Virus record (IMG/VR): IMGVR_UViG_3300025009_000054
Location: 62,001-126,000 of that record
Strand: one strand, 5' to 3'
Length of the DNA stretch: 64,000 bases
From: a virus
The notes under the pieces were generated by a model. It made no database searches. It had not been told where the DNA came from and saw only the letters and a list, made by a program, of their open reading frames with translations. Within the stretch, counting starts at the first letter, position 1. Each line of letters begins with the position of its first letter. Position numbers and translations under genes: made by a program. Of the stretch, positions 1 through 64,000 are shown piece by piece.

Positions 1-792
1 ATATTGCTGTATTTGCTCCTGCGTCAACATGATAGGAATAAGTTGTATGTCTTGATCTAATCCTCTATCTTTAATAAAGTACTCAAGCTTCCTCGACACT
101 GATACTGGCATCGTCTGTCCTGCAGGGTCAAAATCACTTATGTACAAAATGCGAGTTGGTTTTCCTACATCTTCAATCCTCTTAACGGCATTTAATGTCG
201 CTGTAAGGGATAACTCACCGAGCCCCGTCACAAGGTTAACACTACGACCCTGACAGATTGGTAATAGTATATCATTCATGGTGGATTTCTCACACCATAT
301 CTCTATATTTATTGGCTGGATTGTGTCATAATCGTATATGGTATATCTTGGCATATCAGGAAACTGAGGGAGCGTTACATCGCTAAACCCATATGTATCA
401 ACATTTATCGATGGTTCGGCTGGTGGATTACTATATATATGCGGATCCGGATTGCGCCTATCGACAAATGCACCTGGGTCTACTAATCCTAGATATCTAG
501 CAGCTTTAGCGGCTTCACTAATAAATCCCCAACATTTCTCAGTGTTATGATATGGATCACCATTGGGCATCATTGGTGGTGGTGACTGACTGACGAGTTG
601 ATAATGCACACGTCTAATGTGTACACCGTAATCATAACCATATTCATCCCACAAACCTTTAAACCATCTAGCTAACGTCTTGTCACTCTCTGTACCGACA
701 TAGAATGGATCATTATTGGGCGATAATGCGACTAGATCGCCTACACGGCACCCAATATCCTTAGCCATTCTCTTGATATCATCGTAATTCAT
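1..792 (-). CDS. Toprim-domain protein, Spo11/topoisomerase VI A-like (partial, C-terminus off the edge)
   Basis: Read directly from the minus strand: an ATG at 792, preceded by AAAGGG, opens a frame that runs off the left edge without a stop (264 codons visible). The N-terminal half has IRRVHYQLVS followed by an aromatic, Arg-rich stretch, resembling the winged-helix half of topoisomerase VI A/Spo11-like proteins. Around residue 180 a Toprim fold begins: EIWCEKSTM gives the catalytic Glu, a conserved Gly follows, and near residue 228 SDFDPAG gives the DxD. This combination is found in stand-alone TopoVI-A-like proteins of phages and actinobacteria. The biochemical role (DNA cleavage or relaxation) is inferred from the family only. 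It is the last gene visible in a long minus-strand series that includes DNA polymerase. Confidence 0.7.
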   Translation of the reverse strand, partial: MNYDDIKRMAKDIGCRVGDLVALSPNNDPFYVGTESDKTLARWFKGLWDEYGYDYGVHIRRVHYQLVSQSPPPMMPNGDPYHNTEKCWGFISEAAKAARYLGLVDPGAFVDRRNPDPHIYSNPPAEPSINVDTYGFSDVTLPQFPDMPRYTIYDYDTIQPINIEIWCEKSTMNDILLPICQGRSVNLVTGLGELSLTATLNAVKRIEDVGKPTRILYISDFDPAGQTMPVSVSRKLEYFIKDRGLDQDIQLIPIMLTQEQIQQY

Positions 793-807
793 ATTATTTA
801 ACCCTTT

Positions 808-1002
808 CTACTGATATCCATGCACATACATCGTAAACATGCTCTGTGTCCACTCATCGATACGAGCCCTACCAGCACTAAGTGGGCACGCACTGAATAG
901 CGTGCCCTTCTTATGTGCGGTAAGCCATGCCTCATACTGCGCAGATTTCTTATTATACACTATTTCCAGTAGAGGCATTATTCCATCAACAGGACCACTC
1001 AT
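808..1002 (-). CDS. Small hypothetical protein (64 aa)
   Basis: A short frame lying between the DNA polymerase gene and the Toprim gene. I prefer the ATG at 1002 because AGGA sits five bases before it. A longer form starting at 1026 would overlap the polymerase stop as TAATG and is also possible. The product is mixed in charge, with no signal peptide, membrane segment or recognisable motif apart from a Tyr/Trp-containing middle. Its tight packing on the same strand supports it as a real gene. I do not recognise the family. Confidence 0.55.
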   Translation of the reverse strand: MSGPVDGIMPLLEIVYNKKSAQYEAWLTAHKKGTLFSACPLSAGRARIDEWTQSMFTMYVHGYQ

Positions 1003-1025
1003 TCTAGTCCTACTATGACTAATCA

Positions 1026-4000
1026 TTATCCAGCACCCTCAATTAACGTAATATTGGACACTACCAGTTGTGGCTTATCCCTATTATTCGATACCTTACC
1101 TCGCATCATGCAAATAACACCGTTCTTAGCATATTCACCACAATTGATATATGCCTTGGGGAATATTACAAAGTCTAGTGTCTGTTCATCATCAGCAATA
1201 ACTCCCATACACATATCTTCTTTCTTCGCATGTGTCTTAACAATACGCGCCGATGAAATTCGCCCTAAGACGGTTAATTCACAGCCCTCATTGGCTAGGG
1301 CAGTATCCATGCTTACAGCTTCATGCGTGAGAACCTGGTATCTCTCTTTGTAATAGACGAGCGATGATACCGTTAGCTCATTACCGAGTAAACTACGCTC
1401 AGCATTTGCTATTTCTACATGTGACATGCCAGCCGCAATTCTACAACCTGGATTTACTACCTCAAATGCTCCAGCTTTAAATAGTGCTTCTCTCATCGCG
1501 GAGTTAACTATCTTGGCAGGCATCCTGGCCTTTAGATCATCGATTGAAGTGAATGGACCGTTGGCATCACGTTCCACTATGATTTTCTCTGCGCATCCAG
1601 ATATACCTCTAACTGACTGCAATCCTAGATATATAGACCCATCAGTTGGTGTATATTCACATAACGATGAATTGATATCCGGTGGCCTGAGATGGATTCC
1701 ACGTTTTCTACATTCCAGAATGAGTGTGGGCTTTCTATCTTCCTTCGCGTGATTGAGCATCGCCGCGAAGAACTGCGATGGGTATTTTGCTGATAGCCAT
1801 GCTGTCCAGCATGTAATTACTGCATAACTTGAAGCGTGTGCCCTATTGAATGAGTATCCTGCGAAGAGCTCTATGTTGTCCCATAGGGCAGTCGCCTTCT
1901 CCCTGGACATACCTCTCTCGACTGCTCCATTAGTAAACGCTTCCCTATAAGGCTGTATTATTTCTTTCTTTTTCTTCGATACAGCCTTAACGATCTTATA
2001 ACCATCCATCTTGGAGAGCCCACCAACGCGACCAACTACATCCATAATCTGTTCCTGATAGACGAGTACTCCCCACGTATCATCAACGCTTGGCCACATT
2101 AGAGGATGGACGTATGCTACACCTTCTCTAGATTCTCCATCACCAATTAGGATAGCTTCGGTACCATTTTTACGTCTAATGTACGACGGTCCACCAGTTT
2201 CAAGCGGTCCAGGTCTAAATAGTGCAACAGCAGCAACTATATCACCAAACTCCGTTGGCCTCATACTCATGATAAACGATGTGAATCCTTGACCCTCTAA
2301 CTGAAATACCCCACACGTCTTACCTTGTTGTATGAGCTCATATATCATTGGGTCATTCAGATCTATATCATTAGTGGTTGGCTGCCCTGGTATGTGTTTT
2401 AGTGCATCTCGTATAATTGATAGATTCTTGAGTCCCAATATGTCGAGCTTTAGTAATCCAACAGCAGCAATAGCATCCATATCGAACTGCGTAATAATCT
2501 GTTTCATTCCCTTACCATACTGGAGCGGAATCAGATTATAGAGCTCTTCCTCTGCTATAACAACACCACCTGCGTGGACGGATTCAGCACGTGGCATTCC
2601 CTCAACGCGCAGAGCGTCAGTGTACAGCTTTTTAAAGTACGGGTCATTATCTACTGCGTTTCTGAATGGTACTTCATGCTGATATACAATTGGCAGACTT
2701 AGTTTATGTAGGACTCCATCAATAATGATGTACGGATCTTCTGGGATAAGGTCAGTTAGTGATGCGACACCATGTACACCGCATGCCCTTGCCATATCCT
2801 TAAGTGCCTGTCTTGGCCCCAGCGTGCTGAATGACTGAATCTGTACAACCTTATGGTCACTTCCACCATAAAGATCACCCATGTGCGCAATAATCTCACC
2901 GCGTCTATCGGAATCGAAGTCTATATCGATATCGGCGGCAGTAGCATCACGACCCTCTCCCATAAATCTCTCATGCATTAGTCTGTGTTCGAGTGGGTCT
3001 AACATCGTGATACCTAGTAGCCACGATACTATCATTCCAGAAGCACTACCTCTTCCTGGACCATGTACAATACCATGTTCATCTGCGTAATCTACACAGT
3101 CAGCTACGATTAAAAAGATGTCTGATAATTCCTTATCATACATAATCTTGAGTTCTTCGTTAAGTCTACCACAATACTTATCATTGTACAAACCCAAAGC
3201 TTTTAATTTGTTCCAGCATTTATCTTCGAGTTCCCTATATGCACTATCGTACTTATCCTTATTAAACGGATATCTAGGAAGCATCTTCTGTGGTAGTATT
3301 GGTGTTACGTCTTCGCATCGCTTATATATGTCGAATGTGCCATCACTAATACCTGGGAAGATCGATAGCATCTCCTCTGGTGATTTAAGGTAGCAATCCT
3401 CACTATACATCATATCAGATTTCTTGGTAGAATCAGCCTCATCATCAGCACGTTTCTTACCAGAAGTATGTATCGACATCATTTGGCAATGCACTTCATG
3501 ATCTTCCTTTGTGAGGAAGTGAGCATCATTTGTTATAATGAACGGTATACCCTGAATATTGCCTTGTTCAATAAGGAATTCATTGAGTGGCTTCTGTGGT
3601 GCATACCCATTATCCATTAGCTCAAGATAGAACCTATCACCAAACAAGTCTCTATATTGATGTATGGCCGCTATTGCGTCATCTTCACGTCCAGCCGTAT
3701 ATAACTTTCCGACCTTACCAGCTATACATGCTGTGGTGCATATGAGTCCTTCACTGTGTGCCTCTAACATTGGCCAATCAATACGTGGTTTGTAATAGTG
3801 GCCAACTAGATATCCATGTGATGTTAGCCAGCATAGGTTTTTATATCCAATCTGATTCATCGCTATGAGTATGATATGGTTATTTGTACCTTCGGGATTC
3901 TTCTCTTTAATCCTGCAATCACTATCAGGATTCGATACATAGAGCTCTGCGCCTATAATCGGCTTAATTCCCTCAGCGACACATGCCTTGTGAAATTCGT

Positions 4001-4151
4001 AAACACCAGCCATGGATCCGTGATCAGAGATTCCTATCGCTGGCATCCCAAATTCCTTGGCTTTCTTAGCCATTTCCTTAGGTTTCATCATCCCGTCTAG
4101 TAAGCTATAATAGGAGTGGTTATGAAGTTGTATATGCCTATTTATTGCCAT
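1026..4151 (-). CDS. dnaE: DNA polymerase III alpha subunit-like (family C, DnaE type)
   Basis: Replicative DNA polymerase, 1041 aa. It begins with a PHP domain (HNHSYYSLLDG near residue 9, then GISDHGSMAG). The palm carries GPGRGSASG near residue 364 and the metal-binding cluster DIDIDFDSDRR near residue 408. The C-terminal 90 residues look like an OB-fold. Cellular DnaE is about 1160 aa, so this is a somewhat compact phage version. The ATG at 4151 has AAGGAG seven bases upstream and is preferred over an upstream start at 4187. It is followed with a TAATG overlap by a small gene. The polymerase type matters here because known Z-genome phages that carry their own polymerase use a PolA-type DpoZ. 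Confidence 0.93.
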   Translation of the reverse strand: MAINRHIQLHNHSYYSLLDGMMKPKEMAKKAKEFGMPAIGISDHGSMAGVYEFHKACVAEGIKPIIGAELYVSNPDSDCRIKEKNPEGTNNHIILIAMNQIGYKNLCWLTSHGYLVGHYYKPRIDWPMLEAHSEGLICTTACIAGKVGKLYTAGREDDAIAAIHQYRDLFGDRFYLELMDNGYAPQKPLNEFLIEQGNIQGIPFIITNDAHFLTKEDHEVHCQMMSIHTSGKKRADDEADSTKKSDMMYSEDCYLKSPEEMLSIFPGISDGTFDIYKRCEDVTPILPQKMLPRYPFNKDKYDSAYRELEDKCWNKLKALGLYNDKYCGRLNEELKIMYDKELSDIFLIVADCVDYADEHGIVHGPGRGSASGMIVSWLLGITMLDPLEHRLMHERFMGEGRDATAADIDIDFDSDRRGEIIAHMGDLYGGSDHKVVQIQSFSTLGPRQALKDMARACGVHGVASLTDLIPEDPYIIIDGVLHKLSLPIVYQHEVPFRNAVDNDPYFKKLYTDALRVEGMPRAESVHAGGVVIAEEELYNLIPLQYGKGMKQIITQFDMDAIAAVGLLKLDILGLKNLSIIRDALKHIPGQPTTNDIDLNDPMIYELIQQGKTCGVFQLEGQGFTSFIMSMRPTEFGDIVAAVALFRPGPLETGGPSYIRRKNGTEAILIGDGESREGVAYVHPLMWPSVDDTWGVLVYQEQIMDVVGRVGGLSKMDGYKIVKAVSKKKKEIIQPYREAFTNGAVERGMSREKATALWDNIELFAGYSFNRAHASSYAVITCWTAWLSAKYPSQFFAAMLNHAKEDRKPTLILECRKRGIHLRPPDINSSLCEYTPTDGSIYLGLQSVRGISGCAEKIIVERDANGPFTSIDDLKARMPAKIVNSAMREALFKAGAFEVVNPGCRIAAGMSHVEIANAERSLLGNELTVSSLVYYKERYQVLTHEAVSMDTALANEGCELTVLGRISSARIVKTHAKKEDMCMGVIADDEQTLDFVIFPKAYINCGEYAKNGVICMMRGKVSNNRDKPQLVVSNITLIEGAG

Positions 4152-4192
4152 TAAAGAACTCCTTCTCGTTACTACTCTTAAGTTCAAAACGA

Positions 4193-4642
4193 TTACGATC
4201 CGCTTGATAACTCACGCTCTATAGCTTCGAGTTCCAACTGTGCCCGTAAATCTGGGCTTATAATGTCTTCAAGGCGAGATTTCAGTATATCCAGCTTTTT
4301 CCTCTTTGAAGTAATCTGTACCTTTCCAATACGCATTTTTAGATCGTCAATCCAGTCATCTACGGTAAATCCGGACCACTTAAATGGTGGTGTATCTGTA
4401 CCGAGCCCTAATTTCTCTATAGCTATACAGTACGCTGTTTCACGTTCTATTAGGAAGGCAGCAACATTTATTAATGTAGATACATTAGATTCTACATGGA
4501 GATTGATAGCATCTGCCCTCCCCTCTATATATGAGAACGAACAATTAGTTTTCCATACTGGATGGTCAAGCTTGCTTATTTCAGCTTCCTGTCTCCGGAC
4601 CTCAGTAATAAGTTTTAGGGTTCTTTCATCAGTCTGCGCCAT
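4193..4642 (-). CDS. Conserved phage protein of unknown function (149 aa)
   Basis: The ATG at 4642 follows AGGAGG and overlaps the end of the preceding 371-aa gene. The protein is soluble and rich in charged residues. It contains VWKTNCSFSY near residue 28, a WSGF-DDWIDDLK segment in the middle and a helical C-terminus ending in an LEAIERELS run. The sequence looks like a conserved hypothetical family often seen near phage DNA polymerases, but I cannot assign a function. A regulatory or structural role in replication is only suggested by its position next to the DnaE-type polymerase. Confidence 0.75.
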   Translation of the reverse strand: MAQTDERTLKLITEVRRQEAEISKLDHPVWKTNCSFSYIEGRADAINLHVESNVSTLINVAAFLIERETAYCIAIEKLGLGTDTPPFKWSGFTVDDWIDDLKMRIGKVQITSKRKKLDILKSRLEDIISPDLRAQLELEAIERELSSGS

Positions 4643-5744
4643 TATCTTTTCCTCCTATAGGTTCTAATCCATATGCGTGCACGATACACTCAGTTCCGCT
4701 TTCTAGTAATGCATGGAGTGATAGGCTCGTTGGTTCCTTCCATGGTATTGAATTATAGTAATGAGTCATATTGTGTTGTTTCATATACTCCGGTGAGTAT
4801 GCCTCACCTGATGCCCATTCACACCATAGCATACCATCACGTAACGTAAATGCATAACTACGTCTAATCCTTAGAATTGCAGATGTCTCATCCCTCCAAA
4901 TTGTATGTTCTTTGGAATAATAATAATATATGCCATTGTCTTCCGTAAACCAACTATATTTTATGTCAATACCATCAACCAAGAATAGACTCACAATCTT
5001 ACTGCCGTACTGTGATTTGTAATACGACTCCACTAGCTCAGCATAGTTACTAGCAACTGAATCGCACTCAAGCTTTCCTAATTTAGACATATTATAATGG
5101 AACACAAATTCCTGCCCATTCCAGAATACATACGGTTTAGTAATTCCACGTTCCTTATCTCTACTATACGATGTGGACGTTGAAGTTGGCATATATCTAT
5201 CGAACTTACCAACGTATGTCATGGTTTTAAGGTCTTTCATGGTATAGGATGCACCAGGGATGAGTTCCCTCGCCTTAACTTTCTGTGACATAAGGTTAGT
5301 ATGTTCCCTAGATACCTGGTAGTCCTGGGCGGTTACTGGTAGTAAAACTAAATCTGAGCCATGCCACGCATATACGAACTGTCCCTCTAAACCTTTACCA
5401 CGACTACAATCACACTCGCTTAGTATGAAGAGTAAATTCGGGATTGTAATTTCGAATTCGAACCCGCGTGGGTCATATACCCTTACATACGCCTGTCTCT
5501 GCTCCCAGGAGTGTCCATGCGTACCACCAACATTTTTATTTAGTACGAACCCATCAGTTGGCGCATTTACATATTCAATAGGTTCGATCTTTTTGTCACG
5601 CCAATTCTTCCATGACGTTTCCTTGCGTAATATACCTTTTTGATCGAAATATATGATATACGCCAATTTACCTGTATATGTCCCAGAACGATCTTGAAAT
5701 CCAACGTTTATTCGATCTGGGATAAAGAGTTGCTTAGATTGCAT
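4629..5744 (-). CDS. Conserved phage protein of unknown function (371 aa)
   Basis: The start at 5744 overlaps the stop of the upstream zinc-ribbon gene (TAATG) and has AGGAG upstream. The N-terminus has a characteristic run: QLFIPDRINVGFQ, then TYTGKLAYIIYFD and WKNWRDKKIEP. Later come YVRVYDPRGFEFEI and LLFILS. I remember this pattern from conserved hypothetical proteins of large tailed phages, but no function is established that I can name. The middle is rich in Tyr and Ser. No catalytic motif, signal peptide or membrane helix is visible. It is co-directional with the polymerase genes downstream and the sugar-modification genes upstream. Confidence 0.75.
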   Translation of the reverse strand: MQSKQLFIPDRINVGFQDRSGTYTGKLAYIIYFDQKGILRKETSWKNWRDKKIEPIEYVNAPTDGFVLNKNVGGTHGHSWEQRQAYVRVYDPRGFEFEITIPNLLFILSECDCSRGKGLEGQFVYAWHGSDLVLLPVTAQDYQVSREHTNLMSQKVKARELIPGASYTMKDLKTMTYVGKFDRYMPTSTSTSYSRDKERGITKPYVFWNGQEFVFHYNMSKLGKLECDSVASNYAELVESYYKSQYGSKIVSLFLVDGIDIKYSWFTEDNGIYYYYSKEHTIWRDETSAILRIRRSYAFTLRDGMLWCEWASGEAYSPEYMKQHNMTHYYNSIPWKEPTSLSLHALLESGTECIVHAYGLEPIGGKDNGAD

Positions 5745-6037
5745 TAATCTTGTCTCCTATTCTTTGAGAACTTTTCTGGGTCTACAAACTTCGTAGTACA
5801 CCGTGTACAATAATATCCACTTATGTTAAGGAATACCATTGTGAGTATTATAGACGATGTATACTCTGTAGTAAATTGATTTGACCCACATATGGGACAC
5901 ACAAAATTACTAATCGCTGGTGGTTTTTGTTTGCGAGATTCGATATCTTTAATATACTCATCGAACAACATCGGTGCTAATCTATCTAAATCTTCGGTGT
6001 GGAGAACTTTCTTGGGACAAACTGGGTCTTGTGGCAT
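5744..6037 (-). CDS. Small zinc-ribbon protein (97 aa)
   Basis: The protein has one zinc ribbon: CPICGSN near residue 47 pairs with YYCTRC near residue 77, a CxxC...CxxC arrangement. The segment between the two knuckles is hydrophobic (IILTMVFLNI) and probably forms the ribbon strands rather than a membrane helix. The ATG at 6037 is chosen because GGAGGT lies seven bases upstream. That site is inside the 3' arm of a 12-bp inverted repeat (6042-6076), so translation may be controlled by RNA structure. The partner, whether nucleic acid or protein, is unknown. Confidence 0.7.
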   Translation of the reverse strand: MPQDPVCPKKVLHTEDLDRLAPMLFDEYIKDIESRKQKPPAISNFVCPICGSNQFTTEYTSSIILTMVFLNISGYYCTRCTTKFVDPEKFSKNRRQD

Positions 6038-6041
6038 AAGG

Positions 6042-6076
6042 TGTACCTCCACACCCTATATAAATGTGGAGGTACA
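6042..6076 (-). promoter_or_regulatory. Perfect 12-bp inverted repeat covering the next gene's ribosome binding site
   Basis: TGTACCTCCACA at 6042-6053 is the exact reverse complement of 6065-6076, with an 11-base AT-rich loop. In the transcript the 3' arm contains the GGAGGT that serves the gene starting at 6037. The hairpin follows the stop of the gene ending at 6098 but lacks a clear U-tract. It could reduce read-through, mask the ribosome binding site, or both. Confidence 0.6.
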
Positions 6077-6097
6077 AGGTATTCTAACGACAGAGAG

Positions 6098-6907
6098 CTA
6101 CAGCATGCTGTGGAATGCCGGTATCGTCATGGCATAATCACCAACTATATCCCATACTATCTTTCTATCGGCAGCATTGAATATTTTATCTGTAGGGTTA
6201 TGTCTTTCGGATCCTGGCATCCTAAAGCTAAATATTGATGTCTTTGGAAAATCTCCAGATTCTGTACAAGCACGACCCATACCATTCGATAGGGTGTGGT
6301 CCATTACATATCCACCACCTATACTAAGTATCACTCCACCATTGACTATATCTCTTGCTAGGAGGTATGCCCTAAACGTATCATGGACTAAAGCGTGGCC
6401 CCAATCCATCGCCCTATCATCATAGCTAGCCATTGAGCAGAATTTATCGACACCAATGGCAGTATGGATTGTCACCGGCACTTTCTTCTGCCATGCGAGT
6501 TTTGATATGCATGTGCCCATACCGAACTCGTTCATATGCATAGAGATTGCATATCCCATGCCATGCGCCTTTGCTGCCTCGCTACCCGCTACATCGTTGA
6601 TAATATTTAGCGTGTCTTCATTCCACACAGCAAGATTGGGATAAGCCTCATCAACTACAATTTGTCCATGCAATCCTAAATCCATATCGCAAGATATGGC
6701 CGTACCATTCATCATTATATGGGATATATATCCACGATCAATCCAATCGCATATGTATGTACTATAACCCTGCCTCATCACATCGCCACCGAGACAAAGT
6801 ACAACGCCCTTACGAGGACTCATTTTATGAAGGGCTCTTATCGTGGACGCTGCCTGTGCTATATCTCCACCCATCATTCCATTTGGTGCTACTACTGGTA
6901 AATGCAT
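6098..6907 (-). CDS. Deoxyhypusine synthase-like protein
   Basis: The 269-aa protein resembles bacterial deoxyhypusine-synthase-like proteins. Landmarks in order are LGGDVMRQGYS, then GYISHIMMNGTA, a CDMDLGLHG segment, an ISMHMNEFGMG region and PVTIHTAIG in the C-terminal half, followed by VNGGVILSIGGG. These match in order the family's G-x-H/D-V-I, NGA-HD-EL-L-G, PVTVH-IG and GGV-LN-GSA blocks. Deoxyhypusine synthase proper modifies eIF5A, which bacteria lack, so the bacterial and phage relatives probably act on another substrate. It lies in a cluster of glycosyltransferases and methyltransferases, hinting at sugar or polyamine-linked modification. The ATG at 6907 has a good AAGGAG. The function is inferred from pattern similarity only. 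Confidence 0.6.
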   Translation of the reverse strand: MHLPVVAPNGMMGGDIAQAASTIRALHKMSPRKGVVLCLGGDVMRQGYSTYICDWIDRGYISHIMMNGTAISCDMDLGLHGQIVVDEAYPNLAVWNEDTLNIINDVAGSEAAKAHGMGYAISMHMNEFGMGTCISKLAWQKKVPVTIHTAIGVDKFCSMASYDDRAMDWGHALVHDTFRAYLLARDIVNGGVILSIGGGYVMDHTLSNGMGRACTESGDFPKTSIFSFRMPGSERHNPTDKIFNAADRKIVWDIVGDYAMTIPAFHSML

Positions 6908-6921
6908 ATAATACTCCTTCC

Positions 6922-7572
6922 TTATTTTTTATAGAGCAAGATATTCCAGTTATATTCTTTATGTAGATTTAGTCCATTATATTCAGCATCCATTAGTAGT
7001 GGGTGCGTTACGTCATATTCATTAATTCCACCATGTTTCTCAAACAGGATATCCCACCATTCACGTGGTTTATACGTGATATGCGTTGGATCGTCATCCT
7101 TATATTCAGGTGGTGGTGCATCGAACAACAAACTAGCATATACACGTCCACCTGGTTTAAGTATACGCATTATTTCACTGATCATCTTATCACATTGATC
7201 CTCAGGCACATGCTCAAATACCTGCGACGAATGGATAAAATCAAACGTGTCATCTTCAAATAGGCTTAGATTACTATCTTTGATGCACATTAATCTGTTT
7301 CTAAGGGCTCCATCAATAAGATTTTCATCAGATGTGGAATACGTTGATACGTCAACCCCATATGCATCGACGTTATTTCTTACACACGACAATACAAACG
7401 TGCCAAATGCGCAACCAAAATCTAGTACTATTTTACCACTTAGATTATAGACATTATCTATGCCGTAATAATAAGCGACTTGCCAATCACCATATGCCCT
7501 CATATCGTTCTTAGCTTTATCTACCGCCCACTCATCAAAATATTCAACTCCAAAACCTTGATATTTATTCAT
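6922..7572 (-). CDS. Class I SAM-dependent methyltransferase (type 11-like)
   Basis: The 216-aa protein has the glycine-rich SAM-binding loop VLDFGCAFGTF near residue 50, an acidic residue after strand 2 (AYGVDVS), and FDFIHSSQVFEHVPE at motif IV, followed by LKPGGRVYASL. This is the Methyltransf_11 layout. It overlaps by four bases with the next upstream methyltransferase and belongs to a sugar-modification cluster. A small-molecule or glycan substrate is likely, but the acceptor cannot be predicted. The start has GGAGG upstream. Confidence 0.85.
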   Translation of the reverse strand: MNKYQGFGVEYFDEWAVDKAKNDMRAYGDWQVAYYYGIDNVYNLSGKIVLDFGCAFGTFVLSCVRNNVDAYGVDVSTYSTSDENLIDGALRNRLMCIKDSNLSLFEDDTFDFIHSSQVFEHVPEDQCDKMISEIMRILKPGGRVYASLLFDAPPPEYKDDDPTHITYKPREWWDILFEKHGGINEYDVTHPLLMDAEYNGLNLHKEYNWNILLYKK

Positions 7573-8216
7573 ATTTCCTCCAAATTAGATTTTTTTATGA
7601 AGACTATACTCTTGTAGAAACTGACAGACTCTATAGTATTCCTCATATTATTAGTATTAGATGGTGGTGATACGCGCTGTGGTGCCGAGTTAGAATGTCT
7701 ATCTTTACTATTACCATAATCATTAACAACGTCAATAATATTGGCCGTATACTCTATAAAACTCTGTGGACCAACACCCCAACCATCCCAATATGACGTA
7801 TGTAAGTCTTCTACTACATATATACCACCTGGTTTCACGCTATCCCACAAGTCATTAAACGATGATATTTGGCTCTCCCACAAATGACATCCATCGTCTA
7901 TAATGACATCAAACTTGCCATACTTCGTCACTACATGATTAATAAAATTCTTATCGTTACTATCACCTATTTCAATAGATATTCTAGTATCACGATATAC
8001 CTCACATCTAGAGTCTATATCAATACCTACAATATCACCTAGTGGGAAATATTCCTGCCACATCCTCATGGACTGACCATGATCAACACCAATTTCTAGC
8101 AAGCTAATTGGTGATAACTCAAGATGGTTAAATTCCTTCTCATATGCCACCATATAATTATGCCCACCGGATGCCTTATCAGTACCATATTTCTGTGCGA
8201 TTTGGTCAAGTATCAT
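7569..8216 (-). CDS. SAM-dependent methyltransferase of the CmcI/sugar O-methyltransferase type
   Basis: The 215-aa protein opens with a short helical part containing KYGTDKASGGHNY. The SAM loop LLEIGVDHGQSMRMW follows, then GIDIDSR and the metal-binding-type motif FDVIIDDGCHLWESQ, then VKPGGIYVVEDLHTSYW. This arrangement is typical of MycE/CmcI-like methyltransferases that act on sugar hydroxyls of natural products or glycans. AGGAGG precedes the ATG. Its overlap with the downstream methyltransferase suggests coupled expression. The acceptor is unknown. It may decorate glycans built by the adjacent glycosyltransferases. Confidence 0.85.
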   Translation of the reverse strand: MILDQIAQKYGTDKASGGHNYMVAYEKEFNHLELSPISLLEIGVDHGQSMRMWQEYFPLGDIVGIDIDSRCEVYRDTRISIEIGDSNDKNFINHVVTKYGKFDVIIDDGCHLWESQISSFNDLWDSVKPGGIYVVEDLHTSYWDGWGVGPQSFIEYTANIIDVVNDYGNSKDRHSNSAPQRVSPPSNTNNMRNTIESVSFYKSIVFIKKSNLEEI

Positions 8217-8225
8217 GCTATCCTC

Positions 8226-9242
8226 CTAACTATCGACGATACACTTAACAGTATTCCATCTTTCGATGAATTTACTAGTGGCAAACTCAGTACCTACAAT
8301 ATTGAGTGCGTATTCCCTACAGTGATTATAAAATCCTCTGTCATCAAGGAGAATCTGATACGCCTTGACAGCTTTATCAATATCGAGCATTGGGTCAAAT
8401 GTCAGGTCTGGGAATAGCATATATTGGGTTTGCTGATGTATAGACCCTATTACTGGTATACCCATTGATGCGAGGTCTAGCGACCATCTTCCCCATGTAC
8501 CGAGTGAGTCCAAGTTGATTCCTATTGTACACCTACTGTATATTTCGTAGAACTTATCATAAGATGTGGTATCGTGTACCGTAACATTTTCAAACCCGTT
8601 ATCAGCCATAAAACTACTGACTGTATCGGGTATAGGTTTACGCGTAATAAGATTTACCTTGGTATCTGACTGCTTAGTAAGATATAAGTTACCTATAAAA
8701 TTTCTACTTAATGCCCTAAGTGCATCAGGTGGTACTCCATTAACTGCAACGATTGGAGTACTACCAAACTTAACATCTGCCGGTAGTCTATAGCGTCTAC
8801 TTACCTCTTCCCAGAATGGTATGCCTAAATATAGTACTGGCTTATCAGTTAGCATTTGATAGAATGGTCCAGATCTATCCACTATTGTACAGTATGCATC
8901 AAATGACTGCATTATCTTCATCAATAGATGACATTCTGGTATGAAATCTCTACGTAAGATATCCTGATATGCACCCTCAGCAAGGCCAATCACCTTAACC
9001 GTCGATGGTAACATTTCCCTAATACGTAGTATAGTTTCTAGATATGTTACATCAATATTTAAGTTTACTATTATATGTGAATACTGGCTGAGTATATCTA
9101 AATTATCAAAATGATTTCCACTTATCATATCACCATTTAAGATATACGGTATGCCAGCTACGGAATGCTCCATGGCACCGGGACCATCATATTTTAATAC
9201 GCATGGAGCATATACTATGACAGCAATCTTATCATTTTGCAT
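8226..9242 (-). CDS. Glycosyltransferase, GT-B fold (putative)
   Basis: The 338-aa protein looks like a two-Rossmann GT-B enzyme. The N-terminal half has IAVIVYAPCV and a run of alternating strands and helices. The C-terminal half has VNLITRKPI, FYEIYSRCTIGINLD and a nucleotide-sugar-site-like WGRWSLDLASMGIPVIGS, resembling the E-x7-E/GxPV region of GT4 enzymes without the second canonical Glu. The ATG at 9242 overlaps the preceding glycosyltransferase by 11 bases. It sits between a GT4-GT9 fusion and two methyltransferases, which supports a role in assembling or modifying a glycan. Donor and acceptor are unknown. Confidence 0.7.
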   Translation of the reverse strand: MQNDKIAVIVYAPCVLKYDGPGAMEHSVAGIPYILNGDMISGNHFDNLDILSQYSHIIVNLNIDVTYLETILRIREMLPSTVKVIGLAEGAYQDILRRDFIPECHLLMKIMQSFDAYCTIVDRSGPFYQMLTDKPVLYLGIPFWEEVSRRYRLPADVKFGSTPIVAVNGVPPDALRALSRNFIGNLYLTKQSDTKVNLITRKPIPDTVSSFMADNGFENVTVHDTTSYDKFYEIYSRCTIGINLDSLGTWGRWSLDLASMGIPVIGSIHQQTQYMLFPDLTFDPMLDIDKAVKAYQILLDDRGFYNHCREYALNIVGTEFATSKFIERWNTVKCIVDS

Positions 9243-11313
9243 CAATACTTAATACCTGCCTTACTTTTTCAACAATATCGGTAGGGCAGATCTCCATACA
9301 CGGAGACGTTTCTATACTACCATTCAATGGGCATCCTATATTAGCATTCCTCCAGCATGGAGAGCATTTCATAGGTGACTGAATGGGTACTGATTTATCA
9401 TATATACGAACCCGACTATCGGTTGGACCAAATAAACCAATACAACTCTTTCCAAGTGTACCAGCTATGTGAAGTGCCAACGTATCCGCACACACTACTA
9501 CGTCTACCACCGATATTAACGCTACAAATTCATCAACCCCACCTTCAAAGCATTGATTTGCACTGTTCAATGACAATGCCGATGATATAACATAGCAATC
9601 CTTACTTAACTCTTCAGCGATGCGATCAAATGAATGCGCTGGGTAATCCTTATATGACTCCGCAGATTTGACGCACAATAAAACTCTCTTCTTATTAGTT
9701 AATTTTGATAATTCAGAATCAGCGATCTTAACTAATTCCTCATTTGGGAATATATCAAGGGAATAGTCATCCATCTTAATGCCAAGTGCTTTACAATACG
9801 CGACTGGACGTGAAGTTGTTATATGTGGCAATTCAGACACTTCAGAATGTGCTGGAGCGGTGGATATATCACGGATAATATCGAACTTCATATAATTTAT
9901 TTGATTTGATGGTATGAGAGCATTTAAATACGGATTACCAGAAAGTAATAGGCTTACATTATTTACCATGCTATCACGTACCGATAGGTATACTTCATTG
10001 CCAGATTCATGCAAGCTGCGAATAGCAGGTGTTGTCGTAAGGATATCGCCAAGACCACCACTATTTTCAATAAGCAGCACTTTCTTACCGCCACCCTTTA
10101 TACTAGATACGCCACATCCATATGAACTAATAGCAGACTCTATAGTTTTATGCCACTCAGGTATCATATCTCTCCACATATAATTACTAGTAACGAATTC
10201 TCTACACTGTCGGCCAAGTTCTTTCCTCTCAGATTTTGTTTTAGAGCATAAATCATATATTTTCTTAGCCATATCTTCAACATCTATGATTGGTCTGAGT
10301 AAAGGTATAACTGGGTGTATAACTCTAGCATCTTTATGATTTATCTTTTGCCACTCAAACGGGTTTTGCTCTATCGTGCCAGACCAATGAGTAGAGATTG
10401 ATGGAACACCACATGCCATAGCTTCTGTATGAGGTAATCCCCATCCTTCTCCTAATGTAGAAAGTACATGAACATCGAGCGCACTATATACCATTGGCAT
10501 GTGAAGCGCAGATATCATATCGCCACGATGTATAAATTTTCCATCTATGGAAAGTTGTACAACACTATCTCTCATGTTGTACGCATCGACTATTTCACCA
10601 ATATCGAATCCAACCGGACCATGCCAATTGCAATGCATATATAGCACAGCTTCTGGTATTTCATCAACAACCATTCTCATAGCTTTGATGAGCGATGGAA
10701 AATCCTTACGTATCTGATTAACAGCAACCATACCAACGACTATATTATCATCTAATCCAAACCTATTAGAGTCGCATGGTTTAAAGAACTCGGTATCAAC
10801 TCCGTGTGGTATATATGATATTCGATCTGCTGCCCCAGGAACTGCCTTCTGAAAAATATCTCTAGACCACTTATTATATGTCACTGTAAAATCTTGTTTT
10901 GCAATGGTATCGCACCACGATTTGGGTATTGAATTATCCGGTGTTATCGAATCTAATGGTTGGTAAAAGATAATAGGGAATCTCCTATCAGCCATAAAAT
11001 TTGGATCCGTCATATATGACGTCATCCACGTATCAAGATTTACCACTAGAACATCGGGGTTTACCATTTGCAGCCATCCTGCTATACTCTGCTTACCAAA
11101 CGACCCAGGCTGTCCCAATGCAGGATATATGTGATACGGATACATAAGCGGATTCTGCTTGGAATACGGTGGCTGACCTATGCCCATACAATGTATTTCA
11201 TATTGTCCTGGGTACATATGATATAACCCAGCAAGCACATTTCTTGCTACTGTACCAAAACCAGTCGATCCCATAGGGGAATCGGAGAACCATGCTACTC
11301 TAATTCTACCCAT
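9232..11313 (-). CDS. Bifunctional glycosyltransferase: GT4 domain fused to GT9 (heptosyltransferase-like) domain
   Basis: The 693-aa protein has two glycosyltransferase modules. Residues 1-400 form a GT4 module: the N-terminus has WFSDSPMGSTGFG, and near residue 280 come LSTLGEGWGLPHTEAMACG and VPSIST, the usual nucleotide-sugar-binding region. From about residue 412 a second GT-B module starts with KVLLIENSGGLGDILTTTPA and later has VVVCADTLALHIAGTLGK and CIGLFGPTD, the hallmarks of GT9 heptosyltransferase-like enzymes. A Cys-rich C-terminus (CSPCWRNANIGC) could bind metal. The start overlaps the DHH gene by one base. Such fusions occur in phage and bacterial surface-glycan clusters. Targets could be virion proteins, DNA or host glycans. 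Confidence 0.88.
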   Translation of the reverse strand: MGRIRVAWFSDSPMGSTGFGTVARNVLAGLYHMYPGQYEIHCMGIGQPPYSKQNPLMYPYHIYPALGQPGSFGKQSIAGWLQMVNPDVLVVNLDTWMTSYMTDPNFMADRRFPIIFYQPLDSITPDNSIPKSWCDTIAKQDFTVTYNKWSRDIFQKAVPGAADRISYIPHGVDTEFFKPCDSNRFGLDDNIVVGMVAVNQIRKDFPSLIKAMRMVVDEIPEAVLYMHCNWHGPVGFDIGEIVDAYNMRDSVVQLSIDGKFIHRGDMISALHMPMVYSALDVHVLSTLGEGWGLPHTEAMACGVPSISTHWSGTIEQNPFEWQKINHKDARVIHPVIPLLRPIIDVEDMAKKIYDLCSKTKSERKELGRQCREFVTSNYMWRDMIPEWHKTIESAISSYGCGVSSIKGGGKKVLLIENSGGLGDILTTTPAIRSLHESGNEVYLSVRDSMVNNVSLLLSGNPYLNALIPSNQINYMKFDIIRDISTAPAHSEVSELPHITTSRPVAYCKALGIKMDDYSLDIFPNEELVKIADSELSKLTNKKRVLLCVKSAESYKDYPAHSFDRIAEELSKDCYVISSALSLNSANQCFEGGVDEFVALISVVDVVVCADTLALHIAGTLGKSCIGLFGPTDSRVRIYDKSVPIQSPMKCSPCWRNANIGCPLNGSIETSPCMEICPTDIVEKVRQVLSIDAK

Positions 11314-12227
11314 TACTTCTCCTTTTTAAATGGAAGCTCATTAATATCGAACCCGCTAGCACCCTTATGTCCGCCTCCACCATACTTCTTTGCAATCTTT
11401 TCAACATCGATCTTCATAGAATACAATGAGATTACGAATTTTTCACCATCATAGATAAACGTTATTGACATATCGTAGGTATCTGGATCAATACTGTTGA
11501 ATATTTCACTACCAACCTTGGCAGCATTTACTACTACGCACTTGTGGCCTTCCCAATTACATCTAAATGAGAACGCATCAACTAACTCTGCATTCTTATA
11601 CTTCTTAAATCTCTCGACTATACGACCATCACTATGGACTTTGCACATCATGTGTGGCGATAATACCATAGCCCATATGCTGCCATGTACCTGTTCCCCT
11701 ATCATAGGATTTGTGTCATATGATTCCATGCCAGAGAAGAAGAATCTGGTTTCATCACCATATTTCCAATCCCATACGTCACGATCACCTATGAGGAGTG
11801 TTGGTTTTGGTACGTCACTGACATACTTCTCGATATTCTCTCTTTGAAGCTCCGGTCCCTGCTCACGTATATCATCGCCAAGCAGATTAAAGTATATATA
11901 CGTAAGTACACACCCAGCAATTCCATCGATGCGCATACCAGGTATTCTCTGGTGAAAGCCCTTGTACTTATCTATTGACGTAATATGATGATCAATCCAT
12001 ATCACATCATCAGTGATAGCTAGAAGCTTATCCATATCCTCAGGTTCAAGGGAGAAATCTACTATTACAACCTTCTCATCTTTCTCTACCTTATCGAGAT
12101 ACTCATTGGATGGTATATTATAATTGGCTTTCAGGCACTCACATTCCATACCATACTTATATCGCACCCAGAACGCCGCACATCTACCATCTAGGTCATC
12201 ATGATATATACAACGCACTTTACTCAC
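11313..12227 (-). CDS. DHH family phosphoesterase (NrnA-like)
   Basis: The 304-aa protein has the DHH family motifs in order: HDDLDGRCAA near residue 9, IVDFSLE near residue 55, WIDHH near residue 77, and a C-terminal DHHA1 glycine box GGGGHKGASGF near residue 283. These residues bind two manganese ions and substrate in NrnA/RecJ-like enzymes. The compact length fits an oligoribonuclease or nanoRNase rather than full-length RecJ. It may recycle short oligonucleotides or degrade signalling dinucleotides such as pApA. That choice cannot be made from sequence. It starts with GTG after AAGGAGG. Confidence 0.88.
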   Translation of the reverse strand: MSKVRCIYHDDLDGRCAAFWVRYKYGMECECLKANYNIPSNEYLDKVEKDEKVVIVDFSLEPEDMDKLLAITDDVIWIDHHITSIDKYKGFHQRIPGMRIDGIAGCVLTYIYFNLLGDDIREQGPELQRENIEKYVSDVPKPTLLIGDRDVWDWKYGDETRFFFSGMESYDTNPMIGEQVHGSIWAMVLSPHMMCKVHSDGRIVERFKKYKNAELVDAFSFRCNWEGHKCVVVNAAKVGSEIFNSIDPDTYDMSITFIYDGEKFVISLYSMKIDVEKIAKKYGGGGHKGASGFDINELPFKKEK

Positions 12228-12624
12228 TTAGATTCTCCTCCTTAGATTTAGTATCACTAGAGCCCACTGGCATAATACTAAGATCAATATACGGCGATCT
12301 ATCTTTAATCGGGACAAGATAAATTGACCATGCTAATCTTCCACAAGGCATTTGTGTTGGTAAAAACTTCTCTGTTGGATAACTAACAACAGAATCACCT
12401 ATTACTGCTTTACAGACATTTAGAATAGCATCTGCCAGTGATTGTGGTGTTGCACAATGTTCCCTCCATGGAGCAGCAATTATGTCTATATCGAATTTTA
12501 AGCTCCCATGGACTCCAAGAGCATACCCATATCTACGGGCAACCAACCTCAATGCTGGGATTAACGCATCATAGTATTCCTGTACCATGTCTTGGTGTGG
12601 GCTAATTCTCTTTAATTTAACCAT
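12220..12624 (-). CDS. Conserved phage protein of unknown function (134 aa)
   Basis: The start at 12624 has AGGAGG upstream, and the end overlaps the DHH gene by eight bases. The sequence has LRLVARRYGYALGVHGSL followed by KFDIDIIAAPWR. The pattern is similar to small phage proteins with a nucleotidyltransferase-like G-S-x7-D-x-D-hhh arrangement (GSLKFDIDIIA here). That resemblance is suggestive only, since the third acidic residue is not obvious. A conserved YIDLSIMP near the C-terminus completes the family pattern. Function unknown. Confidence 0.7.
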   Translation of the reverse strand: MVKLKRISPHQDMVQEYYDALIPALRLVARRYGYALGVHGSLKFDIDIIAAPWREHCATPQSLADAILNVCKAVIGDSVVSYPTEKFLPTQMPCGRLAWSIYLVPIKDRSPYIDLSIMPVGSSDTKSKEENLSE

Positions 12625-12636
12625 TTTAATATCCTC

Positions 12637-13299
12637 CTACGGAGCGCATCTGCCTTTATACCAGCAATCACCACACTCAGATTTTGGATCCGGATTGTAT
12701 TGTATTGGTATTAATTCGCCAGTTTCTAGGTATGGTATCATCGGCCACACCTGACGCTCAATCTTCATCCATCGTATGGGATCATAATCTATCGGAAACA
12801 CTTTATATTTATTGGGATCATTAAGGTACTCTGGATGAAACAAACCAGAACACATGCCTGGTATTCCCTTATTTACGTAAATGAACACCCCGCGATGGAT
12901 ACCACTCCTATGAAGATATGCGTTGAGCTGTGTCTTGTAGTTATCGTGAGGTTCTGTCAGATATCTAAACCTTGATGGACTTATCGACTTAATCTCCATA
13001 ATGTACGGCTCACAATTATTAACCATTGCATCGGGGATTATACCGCGTAACGACTCTGGACACTGATTACGACCATCGCAATGTCCACGCAACTTTAGGT
13101 CTTCCCATTCATACTCAATCTCTACCTGCTTGGTTAAATCAAGTGCCATAAAATGACTCTGTAGATATTCGTGTATGTACGTACCGATGTTGAGGACATT
13201 CTGTAGGTATGGTGGTATAGTGGGGGGAATCCCATAGTATACCATCATCTGCGCTTTTTGACATTTATCTAGTGATGAGCAACGAAATACACCAGCCAT
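12637..13299 (-). CDS. PD-(D/E)XK exonuclease, Cas4/RecB-like
   Basis: The 220-aa protein has a RecB/Cas4-type nuclease layout. A helical N-terminus holds GTYIHEYLQSH (motif I His). The core has LRGHCDG near residue 73 with the first Asp and later PYIMEIKSIS near residue 100, giving D...E-x-K. A QLNAYLH helix follows. The C-terminus ends with CGDCWYKGRC; together with the upstream Cys this could hold an Fe-S cluster as in Cas4 or AddB-like nucleases, though only three C-terminal cysteines are visible. It probably processes DNA ends in replication or recombination. The ATG lies within the 3' arm of an inverted repeat (13292-13348). Confidence 0.82.
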   Translation of the reverse strand: MAGVFRCSSLDKCQKAQMMVYYGIPPTIPPYLQNVLNIGTYIHEYLQSHFMALDLTKQVEIEYEWEDLKLRGHCDGRNQCPESLRGIIPDAMVNNCEPYIMEIKSISPSRFRYLTEPHDNYKTQLNAYLHRSGIHRGVFIYVNKGIPGMCSGLFHPEYLNDPNKYKVFPIDYDPIRWMKIERQVWPMIPYLETGELIPIQYNPDPKSECGDCWYKGRCAP

Positions 13300-13348
13300 T
13301 TGGATTACCTCCGTGTTTTGATAATAACGTATAAACCCAAATGGCTGG
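13292..13348 (-). promoter_or_regulatory. 12-bp inverted repeat enclosing the ribosome binding site and start codon of the nuclease gene
   Basis: CCAGCCATTTGG at 13292-13303 is the exact reverse complement of 13337-13348, separated by 33 bases. In the transcript the loop holds CGGAGGTAATC and the 3' arm contains the ATGGCTGG start of the nuclease gene. Pairing would bury the start codon. It may act as a translational switch or as a weak terminator for the frameshifted HNH gene upstream. Confidence 0.5.
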
Positions 13349-13365
13349 CATAATATTAATCTCTT

Positions 13366-14001
13366 TTAACTAATAGTCACATGTGGACATATTCCATCGT
13401 TACGAGCACGTCCTATATTGCAGTTATAACATAATAACCTATACCTATCAAATGGAAAATTATTATGTATGAGCCACTTATAAAATTTGTGCCCACTACC
13501 CCTAATCTTCCGATCATCCGATCCATCATTATCTATGTGATCTATATTTAGAAACATATAATTAGTCTCTCCACAACACGAGCATTTACTACCATATGCA
13601 TTATAGACTATATCACGTGATATGATGGTACTATATAGGGCTGTACCGCCATATTGATTTGTGCTATGTGGACACATTCCACCATTCCTCGATCTACCAG
13701 TATTACAATTATGACACAATACGCGATACCCACTTGGATAATTTTCACGACGCAATCGTGAAAATAAACCAAGTCCAGAATCAGGCTTACTTAGTTGTCT
13801 ATGGTGAGCATCACTAATATGATCTATTGATAGGAATAATGGGTTAGACTCACCACAACAAGCACACCTATCACCATAGTGACTCACTATATCTAAGCGA
13901 AGGCGTTCACTATACCTAGCACGCCATTCTTTGCCATGCGTACGTTTTGAATTTTTCTGACGAGCAATACACTTCTCACACCATTTCGAATCAGTACACA
14001 A
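13366..14001 (-). CDS. Tandem HNH endonuclease, C-terminal part of a frameshifted gene
   Basis: This frame carries two HNH-like modules. The first has CACCGESN, SIDHISDAHH and VLCHNCNTGRSR. The second has CSCCGETN, NIDHIDNDG and LLCYNCNIGRAR. Each pairs zinc cysteines with a central D-H, as in phage homing endonucleases. A paralogue with the same tandem layout lies at 32559-33209. In this frame the first in-frame alternative start is a TTG at 14001, without a ribosome binding site, and residues just upstream complete a zinc ribbon started in the other frame. The protein is therefore probably made as one polypeptide with 13893-14309 or is a broken gene. Confidence 0.75.
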   Translation of the reverse strand: MCTDSKWCEKCIARQKNSKRTHGKEWRARYSERLRLDIVSHYGDRCACCGESNPLFLSIDHISDAHHRQLSKPDSGLGLFSRLRRENYPSGYRVLCHNCNTGRSRNGGMCPHSTNQYGGTALYSTIISRDIVYNAYGSKCSCCGETNYMFLNIDHIDNDGSDDRKIRGSGHKFYKWLIHNNFPFDRYRLLCYNCNIGRARNDGICPHVTIS

Positions 14002-14309
14002 TAAAGGTGATCCACAGTCATAACATAACCCATTTTAGTGCGTTTTGCTCTTACCATAATCGATAGGTCGTTATGTTTACGTGAACACTCACCGCATCGA
14101 GTACCACAGCTAGCAGTACTATTGCCACAATCCACACATACTCCAGACGCCTTTAACTTAATAGACCTGCTTTTATGCCTACGCTTAAATAAGTCTCTAC
14201 ATTTTAGACACTGTACATAATCGCCATCGATAGGTGATCCACACGACACACATAGATTATTGTCTTTGCGGTACTGATATTTTATCTTTTGAGATTGAGT
14301 CATAGACAA
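13893..14309 (-). CDS. Zinc-ribbon N-terminal part of the frameshifted HNH gene
   Basis: A TTG at 14309 with GAGG eight bases upstream, or the nearby ATG/GTG, opens a frame with two intact zinc ribbons: CVSCGSP...CLKC and CVDCGNS...CGEC. At about 14035 the frame loses this pattern. The -1 frame there reads GLCYDCGSP and then CTDSKWCEKC, a third ribbon of the same type, and leads straight into the HNH modules. The last 45 or so codons of this frame are therefore probably not native. The cause may be a one-base deletion, a sequencing error or recoding. I see no classical slippery heptamer at the junction. Confidence 0.6.
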   Translation of the reverse strand: MSMTQSQKIKYQYRKDNNLCVSCGSPIDGDYVQCLKCRDLFKRRHKSRSIKLKASGVCVDCGNSTASCGTRCGECSRKHNDLSIMVRAKRTKMGYVMTVDHLYCVLIRNGVRSVLLVRKIQNVRMAKNGVLGIVNAFA

Positions 14310-14345
14310 ATAAATCACCTCTATATCATACAGTAGTGCGGGTAA

Positions 14346-15239
14346 CTATTTCCCGCTTGATCCCCATCCATGACTACCGCGTTCGCTTTGATCTAGATCA
14401 TTCACTTGTACCATATGTACATCACACACTCTATGTATAATCAATTGTGCAATTCTTTCACCAGCCCTAATAGTCATTACTTCATTAGGTATCATGCTAC
14501 GTGCACATACAAAAAATTCACCTGAGAACCCTGCATCAATAACAGACTCTTGCACTAGTATGTTGCGTTTGGACGCACTCGACCTAGCTTTAATATTAAT
14601 CCAGTATCCGCTAGGGATCTGGATTTTTAATCCGGTTGGCACTACAGTAAATCCATCATAATTAAGTACTGTATCTTCGACAGCACAAATATCCCAGCCT
14701 GCATCATCTTTATATGTCTTGTTTGGGAGCCCATACTGCCTAGCTCTATCATCCATAACAACCTTGCATATTAAGCCGCTATCGTCATCATTATTGATAA
14801 TATTCCTAGATAGTATATCGATAGCTATACTAGTAAGTCGTGGGTCTATCGATGTAACGCCAAATTCGGCAAGTTTGGCGGTTGTTGTCATTCTCCATCC
14901 AGCAGCACTACTCTTAGTGGTACAATCCATGGGACCAGATAGATAGGCGAACTCTAAATCGCTCCAATCTTTACTATCTATATCTCTGAGTGATTTAATT
15001 ATATCAATGGCGTGGCCTAAACTATATACAATATGTGTCGCCTGAGACTCTGCTACTATCGACATTGGCCTACCAGTTTTCCATACAAGTATACGTGCTG
15101 GCACCCCAATTCTATGTGCATACTCAAGTTCTTGCGCCGTACCTATTGATAGATCATCTGACAGGAAGTTGAATATGCAATAATTCGACGCTTCCACATA
15201 TCCATTATTAATAGTGCATGCTAAACTTCCTCTGGACAT
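14346..15239 (-). CDS. dut: dUTPase fused to nucleoside deoxyribosyltransferase-like segments
   Basis: The last 140 residues are a trimeric dUTPase: DAGWDICA (motif 1), ARSSASKRN (motif 2), ESVIDAGFSGEF (motif 3), ERIAQLIIHR (motif 4) and RGSHGWGSSGK (motif 5, the flexible C-terminal P-loop-like arm). It would convert dUTP to dUMP for ThyX. The first 135 residues look like nucleoside 2-deoxyribosyltransferase pieces: DLSIGTAQELEYAHRIG near residue 30 resembles the second half of such enzymes, and AYLSGPMD...GWR near residue 100 resembles their first half, so the order appears permuted. The start is ATG after GAGGAGG. The next gene downstream is the zinc-ribbon/HNH gene. Confidence 0.85.
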   Translation of the reverse strand: MSRGSLACTINNGYVEASNYCIFNFLSDDLSIGTAQELEYAHRIGVPARILVWKTGRPMSIVAESQATHIVYSLGHAIDIIKSLRDIDSKDWSDLEFAYLSGPMDCTTKSSAAGWRMTTTAKLAEFGVTSIDPRLTSIAIDILSRNIINNDDDSGLICKVVMDDRARQYGLPNKTYKDDAGWDICAVEDTVLNYDGFTVVPTGLKIQIPSGYWINIKARSSASKRNILVQESVIDAGFSGEFFVCARSMIPNEVMTIRAGERIAQLIIHRVCDVHMVQVNDLDQSERGSHGWGSSGK

Positions 15240-15451
15240 GTTACCTCCTCAATATTAGGGACTAGATCGCAACTCACAGTACCAACCCCATCTTCTTCTA
15301 TATATGGCAGCGCATTCACTATGGCTTCTGACGTGCCATCTTCTTCTACTACTAAGTCAAATAGTCTAAATCTACCGCCAATCTTCAAATCCATAAAATT
15401 AATACGAACCCACTCACCATCCCTATATGCCTGAGTTATCCTACCTATCAT
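15221..15451 (-). CDS. Small conserved protein (76 aa)
   Basis: The ATG at 15451 lies one base after the upstream TGA. The protein contains WVRINFMDLKIGGRFRLFDLV and ends in an acidic tail. The DLKIG-x-FRLF pattern is seen in small phage proteins of unknown role and looks like a compact beta fold. The end overlaps the dUTPase fusion start by 19 bases, and the dUTPase ribosome binding site lies inside this gene, so the two are likely translationally coupled. A longer start at 15541 would overlap the Lys-rich tail of the preceding gene and is less likely. Confidence 0.6.
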   Translation of the reverse strand: MIGRITQAYRDGEWVRINFMDLKIGGRFRLFDLVVEEDGTSEAIVNALPYIEEDGVGTVSCDLVPNIEEVTCPEEV

Positions 15452-15452
15452 A

Positions 15453-15701
15453 TCAGTTCTTACCCTTCTTAGACTTCTTGATAGCACGATTCTTAGCGCG
15501 ACTAGCTTTGGCGGCCTTATTATTTTTGTGCCTTTTATCAATCTTATTATAATACGCCTGGGCTTTAGTGACTATAGATGGATCATATCGCAATGTCTTG
15601 ACCTCGTCCATGGTCATATATGTAACACCATCGTCAACAAAGGTTGACTTATCGACTATATCATCACACACAATACCAGTGTATCCTGTTTCGGATTCCA
15701 A
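15453..15701 (-). CDS. Small protein with a lysine-rich basic tail (82 aa)
   Basis: I place the start at the TTG at 15701 because GGAGGT sits six bases upstream and because this lies just after the ThyX stop. The first half is acidic (IVCDDIVDKSTFVDDG), followed by a Tyr/Asp helix region. The last 25 residues are almost all Lys, Arg, Ala and Asn (KNRAIKKSKKGKN at the end), a typical flexible nucleic-acid-binding tail. I do not recognise the family. Its place between ThyX and the dUTPase fusion suggests a role in nucleotide or DNA metabolism. Confidence 0.6.
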   Translation of the reverse strand: MESETGYTGIVCDDIVDKSTFVDDGVTYMTMDEVKTLRYDPSIVTKAQAYYNKIDKRHKNNKAAKASRAKNRAIKKSKKGKN

Positions 15702-15714
15702 TTTAGACCTCCAA

Positions 15715-16338
15715 CTATACAGTAATATTATCAAACATAACTGGTATGAGATTCTTCGCATCTGCAAGTAATGGGATCATAAGCTCTTGCATCTGTGGAT
15801 GCGCGGTGAGTGGCGTTCTCATATGGAATATATGTCTCCACTCTCTCCAGTTGGCAGTTACAGCAATCTCAGTTTTCACACAGGTGGGTAGGCAATTCCT
15901 CGCGATCTGTGGCTTAAATCCTTTTACATTAACGTAGTATTCGTACTCTCTCTGGTCAGCATGCCTTCCTTCAAGCCACACATTAAATGCTTCATCATCA
16001 CCACGTATTTCCTCAGGGCAGATTACCATAATGCCTGAGCTCTTATAATTACAGTACCTGGTACTCTCCTGAGCAAATGCAGCAAGTCTATGTCTAACCA
16101 ACTCATGTGATATGCCACGATCACATATAAATTTAACAGTCATCATACTATGTTCAAACATGGCCTCATGCTTTTCGCTCATTCTAGCACGAAGGAATCC
16201 CTCATATGAATCATCTGTAATTTTCGCTTCTGACTTGTAGCATATGCGGATGATTCGCTCCATATCTTTAGCCATTTCAACCGCATCCATGTGTGAGTAT
16301 GGGAACATAATTTTGTAGCTAGGCTGTATTATTTCCAT
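15715..16338 (-). CDS. thyX: FAD-dependent thymidylate synthase ThyX
   Basis: Makes dTMP from dUMP using FAD, NADPH and methylene-tetrahydrofolate. The 207-aa protein has the ThyX signature RHRLAAFAQESTRY near residue 82, matching RHRxxSxxxxSxRY with the catalytic Ser/Arg/Tyr at the end but Ala at the first Ser position. EHSMMTVKFICDRGISHELV precedes it, and ANWREWRHIFHMRT provides the C-terminal substrate-binding Arg and His. ATG at 16338 follows AGAGGAG. It lies between the ribonucleotide reductase and the dUTPase fusion, forming a dTTP supply line. Confidence 0.95.
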   Translation of the reverse strand: MEIIQPSYKIMFPYSHMDAVEMAKDMERIIRICYKSEAKITDDSYEGFLRARMSEKHEAMFEHSMMTVKFICDRGISHELVRHRLAAFAQESTRYCNYKSSGIMVICPEEIRGDDEAFNVWLEGRHADQREYEYYVNVKGFKPQIARNCLPTCVKTEIAVTANWREWRHIFHMRTPLTAHPQMQELMIPLLADAKNLIPVMFDNITV

Positions 16339-16385
16339 CGGATTCTCCTCTCAATTTGGATAAGTCTACGCTAGGTTGCCCACAT

Positions 16386-18644
16386 CTATCCGCAACGGGA
16401 CCATGAACATGCCGGATTAGAACACTTATAACATCCCTCACTATATTTTATCATCGACCCACAATCGGCACACAGCTCGACCTTGGGACCACCAAATAAA
16501 TCTAGCGTATGTCTAACGTTCTGATCCGTCGCACGTTGAATTGCTTTTCCAATAGCATCGGCACACGATAGAACGTGTGTATTCTCGTCAGCTACGCATC
16601 CTAAGCACCGTATTCCAAGAAGCTGTTCGAGGACCGTATCGACACTCAAACCTGCTCTGAGTGCATTACTGATAACACGCGACAGGCTTTCAGCCAAGGA
16701 ATGGCATCCGCTAGCCCTTCCCGTATTACACATGACCTCAAGCACACGCCCATCAGTATCCTTATTTACAGTAATATATATACTGCCACAGTTTCCAACC
16801 TTAAATACCGACGTGCTACCAGATAGAAGCTGTGGCCTAGTAGTAGATCTTATATCCTCCGGTGTATGGGTTTTCCCACCAGCAGACATTGGTTGATTCT
16901 CACGGCAGTTATTTCTATATACTGTCATTCCTTTACACCCAGTCTCATATGCCAACTTTATAGCACCAGCGACATCTTCAACTGTGGAGTTGTTATTCAT
17001 ATTAATGGTTTTGCTAATGGATAGATCTATATGCTCCTGAAACGCTGCTTGCATTTTGATATGATCAGACCAATGTATATCGTGCGCACATACAAATAGC
17101 CTCTTCAGGGACGACGGGAGTCCTGTAATATTTTGAATTGATCCATCATGTTTTTTTGCAATCTCACTAATTAAATCATTCGACCATATACCAGCACGTT
17201 TTGATTCATCGACAAACATGGGGTGAACTTCACTCATCTCAGTGCCATCAAGTACTGTCCTGGTATAAGCCACTGAGTACATCGGCTCTATACCGCCAGT
17301 GACACCTGCAATTATTGATAACGACCCAGTCGGTGCTACACACGTCCTAGTAGCATTACGGATAGCGTACTTACCATCGTATATACTGCCACTCCACGCT
17401 GGAAATGCACCACGTTCATTAGCCATATAAATAGATTCTTCGGTAGCAATATTTGAGATAGCCTGCATTACCATCTTACCAGTATCACGAGCTTCTTCGG
17501 AATCATATCTCAGTCCAAGTTTGAGTAGCATTTCTGCCCAGCCCATAACGCCTAACCCAATCTTGCGTGTGAGCAGCGTAGCATCTTTGATTTCTGGAAG
17601 TGGGTAACAATTGACATCTATTACATTGTCGAGGAATCTTACTGCAGTTCTAACAGTAGATTCCAATATATCCATGTCTATTTTTGGCATATCATCATTA
17701 GTGACCATTAAAGATAAGTTGATAGACCCCAAATTGCATGACTCGTTGGTTAACTGTGGCACTTCTGCACAGGGATTGCAGCCCTCTATCTCACCAAGAT
17801 GTGGAGTTGGATTATATCTATTAATATTACCCCTGAATAGTATTCCAGGCTCTCCAGTTGCATGCGCATTATTAACGAGTGCATCGAATAATTGAACGGC
17901 ACTAATTGTGGTTCTATTTCCAGTTGTAGGACACACAAGGTCATATTTACTATTGGTATTGACGGCATCCATAAACGCATCATCCACTAATACGCTTATA
18001 TTGAAATTTTTGAGTTTACTTAGATTACTCTTACACTTAATAAACTCAAAAATATCTGGATGGCCTATGGGCATGAGAGCCATATTGGCACCCATGCGCG
18101 CACTACCTTGTTGCACAGCATCCGTACAAGCATTGATAGCTTCTATAAACGATATTGGTCCACCGGCCTTACCATTTGTCGATGATACCAGAGCTCCCTT
18201 TGGCCTAATATGACCAAAATTAGCTCCAACCCCTCCACCCGACTTATGAATTAAGGCAAATTGCTTGATCGTATCAAATATACCTTCCATCGAATCTGGT
18301 AATGATAGCGTAAAACATGCCGCGAGTTGTCCATTATCTCGACCGGCATTGATTAGAGTAGGTGTGTTTGGAAGAAAATGCATATTACTCATTAGCGTGT
18401 AGAAGTCAATGGCCTGGCTTATCACATCTTCCATGGATGACCCATATTGCTTATCAGCCATAGCAATAGCAGCAGCTACACGTGCAAACATATCACGCGG
18501 ACTTTCTATGCAGTTACCAGCACTATCTTTACGTAGATATCTCTTAGTAAGTAGTGTAGTAGCATTGTCGCTCAACACAGGATCTAGATCTACCTGAGCG
18601 TGTATCTCAGCAATAATATCATAGGTGTTAAATTCGATAGGCAC
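16386..18644 (-). CDS. nrdJ: Adenosylcobalamin-dependent ribonucleoside-diphosphate reductase (class II)
   Basis: Reduces ribonucleotides to deoxyribonucleotides using vitamin B12. The 752-aa protein has FLPNTPTLINAG, GQLAACFTLSLPDSM, IHKSGGGVGANFGHIRP, then NPCAEVP near residue 291 with the N-x-C-x-E catalytic triad, followed by NESCNLGSINLS and the barrel-closing ATRTCVAPTGSLS. The C-terminus holds CLGC plus a zinc ribbon (CADCGSM...CYKCSNPAC). Class II enzymes work with or without oxygen, which suits a host of uncertain lifestyle. The start is GTG after GGAGG. It abuts the PurB gene, so purine and deoxynucleotide supply are co-transcribed. Confidence 0.95.
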   Translation of the reverse strand: MPIEFNTYDIIAEIHAQVDLDPVLSDNATTLLTKRYLRKDSAGNCIESPRDMFARVAAAIAMADKQYGSSMEDVISQAIDFYTLMSNMHFLPNTPTLINAGRDNGQLAACFTLSLPDSMEGIFDTIKQFALIHKSGGGVGANFGHIRPKGALVSSTNGKAGGPISFIEAINACTDAVQQGSARMGANMALMPIGHPDIFEFIKCKSNLSKLKNFNISVLVDDAFMDAVNTNSKYDLVCPTTGNRTTISAVQLFDALVNNAHATGEPGILFRGNINRYNPTPHLGEIEGCNPCAEVPQLTNESCNLGSINLSLMVTNDDMPKIDMDILESTVRTAVRFLDNVIDVNCYPLPEIKDATLLTRKIGLGVMGWAEMLLKLGLRYDSEEARDTGKMVMQAISNIATEESIYMANERGAFPAWSGSIYDGKYAIRNATRTCVAPTGSLSIIAGVTGGIEPMYSVAYTRTVLDGTEMSEVHPMFVDESKRAGIWSNDLISEIAKKHDGSIQNITGLPSSLKRLFVCAHDIHWSDHIKMQAAFQEHIDLSISKTINMNNNSTVEDVAGAIKLAYETGCKGMTVYRNNCRENQPMSAGGKTHTPEDIRSTTRPQLLSGSTSVFKVGNCGSIYITVNKDTDGRVLEVMCNTGRASGCHSLAESLSRVISNALRAGLSVDTVLEQLLGIRCLGCVADENTHVLSCADAIGKAIQRATDQNVRHTLDLFGGPKVELCADCGSMIKYSEGCYKCSNPACSWSRCG

Positions 18645-18646
18645 TA

Positions 18647-19900
18647 TTATCTTCCTCCAGGGTTTATTGCTCTTTTGATTCTCATAAGCGAGAACCTGTC
18701 ATATCTTATATCGAGATTATCACGATTAAACCGCATACTCTCGACCTTGGCATTATCACACCAGCCACATTCTATCGTAGACGCAGCATAATTACGACCA
18801 CTACTGTATGTGTTGCCATTAGACATATGACTACATGCTATGATATGTGATGCGAATGCTGGTATATCATCATCGGTTCCAGATGCCTTACATATGTTCT
18901 GCATCATTTTACCCGTATCAACCCCAAGCGACGCTATCACACTATACATTGATTCAATCATGTAGAGAGTTAAATTATACGCTTCGGGATAGATCATTCT
19001 CTCATTTGCAGAATTTGTTAAATCCCGCTCGTGCCATGTTGGGATGTTCTCCATCGCAACAACCACGTATGATCTGACCATCCTAGCGAGGGAACATATA
19101 CGTTCACATAATCCTGGATTTTTACCAGACTTATGTTTCATTGACGACGACCCAGCCGCAGATTCCTTCGACACCTCATATACCTCATCAATTTCCGGAC
19201 GAGCGAGGTTTCTTATCTCTGTTGCAATACGCTCTAGGGTGCTAGCTATAAGTGCTAGCTGACATATATACTTAGCATATACCGATCTATCGACGATCTG
19301 CGACGACGCTGCCGCTGGATATAGTCCCAGTATATAGCACGCTTTCCTCTCGACATCTGGATCGAGTACATTATACGACCCAACTGGTCCAGACATCTTA
19401 CCATAATACTCGTTAGCATTGAGATCATTGATGTGTCTTGTTATATCCCATATCCAGCTAGCCAATTTGCTAGAAAATTTCATTGGTTCTGCCCACTGTC
19501 CATGCGTCCTACCAATAATTATAGCACCAGAATTATCTTTAGCACACTTCTCTATGGCATTTCTAAATTCGACCAGTGAAGACATTATCTGTGTACCACT
19601 ACGCATACACATTAGCGACATCGATGTATCCATAACATCTGATGCCGCTAGTCCATAGTATACTGGAACGCATTCTGGATATTTATCCTCTACCCATGAG
19701 ATGAAACCTATCATTTCATGAACATATTCATTGATAAATGCGTTGATAACTGGTAAGTCACCACCTAATATCTCTGGTATGCATTTTTTGGTAGACAAGC
19801 CATGCGATTTAATTACAGCATTCATAACCTGTGCCCAGGTTTGGTATTTGGATAGATCACTCCAAATACCATTACATTTGGTATCGTATCGGCTAGTCAT
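18647..19900 (-). CDS. purB: Adenylosuccinate lyase (PurB-like)
   Basis: A 417-aa member of the fumarase/aspartase superfamily. IIIGRTHGQWAEPM near residue 130 matches the conserved T-H-G-Q box with the general-acid His. SSSMKHKSGKNP near residue 255 matches the SSxMPxKxNP signature loop, with a two-residue insertion and Pro replaced. The middle consists of long helices as in the family's helical bundle. Adenylosuccinate lyase removes fumarate from adenylosuccinate. In Z-genome phages the same activity, normally from the host, converts dSMP (the PurZ product) to dZMP. A phage-encoded copy alongside a PurZ-like gene is therefore notable. ATG follows GGAGG, one base after a short spacer from the DUF1599 gene. 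Confidence 0.88.
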   Translation of the reverse strand: MTSRYDTKCNGIWSDLSKYQTWAQVMNAVIKSHGLSTKKCIPEILGGDLPVINAFINEYVHEMIGFISWVEDKYPECVPVYYGLAASDVMDTSMSLMCMRSGTQIMSSLVEFRNAIEKCAKDNSGAIIIGRTHGQWAEPMKFSSKLASWIWDITRHINDLNANEYYGKMSGPVGSYNVLDPDVERKACYILGLYPAAASSQIVDRSVYAKYICQLALIASTLERIATEIRNLARPEIDEVYEVSKESAAGSSSMKHKSGKNPGLCERICSLARMVRSYVVVAMENIPTWHERDLTNSANERMIYPEAYNLTLYMIESMYSVIASLGVDTGKMMQNICKASGTDDDIPAFASHIIACSHMSNGNTYSSGRNYAASTIECGWCDNAKVESMRFNRDNLDIRYDRFSLMRIKRAINPGGR

Positions 19901-19902
19901 TA

Positions 19903-20748
19903 TTAGCCCTCCACACGCACTAACATCTTAATATCGGTAATACCCTTAACACCTTCTAAATAAGCAAACCCATCATTTATTGACATTAATCGATATCTAG
20001 TAGTACCATGCAACATACGAACTACATCTCCATCATGCAACTCTACACCATGCGCGTCATCATTTTTACCTGGTGTCACTGGCACGTTACTGATTATAGG
20101 AACGTTAGTACTCCTAAGCAGAGTTGATATACCATCTTCCTCAATGCGACCCCACAAACCGCGCAGTACCAGTATCGATATAATCGCATAGTTCGACATG
20201 TCGCCCATGGTTTCAATTACGCTCTCTCCACCATCATCGAGTTTGTTCTGAAGAATATTGCGCATGCGGCATGTCTTATCATGCATTCGGCTGTGAATGC
20301 CAGTAACACCAACGTCAGATAGGTTCTCATTACTGTATTTTCGACCACGCTCAACCATAATGGATAAGTTGCGATCACACATTTTCTTAACCTGCTGATC
20401 TACCTGCGCTGCATCCATATAGATTAGATTGTCCTCATCGAATAATCCTGACGATGCTACTAGCTGTCCAACAACTCCATATACCGCGATTCGCTTAAAT
20501 ATGTCTATGGCAGCGCAGCAAGCTTCACGACTAATCTCACTACCAGTATATACACACGGCTTTAGGTTGTCAATATCACCCATACCGACGAGCACTCCAG
20601 CGTCTAACCATAACATCTGACACGATGCCAGTATTCCATCTACCCCTATCCTGCTAACGACTGACATTGAACGTGGTGTATCGGTTAGCATGTTGATCGC
20701 AGCAGCCCCAATACTGTCTACTTCTGTACTAAGTATCGATATTTTCAC
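19903..20748 (-). CDS. DUF1599 (nucleotide-modification-associated) domain protein
   Basis: The 281-aa protein starts at a GTG at 20748 with GGAGG six bases upstream. Near residue 130 comes RGRKYSNENLSDVG, then GIHSRMHDKTCRMRN and ESVIETMGDMSNYAII. This layout matches DUF1599, named nucleotide modification associated domain 1 because it clusters with genes for modified DNA bases. The N-terminal 110 residues have no family I recognise. The last 60 residues (LHDGDVVRM-LH then DGFAYLEG) look like a small SH3/KOW-like barrel. Position between the primase-helicase and PurB supports a role in nucleotide pools or base modification. Confidence 0.72.
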   Translation of the reverse strand: MKISILSTEVDSIGAAAINMLTDTPRSMSVVSRIGVDGILASCQMLWLDAGVLVGMGDIDNLKPCVYTGSEISREACCAAIDIFKRIAVYGVVGQLVASSGLFDEDNLIYMDAAQVDQQVKKMCDRNLSIMVERGRKYSNENLSDVGVTGIHSRMHDKTCRMRNILQNKLDDGGESVIETMGDMSNYAIISILVLRGLWGRIEEDGISTLLRSTNVPIISNVPVTPGKNDDAHGVELHDGDVVRMLHGTTRYRLMSINDGFAYLEGVKGITDIKMLVRVEG

Positions 20749-20749
20749 A

Positions 20750-23446
20750 TTACGCCTCCACACTCTCTTGACTACCAGATGGCATCCCACCACCTAGCGT
20801 CGGCTGACCATCGGATGGCTCAAACCACGAAGTCGTTTCGCCATCCCATACTGCATGGACGATACCTTCTCTGCCACCTCTATTCTTACTAATATTAATT
20901 ATATGTCTGCCATACTTAAATCCAATCTCATTTATGATCTTCTCAGGTTTCTTCTGTGGAATCATGAATGTATCGCAGTCAGCCCATATCTTCTTCGATC
21001 CACCAACATGCTCGGCACCTATCGGATTAAATTCTCTCTTTTGATCCATCATGCCAATAGCTGATGCCGATAACTGTGCGGCACACACAGCAGCTATATC
21101 TAAATTTCCTGCCATATTTTTAATACCGGTGGATACATCTCTATACTCTGCCCATAGTTCACCTGAGGAATGCGACTCGCTTCCGAGTAGCTGTATGTAA
21201 TCTATAAAGACGGCAGATATATCGTATTTCAGTTTATACAAATGGGTGATAGCTGAAACAGCCTGAATTGATGCACCGTACTTTGTTTCAATAAATATGG
21301 GCATTTGGCTTATGGCATATGCAGCATCTTTAACCATATCGAGTTCTAACTGAGTTAGATACCCGTACTGCATGGCGTTTATGGTCACACGCTGTCCAAA
21401 CATTATCCATATGAGCATTGAGTATAACCTAGTCATAACGTCACCATCTTCCATCTCCATGTTGACGAAGAGGACAGGTGCACCCTGTAATGCCATGACA
21501 AGTGCTATCTTTAGCATAAGCGCACTCTTGCCTTGTCCAGGCAATGCTCCTATGACGATATACTTCTGTTTCCTGATACCGCCAAGTGTAAGCGATAATG
21601 CTGGGAATTGTGGTCTAAGGTCAAATCCTGGTAACGTGCCTGGATTTGCCACCTGGTTTATGATGAACCTCGTAGTCCTATCGACCAGAGCAATCCTATT
21701 GTGTTCTCCATCACCATCAGATGACCCTCTAACAGCGATGGCAACTACGTCACCGCTTATCTTAGATACTATTTCATCAGATGATATCGACGCGTCAATA
21801 CACATCGACATTGTACCAGTCATTTTTTCATATAGGGTACGTCTCTTATACCTATCGATAATTATATCTAAGCACGACTGCCAATCCTCATACGACGCAC
21901 TAAATACAGCATCGACATTCGTTTGAGATACCAAATTGCCTTTACCAGACGCAACTATATTAGAGTGTACGACATGGGCAGTAGGTACTCCGGCCTTGGC
22001 ACGTTCTTCTACGATCGCGCTAAATATGAATTTATTTGAGAATACATAGAAGCAGTCCTCTGTCAGCGACGATACACACTGTGCATATATCTGCTCATTA
22101 CCAGCCATAGCCGATAATATTTTATTTTCGGACGTCGCATCAGATAATACTGACGTATCATATATTCCAGACGATACGCATGCAGTAATTGTTTGCTGAT
22201 CGATTCCTACGGCATCAGATATGCATTTACACGCTATTGCTTTGTTAAGTGGACTCAATGTATGGACTCTAGAGCGTACCTTGTTTATGAGCATATGTAC
22301 ATCAAGCACGTTGTCTACTACTGTATCAAGCATAGACTGTTCTATATAGTATTGAGCAAAATGCGTTGCATTGTTGAGCTTATCATCAATTGACGCAATA
22401 CCATGAGTATTTATGACGTCATCTGGGTCTAGTCCTGGTGGCAATGTTACGATATCTAATATCATGCCATCATCTATACTAAGCTGTGATACTAAATTAT
22501 ATAGACCTTTTCTGCCACCAGCATCACCATCCCACATTAGCGAAATTCTAGATGCGCCATATTGTTTAGCAGTCATAACCTGTTCTGGCGATAGGTTGAC
22601 GTTCATAACTCCAACTGTAGATAGCCTATTACATGAATGCATGCGCATCACATCGAAAAATCCCTCTACAGCAATGAGCCGACCACTCTCTCTTATATGC
22701 TTTCGAGCTCTATGCATACCATATAACGGTGATGCAATCGGGTATACAGGAGAATTCCTACTGGTACCAGCCCATTTATCCTTTGATGGCGTCATAGCTC
22801 TACCACGAAAGAATACTATATCACCCTCAGCATCATGTATCGGGAATATCAACCTCCCACCGAATAGATTATCGTTTGTGAGCTCTAACCTATCAATGGT
22901 AATATCATCAACACCAGCACTACGCATGGCTACGATAAGGTCATGGGCATGCTCCGTATATCCTAAATTGAAGTCGTCCTGTGTCTGAGACGGAATCTGC
23001 CTCACATCAGTAACATACTCAACTATCTTTTTATTCTGAAGGTACATCTGGTGCATTACGTCAGCGGCCATACCATTGATTCCGCACAAATAGTCATGCC
23101 ACTGTTCCTCTATGGTAGGCTCTCTAAGATAATCTTTGATATCTATATTAAAATCGACACTAAATTGTTCAACAGCTTCTATGAACGTCAATCCTAGATA
23201 TGCTTGAATAAATCGTATAACATCTTTTCCATGCTTATCGGAACAGCTACCGAAGCATTTCCATATTTGTTTACGATCGCTTACTACGAAACTAGGGTCA
23301 TTATCAGCGTGGAATGGACAACAGCACCTACTTACGGATCCTGCCTTCTCTAAGACTATATATCTACCAATTGCATCTGATAGTGGAACAGCATTTGATA
23401 TGAACTGGATTAGACCTTGTGGGTCACGAACTCTTAATTTTCCCAT
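20750..23446 (-). CDS. Bifunctional primase-helicase (DnaG-type primase fused to DnaB-type helicase)
   Basis: Primes and unwinds DNA at the replication fork. The 898-aa protein begins with a CHC2-like zinc motif (CPFH near residue 43 and CFGSC near residue 64). The Toprim core has LIAVEGFFDVMRMHS near residue 255 and SLMWDGDAGGRKG near residue 300. Near residue 635 the RecA-like helicase starts with Walker A GALPGQGKSALM, then VLFVNMEMED and Walker B-type VFIDYIQLLG, as in DnaB/T7 gp4. A Gly/Ser/Glu tail ends it. Such fusions serve both roles in one chain in T7-like systems. Here it would pair with the DnaE-type polymerase and the ssDNA-binding protein. Confidence 0.93.
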   Translation of the reverse strand: MGKLRVRDPQGLIQFISNAVPLSDAIGRYIVLEKAGSVSRCCCPFHADNDPSFVVSDRKQIWKCFGSCSDKHGKDVIRFIQAYLGLTFIEAVEQFSVDFNIDIKDYLREPTIEEQWHDYLCGINGMAADVMHQMYLQNKKIVEYVTDVRQIPSQTQDDFNLGYTEHAHDLIVAMRSAGVDDITIDRLELTNDNLFGGRLIFPIHDAEGDIVFFRGRAMTPSKDKWAGTSRNSPVYPIASPLYGMHRARKHIRESGRLIAVEGFFDVMRMHSCNRLSTVGVMNVNLSPEQVMTAKQYGASRISLMWDGDAGGRKGLYNLVSQLSIDDGMILDIVTLPPGLDPDDVINTHGIASIDDKLNNATHFAQYYIEQSMLDTVVDNVLDVHMLINKVRSRVHTLSPLNKAIACKCISDAVGIDQQTITACVSSGIYDTSVLSDATSENKILSAMAGNEQIYAQCVSSLTEDCFYVFSNKFIFSAIVEERAKAGVPTAHVVHSNIVASGKGNLVSQTNVDAVFSASYEDWQSCLDIIIDRYKRRTLYEKMTGTMSMCIDASISSDEIVSKISGDVVAIAVRGSSDGDGEHNRIALVDRTTRFIINQVANPGTLPGFDLRPQFPALSLTLGGIRKQKYIVIGALPGQGKSALMLKIALVMALQGAPVLFVNMEMEDGDVMTRLYSMLIWIMFGQRVTINAMQYGYLTQLELDMVKDAAYAISQMPIFIETKYGASIQAVSAITHLYKLKYDISAVFIDYIQLLGSESHSSGELWAEYRDVSTGIKNMAGNLDIAAVCAAQLSASAIGMMDQKREFNPIGAEHVGGSKKIWADCDTFMIPQKKPEKIINEIGFKYGRHIINISKNRGGREGIVHAVWDGETTSWFEPSDGQPTLGGGMPSGSQESVEA

Positions 23447-23455
23447 TTATTGCCC

Positions 23456-24067
23456 CTACATATTTGTTAATGAGAACGCTTTTTGTATGTCACTCTTAAT
23501 AGCATCGCGCAGAAACTTGAACTGCTTATATTCAGCCATACGATGCAAATACGACTGATGGAACGTTGGTACTAGTATAGCTGATCCCCACTCAAACTTG
23601 ATCTGATTTGTGGTGCCACGTACGGCAGTCATACTCGATGGTCTTTTACCAACGACACTATGGTACGCAGACACACCAAGCGTCATTATAACTGTCGGTC
23701 TTATTATATCTAATTGCTGCGATAGGTAGGTAGAGCAGCTTACAGACTCCTCCTTATTTGGATCACAGTCAGTGTCTCCATCGTGGGGTCTACATAGTAC
23801 GGTATTGGTAATAAATACATGCTCATCATCTATACCTAGCTCCGTAAGTATCTCATTAAATATGTCACCACCAGGTCCAGCGAGTATATTACCACTAGTT
23901 ACTTCCTCGGCACCTGGACACAATCCTATAATTACAAGCTTACTGTGTATTGATCCACGTGGCATTACTGGTACTGGAGACAGTGCCCTAAGTGGGCACT
24001 CGTTACAGTCCTGCATTTGTCCTACTAGATTTAGAAATTTTACTGTGTCCGGTCTATAACCTTCCAT
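23456..24067 (-). CDS. Uracil-DNA glycosylase, family 4 (Fe-S)
   Basis: The 203-aa protein carries family-4 features. CNECPL near the N-terminus, with CRP in NTVLCRP and the CSTYL cysteine, gives a likely four-cysteine Fe-S ligand set. IIGLCPGAEEVTSGNIL and GPGGDIF form motif 1, where the family usually has GEAPG-x2-ED. FHQSYLHR near the C-terminus is motif 2 (HPSxxLR in the family). It would excise uracil from DNA, or act on a base analogue, in step with the dUTPase and ThyX. The ATG at 24067 with GGAGGGG is preferred over the GTG two codons earlier. Confidence 0.9.
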   Translation of the reverse strand: MEGYRPDTVKFLNLVGQMQDCNECPLRALSPVPVMPRGSIHSKLVIIGLCPGAEEVTSGNILAGPGGDIFNEILTELGIDDEHVFITNTVLCRPHDGDTDCDPNKEESVSCSTYLSQQLDIIRPTVIMTLGVSAYHSVVGKRPSSMTAVRGTTNQIKFEWGSAILVPTFHQSYLHRMAEYKQFKFLRDAIKSDIQKAFSLTNM

Positions 24068-24069
24068 TA

Positions 24070-24375
24070 TCACCCCTCCACAGTCTTTTTAATATATAAT
24101 CCAGGCAACCTACGCGCATCACCATCAAAACTAGTATTGATAGCATATGGCTTACGATACCATGGTTTATACATGAGGCTGACGCCAACACTACCACCAC
24201 CAGAGGGTGCATCAATATGTATAGCTATTGGTAGACACGACGCCAGGACAGTCTGCACTAGCTGTATTAGCACATCAGTATGTACATCATATGCTATGTC
24301 GATGGAGTTTGATTCGGTACTATCACAATTCTCGATTTCCTTACTAAAGTCTGAGATAATTTCATCTATTGTCAT
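24070..24375 (-). CDS. Hypothetical protein (101 aa)
   Basis: The ATG at 24375 follows GGAGTG and overlaps the end of the next upstream gene by 14 bases. The first 40 residues are acidic and helical. The middle has LVQTVLASCLPIAIHIDAPSG and a glycine/serine-rich GGGSVGVSLMY, followed by WYRKPY. It looks like a small alpha/beta domain. I do not recognise the family. It belongs to a block of four uncharacterised genes between the PARP and uracil-glycosylase genes. Confidence 0.6.
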   Translation of the reverse strand: MTIDEIISDFSKEIENCDSTESNSIDIAYDVHTDVLIQLVQTVLASCLPIAIHIDAPSGGGSVGVSLMYKPWYRKPYAINTSFDGDARRLPGLYIKKTVEG

Positions 24376-25012
24376 TGTTCACTCCTAATCCCATCATCAT
24401 ATCCCATTCATACATATTCTTGTTAGCATTAACTTTCTCGCATTGTACACCTGGGACAGCGATATTAATCGTTCTCTTCATAACATTAGCTGTTGCATGC
24501 TCAGCACTAGCCTTATCGCTAGCAATACTAGTAAAGTCTGACTGCAATACACGCAAGGCATATGTAATATGTCTGGCTCCAGCAGATATAGATTGCTCGA
24601 TAGCGTACGATATCTGCTCATTCGATGGCTTCATAGTAAACATTTGCCAGAGTGATGTAAATTGCGATGAATCGAAATCCGACATCATCAGGTTTGTGGT
24701 TATTGAGTTATATATATTCTGAAATTCTTCATTATATATGACATCTGAGTATCTAGCATTATTCTTGAGGTAGTTCACTAATCCTGGGTAGAAATACACT
24801 ATTCCAGTGGCGACTTTATCAATACTCTTTGGGGTTGACCATTTCGACATCAATTCCATTACGGCTTTGACAGGATAGTTATACGCCATCAAATCAGCAT
24901 GACACAAATCTACAGGGGTGCACTGAGCGGTCACCCCTGTAGACTCACATATACTTCTATGATGCGCAATAAGCGTCCTTCCACCGTATGTCATTGGACG
25001 CTCACTAATCAT
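24362..25012 (-). CDS. Hypothetical protein (216 aa)
   Basis: ATG at 25012 follows GGAGG directly after the neighbouring stop. The protein is mainly helical. The N-terminus contains TLIAHHRSICESTG and a CHADLMAYNY segment. No metal-binding or nucleotide-binding signature is convincing. A His-His pair near residue 17 and C-H-A-D near residue 37 could be metal ligands, but an HD-domain order (H...HD...D) is not present, so I do not call it DatZ. Function unknown. Confidence 0.6.
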   Translation of the reverse strand: MISERPMTYGGRTLIAHHRSICESTGVTAQCTPVDLCHADLMAYNYPVKAVMELMSKWSTPKSIDKVATGIVYFYPGLVNYLKNNARYSDVIYNEEFQNIYNSITTNLMMSDFDSSQFTSLWQMFTMKPSNEQISYAIEQSISAGARHITYALRVLQSDFTSIASDKASAEHATANVMKRTINIAVPGVQCEKVNANKNMYEWDMMMGLGVNNDNR

Positions 25013-25387
25013 TTATTCCTCCACACCACCATCGACTATCTGGACAGGTGGTACTGTATCATTGGATTCTTCAGATTTTGCATTACTACATGCGCACTGA
25101 TGACCTCCATCATCTACTGCCATAACAGCCTGGAGCAGTCCTAGCGTCTGTCTCTCGGTAATTGGTGCAGATGCCATCATCTTCCCATACTCAACAAGAC
25201 CCATCTGCAGCATAGTATCTGCGCCGAATGGTACGTACTCATATCTAGGCTGGTGAGTATCTGGGTCAACTTTCACACCAATGAGTACAAATGCAGCATA
25301 TCCAGCATCACGCGCAAACCTCTTAATCGGATCCTCTCCTACGATCGGTATATTTCCACCGATAGGGATTCCTCTACCACTTGACAT
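25013..25387 (-). CDS. Hypothetical protein (124 aa)
   Basis: A strong AGGAGG precedes the ATG at 25387. The N-terminus is glycine- and proline-rich (MSSGRGIPIGGNIPIVG). A compact region follows with DAGYAAFVLIGVKVD and YVPFGADTMLQMGLVEYG. The C-terminus has HQCAC and an acidic, proline-containing tail (PPVQIVDGG). It has no signal peptide or membrane helix. I do not recognise the family. Confidence 0.6.
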   Translation of the reverse strand: MSSGRGIPIGGNIPIVGEDPIKRFARDAGYAAFVLIGVKVDPDTHQPRYEYVPFGADTMLQMGLVEYGKMMASAPITERQTLGLLQAVMAVDDGGHQCACSNAKSEESNDTVPPVQIVDGGVEE

Positions 25388-25434
25388 TTAATTCTCCTCC
25401 TATGTTGTATATAAATCTAAAGACAGGTGACATT

Positions 25435-26148
25435 CTAAGCAGATTTGATCATGCGGCCAATGATCATCGGTTGTCCGACTGAAGGTACGACAACTTCCCA
25501 CACATATTCGGCTCCAATAAGATTGAGCTTCTTTACTCCAAACTTGATATTACCGTTCATATCTACTTTTGAATGCTTAGTTCTATGCACATACGACGAA
25601 TCACACTGAGAGTGTGAACCTACGATAGTAACACTATTTTTATAAAACATAGCCCACGCTATCTGTCCAATATCAAATACTTTATTCGTGACCATTACCG
25701 GTATTGTTAATACTCCATCATTACCGGCTACACTATGCCATCCATCATTATGCCTCTTCGTAGTATTTGGTCCTCTACTGCGTCTAGGCTTCTTGGGTGC
25801 TATCGAATTCGGAATGGTCGCTGGTGATGAGCAATACATCGCAAGTCCTAAAGACGGGTTCTCTTCTACTATCATTCCACCTGGATGATCAGCCACACTC
25901 TTGCCAATCGGATGATATACAAGTACCCCAATGTCAGTACCAGACATATTACCCATAGTCTGCAAATAATCTTTGGTCATCTCGCCATTATTCCACATAG
26001 ATATAACAATCGGTCTAACATCACTATGTGGAGCCCATAGCCCATCACCACGTACCTTTATAGTAACGTCGTAGGCGGTAAACACTATTCCGCTTGAAAC
26101 ATAGTCAACTACTGTATCCCTTATTGCAACCTCTAATGATGCGTTCAT
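25435..26148 (-). CDS. Conserved hypothetical protein (237 aa), putative DNA-associated
   Basis: ATG at 26148 has GGGAG upstream and comes one base after the PARP stop. The N-terminal 80 residues (DTVVDYVSSGIVFTAYDVTIKV then VRPIVISMWNNGEM) match a pattern I have seen in conserved hypothetical proteins of phages and cyanobacteria, resembling a winged-helix-like fold. In the middle is a basic stretch, KKPRRSRGPNTTKRH, suited to nucleic-acid binding. The C-terminal 90 residues form a beta-rich domain. Coupling to the PARP gene hints that it could be a partner or target, but this is inference. Confidence 0.65.
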   Translation of the reverse strand: MNASLEVAIRDTVVDYVSSGIVFTAYDVTIKVRGDGLWAPHSDVRPIVISMWNNGEMTKDYLQTMGNMSGTDIGVLVYHPIGKSVADHPGGMIVEENPSLGLAMYCSSPATIPNSIAPKKPRRSRGPNTTKRHNDGWHSVAGNDGVLTIPVMVTNKVFDIGQIAWAMFYKNSVTIVGSHSQCDSSYVHRTKHSKVDMNGNIKFGVKKLNLIGAEYVWEVVVPSVGQPMIIGRMIKSA

Positions 26149-26149
26149 A

Positions 26150-27421
26150 TTATCTCCCTCCATCTGTGAACTCAATCAGGTATTTTGGATTTATCTGATC
26201 AGTTCTATACACAATCCACTCATTGTTCATTACTCCAGACTTATTTGCTTTCGCAAAAGTGGAGTCATGCCCACTCTTTGGTAGATTCTCGCCATAGTTA
26301 TTTGGTACGTAATATTTGCCCATTGCCACATCACAAAGGAACATATAGCATGAGCTACTTCTAGTACCAGACCAATACCCATCTGAGTAATTCAACGCTT
26401 TGGTTGATTGGTCTGATGTATATATGCCATTGCCAAACATACGCCCAGTACAATATGGAGCATTACTTGGTGGGATAATAAAACCTTTTTGCATAATACT
26501 TAATAGATTTCCAGACCTAGTACCATGCCATCCATCCCATATATTAGGTAGATTTGCTCCATAATTGGCAAAAGCATTCGACATGGATGCTATCTCAACC
26601 TTAAATACCTTATGTGGACGAAGTCTAGAGCTTGAATGCATACTTTGTTGGGTAGATACATAGAGCTTTGTTATACGATCGATAACACTCTTGTCAGTAA
26701 CTAAACTTAATGATACCTCAAATAATTTTGGCTCTTCATTAGGTTCATTACCACTAGATACTACCATCTGAACAGATGACTCAAGAGAATCTAAAATACT
26801 ATTTTGCTTTTGAATAGCATCAATATTTGGATATAGGTACTTAAGATTGGGTTTCCTCATACCTATATTCTGTGGGATAAGTTGTAGGTACTCGTTAACA
26901 GAATCTATGAACGAAGGTGATTCATAATCATTGACTATCACATATTTACTTATACTATCAAGTAATAATCTGGCACATGAAATAGCCTCTGCCGTAACTA
27001 CTCCAAGCGGTGTAGAATATGTGCCACGGCTTTCATCGTACTGTATTGTGGTATTGGAGAGGATGTTATGTCGATTTACACTGACAAGATACGAAACCAA
27101 ATCTCTGGTTTCGTTATTATCTGTTTGTATCTGTCCTGTTGCCACTTGCGCCAGTCTTCCTGACGTAACTGTTTTACCGCTCTCCGTAGAGGTACCCCGT
27201 ATAGTTTGCGTCGCCTTGTAACCATGGGATCCCTTCTCAATGACCTTTTGGTCATAGAAACCTTTGCCATGGCCAATGACTTTTCTTTGGCCACTATATC
27301 CGACACGGCCCCAGTGAGTTTCTACTGCACCGTCGTCATATAAATAAATAGACCAAAACTTATTATTGTTTTCACTAACATCTGCCTTATTAAAATGACG
27401 CTCTTCCACTATATTTGCCAT
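26150..27421 (-). CDS. WGR-domain poly(ADP-ribose) polymerase (PARP-like ADP-ribosyltransferase)
   Basis: The 423-aa protein joins an N-terminal WGR domain to a PARP catalytic domain. THWGRVGYSG near residue 36 and KGFYDQKV are WGR hallmarks; in PARP1 this domain binds DNA and relays activation. Near residue 297 WHGTRSGNLLSIMQKG supplies the catalytic His of the H-Y-E triad. GRMFGNGIYTSD and ALNYSDGYW near residue 345 supply the Tyr, and MNNEWIVYR near residue 403 supplies the catalytic Glu. All three triad residues are present, so activity is plausible. The helical domain between WGR and catalytic core is short. Targets could be host proteins or DNA. The gene lies between MazG and a hypothetical gene. 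Confidence 0.88.
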   Translation of the reverse strand: MANIVEERHFNKADVSENNNKFWSIYLYDDGAVETHWGRVGYSGQRKVIGHGKGFYDQKVIEKGSHGYKATQTIRGTSTESGKTVTSGRLAQVATGQIQTDNNETRDLVSYLVSVNRHNILSNTTIQYDESRGTYSTPLGVVTAEAISCARLLLDSISKYVIVNDYESPSFIDSVNEYLQLIPQNIGMRKPNLKYLYPNIDAIQKQNSILDSLESSVQMVVSSGNEPNEEPKLFEVSLSLVTDKSVIDRITKLYVSTQQSMHSSSRLRPHKVFKVEIASMSNAFANYGANLPNIWDGWHGTRSGNLLSIMQKGFIIPPSNAPYCTGRMFGNGIYTSDQSTKALNYSDGYWSGTRSSSCYMFLCDVAMGKYYVPNNYGENLPKSGHDSTFAKANKSGVMNNEWIVYRTDQINPKYLIEFTDGGR

Positions 27422-27518
27422 ACCGATAACTCCGTTTCCGCCCCTACAGGGCTACATGAGTTGTACATCGAACAAGCTAATTGCGTGATCACTATAAAAC
27501 GGATATGCCCAAAGAAGT

Positions 27519-27908
27519 CTATGTCAAGCTTGACTCTAAAGCATGCTTATCATCCTGAGCAGATGTAGAGCCAGCTCCCATACCACCCTTGTCTGGATCA
27601 CTAGCCCAATCACGCTTAAATACCTCTGTTGATACTTCGGTAATCGCGTCCTGCAAATCTATGCCCTCGGCACTACAATACCCAGCTAGAAATACTATAA
27701 CATCAGCAACAGCGTCTCTAGCCTTTGATAGATATGTCTCTCTTGTCATGCCACGTATACCCTGAACACTCTTTAGATGCGCGTGTGCTAATTCACCTAT
27801 TTCCTCTACGGCTCCAAGTAGACAGTGATACGGCACTTGCTCACCAAAATTCCTATCAGACCACTCCTTTTGATTTCTCTGTAATTCTCGAAATGTTAGC
27901 TCACTCAC
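27519..27908 (-). CDS. MazG-like nucleoside triphosphate pyrophosphohydrolase (MazZ candidate)
   Basis: All-alpha NTP pyrophosphohydrolase, 129 aa. GAVEEIGELAHAH near residue 34 gives the E-E-x-x-E magnesium site, and ARDAVADVIVFLAG near residue 63 gives the E/D-x-x-D of the second helix. A C-terminal tail rich in Ser and Gly is not part of the fold. In Z-genome phages a MazG relative, MazZ, cleaves dGTP to dGMP, the PurZ substrate. This gene is the only candidate here. MazG-like enzymes also degrade other nucleotides, including ppGpp, so the substrate is open. GTG at 27908 overlaps the helicase stop as GTGA. A 97-base gap follows before the PARP gene. Confidence 0.85.
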   Translation of the reverse strand: MSELTFRELQRNQKEWSDRNFGEQVPYHCLLGAVEEIGELAHAHLKSVQGIRGMTRETYLSKARDAVADVIVFLAGYCSAEGIDLQDAITEVSTEVFKRDWASDPDKGGMGAGSTSAQDDKHALESSLT

Positions 27909-30826
27909 AGTGATAGTACCTCATACCCTTCATCAGTCGCGTATTTTACCCTATTTCTATGATGCTTCGATAGATACCTACAATTCATATCGGCAATGTC
28001 AAGAACAAGACCATTCTTCTTATCAGGTCTATTTGGATCTTTCCTCATGACACGACCAACACGCTGTATATACATGCCACGCTCAGCACCATCAACCACC
28101 ACAATTAAGTCTAAACTAGGAACATCAACACCCTCATTAATGAGTGTAGTTATCATGCATTTAAGCTCACGGCTCTTAAGTTTAGTAAATGCACGTTTTC
28201 TATCGCCTTTACTATCACTACTAATAAGCAAGATAGCACCAGGTATTAGGGGTAGTAAATTTTTACCATGCTCCACTTTACTAATAGCTATAGCTACAGT
28301 AGATCCACTATCCATAGCACGTATTACACTATCGGCTATCATTTGGTTACGTTCTGCATTGTCTATAATGAGTTGTCTATAGACATCGTTATATGATATG
28401 TCAATTTCCTTACGACATTTTGGACAATAACCTTTGTGGCCTACGAACGATGCTGAGAATTCGATTACATTACCACATTTGCCCTTACCGACCTTAGTTG
28501 GGCATATAACCTTAATAATATTTTTAGAATGATCAAATTTCTCGCACCTGATAATGGGCGGGACCAATATTCCAGCATCTATAATCTCTTTTGGACGTGC
28601 CATATACAGCATCCTCGGAAGAGCCGCTTCAATAAGCAGGTCTGTGTCATCGTCACGGTAAGGCGTCGCTGAGTTATGTACTAATACCCCATTAGCCACA
28701 AACGATGGATGCCCATCCATTTCTAAATCATATACATAGTCGATACTATCAAATACTGATAGTCCAGTATCCTTGATTTGCACCTCATTAAATGAGTAGT
28801 TACTATGGCAATATTTTGATCTTGTACCGCTACGACCATTATTCTTACCATTCATAGCATTAGTAGACCATGTTACTATATATGACGGATGTTTACCGAT
28901 AATTTTCCTACCATACACAGTTCCACCATCACGTGGTCCGGATTTTGGTGATGTAGATCCCGAAACACCTATACTACGAAGCAAACACAGAATATCCATA
29001 ACTAACTTATAGGATGTCGTGGTGTAATAACACCTTTTGCGATTTCTCGATCTTTCTGCACTATGACCATCAGAATCTATTAATCCATTTAATAATTGAC
29101 GTCTAGACTGATATGACCATGAAAAAAGACACTCACCTGGTATATGCTTCGTTAAATGGTTTACCTTACCAAAATACGATTGGAATATATCGACTAATAT
29201 AGCACTATTTATCTCTACCTGGGTAGATCCATCTCGTTTATCAAGTGTTAGATTACAATGTAGCCATGACATACTATTCACTTTACTGATAAATGCATCA
29301 ACATCTTCACTACATATCGAAAAACACAATTGATTTGTATCTATCCAACCATCTCCAATAAAATAGCCCATAATATATGCTAAATCTACAGTTGGAATGT
29401 ACGCATCCACCCACCCACCATGTGAATTACCAGAATAGATCCTAGTTGGTTTTGGCAATATATTTTTATGTTGTTTATATATACTTAACGACAAATAGTG
29501 TCCATACTGACCACGATTCCTAAACCTAAACCATGCTTTTGGGTCCAAATTTAATGCTCGACGATTAGTACTCGTCAAATCAACACATACTAGGGTTCCT
29601 GAGTCATCAGCTCTATCTGACGCGTCGATCATATCAATACCACGATCACACCAATCTATTCCATCATCTCCAATTAATACATCACCAATAATCAAATCCT
29701 GGGCTGATGCTTCAGACACTATAACCTGATGTTTGGTATCTCCAATATTTCTACCACCAGGTACTATCTTATATATGGAATGATCATTCGTCGTATTTAG
29801 CCAAGTTCCGTATACACGTACACCTGGTAGCTCACTAGATGCCGGTACATGCCTAATAAAATTTTTGATAGGTTTCCATGCAAACTTATCACCAGTCCAA
29901 CCACGTGACATTATGCCCTGACCAGATACATCTATAATCTCATATCCATCAGATGTTATATGTGATGCCATGTCAGTACAAGAAGCAATATAGAAAGCAT
30001 CTGCGATTTTACAATGTTGTCCAGTCCCAAAAGGACCACCAATAAGCTCTACATACGATTCGCTATGAACTGATAAACCTACGCGTACGTCGGCCTCGGA
30101 AAAGGCTCCGAAGGTATCGAAAACTGTCTGGGCTCGTAGGTGGTGCATTTCATCGCAAAACACGACTCTCGTGTTTTTAATCATATTCTTAAGGTCATTT
30201 GTCCGATAATCGTCCTTTGAACTCATGATCTTACCAATAGTCTGCAATGTCGCAACAGTCACCACATTAGGTTCAAATACAGTATCACCAACTATTCCAA
30301 TACCGGTACTCGGTAAATACTCCTTAAATGATTCATATGTCTGATATAAGAGCTCTATATTATGTACCAGAAACACTGATGGAACACCCATTTCAGCTAT
30401 GGCGTGAGCGGCAAGTAGTGTCTTACCAGACCCAGTAGGGAGACATATCACGCCACATTTCTTCTCAAGTATTGCTTGACACGCGGCCTTCTGATAATCT
30501 CTAGGATCTCTATTGGGTGTCCAATCGAACTTATCCTCATACCCCTTCTGAATACGATGGTCAATAATATCAATCTTAATATCTGGTCTAGCCTTAGATA
30601 TAGCCCATTTTACTCTATCGACAAGTCCTGTTGGAAATTCATATGTGTCAGAGTTAAAAACTGATACAATGCCCGACATATTCTTTTGTGCCCATTTAGA
30701 CCTATGTTTAAACCCAGGATCCTTATATGAGCACACTGAGCACGCATGGCCTACAGCATTTATTGGGTCGTAATCGCACTCTTCAATAATTATTTTACTA
30801 TACGCAGACCTTACATCTATTTTCAT
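27905..30826 (-). CDS. Superfamily 2 DNA helicase (UvsW-like), interrupted by an intein
   Basis: Precursor of 973 aa; removal of a 467-aa intein leaves a helicase of about 506 aa. The extein has RDYQKAACQAI (Q-motif-like), Walker A LPTGSGKTLLAAHAI near residue 130, VVFCDEMHHL (DExH) near residue 222, GLSATPYRD (motif III) rebuilt across the splice junction, ITTLINEGVDVPSLD and QRVGRVMRKD (motif VI). A zinc knuckle-like segment (CPTKVGKGKC...CPKC) lies in the second half. UvsW-type helicases resolve branched DNA in recombination. The start is the ATG at 30826 in a TAATG overlap with the upstream gene. Confidence 0.9.
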   Translation of the reverse strand: MKIDVRSAYSKIIIEECDYDPINAVGHACSVCSYKDPGFKHRSKWAQKNMSGIVSVFNSDTYEFPTGLVDRVKWAISKARPDIKIDIIDHRIQKGYEDKFDWTPNRDPRDYQKAACQAILEKKCGVICLPTGSGKTLLAAHAIAEMGVPSVFLVHNIELLYQTYESFKEYLPSTGIGIVGDTVFEPNVVTVATLQTIGKIMSSKDDYRTNDLKNMIKNTRVVFCDEMHHLRAQTVFDTFGAFSEADVRVGLSVHSESYVELIGGPFGTGQHCKIADAFYIASCTDMASHITSDGYEIIDVSGQGIMSRGWTGDKFAWKPIKNFIRHVPASSELPGVRVYGTWLNTTNDHSIYKIVPGGRNIGDTKHQVIVSEASAQDLIIGDVLIGDDGIDWCDRGIDMIDASDRADDSGTLVCVDLTSTNRRALNLDPKAWFRFRNRGQYGHYLSLSIYKQHKNILPKPTRIYSGNSHGGWVDAYIPTVDLAYIMGYFIGDGWIDTNQLCFSICSEDVDAFISKVNSMSWLHCNLTLDKRDGSTQVEINSAILVDIFQSYFGKVNHLTKHIPGECLFSWSYQSRRQLLNGLIDSDGHSAERSRNRKRCYYTTTSYKLVMDILCLLRSIGVSGSTSPKSGPRDGGTVYGRKIIGKHPSYIVTWSTNAMNGKNNGRSGTRSKYCHSNYSFNEVQIKDTGLSVFDSIDYVYDLEMDGHPSFVANGVLVHNSATPYRDDDTDLLIEAALPRMLYMARPKEIIDAGILVPPIIRCEKFDHSKNIIKVICPTKVGKGKCGNVIEFSASFVGHKGYCPKCRKEIDISYNDVYRQLIIDNAERNQMIADSVIRAMDSGSTVAIAISKVEHGKNLLPLIPGAILLISSDSKGDRKRAFTKLKSRELKCMITTLINEGVDVPSLDLIVVVDGAERGMYIQRVGRVMRKDPNRPDKKNGLVLDIADMNCRYLSKHHRNRVKYATDEGYEVLSL
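28673..30073 (-). mobile_element. Intein with LAGLIDADG homing endonuclease inside the helicase
   Basis: The helicase motif GLSATPYRD is split: GL is followed by a 467-residue insert, then SATPYRD. The insert starts with Ser (SVHSESYVELIGG, block A) and has TTNDHSIYK (block B, T-x-x-H). It ends in SFVANGVLVHN with +1 Ser (blocks F and G), so splicing would use Ser1, the terminal Asn and Ser+1. Two dodecapeptide motifs, YIMGYFIGDG and LLNGLIDSDG, mark a LAGLIDADG endonuclease. The insertion is at the helicase's conserved motif III, a typical intein target. Confidence 0.9.
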
Positions 30827-31173
30827 TACTGGTTTCCCCATTTCTTAGAACCAGTCATTGATAGCTCTGGTTCGCGTAAACTACCGCGCCTCGACGTAAC
30901 ATCGTATAAAAACTTTATGGAGTGCATTACTTCTCTTAAGTAATCACGTTTTGTAATTTGATCTTTACTACCATGATCACGTACCGAATGATCAAGTCTA
31001 GACCACAAACCAACAACATATGAGTAATATGATGGTAACACCATAAACATTTTATCTACTTCATCACCAGGCACTACTGAGGGTACAGACATTCTATGAT
31101 ATGGTTCTATCGATTCAAATAGTTCCTCATAGGACACGCTCTCAACATTGTACACTGATATTTCTATTGACAT
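30826..31173 (-). CDS. Conserved phage protein of unknown function (115 aa)
   Basis: The ATG at 31173 has GGAGGG upstream and is preferred over the ATG at 31200. The protein contains YEELFESIEPYHRMSVPSVV, then LPSYYSYVVGLWSRLDHSV and KRDYLREVMHSIKFLYD. I recognise the pattern as a recurring small phage protein near helicase and recombination genes, helical throughout and without catalytic signature. It overlaps the helicase start by one base, so the two are coupled. Function unknown. Confidence 0.7.
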   Translation of the reverse strand: MSIEISVYNVESVSYEELFESIEPYHRMSVPSVVPGDEVDKMFMVLPSYYSYVVGLWSRLDHSVRDHGSKDQITKRDYLREVMHSIKFLYDVTSRRGSLREPELSMTGSKKWGNQ

Positions 31174-31189
31174 ATCTGTACCCTCCAAA

Positions 31190-31981
31190 TCATACGCCAT
31201 ATAAATCTAGATTTATAATCGCGTTTTTATATGTAGCCTCTACTAAGTCATTTCCTGTATAGTTTCTCCCCTCTTGTAACGAAGCTATACCCATACTAGC
31301 AGTACCACAAAATGGATCTATTATGGTCTGTCCAGGGTCTGTATATGTAAGAACTAACCTTCTACATATCTCAATTGGTAACTGGTTTAGGCCAAGACGA
31401 GGGCTCCCCTTCTTATGAAATGATCTAGATATGGTACTACATATATCGGAGATCAATCTACCACCAGGATTCCTCTTATCCTCTTTACCACCATAATCAG
31501 ATAGATACTTCTTACAATGTCTACATACTACATGGGGTTCACGTATGCGATGAAACGTCGACTCATATTCACTGAACCTATCATTCGGCATCCTACGCTT
31601 TCTAAGGACTAAGAACGCATAATGCCTAGGATATAGACCATACTTTTTGGGTCGAGCCCCACTAGGTGCATCCCAAGCTATCCAATGTGCGAACTCTATC
31701 CAATGATTTGTGCATATCTGCGCACCAGCCATCATAGTCTCATATGGCATGTGATGTAGTATGATCCATCCACCTGGCTTCACAGCAACAGCAGCATCTT
31801 CAACCCAACGATAGAGTTTTGATAAGTATATCCCATTATCTATACTGTCATTGACACTATCACCATACTGTACGTCTAAATTGAATGGTGGATCAAGAAA
31901 TACCATATCTGGCCTATTATTGCGACTAAGGATTGACTTTATAAAATCGTTATATTCCTTATTATGCATTTCATACGGCAT
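31190..31981 (-). CDS. DNA N4/N6 methyltransferase (beta class)
   Basis: The 263-aa protein has motif IV DPPFNLDVQYGD early (near residue 31), and motif I DPFCGTASMGIASLQEGR near the C-terminus, the order of beta-class DNA-cytosine-N4 or adenine-N6 methyltransferases. Between them are HCKKYLSDYGG and KKGSPRLGLNQLP, the latter suited to base flipping. A CRHC pair may bind zinc. It could protect phage DNA from host restriction, or act on diaminopurine-containing DNA if the genome is Z-modified. Start at 31981 has AAAGGA and follows the neighbouring TAA by two bases. Confidence 0.88.
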   Translation of the reverse strand: MPYEMHNKEYNDFIKSILSRNNRPDMVFLDPPFNLDVQYGDSVNDSIDNGIYLSKLYRWVEDAAVAVKPGGWIILHHMPYETMMAGAQICTNHWIEFAHWIAWDAPSGARPKKYGLYPRHYAFLVLRKRRMPNDRFSEYESTFHRIREPHVVCRHCKKYLSDYGGKEDKRNPGGRLISDICSTISRSFHKKGSPRLGLNQLPIEICRRLVLTYTDPGQTIIDPFCGTASMGIASLQEGRNYTGNDLVEATYKNAIINLDLYGV

Positions 31982-31983
31982 TA

Positions 31984-32277
31984 TTAGATATCCTTTAACC
32001 ATGACATAACATCGTCAGCTATATTATCGCCACGGAATACCTTCACAATAACATCTACGTCCCAACCAAATTTCTTTATAGTCTCATTAATAACATTGTC
32101 GTGAATATTATCATAAACTACTCCCCACATATCGCTTGGACCCATATCAACCATCGGCTTCGCTACAAAACCGATAGCCATCATCACTAACTGGTCAATC
32201 AAATGTAAAGTCTTTTCACTTGAATCGAGCATTACTATCGATTTATTATCATCATATTTCTGTATCGTTATCTTCAT
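31984..32277 (-). CDS. Hypothetical protein (97 aa)
   Basis: Start ATG at 32277 with ATGGAG upstream. The protein is acidic, with MKITIQKYDDNKSIVM followed by a helix-rich middle (DQLVMMAIGFVAKPMV) and a Trp-containing acidic C-terminus ending in WLKDI. No domain is recognisable. It follows a conspicuous 12-bp inverted repeat whose 3' end lies about 20 bases before its ribosome binding site, and it is coupled to the methyltransferase downstream. Confidence 0.6.
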   Translation of the reverse strand: MKITIQKYDDNKSIVMLDSSEKTLHLIDQLVMMAIGFVAKPMVDMGPSDMWGVVYDNIHDNVINETIKKFGWDVDVIVKVFRGDNIADDVMSWLKDI

Positions 32278-32298
32278 GGCATACTCCATACAAAATTA

Positions 32299-32364
32299 AA
32301 GCCGTACCCATACTATAAAGAGGAAGAGGAATGACCTCCTAACTCTACGCATTGGGTACGGCTT
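32299..32364 (-). promoter_or_regulatory. 12-bp inverted repeat with a 42-base loop
   Basis: AAGCCGTACCCA at 32299-32310 is the exact reverse complement of 32353-32364. The loop contains an AGGAGG and a purine/pyrimidine-rich inner stem. In the transcript the second arm is followed by TTTAATTTTG, so it may terminate the transcript from the 48-aa gene. It could instead regulate the gene starting at 32277. A small in-loop peptide frame (ATG-CGT-AGA...) of 18 codons exists but is unsupported. Confidence 0.55.
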
Positions 32365-32400
32365 CATGGTATAATAAGCTACCACACCAATATAACTAAA

Positions 32401-32547
32401 TCATTGGTTTTCGATAAACTTAGCGTATTGCAGTATCATCGATGCAGCATTAAGTCGATCTTGATCAGATGTCGGTATTGTTCCATTAACTAATTTCTGC
32501 AGATATTCTATTGATTCACCAACAGCAGTAGCAAGGTTCTTATTCAT
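32401..32547 (-). CDS. Small hypothetical protein (48 aa)
   Basis: ATG at 32547 with GGGAG eight bases upstream, ending at a TGA at 32401. The peptide is MNKNLATAVGESIEYLQKLV, then a polar middle and ILQYAKFIENQ. It is probably two helices. No homologue is recognised. It sits between the second HNH gene and the 12-bp inverted repeat, on the same strand as its neighbours, and fills a gap that otherwise would be unexplained. Confidence 0.55.
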   Translation of the reverse strand: MNKNLATAVGESIEYLQKLVNGTIPTSDQDRLNAASMILQYAKFIENQ

Positions 32548-32558
32548 TCTGACACTCC

Positions 32559-33209
32559 CTACTCAGATTTATCTGTAACATATCCAGCGCGGTTTCTATG
32601 AACGCCCTCTGAACAGTTACAGTTCCAACAAAGCACTCTTAATCCTAAATTATCTGGGTATCCATTATTGCGCAACCATCGATAAAACTTCTCACCACCA
32701 CGCTTACCATTAATATTAGAGTGTATAATACCATCTTTATATGAGTGGTCTATTGTTAAAAACAATAGATTAGTCTCATGACAGACTACGCATTCGCTTC
32801 CATAATGAGATATGGCGTCGTACTTCAAACGACGTGAGTATTTCGTATAGTAATTGCTAGACTCAACTATGCCATTATGAGGACATTGCCCACTATTAAT
32901 AGATCTCCCAGAGTTACAATTCCAACACAATAATCTATAACAAGTTGGATATCCATCACGGACTATCTGACGATACAAAGCATGAGTATTTCCAGCTTCC
33001 CTAAGATGTGCTTTACCACCACCATCAATATGATCTAAAGTTAGGAAATCAATATTACTGATACCACAACATGAACATTTACCACCATAATGCTCAATAA
33101 TCAATATGCGGGCTTTCTCTCTGTATCTACGTTTTATAGATTTAATGACATCTGGATGTGACTGGCGATACTCAGCATTCATAACTTTACGCTGTTCTTT
33201 ACTTACCAT
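32559..33209 (-). CDS. Tandem HNH endonuclease
   Basis: The 216-aa protein carries two HNH modules. The first has CSCCGISN, TLDHIDGGG and LLCWNCNSGRS; the second has CVVCHETN, TIDHSYKDG and VLCWNCNCSEG. The N-terminal 40 residues are basic and may bind DNA. It is a paralogue of the HNH gene at 13366-14001 without that gene's zinc-ribbon array. Such free-standing HNH genes act as homing endonucleases in phages. The ATG overlaps the upstream stop in ATGGTAAG. The second module has His replaced by Ser in one zinc-proximal position, so its activity is uncertain. Confidence 0.82.
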   Translation of the reverse strand: MVSKEQRKVMNAEYRQSHPDVIKSIKRRYREKARILIIEHYGGKCSCCGISNIDFLTLDHIDGGGKAHLREAGNTHALYRQIVRDGYPTCYRLLCWNCNSGRSINSGQCPHNGIVESSNYYTKYSRRLKYDAISHYGSECVVCHETNLLFLTIDHSYKDGIIHSNINGKRGGEKFYRWLRNNGYPDNLGLRVLCWNCNCSEGVHRNRAGYVTDKSE

Positions 33210-33714
33210 CTAATAGTCCAGCCATTTTACACATCGTTACCCAATCGGACATTTGCATAACAACAAATCTATTAGTATCTCCCTTGATATGAAAACCCAT
33301 CCACGGAATCTTAGGCGGGCTACACTCGCCTGCATCTCTTATTATATCGTCTAAATCTTTTCTTGGTAACACAATATTCTTCTGCACTACACTATGTGGA
33401 GTAATATCTTTACACTCACCAAGTAATTTGTTACTAACAATATCACCTTTACCGAACTCTTTACTACTACCGGAGTATGGTACTCGATCAGAACCTGTAG
33501 CCTTAGCAAATGCTTTTTCATTTGCCTTACCACGTGCGCGGTTTCTACGGTTTCGCTTTATACGCTCAAATTTGTCAACACGTGCCTTTTCTAGTATATC
33601 GGCTTTCGCAGTATCTGTAAGCGTATCAAGCACTAACTTATATTTATCAAGAGCCTTCGTCTGTTCCGCTGGAGTTAGTATTGTGTTCTCCAGAGTCACC
33701 TTCTTTGATCTCAC
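33199..33714 (-). CDS. Holliday junction resolvase-like nuclease (PD-(D/E)XK)
   Basis: The 171-aa protein has an N-terminal helical stretch and then RGKANEKAFAKATG, a KEFGKGDIV segment and LLGECKD, the E...D...E-x-K order of the Hjc/RecU-type nuclease fold. PWMGFHIKGDTNRFVVMQMSDW gives the C-terminal strands. It would resolve four-way DNA junctions made by the adjacent RecA. The annotated GTG start at 33714 has no strong ribosome binding site and overlaps RecA by 68 bases, so a later in-frame start (for instance the Val in KLVLDTL, near 33630) is possible. Confidence 0.75.
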   Translation of the reverse strand: MRSKKVTLENTILTPAEQTKALDKYKLVLDTLTDTAKADILEKARVDKFERIKRNRRNRARGKANEKAFAKATGSDRVPYSGSSKEFGKGDIVSNKLLGECKDITPHSVVQKNIVLPRKDLDDIIRDAGECSPPKIPWMGFHIKGDTNRFVVMQMSDWVTMCKMAGLLDGK

Positions 33715-34693
33715 TTGGCATACCAGCTTTCTGTCTTACAACGGCTATTAAATCCATAATATGCTGACAAAACACTGGATCTGATCTTAACGCAACATCT
33801 ATAGCCTTCTTACCATTCCACTTTTTGTCAGTGTTAGCAAGGTAAAACCACGACGACACTTGCGTTATAATATTAAGCGAGATTGCCTCTTCGATTAGAT
33901 TACCAATTATATCTATACCAGAATCAAATCTAAAGTCATACTCACCCTTGCCATACGGTGGAGCAACTGATGATTTCTCAACAATAACTCTAACTCTGTG
34001 ACCTACAACATCATCGCCCAATTTGATCTGTTCAAGTCTTTTTAGTTCTAGTCTAAGCGATGCCCAGAATTTGAGAGCCCTTCCACCGGCTGTATCTTCA
34101 TTTTTACCGAACATAACCATTGGCTTAGAACGCTTCTGGTTGATAAATACTACTATACACTTCTTTTCGGCAACCTTCGGACCAATCTTCCTTAGTGCCT
34201 CAGCCATAAGTTTCGAAGTTGGTGCGATGTGGGTATCACCAATATCACCCTTAGCTTCATCTTCTGTTACAAGAGCAGCTACACTATCTAGAACGATAAA
34301 ATCGAAAATATCCGCATCGATAGCATCTTCAAGTATCTGTAATGCCTCTTCACCAACCATCGGACGTGCATATACAAGTCGATCCGGATCCATTCCTAGC
34401 ATCAATGCGAATGCACCCCAGAATCTACGTTCCATATCTATCCACAGAACGTTACCACAAACATTTTTCTGTATAGACGCACCCCATACCATAGCTAAAG
34501 CTGATTTTCCGACAGCCTCATCTCCAAATATCTCTACAATAATGCCACGCGGTGCACCACCAAGCTTGATAGCTTTATCGAGTGCTGGTATTCCTGTGGA
34601 TATAACTTCTCCAGGTGGTGGGACCTCTGTACCAACTCTACCTGGGTGTTTTTTACTCTGGGATGTTATAAAATCAGTAAGGGGACCTGCCAT
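33647..34693 (-). CDS. recA: RecA-like recombinase
   Basis: Forms filaments on single-stranded DNA for strand exchange. The 348-aa protein has a RecA core with Walker A GDEAVGKSAL near residue 57 and Walker B FDFIVLDSVAAL near residue 130. FINQKRSK and TAGGRALKFWASLRLEL follow, the second similar to the RecA L2 and C-terminal core. The N-terminal VPPPGEVISTGIPALD resembles RecA's TG-x-x-x-LD. The C-terminal tail is acidic, Asn/Ser-rich and about 40 residues. The neighbours (SSB and resolvase) complete a recombination set. The ATG at 34693 follows CGGAGG. Confidence 0.93.
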   Translation of the reverse strand: MAGPLTDFITSQSKKHPGRVGTEVPPPGEVISTGIPALDKAIKLGGAPRGIIVEIFGDEAVGKSALAMVWGASIQKNVCGNVLWIDMERRFWGAFALMLGMDPDRLVYARPMVGEEALQILEDAIDADIFDFIVLDSVAALVTEDEAKGDIGDTHIAPTSKLMAEALRKIGPKVAEKKCIVVFINQKRSKPMVMFGKNEDTAGGRALKFWASLRLELKRLEQIKLGDDVVGHRVRVIVEKSSVAPPYGKGEYDFRFDSGIDIIGNLIEEAISLNIITQVSSWFYLANTDKKWNGKKAIDVALRSDPVFCQHIMDLIAVVRQKAGMPSEIKEGDSGEHNTNSSGTDEGS

Positions 34694-34721
34694 GTTGGGG
34701 GATTACCTCCGATATTAATGG

Positions 34722-34755
34722 ATGTGGGGGTACCACATGCACCGGCACCCCACAT
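34722..34755 (-). terminator. Hairpin downstream of the ssDNA-binding protein gene
   Basis: ATGTGGGG at 34722-34729 is the reverse complement of 34748-34755, an eight-base stem with an 18-base loop. On the transcript it comes about 20 bases after the SSB stop and before the RecA ribosome binding site. There is no U-tract, so a translational or stability role is also possible. Confidence 0.4.
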
Positions 34756-34774
34756 TCCCGCGTCTGACTAGTCG

Positions 34775-36001
34775 TTAAGCTACAATGCTAGTTAGCTTAG
34801 TATCAAGCAATCTTAGCTCTTCAACCGTAAGCATATTGATATCGGCTGTTCTTCCATTGCTAGCATCCTTGATGTAAGACGCCAGCTCTGCAAAATTACT
34901 GCCAGTATCAAGTTTACGAAGCTTATCAGCAACTGCAGTACCGATTACTACCCTCTCATCAACCGGTGCCTGAGGAGGATGAACGGTTGCTGTCGGTACA
35001 GACGTCATGTTGACAAGTGCCATATCAAACGCACTCTTTAGCAGGCCAGCAGGAAGACCTGTACTGAACTCTGTCGCGTACTGTCGGTCCATTGACACTA
35101 TATCCCCGACCGTCTTCCCAGGGTACTTTCCCGTTGGGCATACAATAGCTACCGCCTCATTCGGGTTTATCCTGATTTCTGATGGTCCAGGAGTGCCCAT
35201 ATCACCAACTGGTCCGGACTGACCAAACTGGCCGTTAGGCATCGCAGGTGGTGGTCCGTAGGACTGCATTGGCATCGGAGCAGGTGCCCCGAACTGCTGT
35301 CCTGGTTGTGGTGCACCGAACTGCTGTGGCTGTCCGTATGACTGCATCGGAGCCGGTGCACCGAACTGCTGTGGCTGTTGTGTTTGCATACCGAACTGCT
35401 GTGGGGGAGCAGCCATTCCACCCATATTACCAACTGGCATATTAAGCTGTTGGATTAGCATTTGAATCTGTTCCATGCTTTTAGCCTGGAGTTCATCTAC
35501 GGCATCAATATCAATGAGGTCTGCTTCATTGAACTGAATCGGAGCCTGATTAGCCATAGGAATGACAGTATACTGTCCACCTTTAGCCTGTGGCCTTGTG
35601 ATAATGAAATCCACACAGGACACATCTTTATTATACGCTGTGTAAATAGCACCAATCGGATTCCAAATCTGCGTACCACCAACAAGAACCTTATGCTCAG
35701 GTTTAGGTGTATCGAGGACTAGCACGTTACATGCATGTCTCATTGCAGAAGGAAATCTCTGTCTATTCACGCACATTGGGCAAAGACCCTGGCCAAGGCA
35801 CTTCTCGTAGCCTCTCCACTGTCCCCTACCATTTTCACCTTGTGGGTTATATTCATACAGCGAATGACCCCACCAGCTACACAGGTCACCAAACTTCGGA
35901 TGGCCTGGTACAAAGAGCAATCTCACTCTATGAGACTCTCCAGCTTTGAATTGCAGAAGCTTACCGCTCCCACCGACTCCGTTTACGTCATTAAAAGACA
36001 T
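34775..36001 (-). CDS. Single-stranded DNA-binding protein (gp32-like) with Q/P/G-rich linker
   Basis: Protects ssDNA at the fork and during recombination. The 408-aa protein has RVRLLFVPGHPKFGDL, WWGHSLYEY and then GYEKCLGQGLCPMCVNRQR, with a Cys cluster like the zinc-binding core of T4 gp32-type proteins. A central 100-residue segment rich in Gln, Pro, Gly, Phe and Met carries repeats of the type QQFGAPAP with QSYG, a flexible linker like those of other SSBs. The C-terminal part is a conserved mostly helical domain ending in LLDTKLTSIVA. ATG at 36001 is preferred for its GGGAG. It is next to RecA and PurZ. Confidence 0.8.
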   Translation of the reverse strand: MSFNDVNGVGGSGKLLQFKAGESHRVRLLFVPGHPKFGDLCSWWGHSLYEYNPQGENGRGQWRGYEKCLGQGLCPMCVNRQRFPSAMRHACNVLVLDTPKPEHKVLVGGTQIWNPIGAIYTAYNKDVSCVDFIITRPQAKGGQYTVIPMANQAPIQFNEADLIDIDAVDELQAKSMEQIQMLIQQLNMPVGNMGGMAAPPQQFGMQTQQPQQFGAPAPMQSYGQPQQFGAPQPGQQFGAPAPMPMQSYGPPPAMPNGQFGQSGPVGDMGTPGPSEIRINPNEAVAIVCPTGKYPGKTVGDIVSMDRQYATEFSTGLPAGLLKSAFDMALVNMTSVPTATVHPPQAPVDERVVIGTAVADKLRKLDTGSNFAELASYIKDASNGRTADINMLTVEELRLLDTKLTSIVA

Positions 36002-36093
36002 TCGTAATCTCCCTTCAGGAATTTGAATTTTGTCTGAACTATGTATAAACCCAGAGCCAACGAACATGCAAACCGACGTTGGCCCCGTAGATA

Positions 36094-37296
36094 TCAGTAC
36101 TTGCTTTGATAGGCCGGTTCGAAGTCCCTCTTATATCCAGGCTTCGATGATGATTCAGGCGATAGTATGCCGGATTTGAATGCAAACTCTCTAAGTTTAC
36201 CTGGATGCATAGTGATTATATGTTCTGGGCGTGGACCCGTACTTAGCCACCCAATAGAATCAAATAAATCATATTCTGCAGCGAATTTGGCCACCCATTC
36301 TTTACTAACCTGGGACAGACCTTCCCAAGCATTTTTACCATAGTCAATCGCGGCGATATAATCTATGAACGTGACCATTATCGATCCTGGTCGATTAATA
36401 GCAAGGGCTTTTCTAAACAATTTAGGACTAATCTCACCAACTCTTCTAACTCTCTTCGTAACAGTCGTCATTTCAATAACAGGCTTAGACGATCCACTAC
36501 GAGTCTGAATTTCTTCCCACGTGAGTTCCTGAACATTCTCGTCTTCATACCCAAATGGTCCACTGTTGCCAGCAACCCTAATTGGATATGTTCTCATAAC
36601 ACCATATATACTACGTACGGACATTGGTGATAGTCCAGCTTCTGCAAGCCAGTTTGCTGCGTTTGTATCTCTGGACGTAGTTTTTGGATATAAACCATGG
36701 TACATCGATAAAGCCATTCCCTGAGTTCCTTCGAGCATAACGGGAAATCCATTGTTTACCATATTATTGAGTATCATGCATGTATCGCCGATGTAGGGTT
36801 TAAGATAACTCACATCTTTGGCTAAGGTCACATCACCCTGCCTTTTAATCCTATCAATGAGAGCCGCACCACACCCTTCACGTGTACTACCAATAGCTTC
36901 GAACAGATCTTTACTACCATCTTTTCCATGCTCAGCATCAATATGTTTCTGCTCAATCAGAATGGCATTTGGATCAATGACGAGTCTACCATCATCCCAT
37001 ACCTTTTCTTCCTTCAGCCAACCGATTTCCCGATCTAGTACGGTTGGAATAATCATAGCACCAGCACCAATTACGAGCTGTGCTTTTGGTGCCGCTATAG
37101 ACCCGCATGGAATGGTTTGAAAAGCAAGCTTCTTCTTTCCATCTTTACTATAGACATAATGGCCAGCATTCGGCGATCCTGTACGCACTAAAGCACCATT
37201 ATTATATTGCCCAGCAATATGTTCACACAATTTTCCTTTTGCTTCAGAACCAAATGCGAGTCCGACGACGATATCTACGCACCTATTAGTGATCAT
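36094..37296 (-). CDS. purZ: PurZ-type adenylosuccinate synthetase homologue (2-aminoadenylosuccinate synthetase candidate)
   Basis: The 400-aa protein belongs to the PurA/PurZ family. GLAFGSEAKGK at residues 12-22 replaces the family's GDEGKG loop, with Ser17 at the position of PurA's catalytic Asp13. The NAGH box (residues 43-46) keeps the catalytic His of PurA. MLEGTQGMALSMYHGLYP and TTSRDTNAAN give the mid-domain nucleotide sites, and ITMHPGKLREF is near the C-terminus. PurZ joins dGMP and Asp with ATP to form dSMP, an intermediate of 2-aminoadenine DNA. Asp to Ser at this position is the published PurZ hallmark. A PurA-like role is not excluded. Start with GGAGG upstream. Confidence 0.83.
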   Translation of the reverse strand: MITNRCVDIVVGLAFGSEAKGKLCEHIAGQYNNGALVRTGSPNAGHYVYSKDGKKKLAFQTIPCGSIAAPKAQLVIGAGAMIIPTVLDREIGWLKEEKVWDDGRLVIDPNAILIEQKHIDAEHGKDGSKDLFEAIGSTREGCGAALIDRIKRQGDVTLAKDVSYLKPYIGDTCMILNNMVNNGFPVMLEGTQGMALSMYHGLYPKTTSRDTNAANWLAEAGLSPMSVRSIYGVMRTYPIRVAGNSGPFGYEDENVQELTWEEIQTRSGSSKPVIEMTTVTKRVRRVGEISPKLFRKALAINRPGSIMVTFIDYIAAIDYGKNAWEGLSQVSKEWVAKFAAEYDLFDSIGWLSTGPRPEHIITMHPGKLREFAFKSGILSPESSSKPGYKRDFEPAYQSKY

Positions 37297-37312
37297 ACTA
37301 ACTATCCTCCTA

Positions 37313-37582
37313 TTAACGTCTTACGGGATCTGACATACGACGTGGTACTTCCCTATCACCACCAGTCTTATTTACTTTAGTAATCTTTACCTCTGCAGAG
37401 GCAATTAATTCAAGCTGCTCCTCATCAAAAAACGAAGTATCTACTGGTACTCCATCTTTAAGTTCTTGAGATTGAACACCCATCCGAACGCACTTATTGA
37501 GATATTCAGATCTCACTGTGACTATACCAGTAAACCCAGTAATAATATCTCTTACTTTATCGCCTAATCCAATTCTCGACAT
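37313..37582 (-). CDS. Small conserved phage protein (89 aa)
   Basis: The ATG at 37582 follows GAGGAGG; a longer GTG/ATG at 37603 is less likely. The sequence has GDKVRDIITGFTGIVTVRSEYL then GVPVDTSFFDEEQLELI, a pattern recurring in small phage proteins, probably a compact beta barrel. Its C-terminus is basic and Arg-rich (RRMSDPVRR). It sits directly between PurZ and the MucR-like gene. The role is unknown. Confidence 0.68.
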   Translation of the reverse strand: MSRIGLGDKVRDIITGFTGIVTVRSEYLNKCVRMGVQSQELKDGVPVDTSFFDEEQLELIASAEVKITKVNKTGGDREVPRRMSDPVRR

Positions 37583-37662
37583 ATTATCCTCCTCGCCAAT
37601 CACATCAAAATTATAAATATCAATATCGCAGAACGTCTAAGAAGACCTATACTCACGGACAA

Positions 37663-38292
37663 TCATTTCTTCTTTTTAGGTATTGTAAATGCTCCTGGCT
37701 TATTACCTCCAGTCTGTGAGAACTTATTCGATAGCGATAATGCAACTATTTTTGCACCAGGGTACTGTTCTTTATATTGGGCGCACTTCGTGGCGTGTAC
37801 AGCATTTAGATGAGTGACGAGTGATTTGCCTTTAAATCCGCATATCTGGCATACCACTTCATCGCCAGAAGCCTCAGGTATAACAGTGTTACTATCAACT
37901 TTATGAATAATTTCCACAGGTAATTCAATACTACCCCTACATAACGCAAACACAGACTTAATAGTCTCCCTAGCCCATTTACCATCATTAGTTTTACCGG
38001 ATACATTTGCTAGATCATTTACACTTTCTATTAAGCTTGAGCTCGATCCATCAGAGTATATGAATCCACAAAATTTGCCAGGCTCCATAACCCTTGGATG
38101 GATCATATGAACTCCTTTACGTATCCACGGCACGCCTCTAGGAGATACATTCCATTCTGTATCTATTTCTTTCTTCCATCCAGAGCCGGTATGGAATGGA
38201 CATGGTTTGACATTTTCAGATACCGTACACCAAAAACAACCAGGTTCAGCACATTGTATTTTTGTCTTGCCTTCAGCAATATCATAACTCAT
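37663..38292 (-). CDS. MucR/Ros-like zinc-finger protein
   Basis: The 209-aa protein has an N-terminal Cys/His cluster (CAEPGCFWC...CPFH). Its C-terminal 60 residues carry CQICGFKGKSLVTHLNAVH, then YKEQYPGAKIV, the Ros/MucR-type zinc finger found in many phages and alphaproteobacteria. The middle contains WIRKGVHMIHP and a Ser-rich stretch. The C-terminal tail is lysine-rich. A DNA-binding regulatory role is likely. ATG at 38292 with GAGG upstream. It lies between the sigma-like gene and PurZ, both regulatory or metabolic neighbours. Confidence 0.72.
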   Translation of the reverse strand: MSYDIAEGKTKIQCAEPGCFWCTVSENVKPCPFHTGSGWKKEIDTEWNVSPRGVPWIRKGVHMIHPRVMEPGKFCGFIYSDGSSSSLIESVNDLANVSGKTNDGKWARETIKSVFALCRGSIELPVEIIHKVDSNTVIPEASGDEVVCQICGFKGKSLVTHLNAVHATKCAQYKEQYPGAKIVALSLSNKFSQTGGNKPGAFTIPKKKK

Positions 38293-38304
38293 AGTGATAC
38301 CTCA

Positions 38305-39459
38305 TCATTTATTCTCATAACGAGCGTACGCTCTATTAAAATCTTTTAAACCTACAATTTGTAACCATTCATCGTGAAAGAAGTCTAGTGCTGCTCTAAA
38401 TCCACGGTTTTTATATGTATTTACTGCGGTACGTGAAATATCAAGCTTAGTTGCTATATCTGCAGGGCATAGTCCTTCTATGAGTAATGACATTACATCC
38501 TTTACACGTCCATGTAATGTCATTATGAATTTATCACTTTCCATACCATCAAGGATATTAGCTACCCAATGATCAGTATCAACGCATTGAGTCATATCCT
38601 CCGCTATCGAACGTGATGAATCACTATCATCACCGTGGAGATTATCAGATGTTGATGTTTCTATGGTACTTACATGGGTGGAACCACACGATCTACATAC
38701 TGGCTTACGGCCAACAGTCAGACGTTTTACACGCGTCAATAGATGTCTATGGATTCCCCATCGATCTGGAAGGTATAGATGGTACATTGATTCGATGTGA
38801 GTGCGTTTCATTCTCTCTGCATACTGGATTTCAGCATCTTCCTCAGTTATTCCAGCAAGCATCATGCGGTTGATTATAAAACCTTTATAAGTGGTGCAAT
38901 CTTCAACTATCATGTCTATGTACGCTCGATAGTCCTTCATGCAATAAAAGAATCTATTAAGACTCTTTGCAGTTCTACATGCGGGTTCGTCATTATGATG
39001 TGTACGAGCGGGAACAGTCTTCTTTATCATCGCCCCTTTATCATCAGCAATAAATGTCGATACGCAATAGTTACATTCATTGTATGGGTGTGGGCATGAA
39101 TACATATTACCAGTATATGTAATCCGTTGTCTATGGCTACATTCGCGGCATATCTGTTCAGTACCAGCCTTTATCTTTACCCCAATATCAAACGCAAGAA
39201 ATCTACTTCTAGCCTGTGATATTAAGTATTTTACTGGGTCACCACGATCAAGATTAACTGTTGGTAATACTTCGAGTACGCGTTCTAAGAATAATGGTCT
39301 TAGATCATCACTATCAATAATTCTATTCCTACCAACATATCTGGCAGTAATACCTGGCGCTATATCCCTATCGACTTCTCGTATGAAATCATTGAGATAG
39401 GAACTGTTCGTCGGGATTGACTGCTGTGCACGAGCAATTGCTTCCCTGGTTATAGGCAC
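38305..39459 (-). CDS. Sigma-70-like factor with zinc ribbons (putative)
   Basis: The 384-aa protein starts with a helical part containing DSDDLRPLFLERVLEVLP and YLISQARSRFLAFD, similar to region 2 of sigma-70 family factors. The middle holds two or more zinc motifs: CRECSHRQ...CPHP...CNYC and later CRSCGSTHV. The last 80 residues contain GRVKDVMSLLIEGLCPADIA then KLDISRTAVNTYKNRGF, a region-4-like helix-turn-helix. This fits a phage transcription factor that could redirect host RNA polymerase to late genes. GTG at 39459 follows AGGAGG. A shared upstream element (39502-39540) occurs before it and before a tail gene. The level of identity to known sigma factors is untested. Confidence 0.6.
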   Translation of the reverse strand: MPITREAIARAQQSIPTNSSYLNDFIREVDRDIAPGITARYVGRNRIIDSDDLRPLFLERVLEVLPTVNLDRGDPVKYLISQARSRFLAFDIGVKIKAGTEQICRECSHRQRITYTGNMYSCPHPYNECNYCVSTFIADDKGAMIKKTVPARTHHNDEPACRTAKSLNRFFYCMKDYRAYIDMIVEDCTTYKGFIINRMMLAGITEEDAEIQYAERMKRTHIESMYHLYLPDRWGIHRHLLTRVKRLTVGRKPVCRSCGSTHVSTIETSTSDNLHGDDSDSSRSIAEDMTQCVDTDHWVANILDGMESDKFIMTLHGRVKDVMSLLIEGLCPADIATKLDISRTAVNTYKNRGFRAALDFFHDEWLQIVGLKDFNRAYARYENK

Positions 39460-39762
39460 CTAGATTATCCTCCTATTCAAATGTGAGACTTCTTCCGCCT
39501 CCAAAAGTGCAGACGTGCATAGATTCGTGAGTGGTGCCAATCTGTGCTTAAGTTTGTGACGATTGTATATTTAAATACCAACTGACTCCGATGGCACTTC
39601 AGATTGCTGTAGTAGTTCGCAGTAAAGAGGAGTAAGCGCGGTCCGGAATCATTCTATCTATATCAATAAGATTTAACTCAGATATCTAATACTCATCACT
39701 TTATTTGATATATTGTCTTTCGACAGGCACATTTCCCAATAAGAACGGGACCGATAAAAGAT
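39460..39762. other. 303-base intergenic region upstream of the sigma-like gene
   Basis: The largest gap in the window. It holds the shared element at 39502-39540, a second motif ACTCCTCTTT (transcript sense) that also occurs in the 57102-57209 region, and an imperfect TCCC...GGGA hairpin near 39730. No ORF, tRNA or convincing sigma-70 promoter was found. It probably separates the collagen/GT module from the sigma-like gene. Confidence 0.5.
39502..39540 (-). promoter_or_regulatory. Shared promoter-like element, copy 1
   Basis: Transcript-sense TTGGCACCA (39532-39540) followed 26 bases after its start by GTCTGCACTTTTG (39502-39514), 42 bases before the GTG of the sigma-like gene. The second copy at 57102-57140 has TTGACACCA and GTCTACACTTTTG at exactly the same spacing. 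The TTGRCA part resembles a -35 box, but the downstream block is not a -10 box, so a specific promoter or protein-binding site is inferred. Confidence 0.55.
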
Positions 39763-40251
39763 TTAATCTGAACACAAAATGGGGCTTGCTAAGATCATCT
39801 TCGCAACTTTCTCAGATTTCATCATGATATCTCGTATATCTTCAACTGCTGATTCACACGTACTAGCATTAATAATCTCTATTCCACTATGTATTGCGAC
39901 CGGTATAAATGATCTGTTGATGGCAGATATAGACATTTTAAAAGTACCAAAGTTATGTCCATCTCTCCAATCCCACTCAGTAAGCCCACCGACGGCACCA
40001 CAAATATGCATGAATGGTCTATGTAATTCTACTATTACATGTTCCAATAGATGTGGGACCATACCACATGACAATTCTTCAATTACAAGTAAATTATCAT
40101 CATTAATACACCTGTGTCCGCCAATATTTGGGATGGCGGACACAATATTACTTATCATTCCACAGTAATAGGATACATTCAACGGTGGATCCATAATAAC
40201 ATCAAACATAAAATCATTATTGTATTTTGATATCGGTCCTATTACTATCAT
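39763..40251 (-). CDS. Stand-alone cyanophycin-synthetase N-terminal-like domain
   Basis: The 162-aa protein matches in order the N-terminal domain of cyanophycin synthetase. VIGPISKYNN resembles the RGPN start. MDPPLNVSYYCGMISNIVSAIP, then GGHRCINDDNLL and HLLEHVIVELHRPFMHICGA resemble the lLE-H-CS-GGF...HVIEHVALELQ region, followed by a W-x8-G-x-F/Y stretch. No ATP-grasp or Mur ligase domain follows, since the frame ends after this. In cyanophycin synthetase this domain binds the growing polymer. A role in peptide or polymer binding is possible. ATG overlaps the upstream stop as ATGA. The family assignment is moderate. Confidence 0.55.
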   Translation of the reverse strand: MIVIGPISKYNNDFMFDVIMDPPLNVSYYCGMISNIVSAIPNIGGHRCINDDNLLVIEELSCGMVPHLLEHVIVELHRPFMHICGAVGGLTEWDWRDGHNFGTFKMSISAINRSFIPVAIHSGIEIINASTCESAVEDIRDIMMKSEKVAKMILASPILCSD

Positions 40252-41477
40252 ATATTAATAATACCTGGAGGTCTATGGCCATCTTTCATTGATATGAGGT
40301 GTGCGTAGACATATGGTGTTTTATTCTCTATATGCCAATCACTAGGAAATCCAGTATATAACCTCATAGATTGAAATCTAACTGGTGTGTTTATGTATTT
40401 AGCTTGGTTTTTATTTGTGTAGTATAGAAATGAGTTTTCATTCCAAAAAGAACAATGCGTAGGGTCTTGAAATGCACCTCTACCATCTGTTGATGGTGTC
40501 ATTGATAGAAGATAGCCACCTGGTACTAATACTCTATATATCTCCTCCATAGTAAATATAGGATCTTTTAAGTGTTCAAATATGTCGTGGGCTCTTATAA
40601 CTCCAACTGAATTATCTTCAAATGGCCATTTAGTATTAAGATCGGCAATGGTATCGGCACCTTCGAGATCAACACTATTCCATCCATTTGGGCAATCAAA
40701 CCTTCCACCAAGGTCTAGTTTTAACAATCCGTGACTATTAGACCACTGTTCACATAGACTGTAGATATATTTATCATAGATTCGCATGACATTATTTTGT
40801 ATTTCGCTATTATTTTGTAGCCATACATTGTCGCCATGAATTCTATACAAATATAGACATTTATCTATATGGTAGAACATAGTTGCAGAATAGGTTCTTG
40901 ACATGAGCTCTTGATCATCTAGAACTCTCATATCAGAATTATGCCCACCGACCGCCCAATAAATATCTGATCTCCAAGCGCGTAAATGATTGGGTGCAAA
41001 CCATATTCTACTAACTGATGATGGAGTTGCATCAAAGGCCACCACTTCATCAACTATATGGCCTTTAAAGTACGTATCGTTACGGTATCGCCATCCATAT
41101 TCCTCGCTATACCTATCTACGCTTTTGATATTTCCTTGAAAATTTGCACAATTTGAATACACAAACCCTACATTACTATCACGTTCAAATGCAAGTATAA
41201 CTTCAGATATTGCATTAGGCATTAGTAAGTCATCATGGTCAACTTCTAATAATATATCTCCAGAACAATATTCACAAGCTGTGTGCTTTAGTGCACCGAC
41301 ATATGGAATATGATTATTAATGATGATAGGTTTGATTCTATCATCATTAAAATCTATCACCTTCGCTCCACCATTATAAAGAATTACCCACTCATAAAAT
41401 GGTTGATCTTTAATACTATCATACAATTGACACAAATATCTAGTGTCATGAGTTGGCGTAAAAATTGATACTTTCAT
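40248..41477 (-). CDS. Glycosyltransferase family 2 fused to a SAM-dependent methyltransferase
   Basis: A 409-aa fusion. Residues 1-230 are a GT2 GT-A domain: VSIFTPTHDTRYL at the N-terminus, ILLEVDHDDLLMP near residue 76 (DxD-type), then FAPNHLRAWRSDIYW and LDDQELMSR. From about residue 252 a methyltransferase begins with LKLDLGGRFDCP, RAHDIFEHLKDP and VPGGYLLSMTPS. The two activities could make and methylate one glycan on the virion, or on DNA. ATG at 41477 has GGAGG upstream. It lies next to the tail-fibre genes and the cyanophycin-like gene. Confidence 0.85.
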   Translation of the reverse strand: MKVSIFTPTHDTRYLCQLYDSIKDQPFYEWVILYNGGAKVIDFNDDRIKPIIINNHIPYVGALKHTACEYCSGDILLEVDHDDLLMPNAISEVILAFERDSNVGFVYSNCANFQGNIKSVDRYSEEYGWRYRNDTYFKGHIVDEVVAFDATPSSVSRIWFAPNHLRAWRSDIYWAVGGHNSDMRVLDDQELMSRTYSATMFYHIDKCLYLYRIHGDNVWLQNNSEIQNNVMRIYDKYIYSLCEQWSNSHGLLKLDLGGRFDCPNGWNSVDLEGADTIADLNTKWPFEDNSVGVIRAHDIFEHLKDPIFTMEEIYRVLVPGGYLLSMTPSTDGRGAFQDPTHCSFWNENSFLYYTNKNQAKYINTPVRFQSMRLYTGFPSDWHIENKTPYVYAHLISMKDGHRPPGIINI

Positions 41478-41531
41478 AAAATCCTCCGATAGGATTATAA
41501 GATCTCAAATAGCAGTAAGCCAATTGAATAA

Positions 41532-41786
41532 CTACTCCGCTATTGTCTGGAATTCTTCACAAGCATGTATACATGCTTGTTCAACTTCTTCTTCAGTTAG
41601 ATAATTACCAGCAGGTATCACTATATCATATTCTCTAATTGGTTGATGATTGCCTATAGCAGTTTCATCTGCATATCCATTAAGATGCACATTGAGCGTA
41701 TTACTGATAAAGTCAGGCGTTATTAACCCTATTTTCCATACAGTAGCGTCTATTCCAAAGTTTGTTGCAAGTGTTTTTTGTATCAT
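41532..41786 (-). CDS. Small tail-fibre-associated protein (84 aa)
   Basis: ATG at 41786 after AAAGGA. The protein starts MIQKTLATNFGIDATVWKIG and has VHLNGYADETA, ending in an acidic helix (EEEVEQACIHACEEF). The layout is like small proteins found after tail-fibre genes, but the link is by position and general pattern. No signal peptide or membrane segment. It may help fibre assembly. Confidence 0.6.
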   Translation of the reverse strand: MIQKTLATNFGIDATVWKIGLITPDFISNTLNVHLNGYADETAIGNHQPIREYDIVIPAGNYLTEEEVEQACIHACEEFQTIAE

Positions 41787-41798
41787 AATTATTGTCCT

Positions 41799-42485
41799 TT
41801 ATATTAGATATGCTTGAACTGTTGGCGTTGCGGCTGAACCTGCCGCGTTAAAAGCAACTGTATAACTGTAAGTATAATAACCAATATTATTGCCATAGTT
41901 AATTACCTCATTTTTTACACCAGTTGCACCCGCCGCCGCTTGAACCTCATAATTAGTGGTTAAAGCGCGTCCTAAAATAGCCGCAGTACCGAGTAAAGTC
42001 TCACCTGCTGGCACTGAGTCTATTGTCCAAGCGCCAAGTCCTTGTACAAAAGTAAACGCAGTTAATACTAAACTATCTGCTGTAATTGCAGTTAAAGAAG
42101 GTGCTGGAACTGTTTGTGGTGAAGTCGCCGCCCATATGCTTTGTCCTGCATCTTTAATAAATGCTGGTTCACCTGTATTTTTACGGAATGCACCAAGCAC
42201 ACCTATCAGAACCCCAGTTGGTAGCCCAGTCCATGTATAGGATGTTGGTTCACTAGCCCCCGCTAACTTCCAGTAAACTCTAAAATAATTAGAATTTGTT
42301 GTATTAGCCTCTACATTCTGCCAACCTGTCATATTCATTGCATCTAATACAGCCGTAGCAGACGCATTTAAAAATAACACCATTAAGTCACCTTGTATTG
42401 TATTGGTTGGTTTTGAAATACTATAACTAGTGACTGTTGGTGGGGCTTTTAAGCCCGTTGTTGCAGTTCTTATTGTCCAAGACAT
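41799..42485 (-). CDS. Putative tail fibre/adhesin domain protein (228 aa)
   Basis: The protein is rich in Ala, Thr, Ser, Val and Gly with few charged residues and an all-beta look: YSISKPTNTIQGDLMVLFL, then GWQNVEANTTN, YWKLAGASEPTSYTW and LTAFTFVQGLGAWTI. This is typical of phage adhesion or fibre C-terminal domains. It follows the collagen-like gene on the same strand with a AAGGATAAAATATTATG leader, unlike the GGAGG leaders elsewhere. It could be the receptor-binding tip. No family name is certain. Confidence 0.62.
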   Translation of the reverse strand: MSWTIRTATTGLKAPPTVTSYSISKPTNTIQGDLMVLFLNASATAVLDAMNMTGWQNVEANTTNSNYFRVYWKLAGASEPTSYTWTGLPTGVLIGVLGAFRKNTGEPAFIKDAGQSIWAATSPQTVPAPSLTAITADSLVLTAFTFVQGLGAWTIDSVPAGETLLGTAAILGRALTTNYEVQAAAGATGVKNEVINYGNNIGYYTYSYTVAFNAAGSAATPTVQAYLI

Positions 42486-42497
42486 AATATTTTATCC

Positions 42498-43850
42498 TTA
42501 ACTAATTATCATAATAAGTCCTACCACTACACTTGTAACTGTAGACGAACTATCAACAATAAATTCAAGCACATCCCCTGCCGATACAGCGATTGATAAC
42601 CCAGTTGCTTCATTTTTTTGTGCAGTAGACAATGTAGGTTTACCACTTGCAAATAATGTGGCATTTGTCGGATAACCAGCATACGTCGAAGCGTGAACAT
42701 CCACAACTATACTTCCGCTTTGATCTGCAAATATAGTCCAACCAGTAATAGTACCAGCATAAGGTATACTAATAAAACCCTTACTACCTGTGGTAATTGC
42801 TACACCACCGCCATTAATAACATATGGAACACCTCTAATTTGCATATTATCAGTCGGCGTGTAGGTTGTTCCGTCAGTACCAGCGACGCCTTGTATTCCC
42901 TGTTCTCCTTGTATACCTTGAATACCCTGTTCTCCTTGAATACCCTGTTCTCCTTGTGGTCCTTGTGGTGCTGAGAATTCTAACCAATTAGTAGGGTCTT
43001 CTTTAGGTGCATTGATATCTTCGTTTATTATATTCTGACAAAAGTATATACTATTAATGCCAGTAAAGTCAGATGATTCCGCCAATACATAATCACCAAC
43101 AACATATGAATCACCGTATACCCATTCACCTTTATATATAAGCGATTCTCCATCTACGCCTTGTATGCCCTGCTCACCTTGTATACCCTGTATACCAGTA
43201 TCGCCTTTCGCACCTCTCGGTGCGCTAAATTCTAACCAATTTGTAGAGTCTTCTTTCGGTGCAACAATATCGTTAATTAAAATATCTTGGCAAAAGTATA
43301 TTGAATTATAACCAAGAGCGGTAGAAGATTCGGCAATTACATAATCACCAGAATCATAGTCACTGCCTGATAGCCATTCACCTTTATATATGAGTGATTG
43401 CCCATCTGCTCCAGCCGCTCCAGCCGCTCCAGGTTCACCAGGTACTCCAGCCGCTCCAGGCTCCCCAGGTACTCCAGGTACTCCAGCCGCTCCTTGTGAC
43501 AATGGTACCAAGTAAATAGAATCACCAATAATTAGTGTGTTACCTGTTGGTATAGAGATATTATTACAAATACAATATCTATCACTTCCATTCGCAACAG
43601 CAACATACACTACGACAGAATCAGTATCTAGATTAACAATTTTTACATCCTTAATCATTCTAACTGTACCAGCCACAGGTGTTGTTGCTGCAACCACTTC
43701 TGTTGCATTATTCAATGTGCCATAAATACTGCCAGGTGTAAACCCACTTGCATTATTATCACCATATGTTGTTGAAAATTGGGGTTGATTTTCTGACACA
43801 TTACCACCCAATTTTATCACTAATGTATTGCCATGAATTAAATTAATCAA
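42498..43850 (-). CDS. Collagen-like tail fibre with carbohydrate-binding-like modules
   Basis: The 450-aa protein starts at a TTG (43850) with AGGA seven bases upstream. Residues 1-115 form a beta-rich head. Then come three collagen-like G-x-y stretches (GVPGEPGAAG, GIQGIQGEQG types) separating two near-identical 68-residue modules. Each starts SLIYKGEW, has YVIAES or YVLAES and ends NWLEFSAP, resembling CBM5/12-type carbohydrate-binding modules. The C-terminal 130 residues are another beta domain. The combination is that of a phage receptor-binding fibre. Its alternating repeats suggest internal duplication. The downstream gene may encode the tip. Confidence 0.82.
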   Translation of the reverse strand: MINLIHGNTLVIKLGGNVSENQPQFSTTYGDNNASGFTPGSIYGTLNNATEVVAATTPVAGTVRMIKDVKIVNLDTDSVVVYVAVANGSDRYCICNNISIPTGNTLIIGDSIYLVPLSQGAAGVPGVPGEPGAAGVPGEPGAAGAAGADGQSLIYKGEWLSGSDYDSGDYVIAESSTALGYNSIYFCQDILINDIVAPKEDSTNWLEFSAPRGAKGDTGIQGIQGEQGIQGVDGESLIYKGEWVYGDSYVVGDYVLAESSDFTGINSIYFCQNIINEDINAPKEDPTNWLEFSAPQGPQGEQGIQGEQGIQGIQGEQGIQGVAGTDGTTYTPTDNMQIRGVPYVINGGGVAITTGSKGFISIPYAGTITGWTIFADQSGSIVVDVHASTYAGYPTNATLFASGKPTLSTAQKNEATGLSIAVSAGDVLEFIVDSSSTVTSVVVGLIMIIS

Positions 43851-43880
43851 TGTATTATCCTAATCTAATTTTCTATATGG

Positions 43881-45713
43881 TTATAAAAACCACGCAAGAG
43901 CAGATATGCCATTTGTAATGCCCTGTGTACCTTGATACCCTTGATATCCTTGTACCCCTTGATATCCTTGCACACCACGCAATCCCTGATAGCCCTGATT
44001 ACCTTGTACACCCTGGTAGCCCTGATTACCTTGTACACCCTGGTAGCCCTGATTACCAGTTTCTCCCTGCTGACCAATAACACCTTGGTCACCCTGTACA
44101 CCTTGGTCACCCTGTACACCTTGGGGGCCATTAGGCTCACCCTGCGGACCCTGTATTGAATCACCCTGAAATCCCTGATCACCTTGTGTTCCCTGATCAC
44201 CTTGTGTTCCCTGAAATCCCTGATCACCTTGTGTGCCCTGAAATCCCTGATCACCTTGTAGTCCAACATACCCCTGGTCGCCTTGTGCACCCTGGTCGCC
44301 TTGTGCACCCTGGTCGCCTTGATCACCTTGTGCACCTTGGGGGCCATTAGGCTCACCCTGCGGACCCTGAGGTCCAATCCCACCAAAGTCTCCTTGTACG
44401 CCCTGGCTACCTTGTACGCCCTGGCTACCTTGGTATCCATTATTACCTTGTACACCCTGTACACCTTGATTGCCCTGTACACCTTGATCACCCTGAAATC
44501 CCTGAAATCCCTGATCACCCTGAAATCCCTGATCACCCTGAAATCCCTGAGGACCACCAGGATCACCTTGTAAACCCTGAGGACCACCAGGATCACCTTG
44601 TAAACCCTGAGGACCTTGAGGACCATCGATGCCTTGATACCCCTGGTCACCATTTATACCTTGGGGTCCACTTGTCCCTTGTGGACCCTGGACACCATCG
44701 TTTCCTTGTGGACCCTGGACACCATCATTTCCTTGAACTCCAATACTACCCTGTACACCCTGTGGACCACCGTACGCACCCTGGTATCCCTGAAGTCCAC
44801 GTACACCCTGGTATCCCTGTGCACCTTGATATCCCTGGTACCCTTGGTATCCACGCACACCTTGTGTACCCTGTGTACCTTGTGTACCCTGTGTACCTTG
44901 TTCGCCTTGTCCACCACGAAGTCCTATGCCAGTATCACCCTGAGCACCCTGAGGACCTTGTATTCCCTGTGGAGTGGCATTTTTAAATAATTTCAGTGTA
45001 CCATCATATACAAGTGATTGACCATTTGTAGGCGTGGTCACCTGAATTCCAGCTAACGTAGTGATATTGATAGACTTGGGAACAATCTTGTCAGTTGTAA
45101 TAGTATTAGCAGCAATCTTAGATCCAGTAACTGTCAAATCTGATAGATGCCATCCATATACTGAACCAGGTGGATGGTCAATAATCGATTTTCGTCTATG
45201 TGATACCATACCACGCGTATAATTAATATTGGGAACTGAATCCTCAACACTATTAAACGCTACCATATTTGATGTCGCTACAGCTTTTGCTAGTAATACA
45301 CACCCAGGCACAACATTGCCGGTATTATTTGTATATCCTAACCAATCCCCATTAGTAGTAGAAGATTGTGTAGAACTCTCAACTATCTTGGCATATAGAT
45401 ACGTAGTGGTACTTAATGGTATTTCCCATCCGTCTCTTTCTACAGAATTATATATGTATACACCATCAGCTATAGCATCTAGCGATTGTATACGTATTTT
45501 CATCGCGGTACCATCACTATTGCCACCAAAATATAAATTACCCATGGCGATGATAGCACTGGAGCTAGATGTAAAATTACACATACTCCTTATCGATAGA
45601 GATAAGTGCGAGTCTATAATTTTCGATATTCTTTGTTCTTCAGACTCACTACTAAGGTCACCATTAGACCAAATTGGAATTTTTAGTTTTAATGTTTTAT
45701 TACTATATGACAT
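43881..45713 (-). CDS. Collagen-like tail fibre, long G-x-Q repeat
   Basis: The 610-aa protein starts at the ATG at 45713, overlapping the previous stop as TAATG. Residues 1-240 form a structured head with NISYNKT-like polar strands and [13 protein letters not shown]; it probably attaches to the tail. The rest is an unbroken G-x-y repeat, unusually rich in Gln at the third position (GYQG, GTQG, GPQG, GDQG units) and containing few prolines. It ends in ALAWFL. The repeat would give a long triple-helix-like shaft. Most other apparent frames over 43865-45000 are repeat shadows. Confidence 0.85.
43921..44970 (-). repeat. Collagen-like G-x-y coding repeat
   Basis: About 350 codons in units of three residues, encoded by 9- and 18-base near-repeats with Gly, variable, Gln/Pro/Val codons. 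The DNA is highly repetitive and prone to slippage, so length may vary between isolates. It resembles tandem repeats rather than CRISPR: no spacers are present. Confidence 0.88.
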
Positions 45714-45961
45714 TATGGACCACACACCTCTCCACTATTGCCACAGATCGCTATGCCACAGATCGCTATGCCAGTACCGGTACCAGGCAATATATCCACT
45801 GGGATTGGTACAAAAAATAATTGTGAATTGATAGCCGTAATATCATCATTATGAGATTGACTAATACTAGTAGTAGAATCAGTATCAAGCGACACGGATT
45901 TATTTACGATATCTATCATACTATCTATGCGTCTTTTTTCATATATTTTAAAGATACGCAT
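45713..45961 (-). CDS. Small protein (82 aa), paralogue of the next gene's N-terminus
   Basis: ATG at 45961 after a GGGAAG leader. It begins [15 protein letters not shown] and contains a Ser/Asp/Thr-rich middle, then [12 protein letters not shown] and [11 protein letters not shown], the product of a 15-base tandem duplication. The start resembles the upstream 54-aa gene (MRQYKIYEKK), suggesting duplication of a small gene. Function unknown, probably linked to fibre assembly by position. Confidence 0.55.
45741..45770. repeat. 15-base perfect tandem duplication
   Basis: CCACAGATCGCTATG occurs twice in a row (45741-45755 and 45756-45770), giving a repeated GIAICG in the 82-aa protein. It keeps the frame. 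Confidence 0.85.
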
Positions 45962-45966
45962 GAAGA

Positions 45967-46131
45967 TTAGCTACTTCCCTTAAAATATGTCTGAGAATTC
46001 GCAGCGGTCATTTTTTTGCCATATGTACGGTTTATGGTGGTACATAGGTCAGTACGATGCCCAATAGTACCGTTAATAACCTCATTAGCCTGTTTACTAT
46101 ATTTTTTCTCATAAATCTTATACTGTCTCAT
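45967..46131 (-). CDS. Small basic protein (54 aa)
   Basis: ATG at 46131 has AGGAG upstream and the frame ends at a TAA at 45967. The protein starts MRQYKIYEKKYSKQA and ends TYFKGSS, with ten or more Lys and Arg. Its first ten residues resemble the following gene. It fills the gap between the 803-aa tail gene and the 82-aa gene. Function unknown. Confidence 0.55.
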   Translation of the reverse strand: MRQYKIYEKKYSKQANEVINGTIGHRTDLCTTINRTYGKKMTAANSQTYFKGSS

Positions 46132-46140
46132 GTCGCACTC

Positions 46141-48552
46141 CTAATATATGGGATCATACGAATATATGGGGTCAACCCATTCGCCATCAATACTGTGCGT
46201 ATATTCTTTAGATTCAGCATTAGATAAATCGTACGATATGCTAATGATGCGGAATCTAGGATCACTAATTACACTTCCTATACCATCATATGCACCATTA
46301 GTAATTGGTGTATCTATGCGGGCAATGTAATACGGAAAGTACACACCGCCAATTATGGAGAGTCCAGTCATAGGTCTTGGCCTAGTGGCACGCGAGAAGA
46401 TATTGTGTGCTATATTACTAGTAATCTCTGGTGATATAAATTGCACATTTTTCATTATGTGCCACCTATACCACGGCATATAATTAGATACTGATGCATC
46501 CGATAAATTCGCCTTCACTATAGACATAATAGGAGTGATGTGCTGGAAATCCAATCCTTGTACCATTATTGCATTTTTAACAAAACTGGTTGGATATTTT
46601 ACCGTTATTGATTTAAGTAGCTCAGTATAATCAGTAACGGCATCCTCAGTTAGTGTACAATCGTACGCATTTGAATTTGTATTATCCCTATATAGCGGAT
46701 TAGTATCATCCTCAGGTGACTGATATATGAGATTGCCCCAATTATTTATAAACATCCATGACATGCTCCATGTGCGGATTTGTTGCATGCAATCATAAAT
46801 AGGAACTGAGTCTTCAAATTTGTACATTGGGTTATCAGTCCACGACATACTCGGAAGTATTTTATGATTACATTTCCCAATAGAGCATAATGAGTCAACT
46901 ACGCCGTAGTGATCGCGTATCGTAGCATACTGACCAGTTACCTGGTCTTGCCATGCTAATAAGCCTGGTGCTAAATCTGATGGATCATCTTGGCACCCAG
47001 CATGATATCCAAGTTGCAATATAGCCCACAACTCGCATGTTCCATCGAGTGGTGGTATAGCTATAGCTGGTGTGTCACGCAGTATCGCCGCAGCATCAAG
47101 TAATTGCCAAGAAACATCGGCAGTAGAGTCATTATGTGTATATTCTGGCTCCCAAATCCAACCAGTATAGATACGCACAGTGTCATATCCTGCATATTCG
47201 CCGGTATCTTCATCAACAAAATGCCATCCAGCGTCTACATATATACGCTTTGCACCAGATAGTCCAGTAAATTTACCATCAGGGTTTTGATTACTAAATG
47301 TTATTGTACCATTATATCCTTCGGTATCAGCCCTAATATTTAGACTTGTAACATCAGCGCCACTAAGTGATGGAAGCTCTGGCCATTCTATATCAATAAA
47401 TTCAGGACCTTTATGTAGGTTTACTCCCCAAAACACCGGACTATATATACCAGATGTTGACATGCCCATATCCACTTGATAGTATACACAGGTTTTATCT
47501 CCAACCATCGCATTTGTACCACTAGCTGAAAAAGTACCATCGCAATTAGATGAGTACACACCCCAGTCTGCATTCATATCAAAGTCTGATTGAGAAAAGT
47601 CATGTGGTATATATGGTGATAAGATTTGTCCACCAGTAACAAATCTTATAGGTAATAGTGCTATCATGGCGTCAGTGTTATACAGTTCAATTATCAATTT
47701 ATATGGTACGCTACTATTGATAGCTGGATAATCTAATCCGTCCTCAATAGCGGGGTACATATTATTTGTATTCCAATTATAATCAGTGCACTTATGGAAC
47801 CACGTCGATTCCCTACTATGATCAAGACCATTTGATATCTCTATAGTATCCCATAGCGTACGAACCACTAATGTGTCGGTAATACCAACATTAAACATAT
47901 CGGATGGACCAACACTGACTTGATCGTATATACCAGTATCTCCATTAAACTGGAATAATGACGGTGCCTTTGTTTGGTATAATCCAATGCACCATTCGGA
48001 TACTCCTCCGAAATATACATACACTACTGTGTTATCGGGATCTACACCACGCTGTGGCACAAATCTTTTAATCGACAATGCAAACCATTCACCCTCTTGA
48101 ATAGTATAATCTGTGGATATATACCTATATCTATTACTGGATAGGGCATCATCATTAGTATCAGACGATATTATATGAGCGAATTGTGCACCATCACCAA
48201 TAACACTTTTCCACGTACCATCACCATCCCATATAACAGTATCATCAGCATCAGCATTTGATGGTAAATCTATACCGCTAAATGTGTTGTCATATCCGTG
48301 TATATACGATCTGAGATGCATACCACCAGTAATCGGATCATACTCAAAATCGCGTGTCATGTCTTTGTCGTTACAACTATCAAAGTATGCATTGTCATAC
48401 GACACAAAGAAGCCACCATCATCGCGACCTATAGATAGGCCATTCCATATGGATCCGGCAGCATCGTGCCTACTCATACCATTTCGGATGCATGCCTGTG
48501 CTGGATTAGCCCAACCGACATCAACGCATGGAAGAGAACGTACTATACTCAT
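46141..48552 (-). CDS. Large tail/baseplate protein (803 aa)
   Basis: A large, Asp- and Tyr-rich protein with mostly beta character, following the tape-measure-linked tail genes in order. The N-terminal third has a Gly/Asp/Asn-rich region with WNGLSIGRDDGGF. The middle has VYVYFGGVSEWCIGLYQ, and the C-terminal half has WNLLDAAAILRD-like and MKNVQFISPEI segments. The order of genes and the composition suit a tail-hub or distal-tail protein, but I cannot name a family. ATG at 48552 has GGAG upstream. No transmembrane or signal segment. Confidence 0.7.
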   Translation of the reverse strand: MSIVRSLPCVDVGWANPAQACIRNGMSRHDAAGSIWNGLSIGRDDGGFFVSYDNAYFDSCNDKDMTRDFEYDPITGGMHLRSYIHGYDNTFSGIDLPSNADADDTVIWDGDGTWKSVIGDGAQFAHIISSDTNDDALSSNRYRYISTDYTIQEGEWFALSIKRFVPQRGVDPDNTVVYVYFGGVSEWCIGLYQTKAPSLFQFNGDTGIYDQVSVGPSDMFNVGITDTLVVRTLWDTIEISNGLDHSRESTWFHKCTDYNWNTNNMYPAIEDGLDYPAINSSVPYKLIIELYNTDAMIALLPIRFVTGGQILSPYIPHDFSQSDFDMNADWGVYSSNCDGTFSASGTNAMVGDKTCVYYQVDMGMSTSGIYSPVFWGVNLHKGPEFIDIEWPELPSLSGADVTSLNIRADTEGYNGTITFSNQNPDGKFTGLSGAKRIYVDAGWHFVDEDTGEYAGYDTVRIYTGWIWEPEYTHNDSTADVSWQLLDAAAILRDTPAIAIPPLDGTCELWAILQLGYHAGCQDDPSDLAPGLLAWQDQVTGQYATIRDHYGVVDSLCSIGKCNHKILPSMSWTDNPMYKFEDSVPIYDCMQQIRTWSMSWMFINNWGNLIYQSPEDDTNPLYRDNTNSNAYDCTLTEDAVTDYTELLKSITVKYPTSFVKNAIMVQGLDFQHITPIMSIVKANLSDASVSNYMPWYRWHIMKNVQFISPEITSNIAHNIFSRATRPRPMTGLSIIGGVYFPYYIARIDTPITNGAYDGIGSVISDPRFRIISISYDLSNAESKEYTHSIDGEWVDPIYSYDPIY

Positions 48553-48555
48553 ATC

Positions 48556-51500
48556 TTATGTACTCCATGAACTACCATTAGTGGAAATGCTAACGTGTGG
48601 AATTCCTTTATCATCATAGTAGGCAACAGATATTGTATTTGATGGTAATATCTGTATAGAAGGTGAGTGCATCATGGTTGGAGTGTGAACTTTACTATTA
48701 ATATTTACACCATATTCACTACGTGGCATATCCACGTACCATACCGTATTATCACTTCTAATAACATCAGCAATATGTATCGATCCACTATTAGTATCGA
48801 CGGCAATATCAGGTGCAAGATCTGTTGTGCCAATTAGTACAGGTGTACTCCACGTAACACCACAGTCAGTACTGATAATTTTGTATAAATCGTGTGGAGC
48901 TTTATTTACAACTTTTGCATATACAGCAATTATGACATTTTCTTTAGAATTATACCATAGTGATGGTTTATGTTTAGGTATATCACCACTCACTAAGGTT
49001 AGGTTATCAATACCATTGGCCATATTGTGATCAGAAATAGAAATGGTGCCCCAATACAGTTGATAAGTACTCTTACTGTATAGCATTAGCCCAATCTTAG
49101 CTCGATCAGGTATATATACTGCACTAACACTATCGTACCCTTCGCACAATACCTTCTTATTAGTATTACGCCAAGTTGTTATGTTGTGGGAAGTATTATA
49201 TGAATATATCACTTCTCTGGTATCATAGTCTACGTATATTAGGCATTTACCGTTAGACCTATCAATCATAATATTTGGGGATATATACCTACTAGTATCA
49301 GCTATGGTTGTATCTTCCTCTATTTTATCATGATCATCAATAATACATACAGATAGTCCGTCATCTTGATTGATGTAATATAACTCATTACGTCCATTAA
49401 TCCTAACATGATCAATAGACATTCCTGACAATCTAGGTCTAAAGTTAATAACCATCCTAGTATTGTGCCTATCGAAGTGAGCTAATGGTTGTACAATTCT
49501 ACCATTACAGCTAATGCCATATGCTGCTGGTATCCTATCAAATTCATACTGCCCAGAGTTAAACGTTTCAGTATTACCAACACTACTACTATAATGTACT
49601 CCTGAGTAGTATGTGAGGGATTCACTAGTGTCTGGATTATATAGTCCCATATTCGGATCGTATAGAAAATCGTCAAATGCATCATCTGGGTACACTGGAA
49701 TAAAGAAGTTACTCCAATTATCTACTGATATACCACTGATACTCTCAACAAACAATCCGCTACTAAATGATGGTGTAAGTACGCTTCCATCATCCATGTT
49801 TACGCCATTGTCGTATGCGTGCCCATATATCTTACCCTGTGCAACGCGTGTGAAGTAGAACTTTAATACCCCACCTGTAGATATGCCATCACCATATAAT
49901 GCATGGGCAGTTGCCGATGAGTATTTTGGTCTTACATACACACTCATACTTGTATCTATGGAAGCATCATGTGGCCCCATGCACATTTCAACCGGTGCAA
50001 TATAGTTTGCGTTATCATATGAGATTGGATAACTATCATAGTAACTACCTAAAGCTTCTTCAGGATACGATCCATTTGATGGGTTAATATCAAATGACGA
50101 TATTGGTAGTGTTGTTATGTTTTCAATACTACGTATATCATAATCATCAAAGGTTACTATGCCACTATATGGTATATAATATGAAACGGGATCATAATTA
50201 ATGCCATCGCCATAGTCATTTCGATCAAGATATGTAATCGCGTACACACCAGATGTATCGGGTATATATGTATGAAAATCCCACCAATTTCTACCATCAA
50301 CACAGACTGATATTGTAGGCATTGGCACCACGTCTCTACTACCGATAATATATTTATTAATATCAAAATCATCAAATTCTGTGGATATCGGATATGCCAC
50401 ACCGCTGACATCCACAGGTGCATTATTGTAATTATCGTTGTAATGGTATACACCGGACGAATCGATATTACTACAACCAGCAATGACGACATTATTATTC
50501 GACACGGTACTACCAGTACCATTAACGTACTTACTAATATCACCAGTAGATTTAGCCACCATTGACTTAAAAGTATATTCCATGCCTGGGATGAGCCCAT
50601 CGAAGAATATGCCGCTTATATGTCCAATACCCCACGACCATCGTAGGTAATCACCAGGCCAATTCTGATCATGCAGATTATTTGATACTGGAGCATCTTC
50701 CACATATCTATTTAAAGGTCTAATTTGCTCAATCAATGATGTTATATAGTCAATATCATCTGGAGGATTTGATGGCATATACGTATCTATATTAATACCA
50801 CTACCACTAAATTCTAGATACCATGCCTTTGGTGTGTCTCCAGTACATAGTACTGGAGCATGCGCTTCATATATTGTACCACCACCATCAACTGGAAAAT
50901 TATACACATCGCCATTTATCGATGAGTAATATGTATAATATGGGTGATATTCTGTTGAATTAACCCATTTCATTTTCTCTTTATTATCAACTAGTGGTGG
51001 CCATTTATATTTTAATCCAACATCAGTAGTTGATAACACACATGACGCCCCATCAGTAGCATCAACATCTAACTGCCACCATCTATGTGGTGGCATATAT
51101 GTGGGGTCGAAAGTTCTATGTATTGACCCATGTGGACCAACATCATGCACATACAGACCACTACTTGTATAATCAACTACACAGTCAACACCTGACCATC
51201 CAGTTGAGAAATCTTCGATTGTAATATCACTAGTATCAACTTCGAGGTCGTACATGTGGAATGATTTAGGATACGATAGAAGTACGTCCTTATTTGACGG
51301 CATGTTATCAAATTGTTCAGGATTTAGAAGTTTTAATCCGTACGTATGTTTCCCTAGTGGTTCATAAACACCATTTTTTAACACACACCACCCTGGCTTA
51401 TGTTCCCAACTATAGTCAACTTGATCAACATCGTTAGGGAATACACCATCATATCTGTATGTATCATCATCTTCACGATATACTAAGAATCCTGGTGTTA

Positions 51501-52827
51501 CTGATAACGTACGACCCTGATAATTTGGTCTTTTATCTACGTGTATTTGGAAATATGGTTCCGGAGTAAACACTGGAGATATATTACCACGCCAGTGTTT
51601 ACTATCAAAAATATCAATGTAATGTGGTGTAGCTTCCGGTGTACTACCATCTATATTCTTAAGGTCACCAATATATTGATACGACGGTGGTGGGGTTACT
51701 GGCCATTTAAGATTTATACCAATTCCATTATGTTCAATATTGGTCCTTACAAAACGACTGTATTGGTACCAACCAGTACCCGTTTGCGTTCCATTTATCT
51801 TGTCCCACGATATATATTGGCGTGGTATATCCTGAGCATATGCTTCACAAGAAATGACACCATCAATGACTCTAGCATTACTATCCATGCCAGCCATTTC
51901 GTATGTCTTACCAGCAGTATTCCATGAAACATTAGATGATGAGAAGTTAGCCGTAGCACTACTACCATAATTTCCGAGGTAATCATCAATATCTATGGTT
52001 ATGGTCTCACCACCGATTATAAATCTATATAAATGTGTTTCAGCAAAATCACCGATTGGTATATAATCTAGATTTGGTGGAGGGTCACCAATTGGAAGAC
52101 CTGGACCATAAAAAGTTGGACCATCTCCATCGCTATTGACTTTATGAACATATGGTTCTCTATATATACCATTTACGTAGAAACAGAACGACACTCCTTG
52201 ACCACAATCTACCCCTATATCTACTTTTGGTGTTAAAATACTAGTAACATCCACAAATGGATTTACACTGGATCCACCGATATCCTTGAGCTTTGGCCCA
52301 CTCATAGTTAATATATATTTAGTAACACCACTTCCAAATGCAACATGTATCGGAATACCAATCGTAGCGTTGCTATTATATTCAGACCAGCTAATATAAT
52401 TTATAACTAGATCTTGCCAGTCTTTTAGTGCTGTCCAATATGAACCATAACCATCAGTAATCTCTGCTATATATTTATTAGGAAATGATATTGTACATGA
52501 TTCATATATAGTGCCTCCACCACCACTACCGTATAATGCCCTAGTATCCTCATCTAATCTTTTTTTATCATGATCACTTAGTCCATTGTAATATAAGTAA
52601 TGTTCATAACTAGTATGTATGCTCAGGTAGTTTGTATTTATTACCGAGCTATATAATGAGTTTAGTAGGTTACAATTAAGGTATCCCCTACCACCAATAC
52701 CACGCGTTACCCTACATACTATACCATGGCCAGCATCATAATAAGTTATTGTTTTATTTGGTGAGTAACTAGTATTAAATTCATAGCTGAACATAGAGCC
52801 TGTGCGCCCAGTTTCAAAATACGGCAT
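48556..52827 (-). CDS. Giant tail-tip protein with C-terminal BNR beta-propeller (1423 aa)
   Basis: The 1423-aa protein is rich in Tyr, Asp, Ser, Gly and Asn and is largely beta. The last 270 residues look like a sialidase-type beta-propeller: STDCGVTWSTP is an Asp-box (S-x-D-x-G-x-x-W), and STNGSSWST at the end is a second Asp-box-like turn, with PSLWYNS and DIAVDTNSGSIHIAD strands between. BNR propellers often bind or cleave glycans, and a tail-tip location suits receptor recognition. The start overlaps the tape-measure stop as TAATG. The N-terminal 1100 residues have several repeated beta domains I cannot name. Confidence 0.72.
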   Translation of the reverse strand: MPYFETGRTGSMFSYEFNTSYSPNKTITYYDAGHGIVCRVTRGIGGRGYLNCNLLNSLYSSVINTNYLSIHTSYEHYLYYNGLSDHDKKRLDEDTRALYGSGGGGTIYESCTISFPNKYIAEITDGYGSYWTALKDWQDLVINYISWSEYNSNATIGIPIHVAFGSGVTKYILTMSGPKLKDIGGSSVNPFVDVTSILTPKVDIGVDCGQGVSFCFYVNGIYREPYVHKVNSDGDGPTFYGPGLPIGDPPPNLDYIPIGDFAETHLYRFIIGGETITIDIDDYLGNYGSSATANFSSSNVSWNTAGKTYEMAGMDSNARVIDGVISCEAYAQDIPRQYISWDKINGTQTGTGWYQYSRFVRTNIEHNGIGINLKWPVTPPPSYQYIGDLKNIDGSTPEATPHYIDIFDSKHWRGNISPVFTPEPYFQIHVDKRPNYQGRTLSVTPGFLVYREDDDTYRYDGVFPNDVDQVDYSWEHKPGWCVLKNGVYEPLGKHTYGLKLLNPEQFDNMPSNKDVLLSYPKSFHMYDLEVDTSDITIEDFSTGWSGVDCVVDYTSSGLYVHDVGPHGSIHRTFDPTYMPPHRWWQLDVDATDGASCVLSTTDVGLKYKWPPLVDNKEKMKWVNSTEYHPYYTYYSSINGDVYNFPVDGGGTIYEAHAPVLCTGDTPKAWYLEFSGSGINIDTYMPSNPPDDIDYITSLIEQIRPLNRYVEDAPVSNNLHDQNWPGDYLRWSWGIGHISGIFFDGLIPGMEYTFKSMVAKSTGDISKYVNGTGSTVSNNNVVIAGCSNIDSSGVYHYNDNYNNAPVDVSGVAYPISTEFDDFDINKYIIGSRDVVPMPTISVCVDGRNWWDFHTYIPDTSGVYAITYLDRNDYGDGINYDPVSYYIPYSGIVTFDDYDIRSIENITTLPISSFDINPSNGSYPEEALGSYYDSYPISYDNANYIAPVEMCMGPHDASIDTSMSVYVRPKYSSATAHALYGDGISTGGVLKFYFTRVAQGKIYGHAYDNGVNMDDGSVLTPSFSSGLFVESISGISVDNWSNFFIPVYPDDAFDDFLYDPNMGLYNPDTSESLTYYSGVHYSSSVGNTETFNSGQYEFDRIPAAYGISCNGRIVQPLAHFDRHNTRMVINFRPRLSGMSIDHVRINGRNELYYINQDDGLSVCIIDDHDKIEEDTTIADTSRYISPNIMIDRSNGKCLIYVDYDTREVIYSYNTSHNITTWRNTNKKVLCEGYDSVSAVYIPDRAKIGLMLYSKSTYQLYWGTISISDHNMANGIDNLTLVSGDIPKHKPSLWYNSKENVIIAVYAKVVNKAPHDLYKIISTDCGVTWSTPVLIGTTDLAPDIAVDTNSGSIHIADVIRSDNTVWYVDMPRSEYGVNINSKVHTPTMMHSPSIQILPSNTISVAYYDDKGIPHVSISTNGSSWST

Positions 52828-55800
52828 TACACTGTCCCACCTGCCACTTGATACCAGTAGGCTTTCATAGCCTCACTATCGAGTGTAAGCTTGCCAACCT
52901 TTTGGGAGCCTATCTGAACGTCTATGGAATTTGACCCAGATGGCATATGCTGTTGTGTATTACTAGATTGCCGACCTACCGGTGCAAGTTGCATCTGTAA
53001 TTCGCCACCTTGATTTCTAATATTCTGCATTTCTTGAAAATCAGGTGTAGGCAGCGTTATTATAGTCTGAACATCGGGTTCATTGTAGGTATATCCACTA
53101 TTACGGTTATCACTTATTTCCTGAGACCCAGGTACCGACGACGGTATAGGCGCAGATTCAGTAGGAATAACATTGTTTATGTCCTGACCAAACATGTCAT
53201 TAGCGGTATCTGTAGAGTATGCGGTGTTTCCAGGCTGTACATAACCATTAATGCCCCACGCTTGTCCTACAACGTCTCTAAATTTATCGACACCTTCTTT
53301 AAACCTGTCAGCAGAATTCTTCTCTATATTTGCTGTAGATGCTTGTCCACTCAATAAATACTTAAACGAATCATTGAGTGTATCTGTTACTCCATTATCC
53401 TTCATCATGCTAACAGCTTTATCATAGAAACCCTTGTGCATAGATGTGTATGAGCCGATACCTCCGCCATATTCATCCCTAGATTGTTTGTATGGGTAGA
53501 ATCCGGAACCTAACATCTGCCAGTTAGACGCACCAACTGGCATAGTATATGTTCCACCATCAAGCTGCATACCTTGTTCGGTTATCATAGATGCCCACGA
53601 TTGTCGAACATAATCTATTTGATTGTATAGACCCTCATATTCCCCACGAAGTTCCTTAACCCTATCTCGCCATTGCGATGACCCCTTTGCACCATTCTGC
53701 TCCATCTCTTTCATGACATTCATGATCATGTGCATACGGCGATTCGTATCATCGATCTGTTCATACAGAATTGGCATCTGTTCGGTTGCTGGTCTATGTT
53801 GAATTTGCATCACTCTAAGTTGAGTTTGTCTAAATTCAGATATATTCCGTTCAACATCCATATTATTTTGATATCGGAGGGCAATCTTTTGTCTCTCTAT
53901 TCTGATAAGGTCCTGCTCACCAGCATATATCTGCTGTCTGAGTGCAAATTCCTCAGCAGCAGTATGCACTTGTGATTTCATTACCTCAAGCTTCTCTTTA
54001 TTATTCTTAAGATCACGAGTAGTTAATGATACACCCTCATCAATCATGTCGATTTGCTTGCGTATATCGACACCAAATATTTCCGATGTACTAATGCGTT
54101 CCTGCAAAAGACCCTTCTCAAATCCAATCTTTTGCGAACGCATCTCATATGGCACGAGAGCAATACGAGCCTTTAGCTCAGCTTCCTCTCTATCTATCTG
54201 CAATAATCTTTGCTTAAACTGAAATACTTCCTGAATACTGTATCCATACTCTTTCCAGTTCTTAATACGATCTTGAAGATCATTACGCTCTATTTGATTT
54301 ATCGCTGACTGTTCCTTACCGTATTTAACGATATCTTGCCATGGTGCTGGTCCTTTACCGGAACCGTAATCTTCAAACGCTTTACCCCAGTCACGTGGGG
54401 CATTTTCAGATTTCCATTGTTTATATTGAGCCTCAGCACGTGGAAACTCAACCTTTTCAGTCATTTTCTGTTCGCGCTCAAGATTACGAATTTCCTTACC
54501 AAGTTGCACAATGTTCATGGACGTATGCATAATACGAGTATTCATCTCCATAAGTCCTTGAACGTCATCTGGACTTAATTTATGGGCTTCCTCACGCAGT
54601 AATGCAAGTTGTTGTTTTGCAATCTTAACCGAGGCAGATAAAGCATCGGATTGACCCTTCCAATCCCCACCAATGGTGCGCTCTCCACCAGGAATAGCCC
54701 ATTTCATCTTGTAATCACCTTCGCCAACTTCACCTTTACCTGGCATACCAAGTTGAAATGTGCCACCACCGCGTCTAGCCATATCATACATAGAAGAAGC
54801 TACTTCAGATTGATTTTGTAATGTTGGGTATAGAATAGTTTTAAGGTTTTGTATCCATTCGACCATCATACGAGATTTATCAAAACCTTCTATGCTAATA
54901 CGGTTGCCCCTTTTATTCATTTCTGCTACTGCAGCTTTATCATCCATTTGAATAGAATTGAATGATTTTTCATAATTCTTAATATCCGCACCAGCGATAG
55001 TTTTTTTCATGCGGTCAGCTACGGCTTTTAGGAGTTCAGGATCTTTATCACCTACCATTTTTAGTGGCACAGGTTGAAAATCTCCAGGTTGAGTGCGCCT
55101 GAACCCAGGTTGAGGACGATCCTTACTAATACGCTCTCTTTCTTCTTCTGTTATTTGATGTTTAACCGATTCATATCGCGCCTTAAAATCGTTAGTTTTA
55201 CTAGAATAGCTATCTCTTTCAATCTCACGAAATTTCTCAATTTGCGATTTGTACCACTCAAATTGTCCTTGTGGATCTTTTGGCATTGGCTTACTACCCA
55301 ATTCATTCAATTGGGCATATTTGTGAGCTATTCCCTGTTTAAATTCTTTTAATGCATCGCCAGCAGCTTTAGTTTGACTTCTAAAACTAACTATTCCGGC
55401 TATTAGCCCGCTAATAGCCCCAATAAGTAACCCCCAATATCCAGTGAACGAAAATGCTAGCGCTGTTGTTGTACCAACACCTACACCAACAGCAATAGCG
55501 CCACCAACAGATGGCTTTTGTTTCTCTCTGGCATTTTGCATAACATATGAATTTGCCATATATGTAGCAAACCCAGCTAGTAATGCAGGACCCATTGACC
55601 TCATAAATTGAGCTCCAGACTCACCCCTAGTCATACCGGTACCTAAGCGTCCACCAAACATGGTAAATGGGTCATTTGGATTTCGTATTGCAAAAAGCCC
55701 TCTCATGCTACCTAATGCGACCCCAAGTTGTCCTGGTACTAATAATCCTGGTAAGGCTGACAATGCTGGTGCCATCCCAACTCTTCTTGCAGCCATAAGT

Positions 55801-56648
55801 CCAGCGGCAGTCATGCCACCATATGCTAATAAATGCCCACCACCTGTACCTACCCCACCACCAAGTTTACTAGAGAGTTGCCCGATTGCGACACCAACAT
55901 TACGCATGTCACCCAAAAATGTAGTTATTGTCTTCTGCCATGCAAGTGACATGTCTATAATCGCATCATTGAAATCACGCTTTACTGACATCTGAAAATC
56001 TTGGAATTCACGTAGTTTCTTAAATTCAGGATCATCAACTTTTACTTTTGCTTCATTAAACCTACGGACCAATACAGCAGTTTCATAGTTGTATTGACGC
56101 ATTACTGATATGAAGTCCTGTCCACTCATGGCTCTTTTACCAGTAAATACGTCTTGCATTGTAGGCATTTGCTCAATAAGTTTATTGAACTGACCCATCA
56201 TTTGTGGAGCTTGATCTCTGAATACATACGCCATTTTATTCATATAGTCGTCAAGGTCTTTATTATTAAGACTTCTGACATTAAGACGTACTCCAGCCAC
56301 AGATCTGGATAGCCCGTCAAGCATAGATATGATATCTGCACGTGGTATATTCATTGATTTTGATAGACTTACGACATTAACTTTAAGTCTATCGACTTCT
56401 TGTGCACTGATATGTAGGTTTTTCGACAAATTGTAGAGGCTTACTGTATATGATAGTACGCTTGCTTGCATAGCACCAAAATTAAGCGCACTTCCCATTT
56501 CACCTGACATGCCTTTTGCAGCGTCTGATACTGCATGCATAGATGTAGCTATACCAAGAACACTATCTGCCAGTATAGCACCAGGGCTAGCACCGGCACC
56601 AGCTAAAAGAGCTGCGCCAGCTAAATTTTCTCCTATGATGTTTGCCAT
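52827..56648 (-). CDS. Tail tape measure protein
   Basis: Sets tail length and helps DNA ejection. The 1273-aa protein has an Ala/Gly-rich N-terminus, long amphipathic helical stretches, and a central block with hydrophobic membrane-like segments (VGGAIAVGVGVGTTTALAF and YWGLLIGAISGLIAGIVSF around residues 395-430). The C-terminal half is rich in Glu, Lys, Arg and Gln with coiled-coil character. At about 0.15 nm per residue it would set a tail of about 190 nm. It lies between the small membrane protein and the tail-tip gene, as expected. ATG at 56648 follows GAGAGG. Confidence 0.93.
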   Translation of the reverse strand: MANIIGENLAGAALLAGAGASPGAILADSVLGIATSMHAVSDAAKGMSGEMGSALNFGAMQASVLSYTVSLYNLSKNLHISAQEVDRLKVNVVSLSKSMNIPRADIISMLDGLSRSVAGVRLNVRSLNNKDLDDYMNKMAYVFRDQAPQMMGQFNKLIEQMPTMQDVFTGKRAMSGQDFISVMRQYNYETAVLVRRFNEAKVKVDDPEFKKLREFQDFQMSVKRDFNDAIIDMSLAWQKTITTFLGDMRNVGVAIGQLSSKLGGGVGTGGGHLLAYGGMTAAGLMAARRVGMAPALSALPGLLVPGQLGVALGSMRGLFAIRNPNDPFTMFGGRLGTGMTRGESGAQFMRSMGPALLAGFATYMANSYVMQNAREKQKPSVGGAIAVGVGVGTTTALAFSFTGYWGLLIGAISGLIAGIVSFRSQTKAAGDALKEFKQGIAHKYAQLNELGSKPMPKDPQGQFEWYKSQIEKFREIERDSYSSKTNDFKARYESVKHQITEEERERISKDRPQPGFRRTQPGDFQPVPLKMVGDKDPELLKAVADRMKKTIAGADIKNYEKSFNSIQMDDKAAVAEMNKRGNRISIEGFDKSRMMVEWIQNLKTILYPTLQNQSEVASSMYDMARRGGGTFQLGMPGKGEVGEGDYKMKWAIPGGERTIGGDWKGQSDALSASVKIAKQQLALLREEAHKLSPDDVQGLMEMNTRIMHTSMNIVQLGKEIRNLEREQKMTEKVEFPRAEAQYKQWKSENAPRDWGKAFEDYGSGKGPAPWQDIVKYGKEQSAINQIERNDLQDRIKNWKEYGYSIQEVFQFKQRLLQIDREEAELKARIALVPYEMRSQKIGFEKGLLQERISTSEIFGVDIRKQIDMIDEGVSLTTRDLKNNKEKLEVMKSQVHTAAEEFALRQQIYAGEQDLIRIERQKIALRYQNNMDVERNISEFRQTQLRVMQIQHRPATEQMPILYEQIDDTNRRMHMIMNVMKEMEQNGAKGSSQWRDRVKELRGEYEGLYNQIDYVRQSWASMITEQGMQLDGGTYTMPVGASNWQMLGSGFYPYKQSRDEYGGGIGSYTSMHKGFYDKAVSMMKDNGVTDTLNDSFKYLLSGQASTANIEKNSADRFKEGVDKFRDVVGQAWGINGYVQPGNTAYSTDTANDMFGQDINNVIPTESAPIPSSVPGSQEISDNRNSGYTYNEPDVQTIITLPTPDFQEMQNIRNQGGELQMQLAPVGRQSSNTQQHMPSGSNSIDVQIGSQKVGKLTLDSEAMKAYWYQVAGGTV

Positions 56649-56728
56649 GATGGTATACCTCTCGAAGTGTAATCTATGAATATAATAGGTGTAATGTTGG
56701 GGAGTGTTTACTACTAATGTACGAAAGT

Positions 56729-57064
56729 CTAATACACACTACCTGGAGCATCAATGATTGCCTGTCCAGTCGATATTAGCCAATGGATAATAAGTAAGAA
56801 TATAATTACCAATATGATCTCAAAGAATGTCTGCGTGAGACAGCATCCACATCCACACCCAGTACCAGAATCTTCATTAGATGGATATCCATGGACGGTC
56901 TGATTAGGCTCTTCATGATATGGGTTATGGTATTCCTTCCCATACATACCATCTGGAGGATCAATACCTGGATGATCGCGCATCCACTTGTCTACGGCTT
57001 TTTCTTGATCTCTCCTATAGCTATCTTTTAATAGTTTTGCTGGTATCAATGGCCACCACCACAT
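56729..57064 (-). CDS. Small membrane protein (111 aa)
   Basis: The ATG at 57064 follows AGAGGTG; the upstream GTG at 57073 is not preferred. The N-terminus MWWWPLIPAKLLKDS is hydrophobic and aromatic. The middle is acidic, Pro-rich and polar, then CGCGCC and a C-terminal membrane helix (FFEIILVIIFLLIIHWLI). It could act as a holin-like, tail-associated or signalling factor, but nothing identifies it. A shared promoter-like element precedes it. Confidence 0.6.
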   Translation of the reverse strand: MWWWPLIPAKLLKDSYRRDQEKAVDKWMRDHPGIDPPDGMYGKEYHNPYHEEPNQTVHGYPSNEDSGTGCGCGCCLTQTFFEIILVIIFLLIIHWLISTGQAIIDAPGSVY

Positions 57065-57101
57065 AATGTACACCTCTCACGTCAAAGTGATATTCCTACC
57101 T

Positions 57102-57140
57102 CAAAAGTGTAGACGCACGAAAAGGGATAGATGGTGTCAA
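57102..57140 (-). promoter_or_regulatory. Shared promoter-like element, copy 2
   Basis: Transcript-sense TTGACACCA (57132-57140) followed at +26 by GTCTACACTTTTG (57102-57114), 37 bases before the ATG of the 111-aa membrane-protein gene. It matches the copy at 39502-39540 with one change in each block and the same spacing. It could be a promoter recognised by a phage sigma factor. Confidence 0.55.
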
Positions 57141-57165
57141 CATGGTTTCTACAATGGCCGAGACG

Positions 57166-57209
57166 ACCGTTCCCGCCCAAAGAGGAGTGCCTCTTTTATC
57201 AAGAACGGT
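57166..57209 (-). terminator. Nested hairpin downstream of the 130-aa membrane protein gene
   Basis: An inner stem AAAGAGG/CCTCTTT (57179-57185 and 57190-57196, four-base loop) sits inside an outer ACCGTTC/GAACGGT pair (57166-57172, 57203-57209). On the transcript it comes soon after the stop at 57251 and before the shared element, consistent with a terminator followed by a new promoter. No long U-tract is seen. Confidence 0.5.
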
Positions 57210-57250
57210 TTATAAGACCCATGGGGCTTTTGGAATAACAAGAAACGCGT

Positions 57251-57643
57251 TTACGGACCAGGTTTGCCTTTAATAATATCGACAATACTACTGGATTGCT
57301 GTATCATGTGTGTCGCCAGTTGTTGCCATGTCCAATACCACCCGCCGAATGCAAATGCTATTGTCGCGGCAACAACTGTCCAAAATTTCGAATTGAGGAT
57401 TTTTACCTGAATTTTAAGTCCTTTAATACTACCTTCGCAATCAGCAATTCTACTATCACCACTATCGGCATGCCATAATTGTTTATCGGCACGTGACATA
57501 AAATCCTGACATTGTCCACATCTACTAAGTAATGGTCCTATACTACTACTCATATATGTAACAGTTTCAGTAAGAGCGTCGATTTTAGCACCTAAAACTG
57601 CAATATCAACTTTCTCAGATTGATCGTCTCTAGGTGCAGCCAC
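57251..57643 (-). CDS. Membrane-anchored coiled-coil protein (130 aa)
   Basis: GTG at 57643 has GGAGG five bases upstream; the GTG at 57655 is less likely. The N-terminal 75 residues are helical and charged with a heptad-like VDIAVLGAKIDALTETVTYM stretch, and CGQCQDF could bind metal or form a disulfide. Near residue 95 a hydrophobic helix (FWTVVAATIAFAFGGWYW) is a likely membrane segment. The layout resembles XhlA-type or holin-associated proteins. It lies between the tail chaperones and the tape measure, where lysis genes are unusual, so I leave it unassigned. Confidence 0.55.
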   Translation of the reverse strand: MAAPRDDQSEKVDIAVLGAKIDALTETVTYMSSSIGPLLSRCGQCQDFMSRADKQLWHADSGDSRIADCEGSIKGLKIQVKILNSKFWTVVAATIAFAFGGWYWTWQQLATHMIQQSSSIVDIIKGKPGP

Positions 57644-57721
57644 GGCATCCTCCACTAATTACTATACTAACTAAGCGCCTGGTACTGAGCGGCACTCAGC
57701 AATATAGTAGTTGGAGACGCA

Positions 57722-58222
57722 TTACGACAGCACTTTCTCATCGTATGTCTGAAGTATTTTTGCAAGGATAGCAGTAGGGAGGCTACGTCTTATATTCTTG
57801 ACTGTAGATGCATCTAGCTGTTCCACTTCAAACAAGGTAACAAGCTTGAGAGGCATGTCGATTGTCCAGTCTTTGAGCAAATACTTGATCTTTGCAAATC
57901 TGACACTTGAAGGATCATGGTAGTATCCAAGTATGGGATTATTCACTATCGATTCCTGACTAATAAGTGCATCGAGCTCAGCGTTAGTAGCTACCATCTT
58001 AGCTTCTTCACGTGTATAATCAGACGGTACAAATTGTATATTCAGATCGTCAGTAGATTCTGTACCTTCATCTTTATTATTTGGTGTATATCGCTGCACA
58101 AACGACTCATATTCCTCAAGAGATAGTACACTCGATCTTGTATGGTCTTCATTCACAGCAACATATATGACTATAGGAATGCGCTTATTGGTATCTACTC
58201 TATATTTAGAAAGATTTGACAT
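57722..58222 (-). CDS. Tail assembly chaperone-like protein, second copy
   Basis: The 166-aa protein shares a core with the upstream frameshifting gene: NNPILGYYHD and KIKYLLKDWTIDMPL align with YINPILRKH and KYKYLLRGWSI. The N-terminus (IPIVIYVAVNEDH) is similar in strand pattern. The C-terminus (LPTAILAKILQTYDEKVLS) is helical, with no slippery sequence at its end. It lies between the chaperone pair and the tape measure, which suits a chaperone. It probably arose by duplication. Confidence 0.6.
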   Translation of the reverse strand: MSNLSKYRVDTNKRIPIVIYVAVNEDHTRSSVLSLEEYESFVQRYTPNNKDEGTESTDDLNIQFVPSDYTREEAKMVATNAELDALISQESIVNNPILGYYHDPSSVRFAKIKYLLKDWTIDMPLKLVTLFEVEQLDASTVKNIRRSLPTAILAKILQTYDEKVLS

Positions 58223-58237
58223 GACTAAGATTCTCCT

Positions 58238-58503
58238 TTACGAAAATGGACAGCCTGACCCACTATTTGGGTTTAGCTCTCTACGTATTTGTAGTGCGAG
58301 TAATATGCGTTCTACTTTCTGTGGATCCATATTATGAAAGTCAGCCCAGGAGATACCCAGATCTTTCCATAGTATTCTAGCTATCTCGAACTCATACAAT
58401 TCTAATATGTCAGCACTCATATCAACGATGCCACTATTCTTGCGATTACTATAAAACCCTGCGGCATACTTCTTAAATGAGCGATGACGATCTCCTGGGC
58501 TTA
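58238..58503 (-). CDS. Tail assembly chaperone extension, made by -1 frameshifting (GT part)
   Basis: This frame has no good ribosome binding site at its internal ATG (58420). It is continuous with the -1 frame after the A AAA AAA site at 58504-58510: 28 codons link the slip site to MSADILELYEFEIARILWKD. Joined to the upstream frame it would give a 252-aa GT-type chaperone like phage lambda G-GT. The unit ends at 58238 with LNPNSGSGCPFS. The domain contains LGISWADFHNMDPQK and is helical. Confidence 0.78.
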
Positions 58504-58995
58504 TTTTTTTGGGTTTGGTTTGTCGAGATCAGAATCGCGCATACCTAGTTCCAATACCATATCAGCTTTATCAATAAACGCATCAAGTATGATGGGGTCT
58601 ATAGCATGTGGACCATTTATACTATCACGCACAAATGTTAGGTCTAACTGAGTTCCTTCGGGATTAAGCTTTACATTAATCGGCGACCCATCATCCTCTG
58701 TGATACTCCAACCGCGCAGTAGGTATTTGTACTTATTATGCTTCCTAAGTATAGGATTAATGTAGTGGGTGCCACTAGTCCTATCAAACAATGTTGACTG
58801 CATATCTATTTCTAGTTTTGTTTGATAGTCCCAATGTAAAAACTCAGCCCATTCAGTAACTATCTGCGATTGATCATATCCACGCGATAGTAGATCATGC
58901 TTATGTGATTCACTACGTATAATTGATATGCCGCTTTTTGTCTGAAGAACATCTATGTTAACGCGGAATGTATCACCTTGCTTCCTATATCCCAT
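58501..58995 (-). CDS. Tail assembly chaperone G-like (frame 0 product)
   Basis: The 164-aa protein starts at the ATG at 58995, with GGAGG 11 bases upstream. It has GYRKQGDTFRVNIDVL, a TEWAEFLHWDYQTK stretch and KYKYLLRGWSITEDD, ending in an Asn/Pro/Lys tail that carries the slip site. It lies just after the tail-tube genes and before the tape measure, the usual place for chaperones that coat the tape measure during assembly. The partner is the extension at 58238-58503. Confidence 0.78.
   Translation of the reverse strand: MGYRKQGDTFRVNIDVLQTKSGISIIRSESHKHDLLSRGYDQSQIVTEWAEFLHWDYQTKLEIDMQSTLFDRTSGTHYINPILRKHNKYKYLLRGWSITEDDGSPINVKLNPEGTQLDLTFVRDSINGPHAIDPIILDAFIDKADMVLELGMRDSDLDKPNPKK
58504..58510 (-). 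other. Programmed -1 ribosomal frameshift slippery site (A AAA AAA)
   Basis: Seven A residues lie in register: the 0 frame reads CCA AAA AAA TAA, with the stop directly after the site. A -1 slip gives AAA ATA AGC and enters the frame of the downstream 60-aa extension. The heptamer is the classical A_AAA_AAA slippery sequence. I did not check for a pseudoknot downstream. Confidence 0.8.
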
Positions 58996-59031
58996 AACAT
59001 ATATCACCTCCCATCTTGTATTGGGAGGATA

Positions 59032-59868
59032 TTATGTTAATCCATCCCAATCACCAGTAATGACGTATATTGGTCTGTAAACATAGTCACCAACAGATGT
59101 AAAACTAAACTTCTGCGTTATTCGATTACTATGATTATCAAGATCTGTGGGATCTTCATCCCAGATAGCAGAGTGTACTCTTAACCCTATATCATCATTA
59201 TCTATTGATTCACCTAGAAGAAAGTCAATTGATTCACTACCACGTAACTCTTGTCTTTCTATAGTTGTAATCGAACCTGAAACATCCACAGCGCCAATGC
59301 CAACATGACTAAATGATCTATAACCATCCCACGTATGTTTATAAACATTATTACGCTTAATAGATATAGACCACTCGGAAACGTTGTCAGTAATTATATC
59401 GCATCCAGATACTGCTGTTCTATATGATGTTACCAATTTTTGTGGGTATGTCTGACCTATATCTGTCGGATAAGTACTATATTCCCACCCTTGAGATGAT
59501 ACTTGTACGTCACACGATACGTATGATCCATTGCCACAATTTATATTTACTGCGTCTATATAGCAATTGTAAAATACACGAACATCTGATACATAATCTA
59601 CAGTTATATCTATTGGTTCTACCGTATTGAGGACACCATTGAGTACCTGCAAAAAATCACATGAAGCATCAGTGTCGTATATGTCATATGCGGGGATACT
59701 GATGAGGCCACCAGATGTTGATGGCCCCATCGTTACTGACGAAGAATATGAGTCCGGCACCGGCCTACGACTCAAGTTATATACGTTCGATGTATTGAGG
59801 GTACATCGACTCCAAGCTATAGGCAGTCCGCCGAAGCATACTCTAGATTTATATATGCCATCGGCCAT
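59032..59868 (-). CDS. Tail tube-like protein 2
   Basis: The 278-aa protein is a beta-rich structural protein: ISIPAYDIYDTDASC, SEWSISIKRNN near residue 165, then WDGYRSFSHVGIGAVDVSGSITTI, a strand pattern of tail-tube proteins. It directly follows the larger tube-like gene and shares the GWSISLDN-type motif with it. It precedes the tail chaperone gene. ATG at 59868 has GGAGG. It may be the tube proper, a paralogous tube decoration or a tail-tip tube protein; I cannot tell which of the two is the major tube. Confidence 0.68.
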   Translation of the reverse strand: MADGIYKSRVCFGGLPIAWSRCTLNTSNVYNLSRRPVPDSYSSSVTMGPSTSGGLISIPAYDIYDTDASCDFLQVLNGVLNTVEPIDITVDYVSDVRVFYNCYIDAVNINCGNGSYVSCDVQVSSQGWEYSTYPTDIGQTYPQKLVTSYRTAVSGCDIITDNVSEWSISIKRNNVYKHTWDGYRSFSHVGIGAVDVSGSITTIERQELRGSESIDFLLGESIDNDDIGLRVHSAIWDEDPTDLDNHSNRITQKFSFTSVGDYVYRPIYVITGDWDGLT

Positions 59869-59886
59869 AACCTTAAACCTCCAATA

Positions 59887-60867
59887 TTACGCTGTATCTG
59901 TCCAAGTAGTAGAAGCACTGACCCTCAACAAGAATGAATCAGTAGAGCTATCTGTTTCTGGTATAAGATTATTAGCTACTTGGTATCCGAGTCTTTGCGT
60001 AATCCTAGTATTTGGCTCTGGGAGCGGCACACCATATTCACCAAACTTAACAATTGGTATGAAAATCGTACCTGGTGTACCCTTATATCCATATGTGCCA
60101 CCAGAATCATCATGCCCGTAGTCGCGTATATCGTACACTGAGATTCTTATACAAGTGCCATTAGGCTTACTCTTAAAGTTACCATCAATGTATGGATTGA
60201 TAAGCGTGATGTTTCCACTACACTTCTGTTGACCCATATGCAATCTCTCGCCCTGTGGATCAATTGCCGTTGCTGCTGATATGAATGTTCCCCCGATCTG
60301 ATTATCGAGGCTAATGCTCCATCCAGATACATCATCGGCAACCCAGTTTGCGTCTACAGCACTCCACACACCACTTGCCGATGTTCCGACCTCAACTAGA
60401 GTTCTCCAGAATGGAATCTGTGGCTTATCGACATATTTAGAATCGAGTGTTCCACCAGTAGAATCACCGTATGTGATTACATCTGTACTATCAACTACGC
60501 CACATCTGATACCACAGGTAGCAGATAAACCTCCACCTGGATCCGCAGTAAGTTCAAATGTGCCTAGAGCACCGTGATACGTTTGTCTTGAAAAGCTATT
60601 ATCAATTATGATAGTCCTATTCGCTCTGCGTTCGGTTTCGGACTTGATAAATAGCTGTAGCATGTCATAGAGCATTGCACGTCCCAATATTGGGAATGTA
60701 ATGTTACCCTGACGAGTGAGCCCACCTTCACTAATTCCTAAGGAAGTGGGTGACCCATTAACGTCTGGTGTAATAATATTCTGTGTCTCAGCGATAGTTT
60801 CATTAGTGTATGGATACCCAACACCATCTATCGTGACTATACCCTTGTATCCTGCTGCACCCTGCAT
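59887..60867 (-). CDS. Tail tube-like protein 1
   Basis: The 326-aa protein has a GNITFPILGRAMLYDMLQLF region, a ELTADPGGGLSATCGI strand-turn segment and DVSGWSISLDNQIGGTF near residue 185, then KCSGNITLINPYIDG. These match tail-tube folds in order and composition. It is the first tail gene after the terminator candidate, with GGAGGTG before the ATG at 60867. Its larger size suggests an inserted domain compared to the usual 150-250 aa tube. A short hairpin precedes its ribosome binding site. Confidence 0.68.
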   Translation of the reverse strand: MQGAAGYKGIVTIDGVGYPYTNETIAETQNIITPDVNGSPTSLGISEGGLTRQGNITFPILGRAMLYDMLQLFIKSETERRANRTIIIDNSFSRQTYHGALGTFELTADPGGGLSATCGIRCGVVDSTDVITYGDSTGGTLDSKYVDKPQIPFWRTLVEVGTSASGVWSAVDANWVADDVSGWSISLDNQIGGTFISAATAIDPQGERLHMGQQKCSGNITLINPYIDGNFKSKPNGTCIRISVYDIRDYGHDDSGGTYGYKGTPGTIFIPIVKFGEYGVPLPEPNTRITQRLGYQVANNLIPETDSSTDSFLLRVSASTTWTDTA

Positions 60868-60889
60868 TGGTAGTCACCTCCTGAAATCG

Positions 60890-60908
60890 TAGATGATACT
60901 ATCATCTA
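60890..60908 (-). promoter_or_regulatory. 8-bp hairpin upstream of tail tube gene 1
   Basis: TAGATGAT (60890-60897), three-base loop, ATCATCTA (60901-60908). On the transcript it ends about seven bases before AGGAGG of the tube gene. No U-tract follows, so an RNA-stability or processing role is more likely than termination. Confidence 0.45.
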
Positions 60909-60931
60909 TTACCTATAGTAGCGTGATGTAC

Positions 60932-61429
60932 TCATGGGTCATATAATGCTGTTGGTATATCAATTTTGAACGTAGCAGTCATTGACCCAGTCCTTACTCC
61001 CTTGCCCATACGCTCGGTATAATTAATACTAAGAGGCATTTGTAAGTCCCATACGGTTAGTACGGTTGTCCCAACAGTAATCTGCAGATTAATACCACGT
61101 AAACAAAGTGTCCTAATGGCATCTATAAATACTGCAGTCATACTCTCTAGAGTTGCTGCATCATTAGATTTAGCATTTGCCTGTATTGTATACGAATGTA
61201 ATTCTGCAAACACACCAGTTGATAACCTATTTTGCTGTTCTGGACCGTGTTGCATATAGATATTGGGGAAATGCGGTGCTACCTGTGGCGCAGTATATAC
61301 GACGAATTCATCACTAGTATACGCAGACAAAGCGGTATTAATAAACGTATTATTGGCATCCAATTCAAGCCATGCTTTAAAAGCATCACGTATTTTGTTT
61401 TGTATATCGGGCGGTGGTTTTAATACCAT
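60932..61429 (-). CDS. Tail terminator/completion-like protein
   Basis: The 165-aa protein has PPPDIQNKIRDAFKAWLELD, a VYTAPQVAPHFPNIYMQHG segment, LHSYTIQANAKSN near residue 78, and MPLSINYTERMGKGVRTG near the C-terminus, followed by ATFKIDI. The order of strands around an H/Y-x-I pattern and its position, between the connector and the tube genes, fit a tail terminator (gpU-like). ATG at 61429 without a strong ribosome binding site; it overlaps no gene and follows the 51-aa ORF by three bases. Moderate confidence. Confidence 0.62.
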   Translation of the reverse strand: MVLKPPPDIQNKIRDAFKAWLELDANNTFINTALSAYTSDEFVVYTAPQVAPHFPNIYMQHGPEQQNRLSTGVFAELHSYTIQANAKSNDAATLESMTAVFIDAIRTLCLRGINLQITVGTTVLTVWDLQMPLSINYTERMGKGVRTGSMTATFKIDIPTALYDP

Positions 61430-61432
61430 TTA

Positions 61433-61588
61433 TTACACCTCAGATGACAACATATCATGTACTGATTCTATGAAACTGCTGAACACCTTAATAGTCAATT
61501 TCTCATCGGAATCTAGTATTTCAGAAACATTATTGAGATCGTCTGCCTGTACTGCTATCTTGTCTAGGATTGGTCTAACGTCTGTCAT
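61433..61588 (-). CDS. Small acidic protein (51 aa)
   Basis: Begins ATG at 61588 and ends TAA at 61433, directly after the 35-aa membrane protein. It reads MTDVRPILDKIAVQADDLNN with a helical, acidic remainder. GAGGGG upstream would support its start. It is too short to assign and may be a small head-tail joining accessory. Confidence 0.5.
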   Translation of the reverse strand: MTDVRPILDKIAVQADDLNNVSEILDSDEKLTIKVFSSFIESVHDMLSSEV

Positions 61589-61589
61589 A

Positions 61590-61697
61590 TTACACCCCTC
61601 GTAATTTCGTTATGACATGCCTAAATGCGTAACAAAACGACACTCCTATAATTGCAACTACTAAAATACCAAAGACAATTTTAATTACTAACATCAT
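61590..61697 (-). CDS. Small membrane protein (35 aa)
   Basis: Starts ATG at 61697, overlapping the connector stop, and ends TAA at 61590. It begins MMLVIKIVFGILVVAIIGVS, a single transmembrane helix, with a short basic tail (HVITKLRG). GAGAGGTAG lies upstream. No function can be assigned; the place between the connector and terminator genes is unusual for a membrane protein. Confidence 0.5.
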   Translation of the reverse strand: MMLVIKIVFGILVVAIIGVSFCYAFRHVITKLRGV

Positions 61698-62161
61698 TTT
61701 GCTACCTCTCCAGAGGGGCCAGCCGATGCCTGTATTGATGGTGTTACACCATGCGATCTAGCTTTTCTACGTTGTCCATCAATCACTGACTGACCGGTTA
61801 TGTATGGCAACATTATTTTGTCAAACTCACTAGCAAGGTCTACTGCGCGTTGCGACATTGCCGGATCTATTTCACCAAATATTGAACTCAATACCATCGA
61901 CCCAGCTAGAATTGCGTTAGCTCTAACAATATCATAGTGATACTCAGTAGTACCATATGTATCTGTATTCCGCGATATTGTTTTACGTAAAGGTGTGAAA
62001 TACATGTGCGATAAAACGCCATTAATCCGGCCATACGCACTCTTAACATGCTTTTCAATATCAGCATCGGCTACTTCACCTTTTGCAGGGTTAGTACCAA
62101 ATACCACTATACGCCGTAGAACATCTTTCACATCCTGACTAGTACAATATAAATCACTCAC
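61694..62161 (-). CDS. Head-tail connector protein (DUF1320/gp6-like)
   Basis: The 155-aa protein is helical: YCTSQDVKDVLRRIV, then DADIEKHVKSAYGRINGVL and YFTPLRKT, YDIVRANAILAGSMVLS. These match head-tail connector (gp6/DUF1320-like) proteins, which sit below the portal. It follows the capsid region on the minus strand and precedes tail genes, as expected. GTG at 62161 with GGAGG upstream. The last 20 residues are a flexible Ser/Gly tail. Confidence 0.78.
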   Translation of the reverse strand: MSDLYCTSQDVKDVLRRIVVFGTNPAKGEVADADIEKHVKSAYGRINGVLSHMYFTPLRKTISRNTDTYGTTEYHYDIVRANAILAGSMVLSSIFGEIDPAMSQRAVDLASEFDKIMLPYITGQSVIDGQRRKARSHGVTPSIQASAGPSGEVAK

Positions 62162-62188
62162 TAAATGTCACCTCCTAACGTACCAATA

Positions 62189-63343
62189 TTACGTCATAAT
62201 TCCAGCGTATTGTCTCCAGTTTGTGCCAGTAACTCTACCAGGCACTCTGTACTTACCAGACGCTATGACATTAGGACTAACCAGACCTCTTCTCTTGGTT
62301 TCTTTGACCATTGCTTGAAAATCAACGTTTACCTGTGTATAAAGCGTTTGTACTAGTGGAATGGCATTGTCACCAGCCAGGATGAGCTGTGTATCCCTAA
62401 ACATTAAACCTTGTAGTATACGTCTAAGAGCTAATCTATATGCACCATATAGTATCGGAGCATCCCATGGTCCAGGTGTGGTTCCTAATGCGAAGTCCGT
62501 ATATGGTTTCTTAATATTTATCTCGTTTAATGATTGACTGATGAATTTACTAAGCGATTCATCAGTAAAGTACCTGAACGTATAATCGGCAGTAACACTA
62601 CTACCGTACGGTATACCCGACACACCAACTATGCCATTATTATAGTCAATATAATTCTTAGATGTTAAAATTATGCCATTATCGACAAAAAATTGTGGTG
62701 GTGTGTCTATACCCCAGTTTTTAAATGCAAATTTGAATAGTGAGCCACCAGTATTCATTTCAACGACACTCTCATTACTAACGTGTATGTGTTGAAATTC
62801 GAATAAGAGGTCGTTCAATGTATCTAGTATGCCTACCATATATCTAGACACTGATAGACTATCGGATCCGAGTAAAGTATCACCATCGTACGCAGATATA
62901 GTATAGTCGCCATCAGGAGCCGTAATCAATATCTGTCCTGAATACGATCCAAACTCGTCTGTTTCTATACTCCACGTGGACACCACAGTGGCACCCTTGA
63001 GGAGTTTTATCGAGATACTACCAATCACATATGTTCCGATAGAAATATCGACGGTGCCCCCAGATGATATATAATCCTGGTATACCTGCACTCCGTACTG
63101 GTTTACTATTGATGCACTAAACGTTTGGGCTTTTCCACTAGATTCAAGTGGTCCGCCAGCGTTATCATATCTAGTATATATCTTGTACCAATTAGTGGGA
63201 GTACCACTAGGATCAACGTATGACGTAACACCAGCACCTACAACATCATCGACGTCTTCATATGTGCCAAGCGAGTTGTTAGCGCGTGTTATATGATATC
63301 CATACACACCGGACGCGGCAGTTTGTGACCACATTATATCCAT
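62189..63343 (-). CDS. Virion structural protein with FN3/Ig-like domains (384 aa)
   Basis: Residues 1-80 form an FN3-like domain (MWSQTAASGVYGYHITRA, then TNWYKIYTRYDNAGG). Residues 90-170 look like an Ig/carboxypeptidase-regulatory-like beta sandwich (VVSTWSIETDEFGSYSG then GDYTISAYDGDTL). The C-terminal 200 residues are helical with ISQSLNEINIKKP and GAYRLALRRILQGLMFRDTQ. Such Ig-type domains decorate capsids or neck proteins. It lies between the terminator after the capsid gene and the connector, so a neck or decoration role is probable. ATG at 63343; a second ATG three codons on is possible. Confidence 0.7.
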   Translation of the reverse strand: MDIMWSQTAASGVYGYHITRANNSLGTYEDVDDVVGAGVTSYVDPSGTPTNWYKIYTRYDNAGGPLESSGKAQTFSASIVNQYGVQVYQDYISSGGTVDISIGTYVIGSISIKLLKGATVVSTWSIETDEFGSYSGQILITAPDGDYTISAYDGDTLLGSDSLSVSRYMVGILDTLNDLLFEFQHIHVSNESVVEMNTGGSLFKFAFKNWGIDTPPQFFVDNGIILTSKNYIDYNNGIVGVSGIPYGSSVTADYTFRYFTDESLSKFISQSLNEINIKKPYTDFALGTTPGPWDAPILYGAYRLALRRILQGLMFRDTQLILAGDNAIPLVQTLYTQVNVDFQAMVKETKRRGLVSPNVIASGKYRVPGRVTGTNWRQYAGIMT

Positions 63344-63396
63344 GATATCACCACCTATTCAGTATCACAAACATAGTAGTATCTAAACATAACAAA

Positions 63397-63420
63397 GGGG
63401 AAGGCATTTCTACCTTCCCC
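63397..63420 (-). terminator. Rho-independent-like terminator after the capsid gene
   Basis: GGGGAAGG (63397-63404), eight-base loop, CCTTCCCC (63413-63420) forms a perfect eight-base GC-rich stem. On the transcript it is followed by TTTGTTATGTTT. It lies 50 bases after the capsid stop, so it would raise capsid mRNA relative to downstream genes. Confidence 0.8.
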
Positions 63421-63470
63421 TAAGTACCAGCCTAATAAAAGCTAGTCAATATAATAGCTAGTCGCCCAAC

Positions 63471-64000
63471 TTAGGAAAGCTGGAGGACTGATACGCCATA
63501 GTTATTTGCGATTACAGATGCTACGTATTCGTAGAACACCCAACCGAGCAACAGGTTGTCAGGATCCTGTGCGTCCATCTGGTCCAGGTCAAGCCTGACA
63601 GCATGTACACCAAGGAAGTCCTGCTCAGCCAAGCAGTAAACGGTCTTTGCTTCCATCTTTCGGCTCACGCGGACCTGAGCATTCCAGATGTCGCCGACGT
63701 AACCGGTCTTAATCAACTCACGCTGACTGACAGGATCAAAGTCGGTGTTAGACCATGTTCGGAATCCTCTGTAGCCATTGGCATTCATCAGAATGTTGGC
63801 AACAGGAGCATCCCACTGTTCAACTTGCGTAAATGCAGCGGCAAGCTGGGTTCTGCTCAGTGTATCACTACCGTTAGCTGTGATGGCATTTCTACCAGCA
63901 GTAGCAGTAGCGGAAGCGTACGTTGCAGTACCTTCGGTCGGTGTCAGATAGCTGTCGGTCCAGAAGATCGACTTGAGTGCGCGGAAGAACTCCACGTCCT
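63471..64000 (-). CDS. Major capsid protein (partial, N-terminus off the edge)
   Basis: The frame continues beyond 64000 in the same phase; a GTG at 63995 is not a convincing start. About 176 residues are visible. They match the C-terminal half of a phage major capsid protein: SRTQLAAAFTQVEQWDAPVANILMNANG, written here as short blocks RTQLAAAFTQVEQ and PVANILMNANGYR, then QRELIKTGYVGDIW, RVSRKMEAKTVYC, DFLGVHAVRLDLD and LLLGWVFYEYVA. The base composition is more G+C-rich than the neighbours, suiting a highly expressed gene. A strong hairpin terminator follows the stop at 63471. Confidence 0.88.
   Translation of the reverse strand, partial: DVEFFRALKSIFWTDSYLTPTEGTATYASATATAGRNAITANGSDTLSRTQLAAAFTQVEQWDAPVANILMNANGYRGFRTWSNTDFDPVSQRELIKTGYVGDIWNAQVRVSRKMEAKTVYCLAEQDFLGVHAVRLDLDQMDAQDPDNLLLGWVFYEYVASVIANNYGVSVLQLS

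Follow-up and report, generated by a model that had tools for sequence, protein, structure and literature searches.

A putative DmtZ-DutZ fusion of a large phage with the halves of its nucleoside deoxyribosyltransferase-like domain in swapped order

The open reading frame at 14346..15239 on the minus strand of the window (the whole 64,000-nucleotide stretch of DNA analysed here, positions 62001-126000 of a virus record of 142,704 bases) probably encodes a DmtZ-DutZ-like fusion in which the DmtZ domain, of the nucleoside deoxyribosyltransferase (NDT) fold, is circularly permuted, and it is the single case found. Sequence comparison confirmed the swapped order of two NDT-like halves ahead of a dUTPase. 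The permuted DmtZ-like domain and the DutZ-like dUTPase lie in one predicted protein of 297 amino acids with an ATG start, and the frame stays open for three further codons upstream, giving at most 300 amino acids. The original prediction had regarded such a permutation with a nucleotide enzyme as unusual; the joining of the two enzymes is not unusual in such phages, being the DmtZ-DutZ of phages with 2-aminoadenine ('Z') DNA published in PMC12884076. Both the fusion and its role have thus been described before, and the novelty lies in the arrangement of the halves. Because the order of the fold parts was tested and differs, the ORF is set apart from an ordinary DmtZ.

DmtZ is described as an NDT-like dAMP hydrolase/transferase which also passes the dAMP sugar-phosphate to the Z base, and DutZ as a dUTPase-like diphosphatase that yields monophosphates from dATP, dGTP and dUTP (PMC12884076, Nucleic Acids Res., February 2026). 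Among PurZ0 genomes dutZ is present in 98/98 and dmtZ in 85, and the two are fused in 77 of these 85 (PMC12884076). The string 'permut' is absent from the text in which PMC12884076 describes DmtZ-DutZ, as far as that text was available, and a search of the literature for circular permutation paired with deoxyribosyltransferase returned PMC3710099 and PMC8306585; no permuted NDT was recognised in the text covered, the permutation in PMC3710099 being that of HEPN domains.

The dUTPase domain occupies residues 156-297 (14346..14774, minus strand) and was assigned by Pfam, TIGR00576, motifs and a tree. As had been predicted, it is a complete dUTPase at the C-terminal end: the matches begin at residue 166 or 171 and run to 297 (Pfam PF00692, E 3.9e-22; TIGR00576, 3.6e-27), and the motifs DAGWD, ARSS, VIDAGFSG and RGSHGWGSSG can be read in the ORF. 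In the dUTPase tree a branch with support of 99/98 unites the window protein with 32/32 rows from PurZ phages and one of the 15 rows without PurZ; that one row nearly duplicates a PurZ row, and the other 14 fall outside, so that the domain belongs to the clade of PurZ-phage (DutZ) dUTPases. The branch of the window dUTPase is long and its exact position within the 99/98 clade is unsure. Its tentative neighbours (88/74) are the unfused dUTPases of three PurZ-bearing phages, L083, L093 and L072, and in those of L083 and L093 a long insert separates the dUTPase motifs.

The motifs named in the original prediction are all present in the N-terminal region, with that of the C-terminal half first: the D-SIGT-EL-A pattern lies in LSIGTAQELEYA (residues 30-41), YLSGPMD at residues 99-105 and WR at 116-117. 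The region assigned to the NDT C-terminal half, residues 1-92 (14964..15239, minus strand), would comprise alpha2-beta3-alpha3-beta4 and onward to alpha5, and that assigned to the N-terminal half, residues 95-145 (14805..14957, minus strand), would comprise beta1-alpha1-beta2 and the helix that follows; both assignments were made with hhalign and MAFFT. When the single window sequence was compared by hhalign with 20 canonical NDT (DmtZ) domains, only two alignments were returned and these do not overlap; query residues 10-51 align to template 65-106 (score 21.7, ungapped) and residues 97-133 to template 6-46 (17.6), and the full 297 amino acids gave the same two. The summed score of 39.3 was reached by 0/250 shuffles and 0/141 real phage ORFs, the top of these 391 controls being 29.7. 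Taken singly each score is modest, as that of the C-half was reached by 2/250 shuffles and 0/141 phage ORFs and that of the N-half by 0/250 shuffles and 2/141 phage ORFs. The predicted C-before-N order of the NDT halves was therefore borne out at the level of sequence, by two matches in reversed order with a sum above all 391 controls.

HMMER half-profiles gave a similar picture for the match itself. The summed score of the ORF was reached by 0/5000 shuffles and ranks first among the 104 open stretches of at least 100 codons in the window. The best local HMMER match of the C-half is at residues 43-65, in another register that does not contain the catalytic Glu; the register containing Glu37 was the choice of both hhalign and MAFFT. 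In a rotation scan the natural and the rotated sequence scored about equally, at 5.9 bits, the best of 2000 shuffles (1394 reported) reaching 5.3; the two scores are alike because local scores add either way, so the scan supports the match and not the order. The permuted domain is broken within the loop that leads from the beta2 Pro to the alpha2 Asn, two positions which in relatives are 17-21 residues apart.

Library profiles did not see this part of the protein. Residues 1-155 had no Pfam or PHROG match in hmmscan in either natural or rotated order, and PF05014 did not match the window protein, a profile which matches the canonical domains in only 8/16. An NDT profile run against the whole record returned nothing at E values up to 10, the ORF itself included, and likewise no second NDT gene in the record was visible to this profile, which misses the permuted domain too. 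No N-half was seen by eye in the frames upstream of the ORF.

The active site of the DmtZ of Gordonia phage Ghobes is formed by Tyr6, Asn77 and Glu103, while Asp12 and Pro57 also matter and a lid role has been proposed for Trp124 (PMC12884076). The equivalents in the window protein are Asn11 for Asn77 and Glu37 for Glu103 in the C-half, and Tyr99 for Tyr6, Asp105 for Asp12 and Pro133 for Pro57 in the N-half. When the full window protein was aligned in MAFFT with fragments of the C-half, the Asn and Glu columns fell on N11 and E37 in 12/12 alignments, where the Asn column also accepts Arg (present in one row, L057), and with fragments of the N-half Y99, D105 and P133 were matched in 12/12. The Tyr-to-Asp spacing (Y-x5-D) is 6 in 18/18 relatives and in the window protein, and the Asn-to-Glu spacing is 26 in 17/18 relatives and in the window protein. 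The catalytic letters alone are weak evidence because shuffled window sequences matched all of them in 6/60 cases for the N-half and 5/60 for the C-half. Two residues are singled out for DmtZ, a triad Asn that takes the place of Asp and the Asp of position 12 (PMC12884076), and the window protein shares both. No Trp is found at the window position matching the lid Trp124, which follows beta4, in an alignment that is not fixed past residue 53.

The most serious alternative, and still an unlikely one, is that a partial duplication left two decayed NDT remnants in the N-terminal region and that the dUTPase alone works. A circular permutation usually arises when a sequence is duplicated in tandem and the outer halves are then lost, which would fit such remnants too, as do the failure of any library HMM to see the NDT part, a divergence far beyond that of canonical DmtZ domains, and a lid Trp that could not be placed. 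However, the five active-site letters compared, together with their spacing, are kept across both halves, which decay would not favour, and each half is present once while the other halves leave no trace in the hhalign comparison of the 297 amino acids. A natural circular permutation of the NDT/DmtZ domain that still works, within the DmtZ-DutZ of a large, probable Z-DNA phage with a PurB-like lyase, is the reading that we favour, if with some reserve.

Predicted structures were of low confidence. AlphaFold2 gave a pLDDT of 31 for the whole protein from its single sequence, and a mean pLDDT of 46.6 with a pTM of 0.50 for residues 1-165 with 30 further rows. Joint alignments of N-half and C-half fragments often misplaced one of the two sets, and the alignment used for the latter model was chosen out of many trials since both half sets were well placed in it. 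As the alignment was built to place the halves, the topology of the model is not independent of them. The elements of the C-half in this weak model are a helix at 6-17, a strand at 20-26, a helix at 32-43, strands at 48-53 and 60-65 and a helix at 74-83, and those of the N-half are a strand at 98-101, a helix at 109-125, a strand at 128-131 and a helix at 133-146. This order is the one expected from a rotated NDT fold, in a model whose confidence is too low for the agreement to count as proof. Foldseek searches with this model found nothing that reached E 0.001, all matches lying above 0.05. In a second look the best structural match was 3imk (Z 6.0), and residues 57-145 of 4jen aligned to model residues 1-126 (Z 4.2), both under the tool's stated level of meaning.

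The weak matches to 3imk and to a DprA-like viral fragment, and the ability of shuffles to match the catalytic letters of one half might suggest that residues 1-155 form another Rossmann-like domain, for example one like SLOG/DprA, which carries NDT motifs by chance. We consider this improbable. Combined, the two halves outscore every control in both hhalign and HMMER; entries of the NDT family (7o62, 4jen, viral BlsM-like and NDT) recur among the weak fold matches, though the alignment of the model was NDT-derived; and the domain is joined to a dUTPase of the DutZ clade, a type that in PurZ phages often has an NDT fused to it (PMC12884076).

The same architecture was then sought among relatives. 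Against annotated phages, tblastn returned 693 records, with the best similarity in the dUTPase part and none covering 80% of the query. Near the top were gp69 of Streptomyces phage Hiyaa and Korravirus proteins of about 300 amino acids from Arthrobacter phages, whose translations show a canonical NDT-like domain (YLAxPID first, GxPxE later) followed by the dUTPase, while in the Gordonia phages Ghobes and Sapo the NDT-like protein and the dUTPase are encoded by separate, close genes. These relatives were aligned, and scanning IMG/VR with the alignment yielded 80 loci out of 352 relatives. An open extension of at least 60 residues upstream of the dUTPase match was found in 31/80 loci, of which 21 are NDT-like by reading of the sequences, all in canonical order and many being near-copies from Korravirus. 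The fusion part of the predicted architecture is therefore shared, by 21 loci among the 80, and the permuted order was seen in 0/21; none of the 80 loci from the 352 relatives holds a permuted NDT-dUTPase fusion. In 18/18 aligned relatives the order is linear, N-half then C-half, whereas in the window protein the C-half (10-51) precedes the N-half (97-133).

Searches with the full protein against viral contigs and genome contigs gave no relative. Sister phages were also sought with other proteins of the record; the primase-helicase, PurZ and PurB queries found none, the ThyX query reached 30 loci with PurZ or an NDT fusion in 0, and the ribonucleotide reductase query reached two loci at 36%. 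That metagenome assembly created this order by joining parts of one or two genes into a chimera is very improbable: there is only one record and a second copy was not found in viral or genome contigs, but the frame of 297 codons is uninterrupted, the halves are joined in frame and neither is repeated.

A setting of base modification had been proposed for this protein from the start, and the surrounding genes and the DutZ-clade position of the dUTPase (99/98) support it. A PurZ-like 2-aminoadenylosuccinate synthetase is encoded at 36094..37296 on the minus strand (phrog_1211, 1.5e-67), and an alignment with E. coli PurA and eight phage sequences placed a Ser at E. coli PurA Asp13, a replacement which marks phage PurZ (PMC12884076). 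It is labelled 'PurZ-like' because its score with the PurZ profile NF038379 (1.6e-63, 214.7 bits) is below the cut-off of 300; its nearest rows are PurZ0, and it falls clearly into neither the PurZ0 nor the PurZ subgroup. Owing to the homology of PurA, phrog_1211 is also matched in 14/14 bacteria and archaea used as controls. A PurB-like adenylosuccinate lyase (18647..19900, minus strand) matches TIGR00928 (1.1e-71, 242 bits, under the cut-off of 326) and PF00206 (1.1e-28). Relatives of this lyase occur in 33/50,697 phage records, including Hiyaavirus and Gordonia phages, and in 5/11 canonical NDT/dUTPase records (ten fusions and Ghobes); this search covered 13 records, the other two being the ribonucleotide reductase relatives, which had no match. 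Between the lyase and the fusion lie a class II (B12) ribonucleotide reductase (16386..18644, minus strand; TIGR02504 NrdJ_Z, 2.8e-193) and a ThyX thymidylate synthase (15715..16338, minus strand; PF02511, 1.8e-36; TIGR02170).

Of the records tested for PurZ, 10/10 that hold a canonical NDT-dUTPase fusion were positive; they represent 10 of the 21 fusion loci, most of the others being near-copies. Where a close dUTPase stands unfused, PurZ was found in 8/10 and 14/25 of the tested records (22/35), and it was found in 0/30 records reached via ThyX; the absences are soft because many of these records are fragments. PurZ phages usually have DpoZ, and no DpoZ-type PolA (PF00476) or PolB was found in the 142.7-kb record, which is possibly incomplete.

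Other genes on the minus strand of the window were also noted. The product of 19903-20793, which adjoins the PurB-like gene, weakly matches DUF1599 (nucleotide modification associated domain 1; PF07659, E 0.0036). The region 6922-12227 holds a cluster of two methyltransferase-like proteins, one glycosyltransferase-like protein and a DHH phosphoesterase. A PARP-like protein at 26150-27421 has WGR (PF05406, 3.3e-08), weak PARP regulatory (PF02877, 1.1e-04) and catalytic (PF00644, 2.6e-26) domains, and two tail-fibre-like proteins at 42498-45725 match many collagen-like and tail-fibre families.

The closest known system is the DmtZ-DutZ of Arthrobacter phage Wayne, likewise a PurZ phage, in which an NDT-like domain is N-terminal to a dUTPase-like domain and the equivalents of Tyr, Asp, Pro, Asn and Glu have the same spacing inside each half. 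Unlike in Wayne, the NDT halves of the window protein are swapped and the lid Trp is not placed; the sequences are very remote, with tblastn similarity mainly over the dUTPase, and the record is of 142.7 kb as against 44.4 kb. The same pair of activities is expected as for Ghobes DmtZ and DutZ, which are two genes with the canonical NDT order in a genome that also carries PurZ and PurB-like genes. Hiyaa gp69 (Hiyaavirus) is likewise an NDT-dUTPase fusion from a genome with PurZ and PurB-like genes, but its NDT order is canonical. For DNPH1/Rcl, MilB, BcmB and bacterial NDTs we know of no dUTPase partner. They share with the window protein the expected fold and the Glu/Tyr chemistry, and mostly carry Asp in place of the Asn common to DmtZ and the window protein (PMC12884076).

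By analogy with these proteins, the permuted protein most likely works like an ordinary DmtZ. The polypeptide would begin in the beta2-alpha2 loop of the usual domain and continue into the Glu-bearing half, from which a short linker (about residues 85-95) would lead to the Tyr-bearing half and then to the dUTPase. Both halves may co-fold into one NDT-like active site composed of Tyr99, Asp105, Asn11, Glu37 and Pro133. From the activities of Wayne and Ghobes, the conserved residues and the gene context, the protein would lower dATP and convert dAMP to adenine and deoxyribose-5-phosphate or, as in Wayne and Ghobes, when free Z base is present, to dZMP instead. Competition from dATP would thus be removed and dZTP supplied for a genome containing 2-aminoadenine, which PurZ would make together with the PurB-like lyase that the phage itself encodes. 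We infer Z-DNA for this phage, with 2-aminoadenine probably standing in for adenine.

The DmtZ-DutZ/PurZ set is thereby extended to a 142.7-kb phage record with its own PurB-like lyase adjoining the ribonucleotide reductase. If the permutation is true, the Tyr half would stand beside the dUTPase, the lid Trp would have been lost or moved, and the balance between hydrolysis and transfer could change. A permuted DmtZ would be a natural test of how the halves assemble and of which parts set hydrolysis against transfer, and permuted NDTs may be useful for the enzymatic making of nucleosides.
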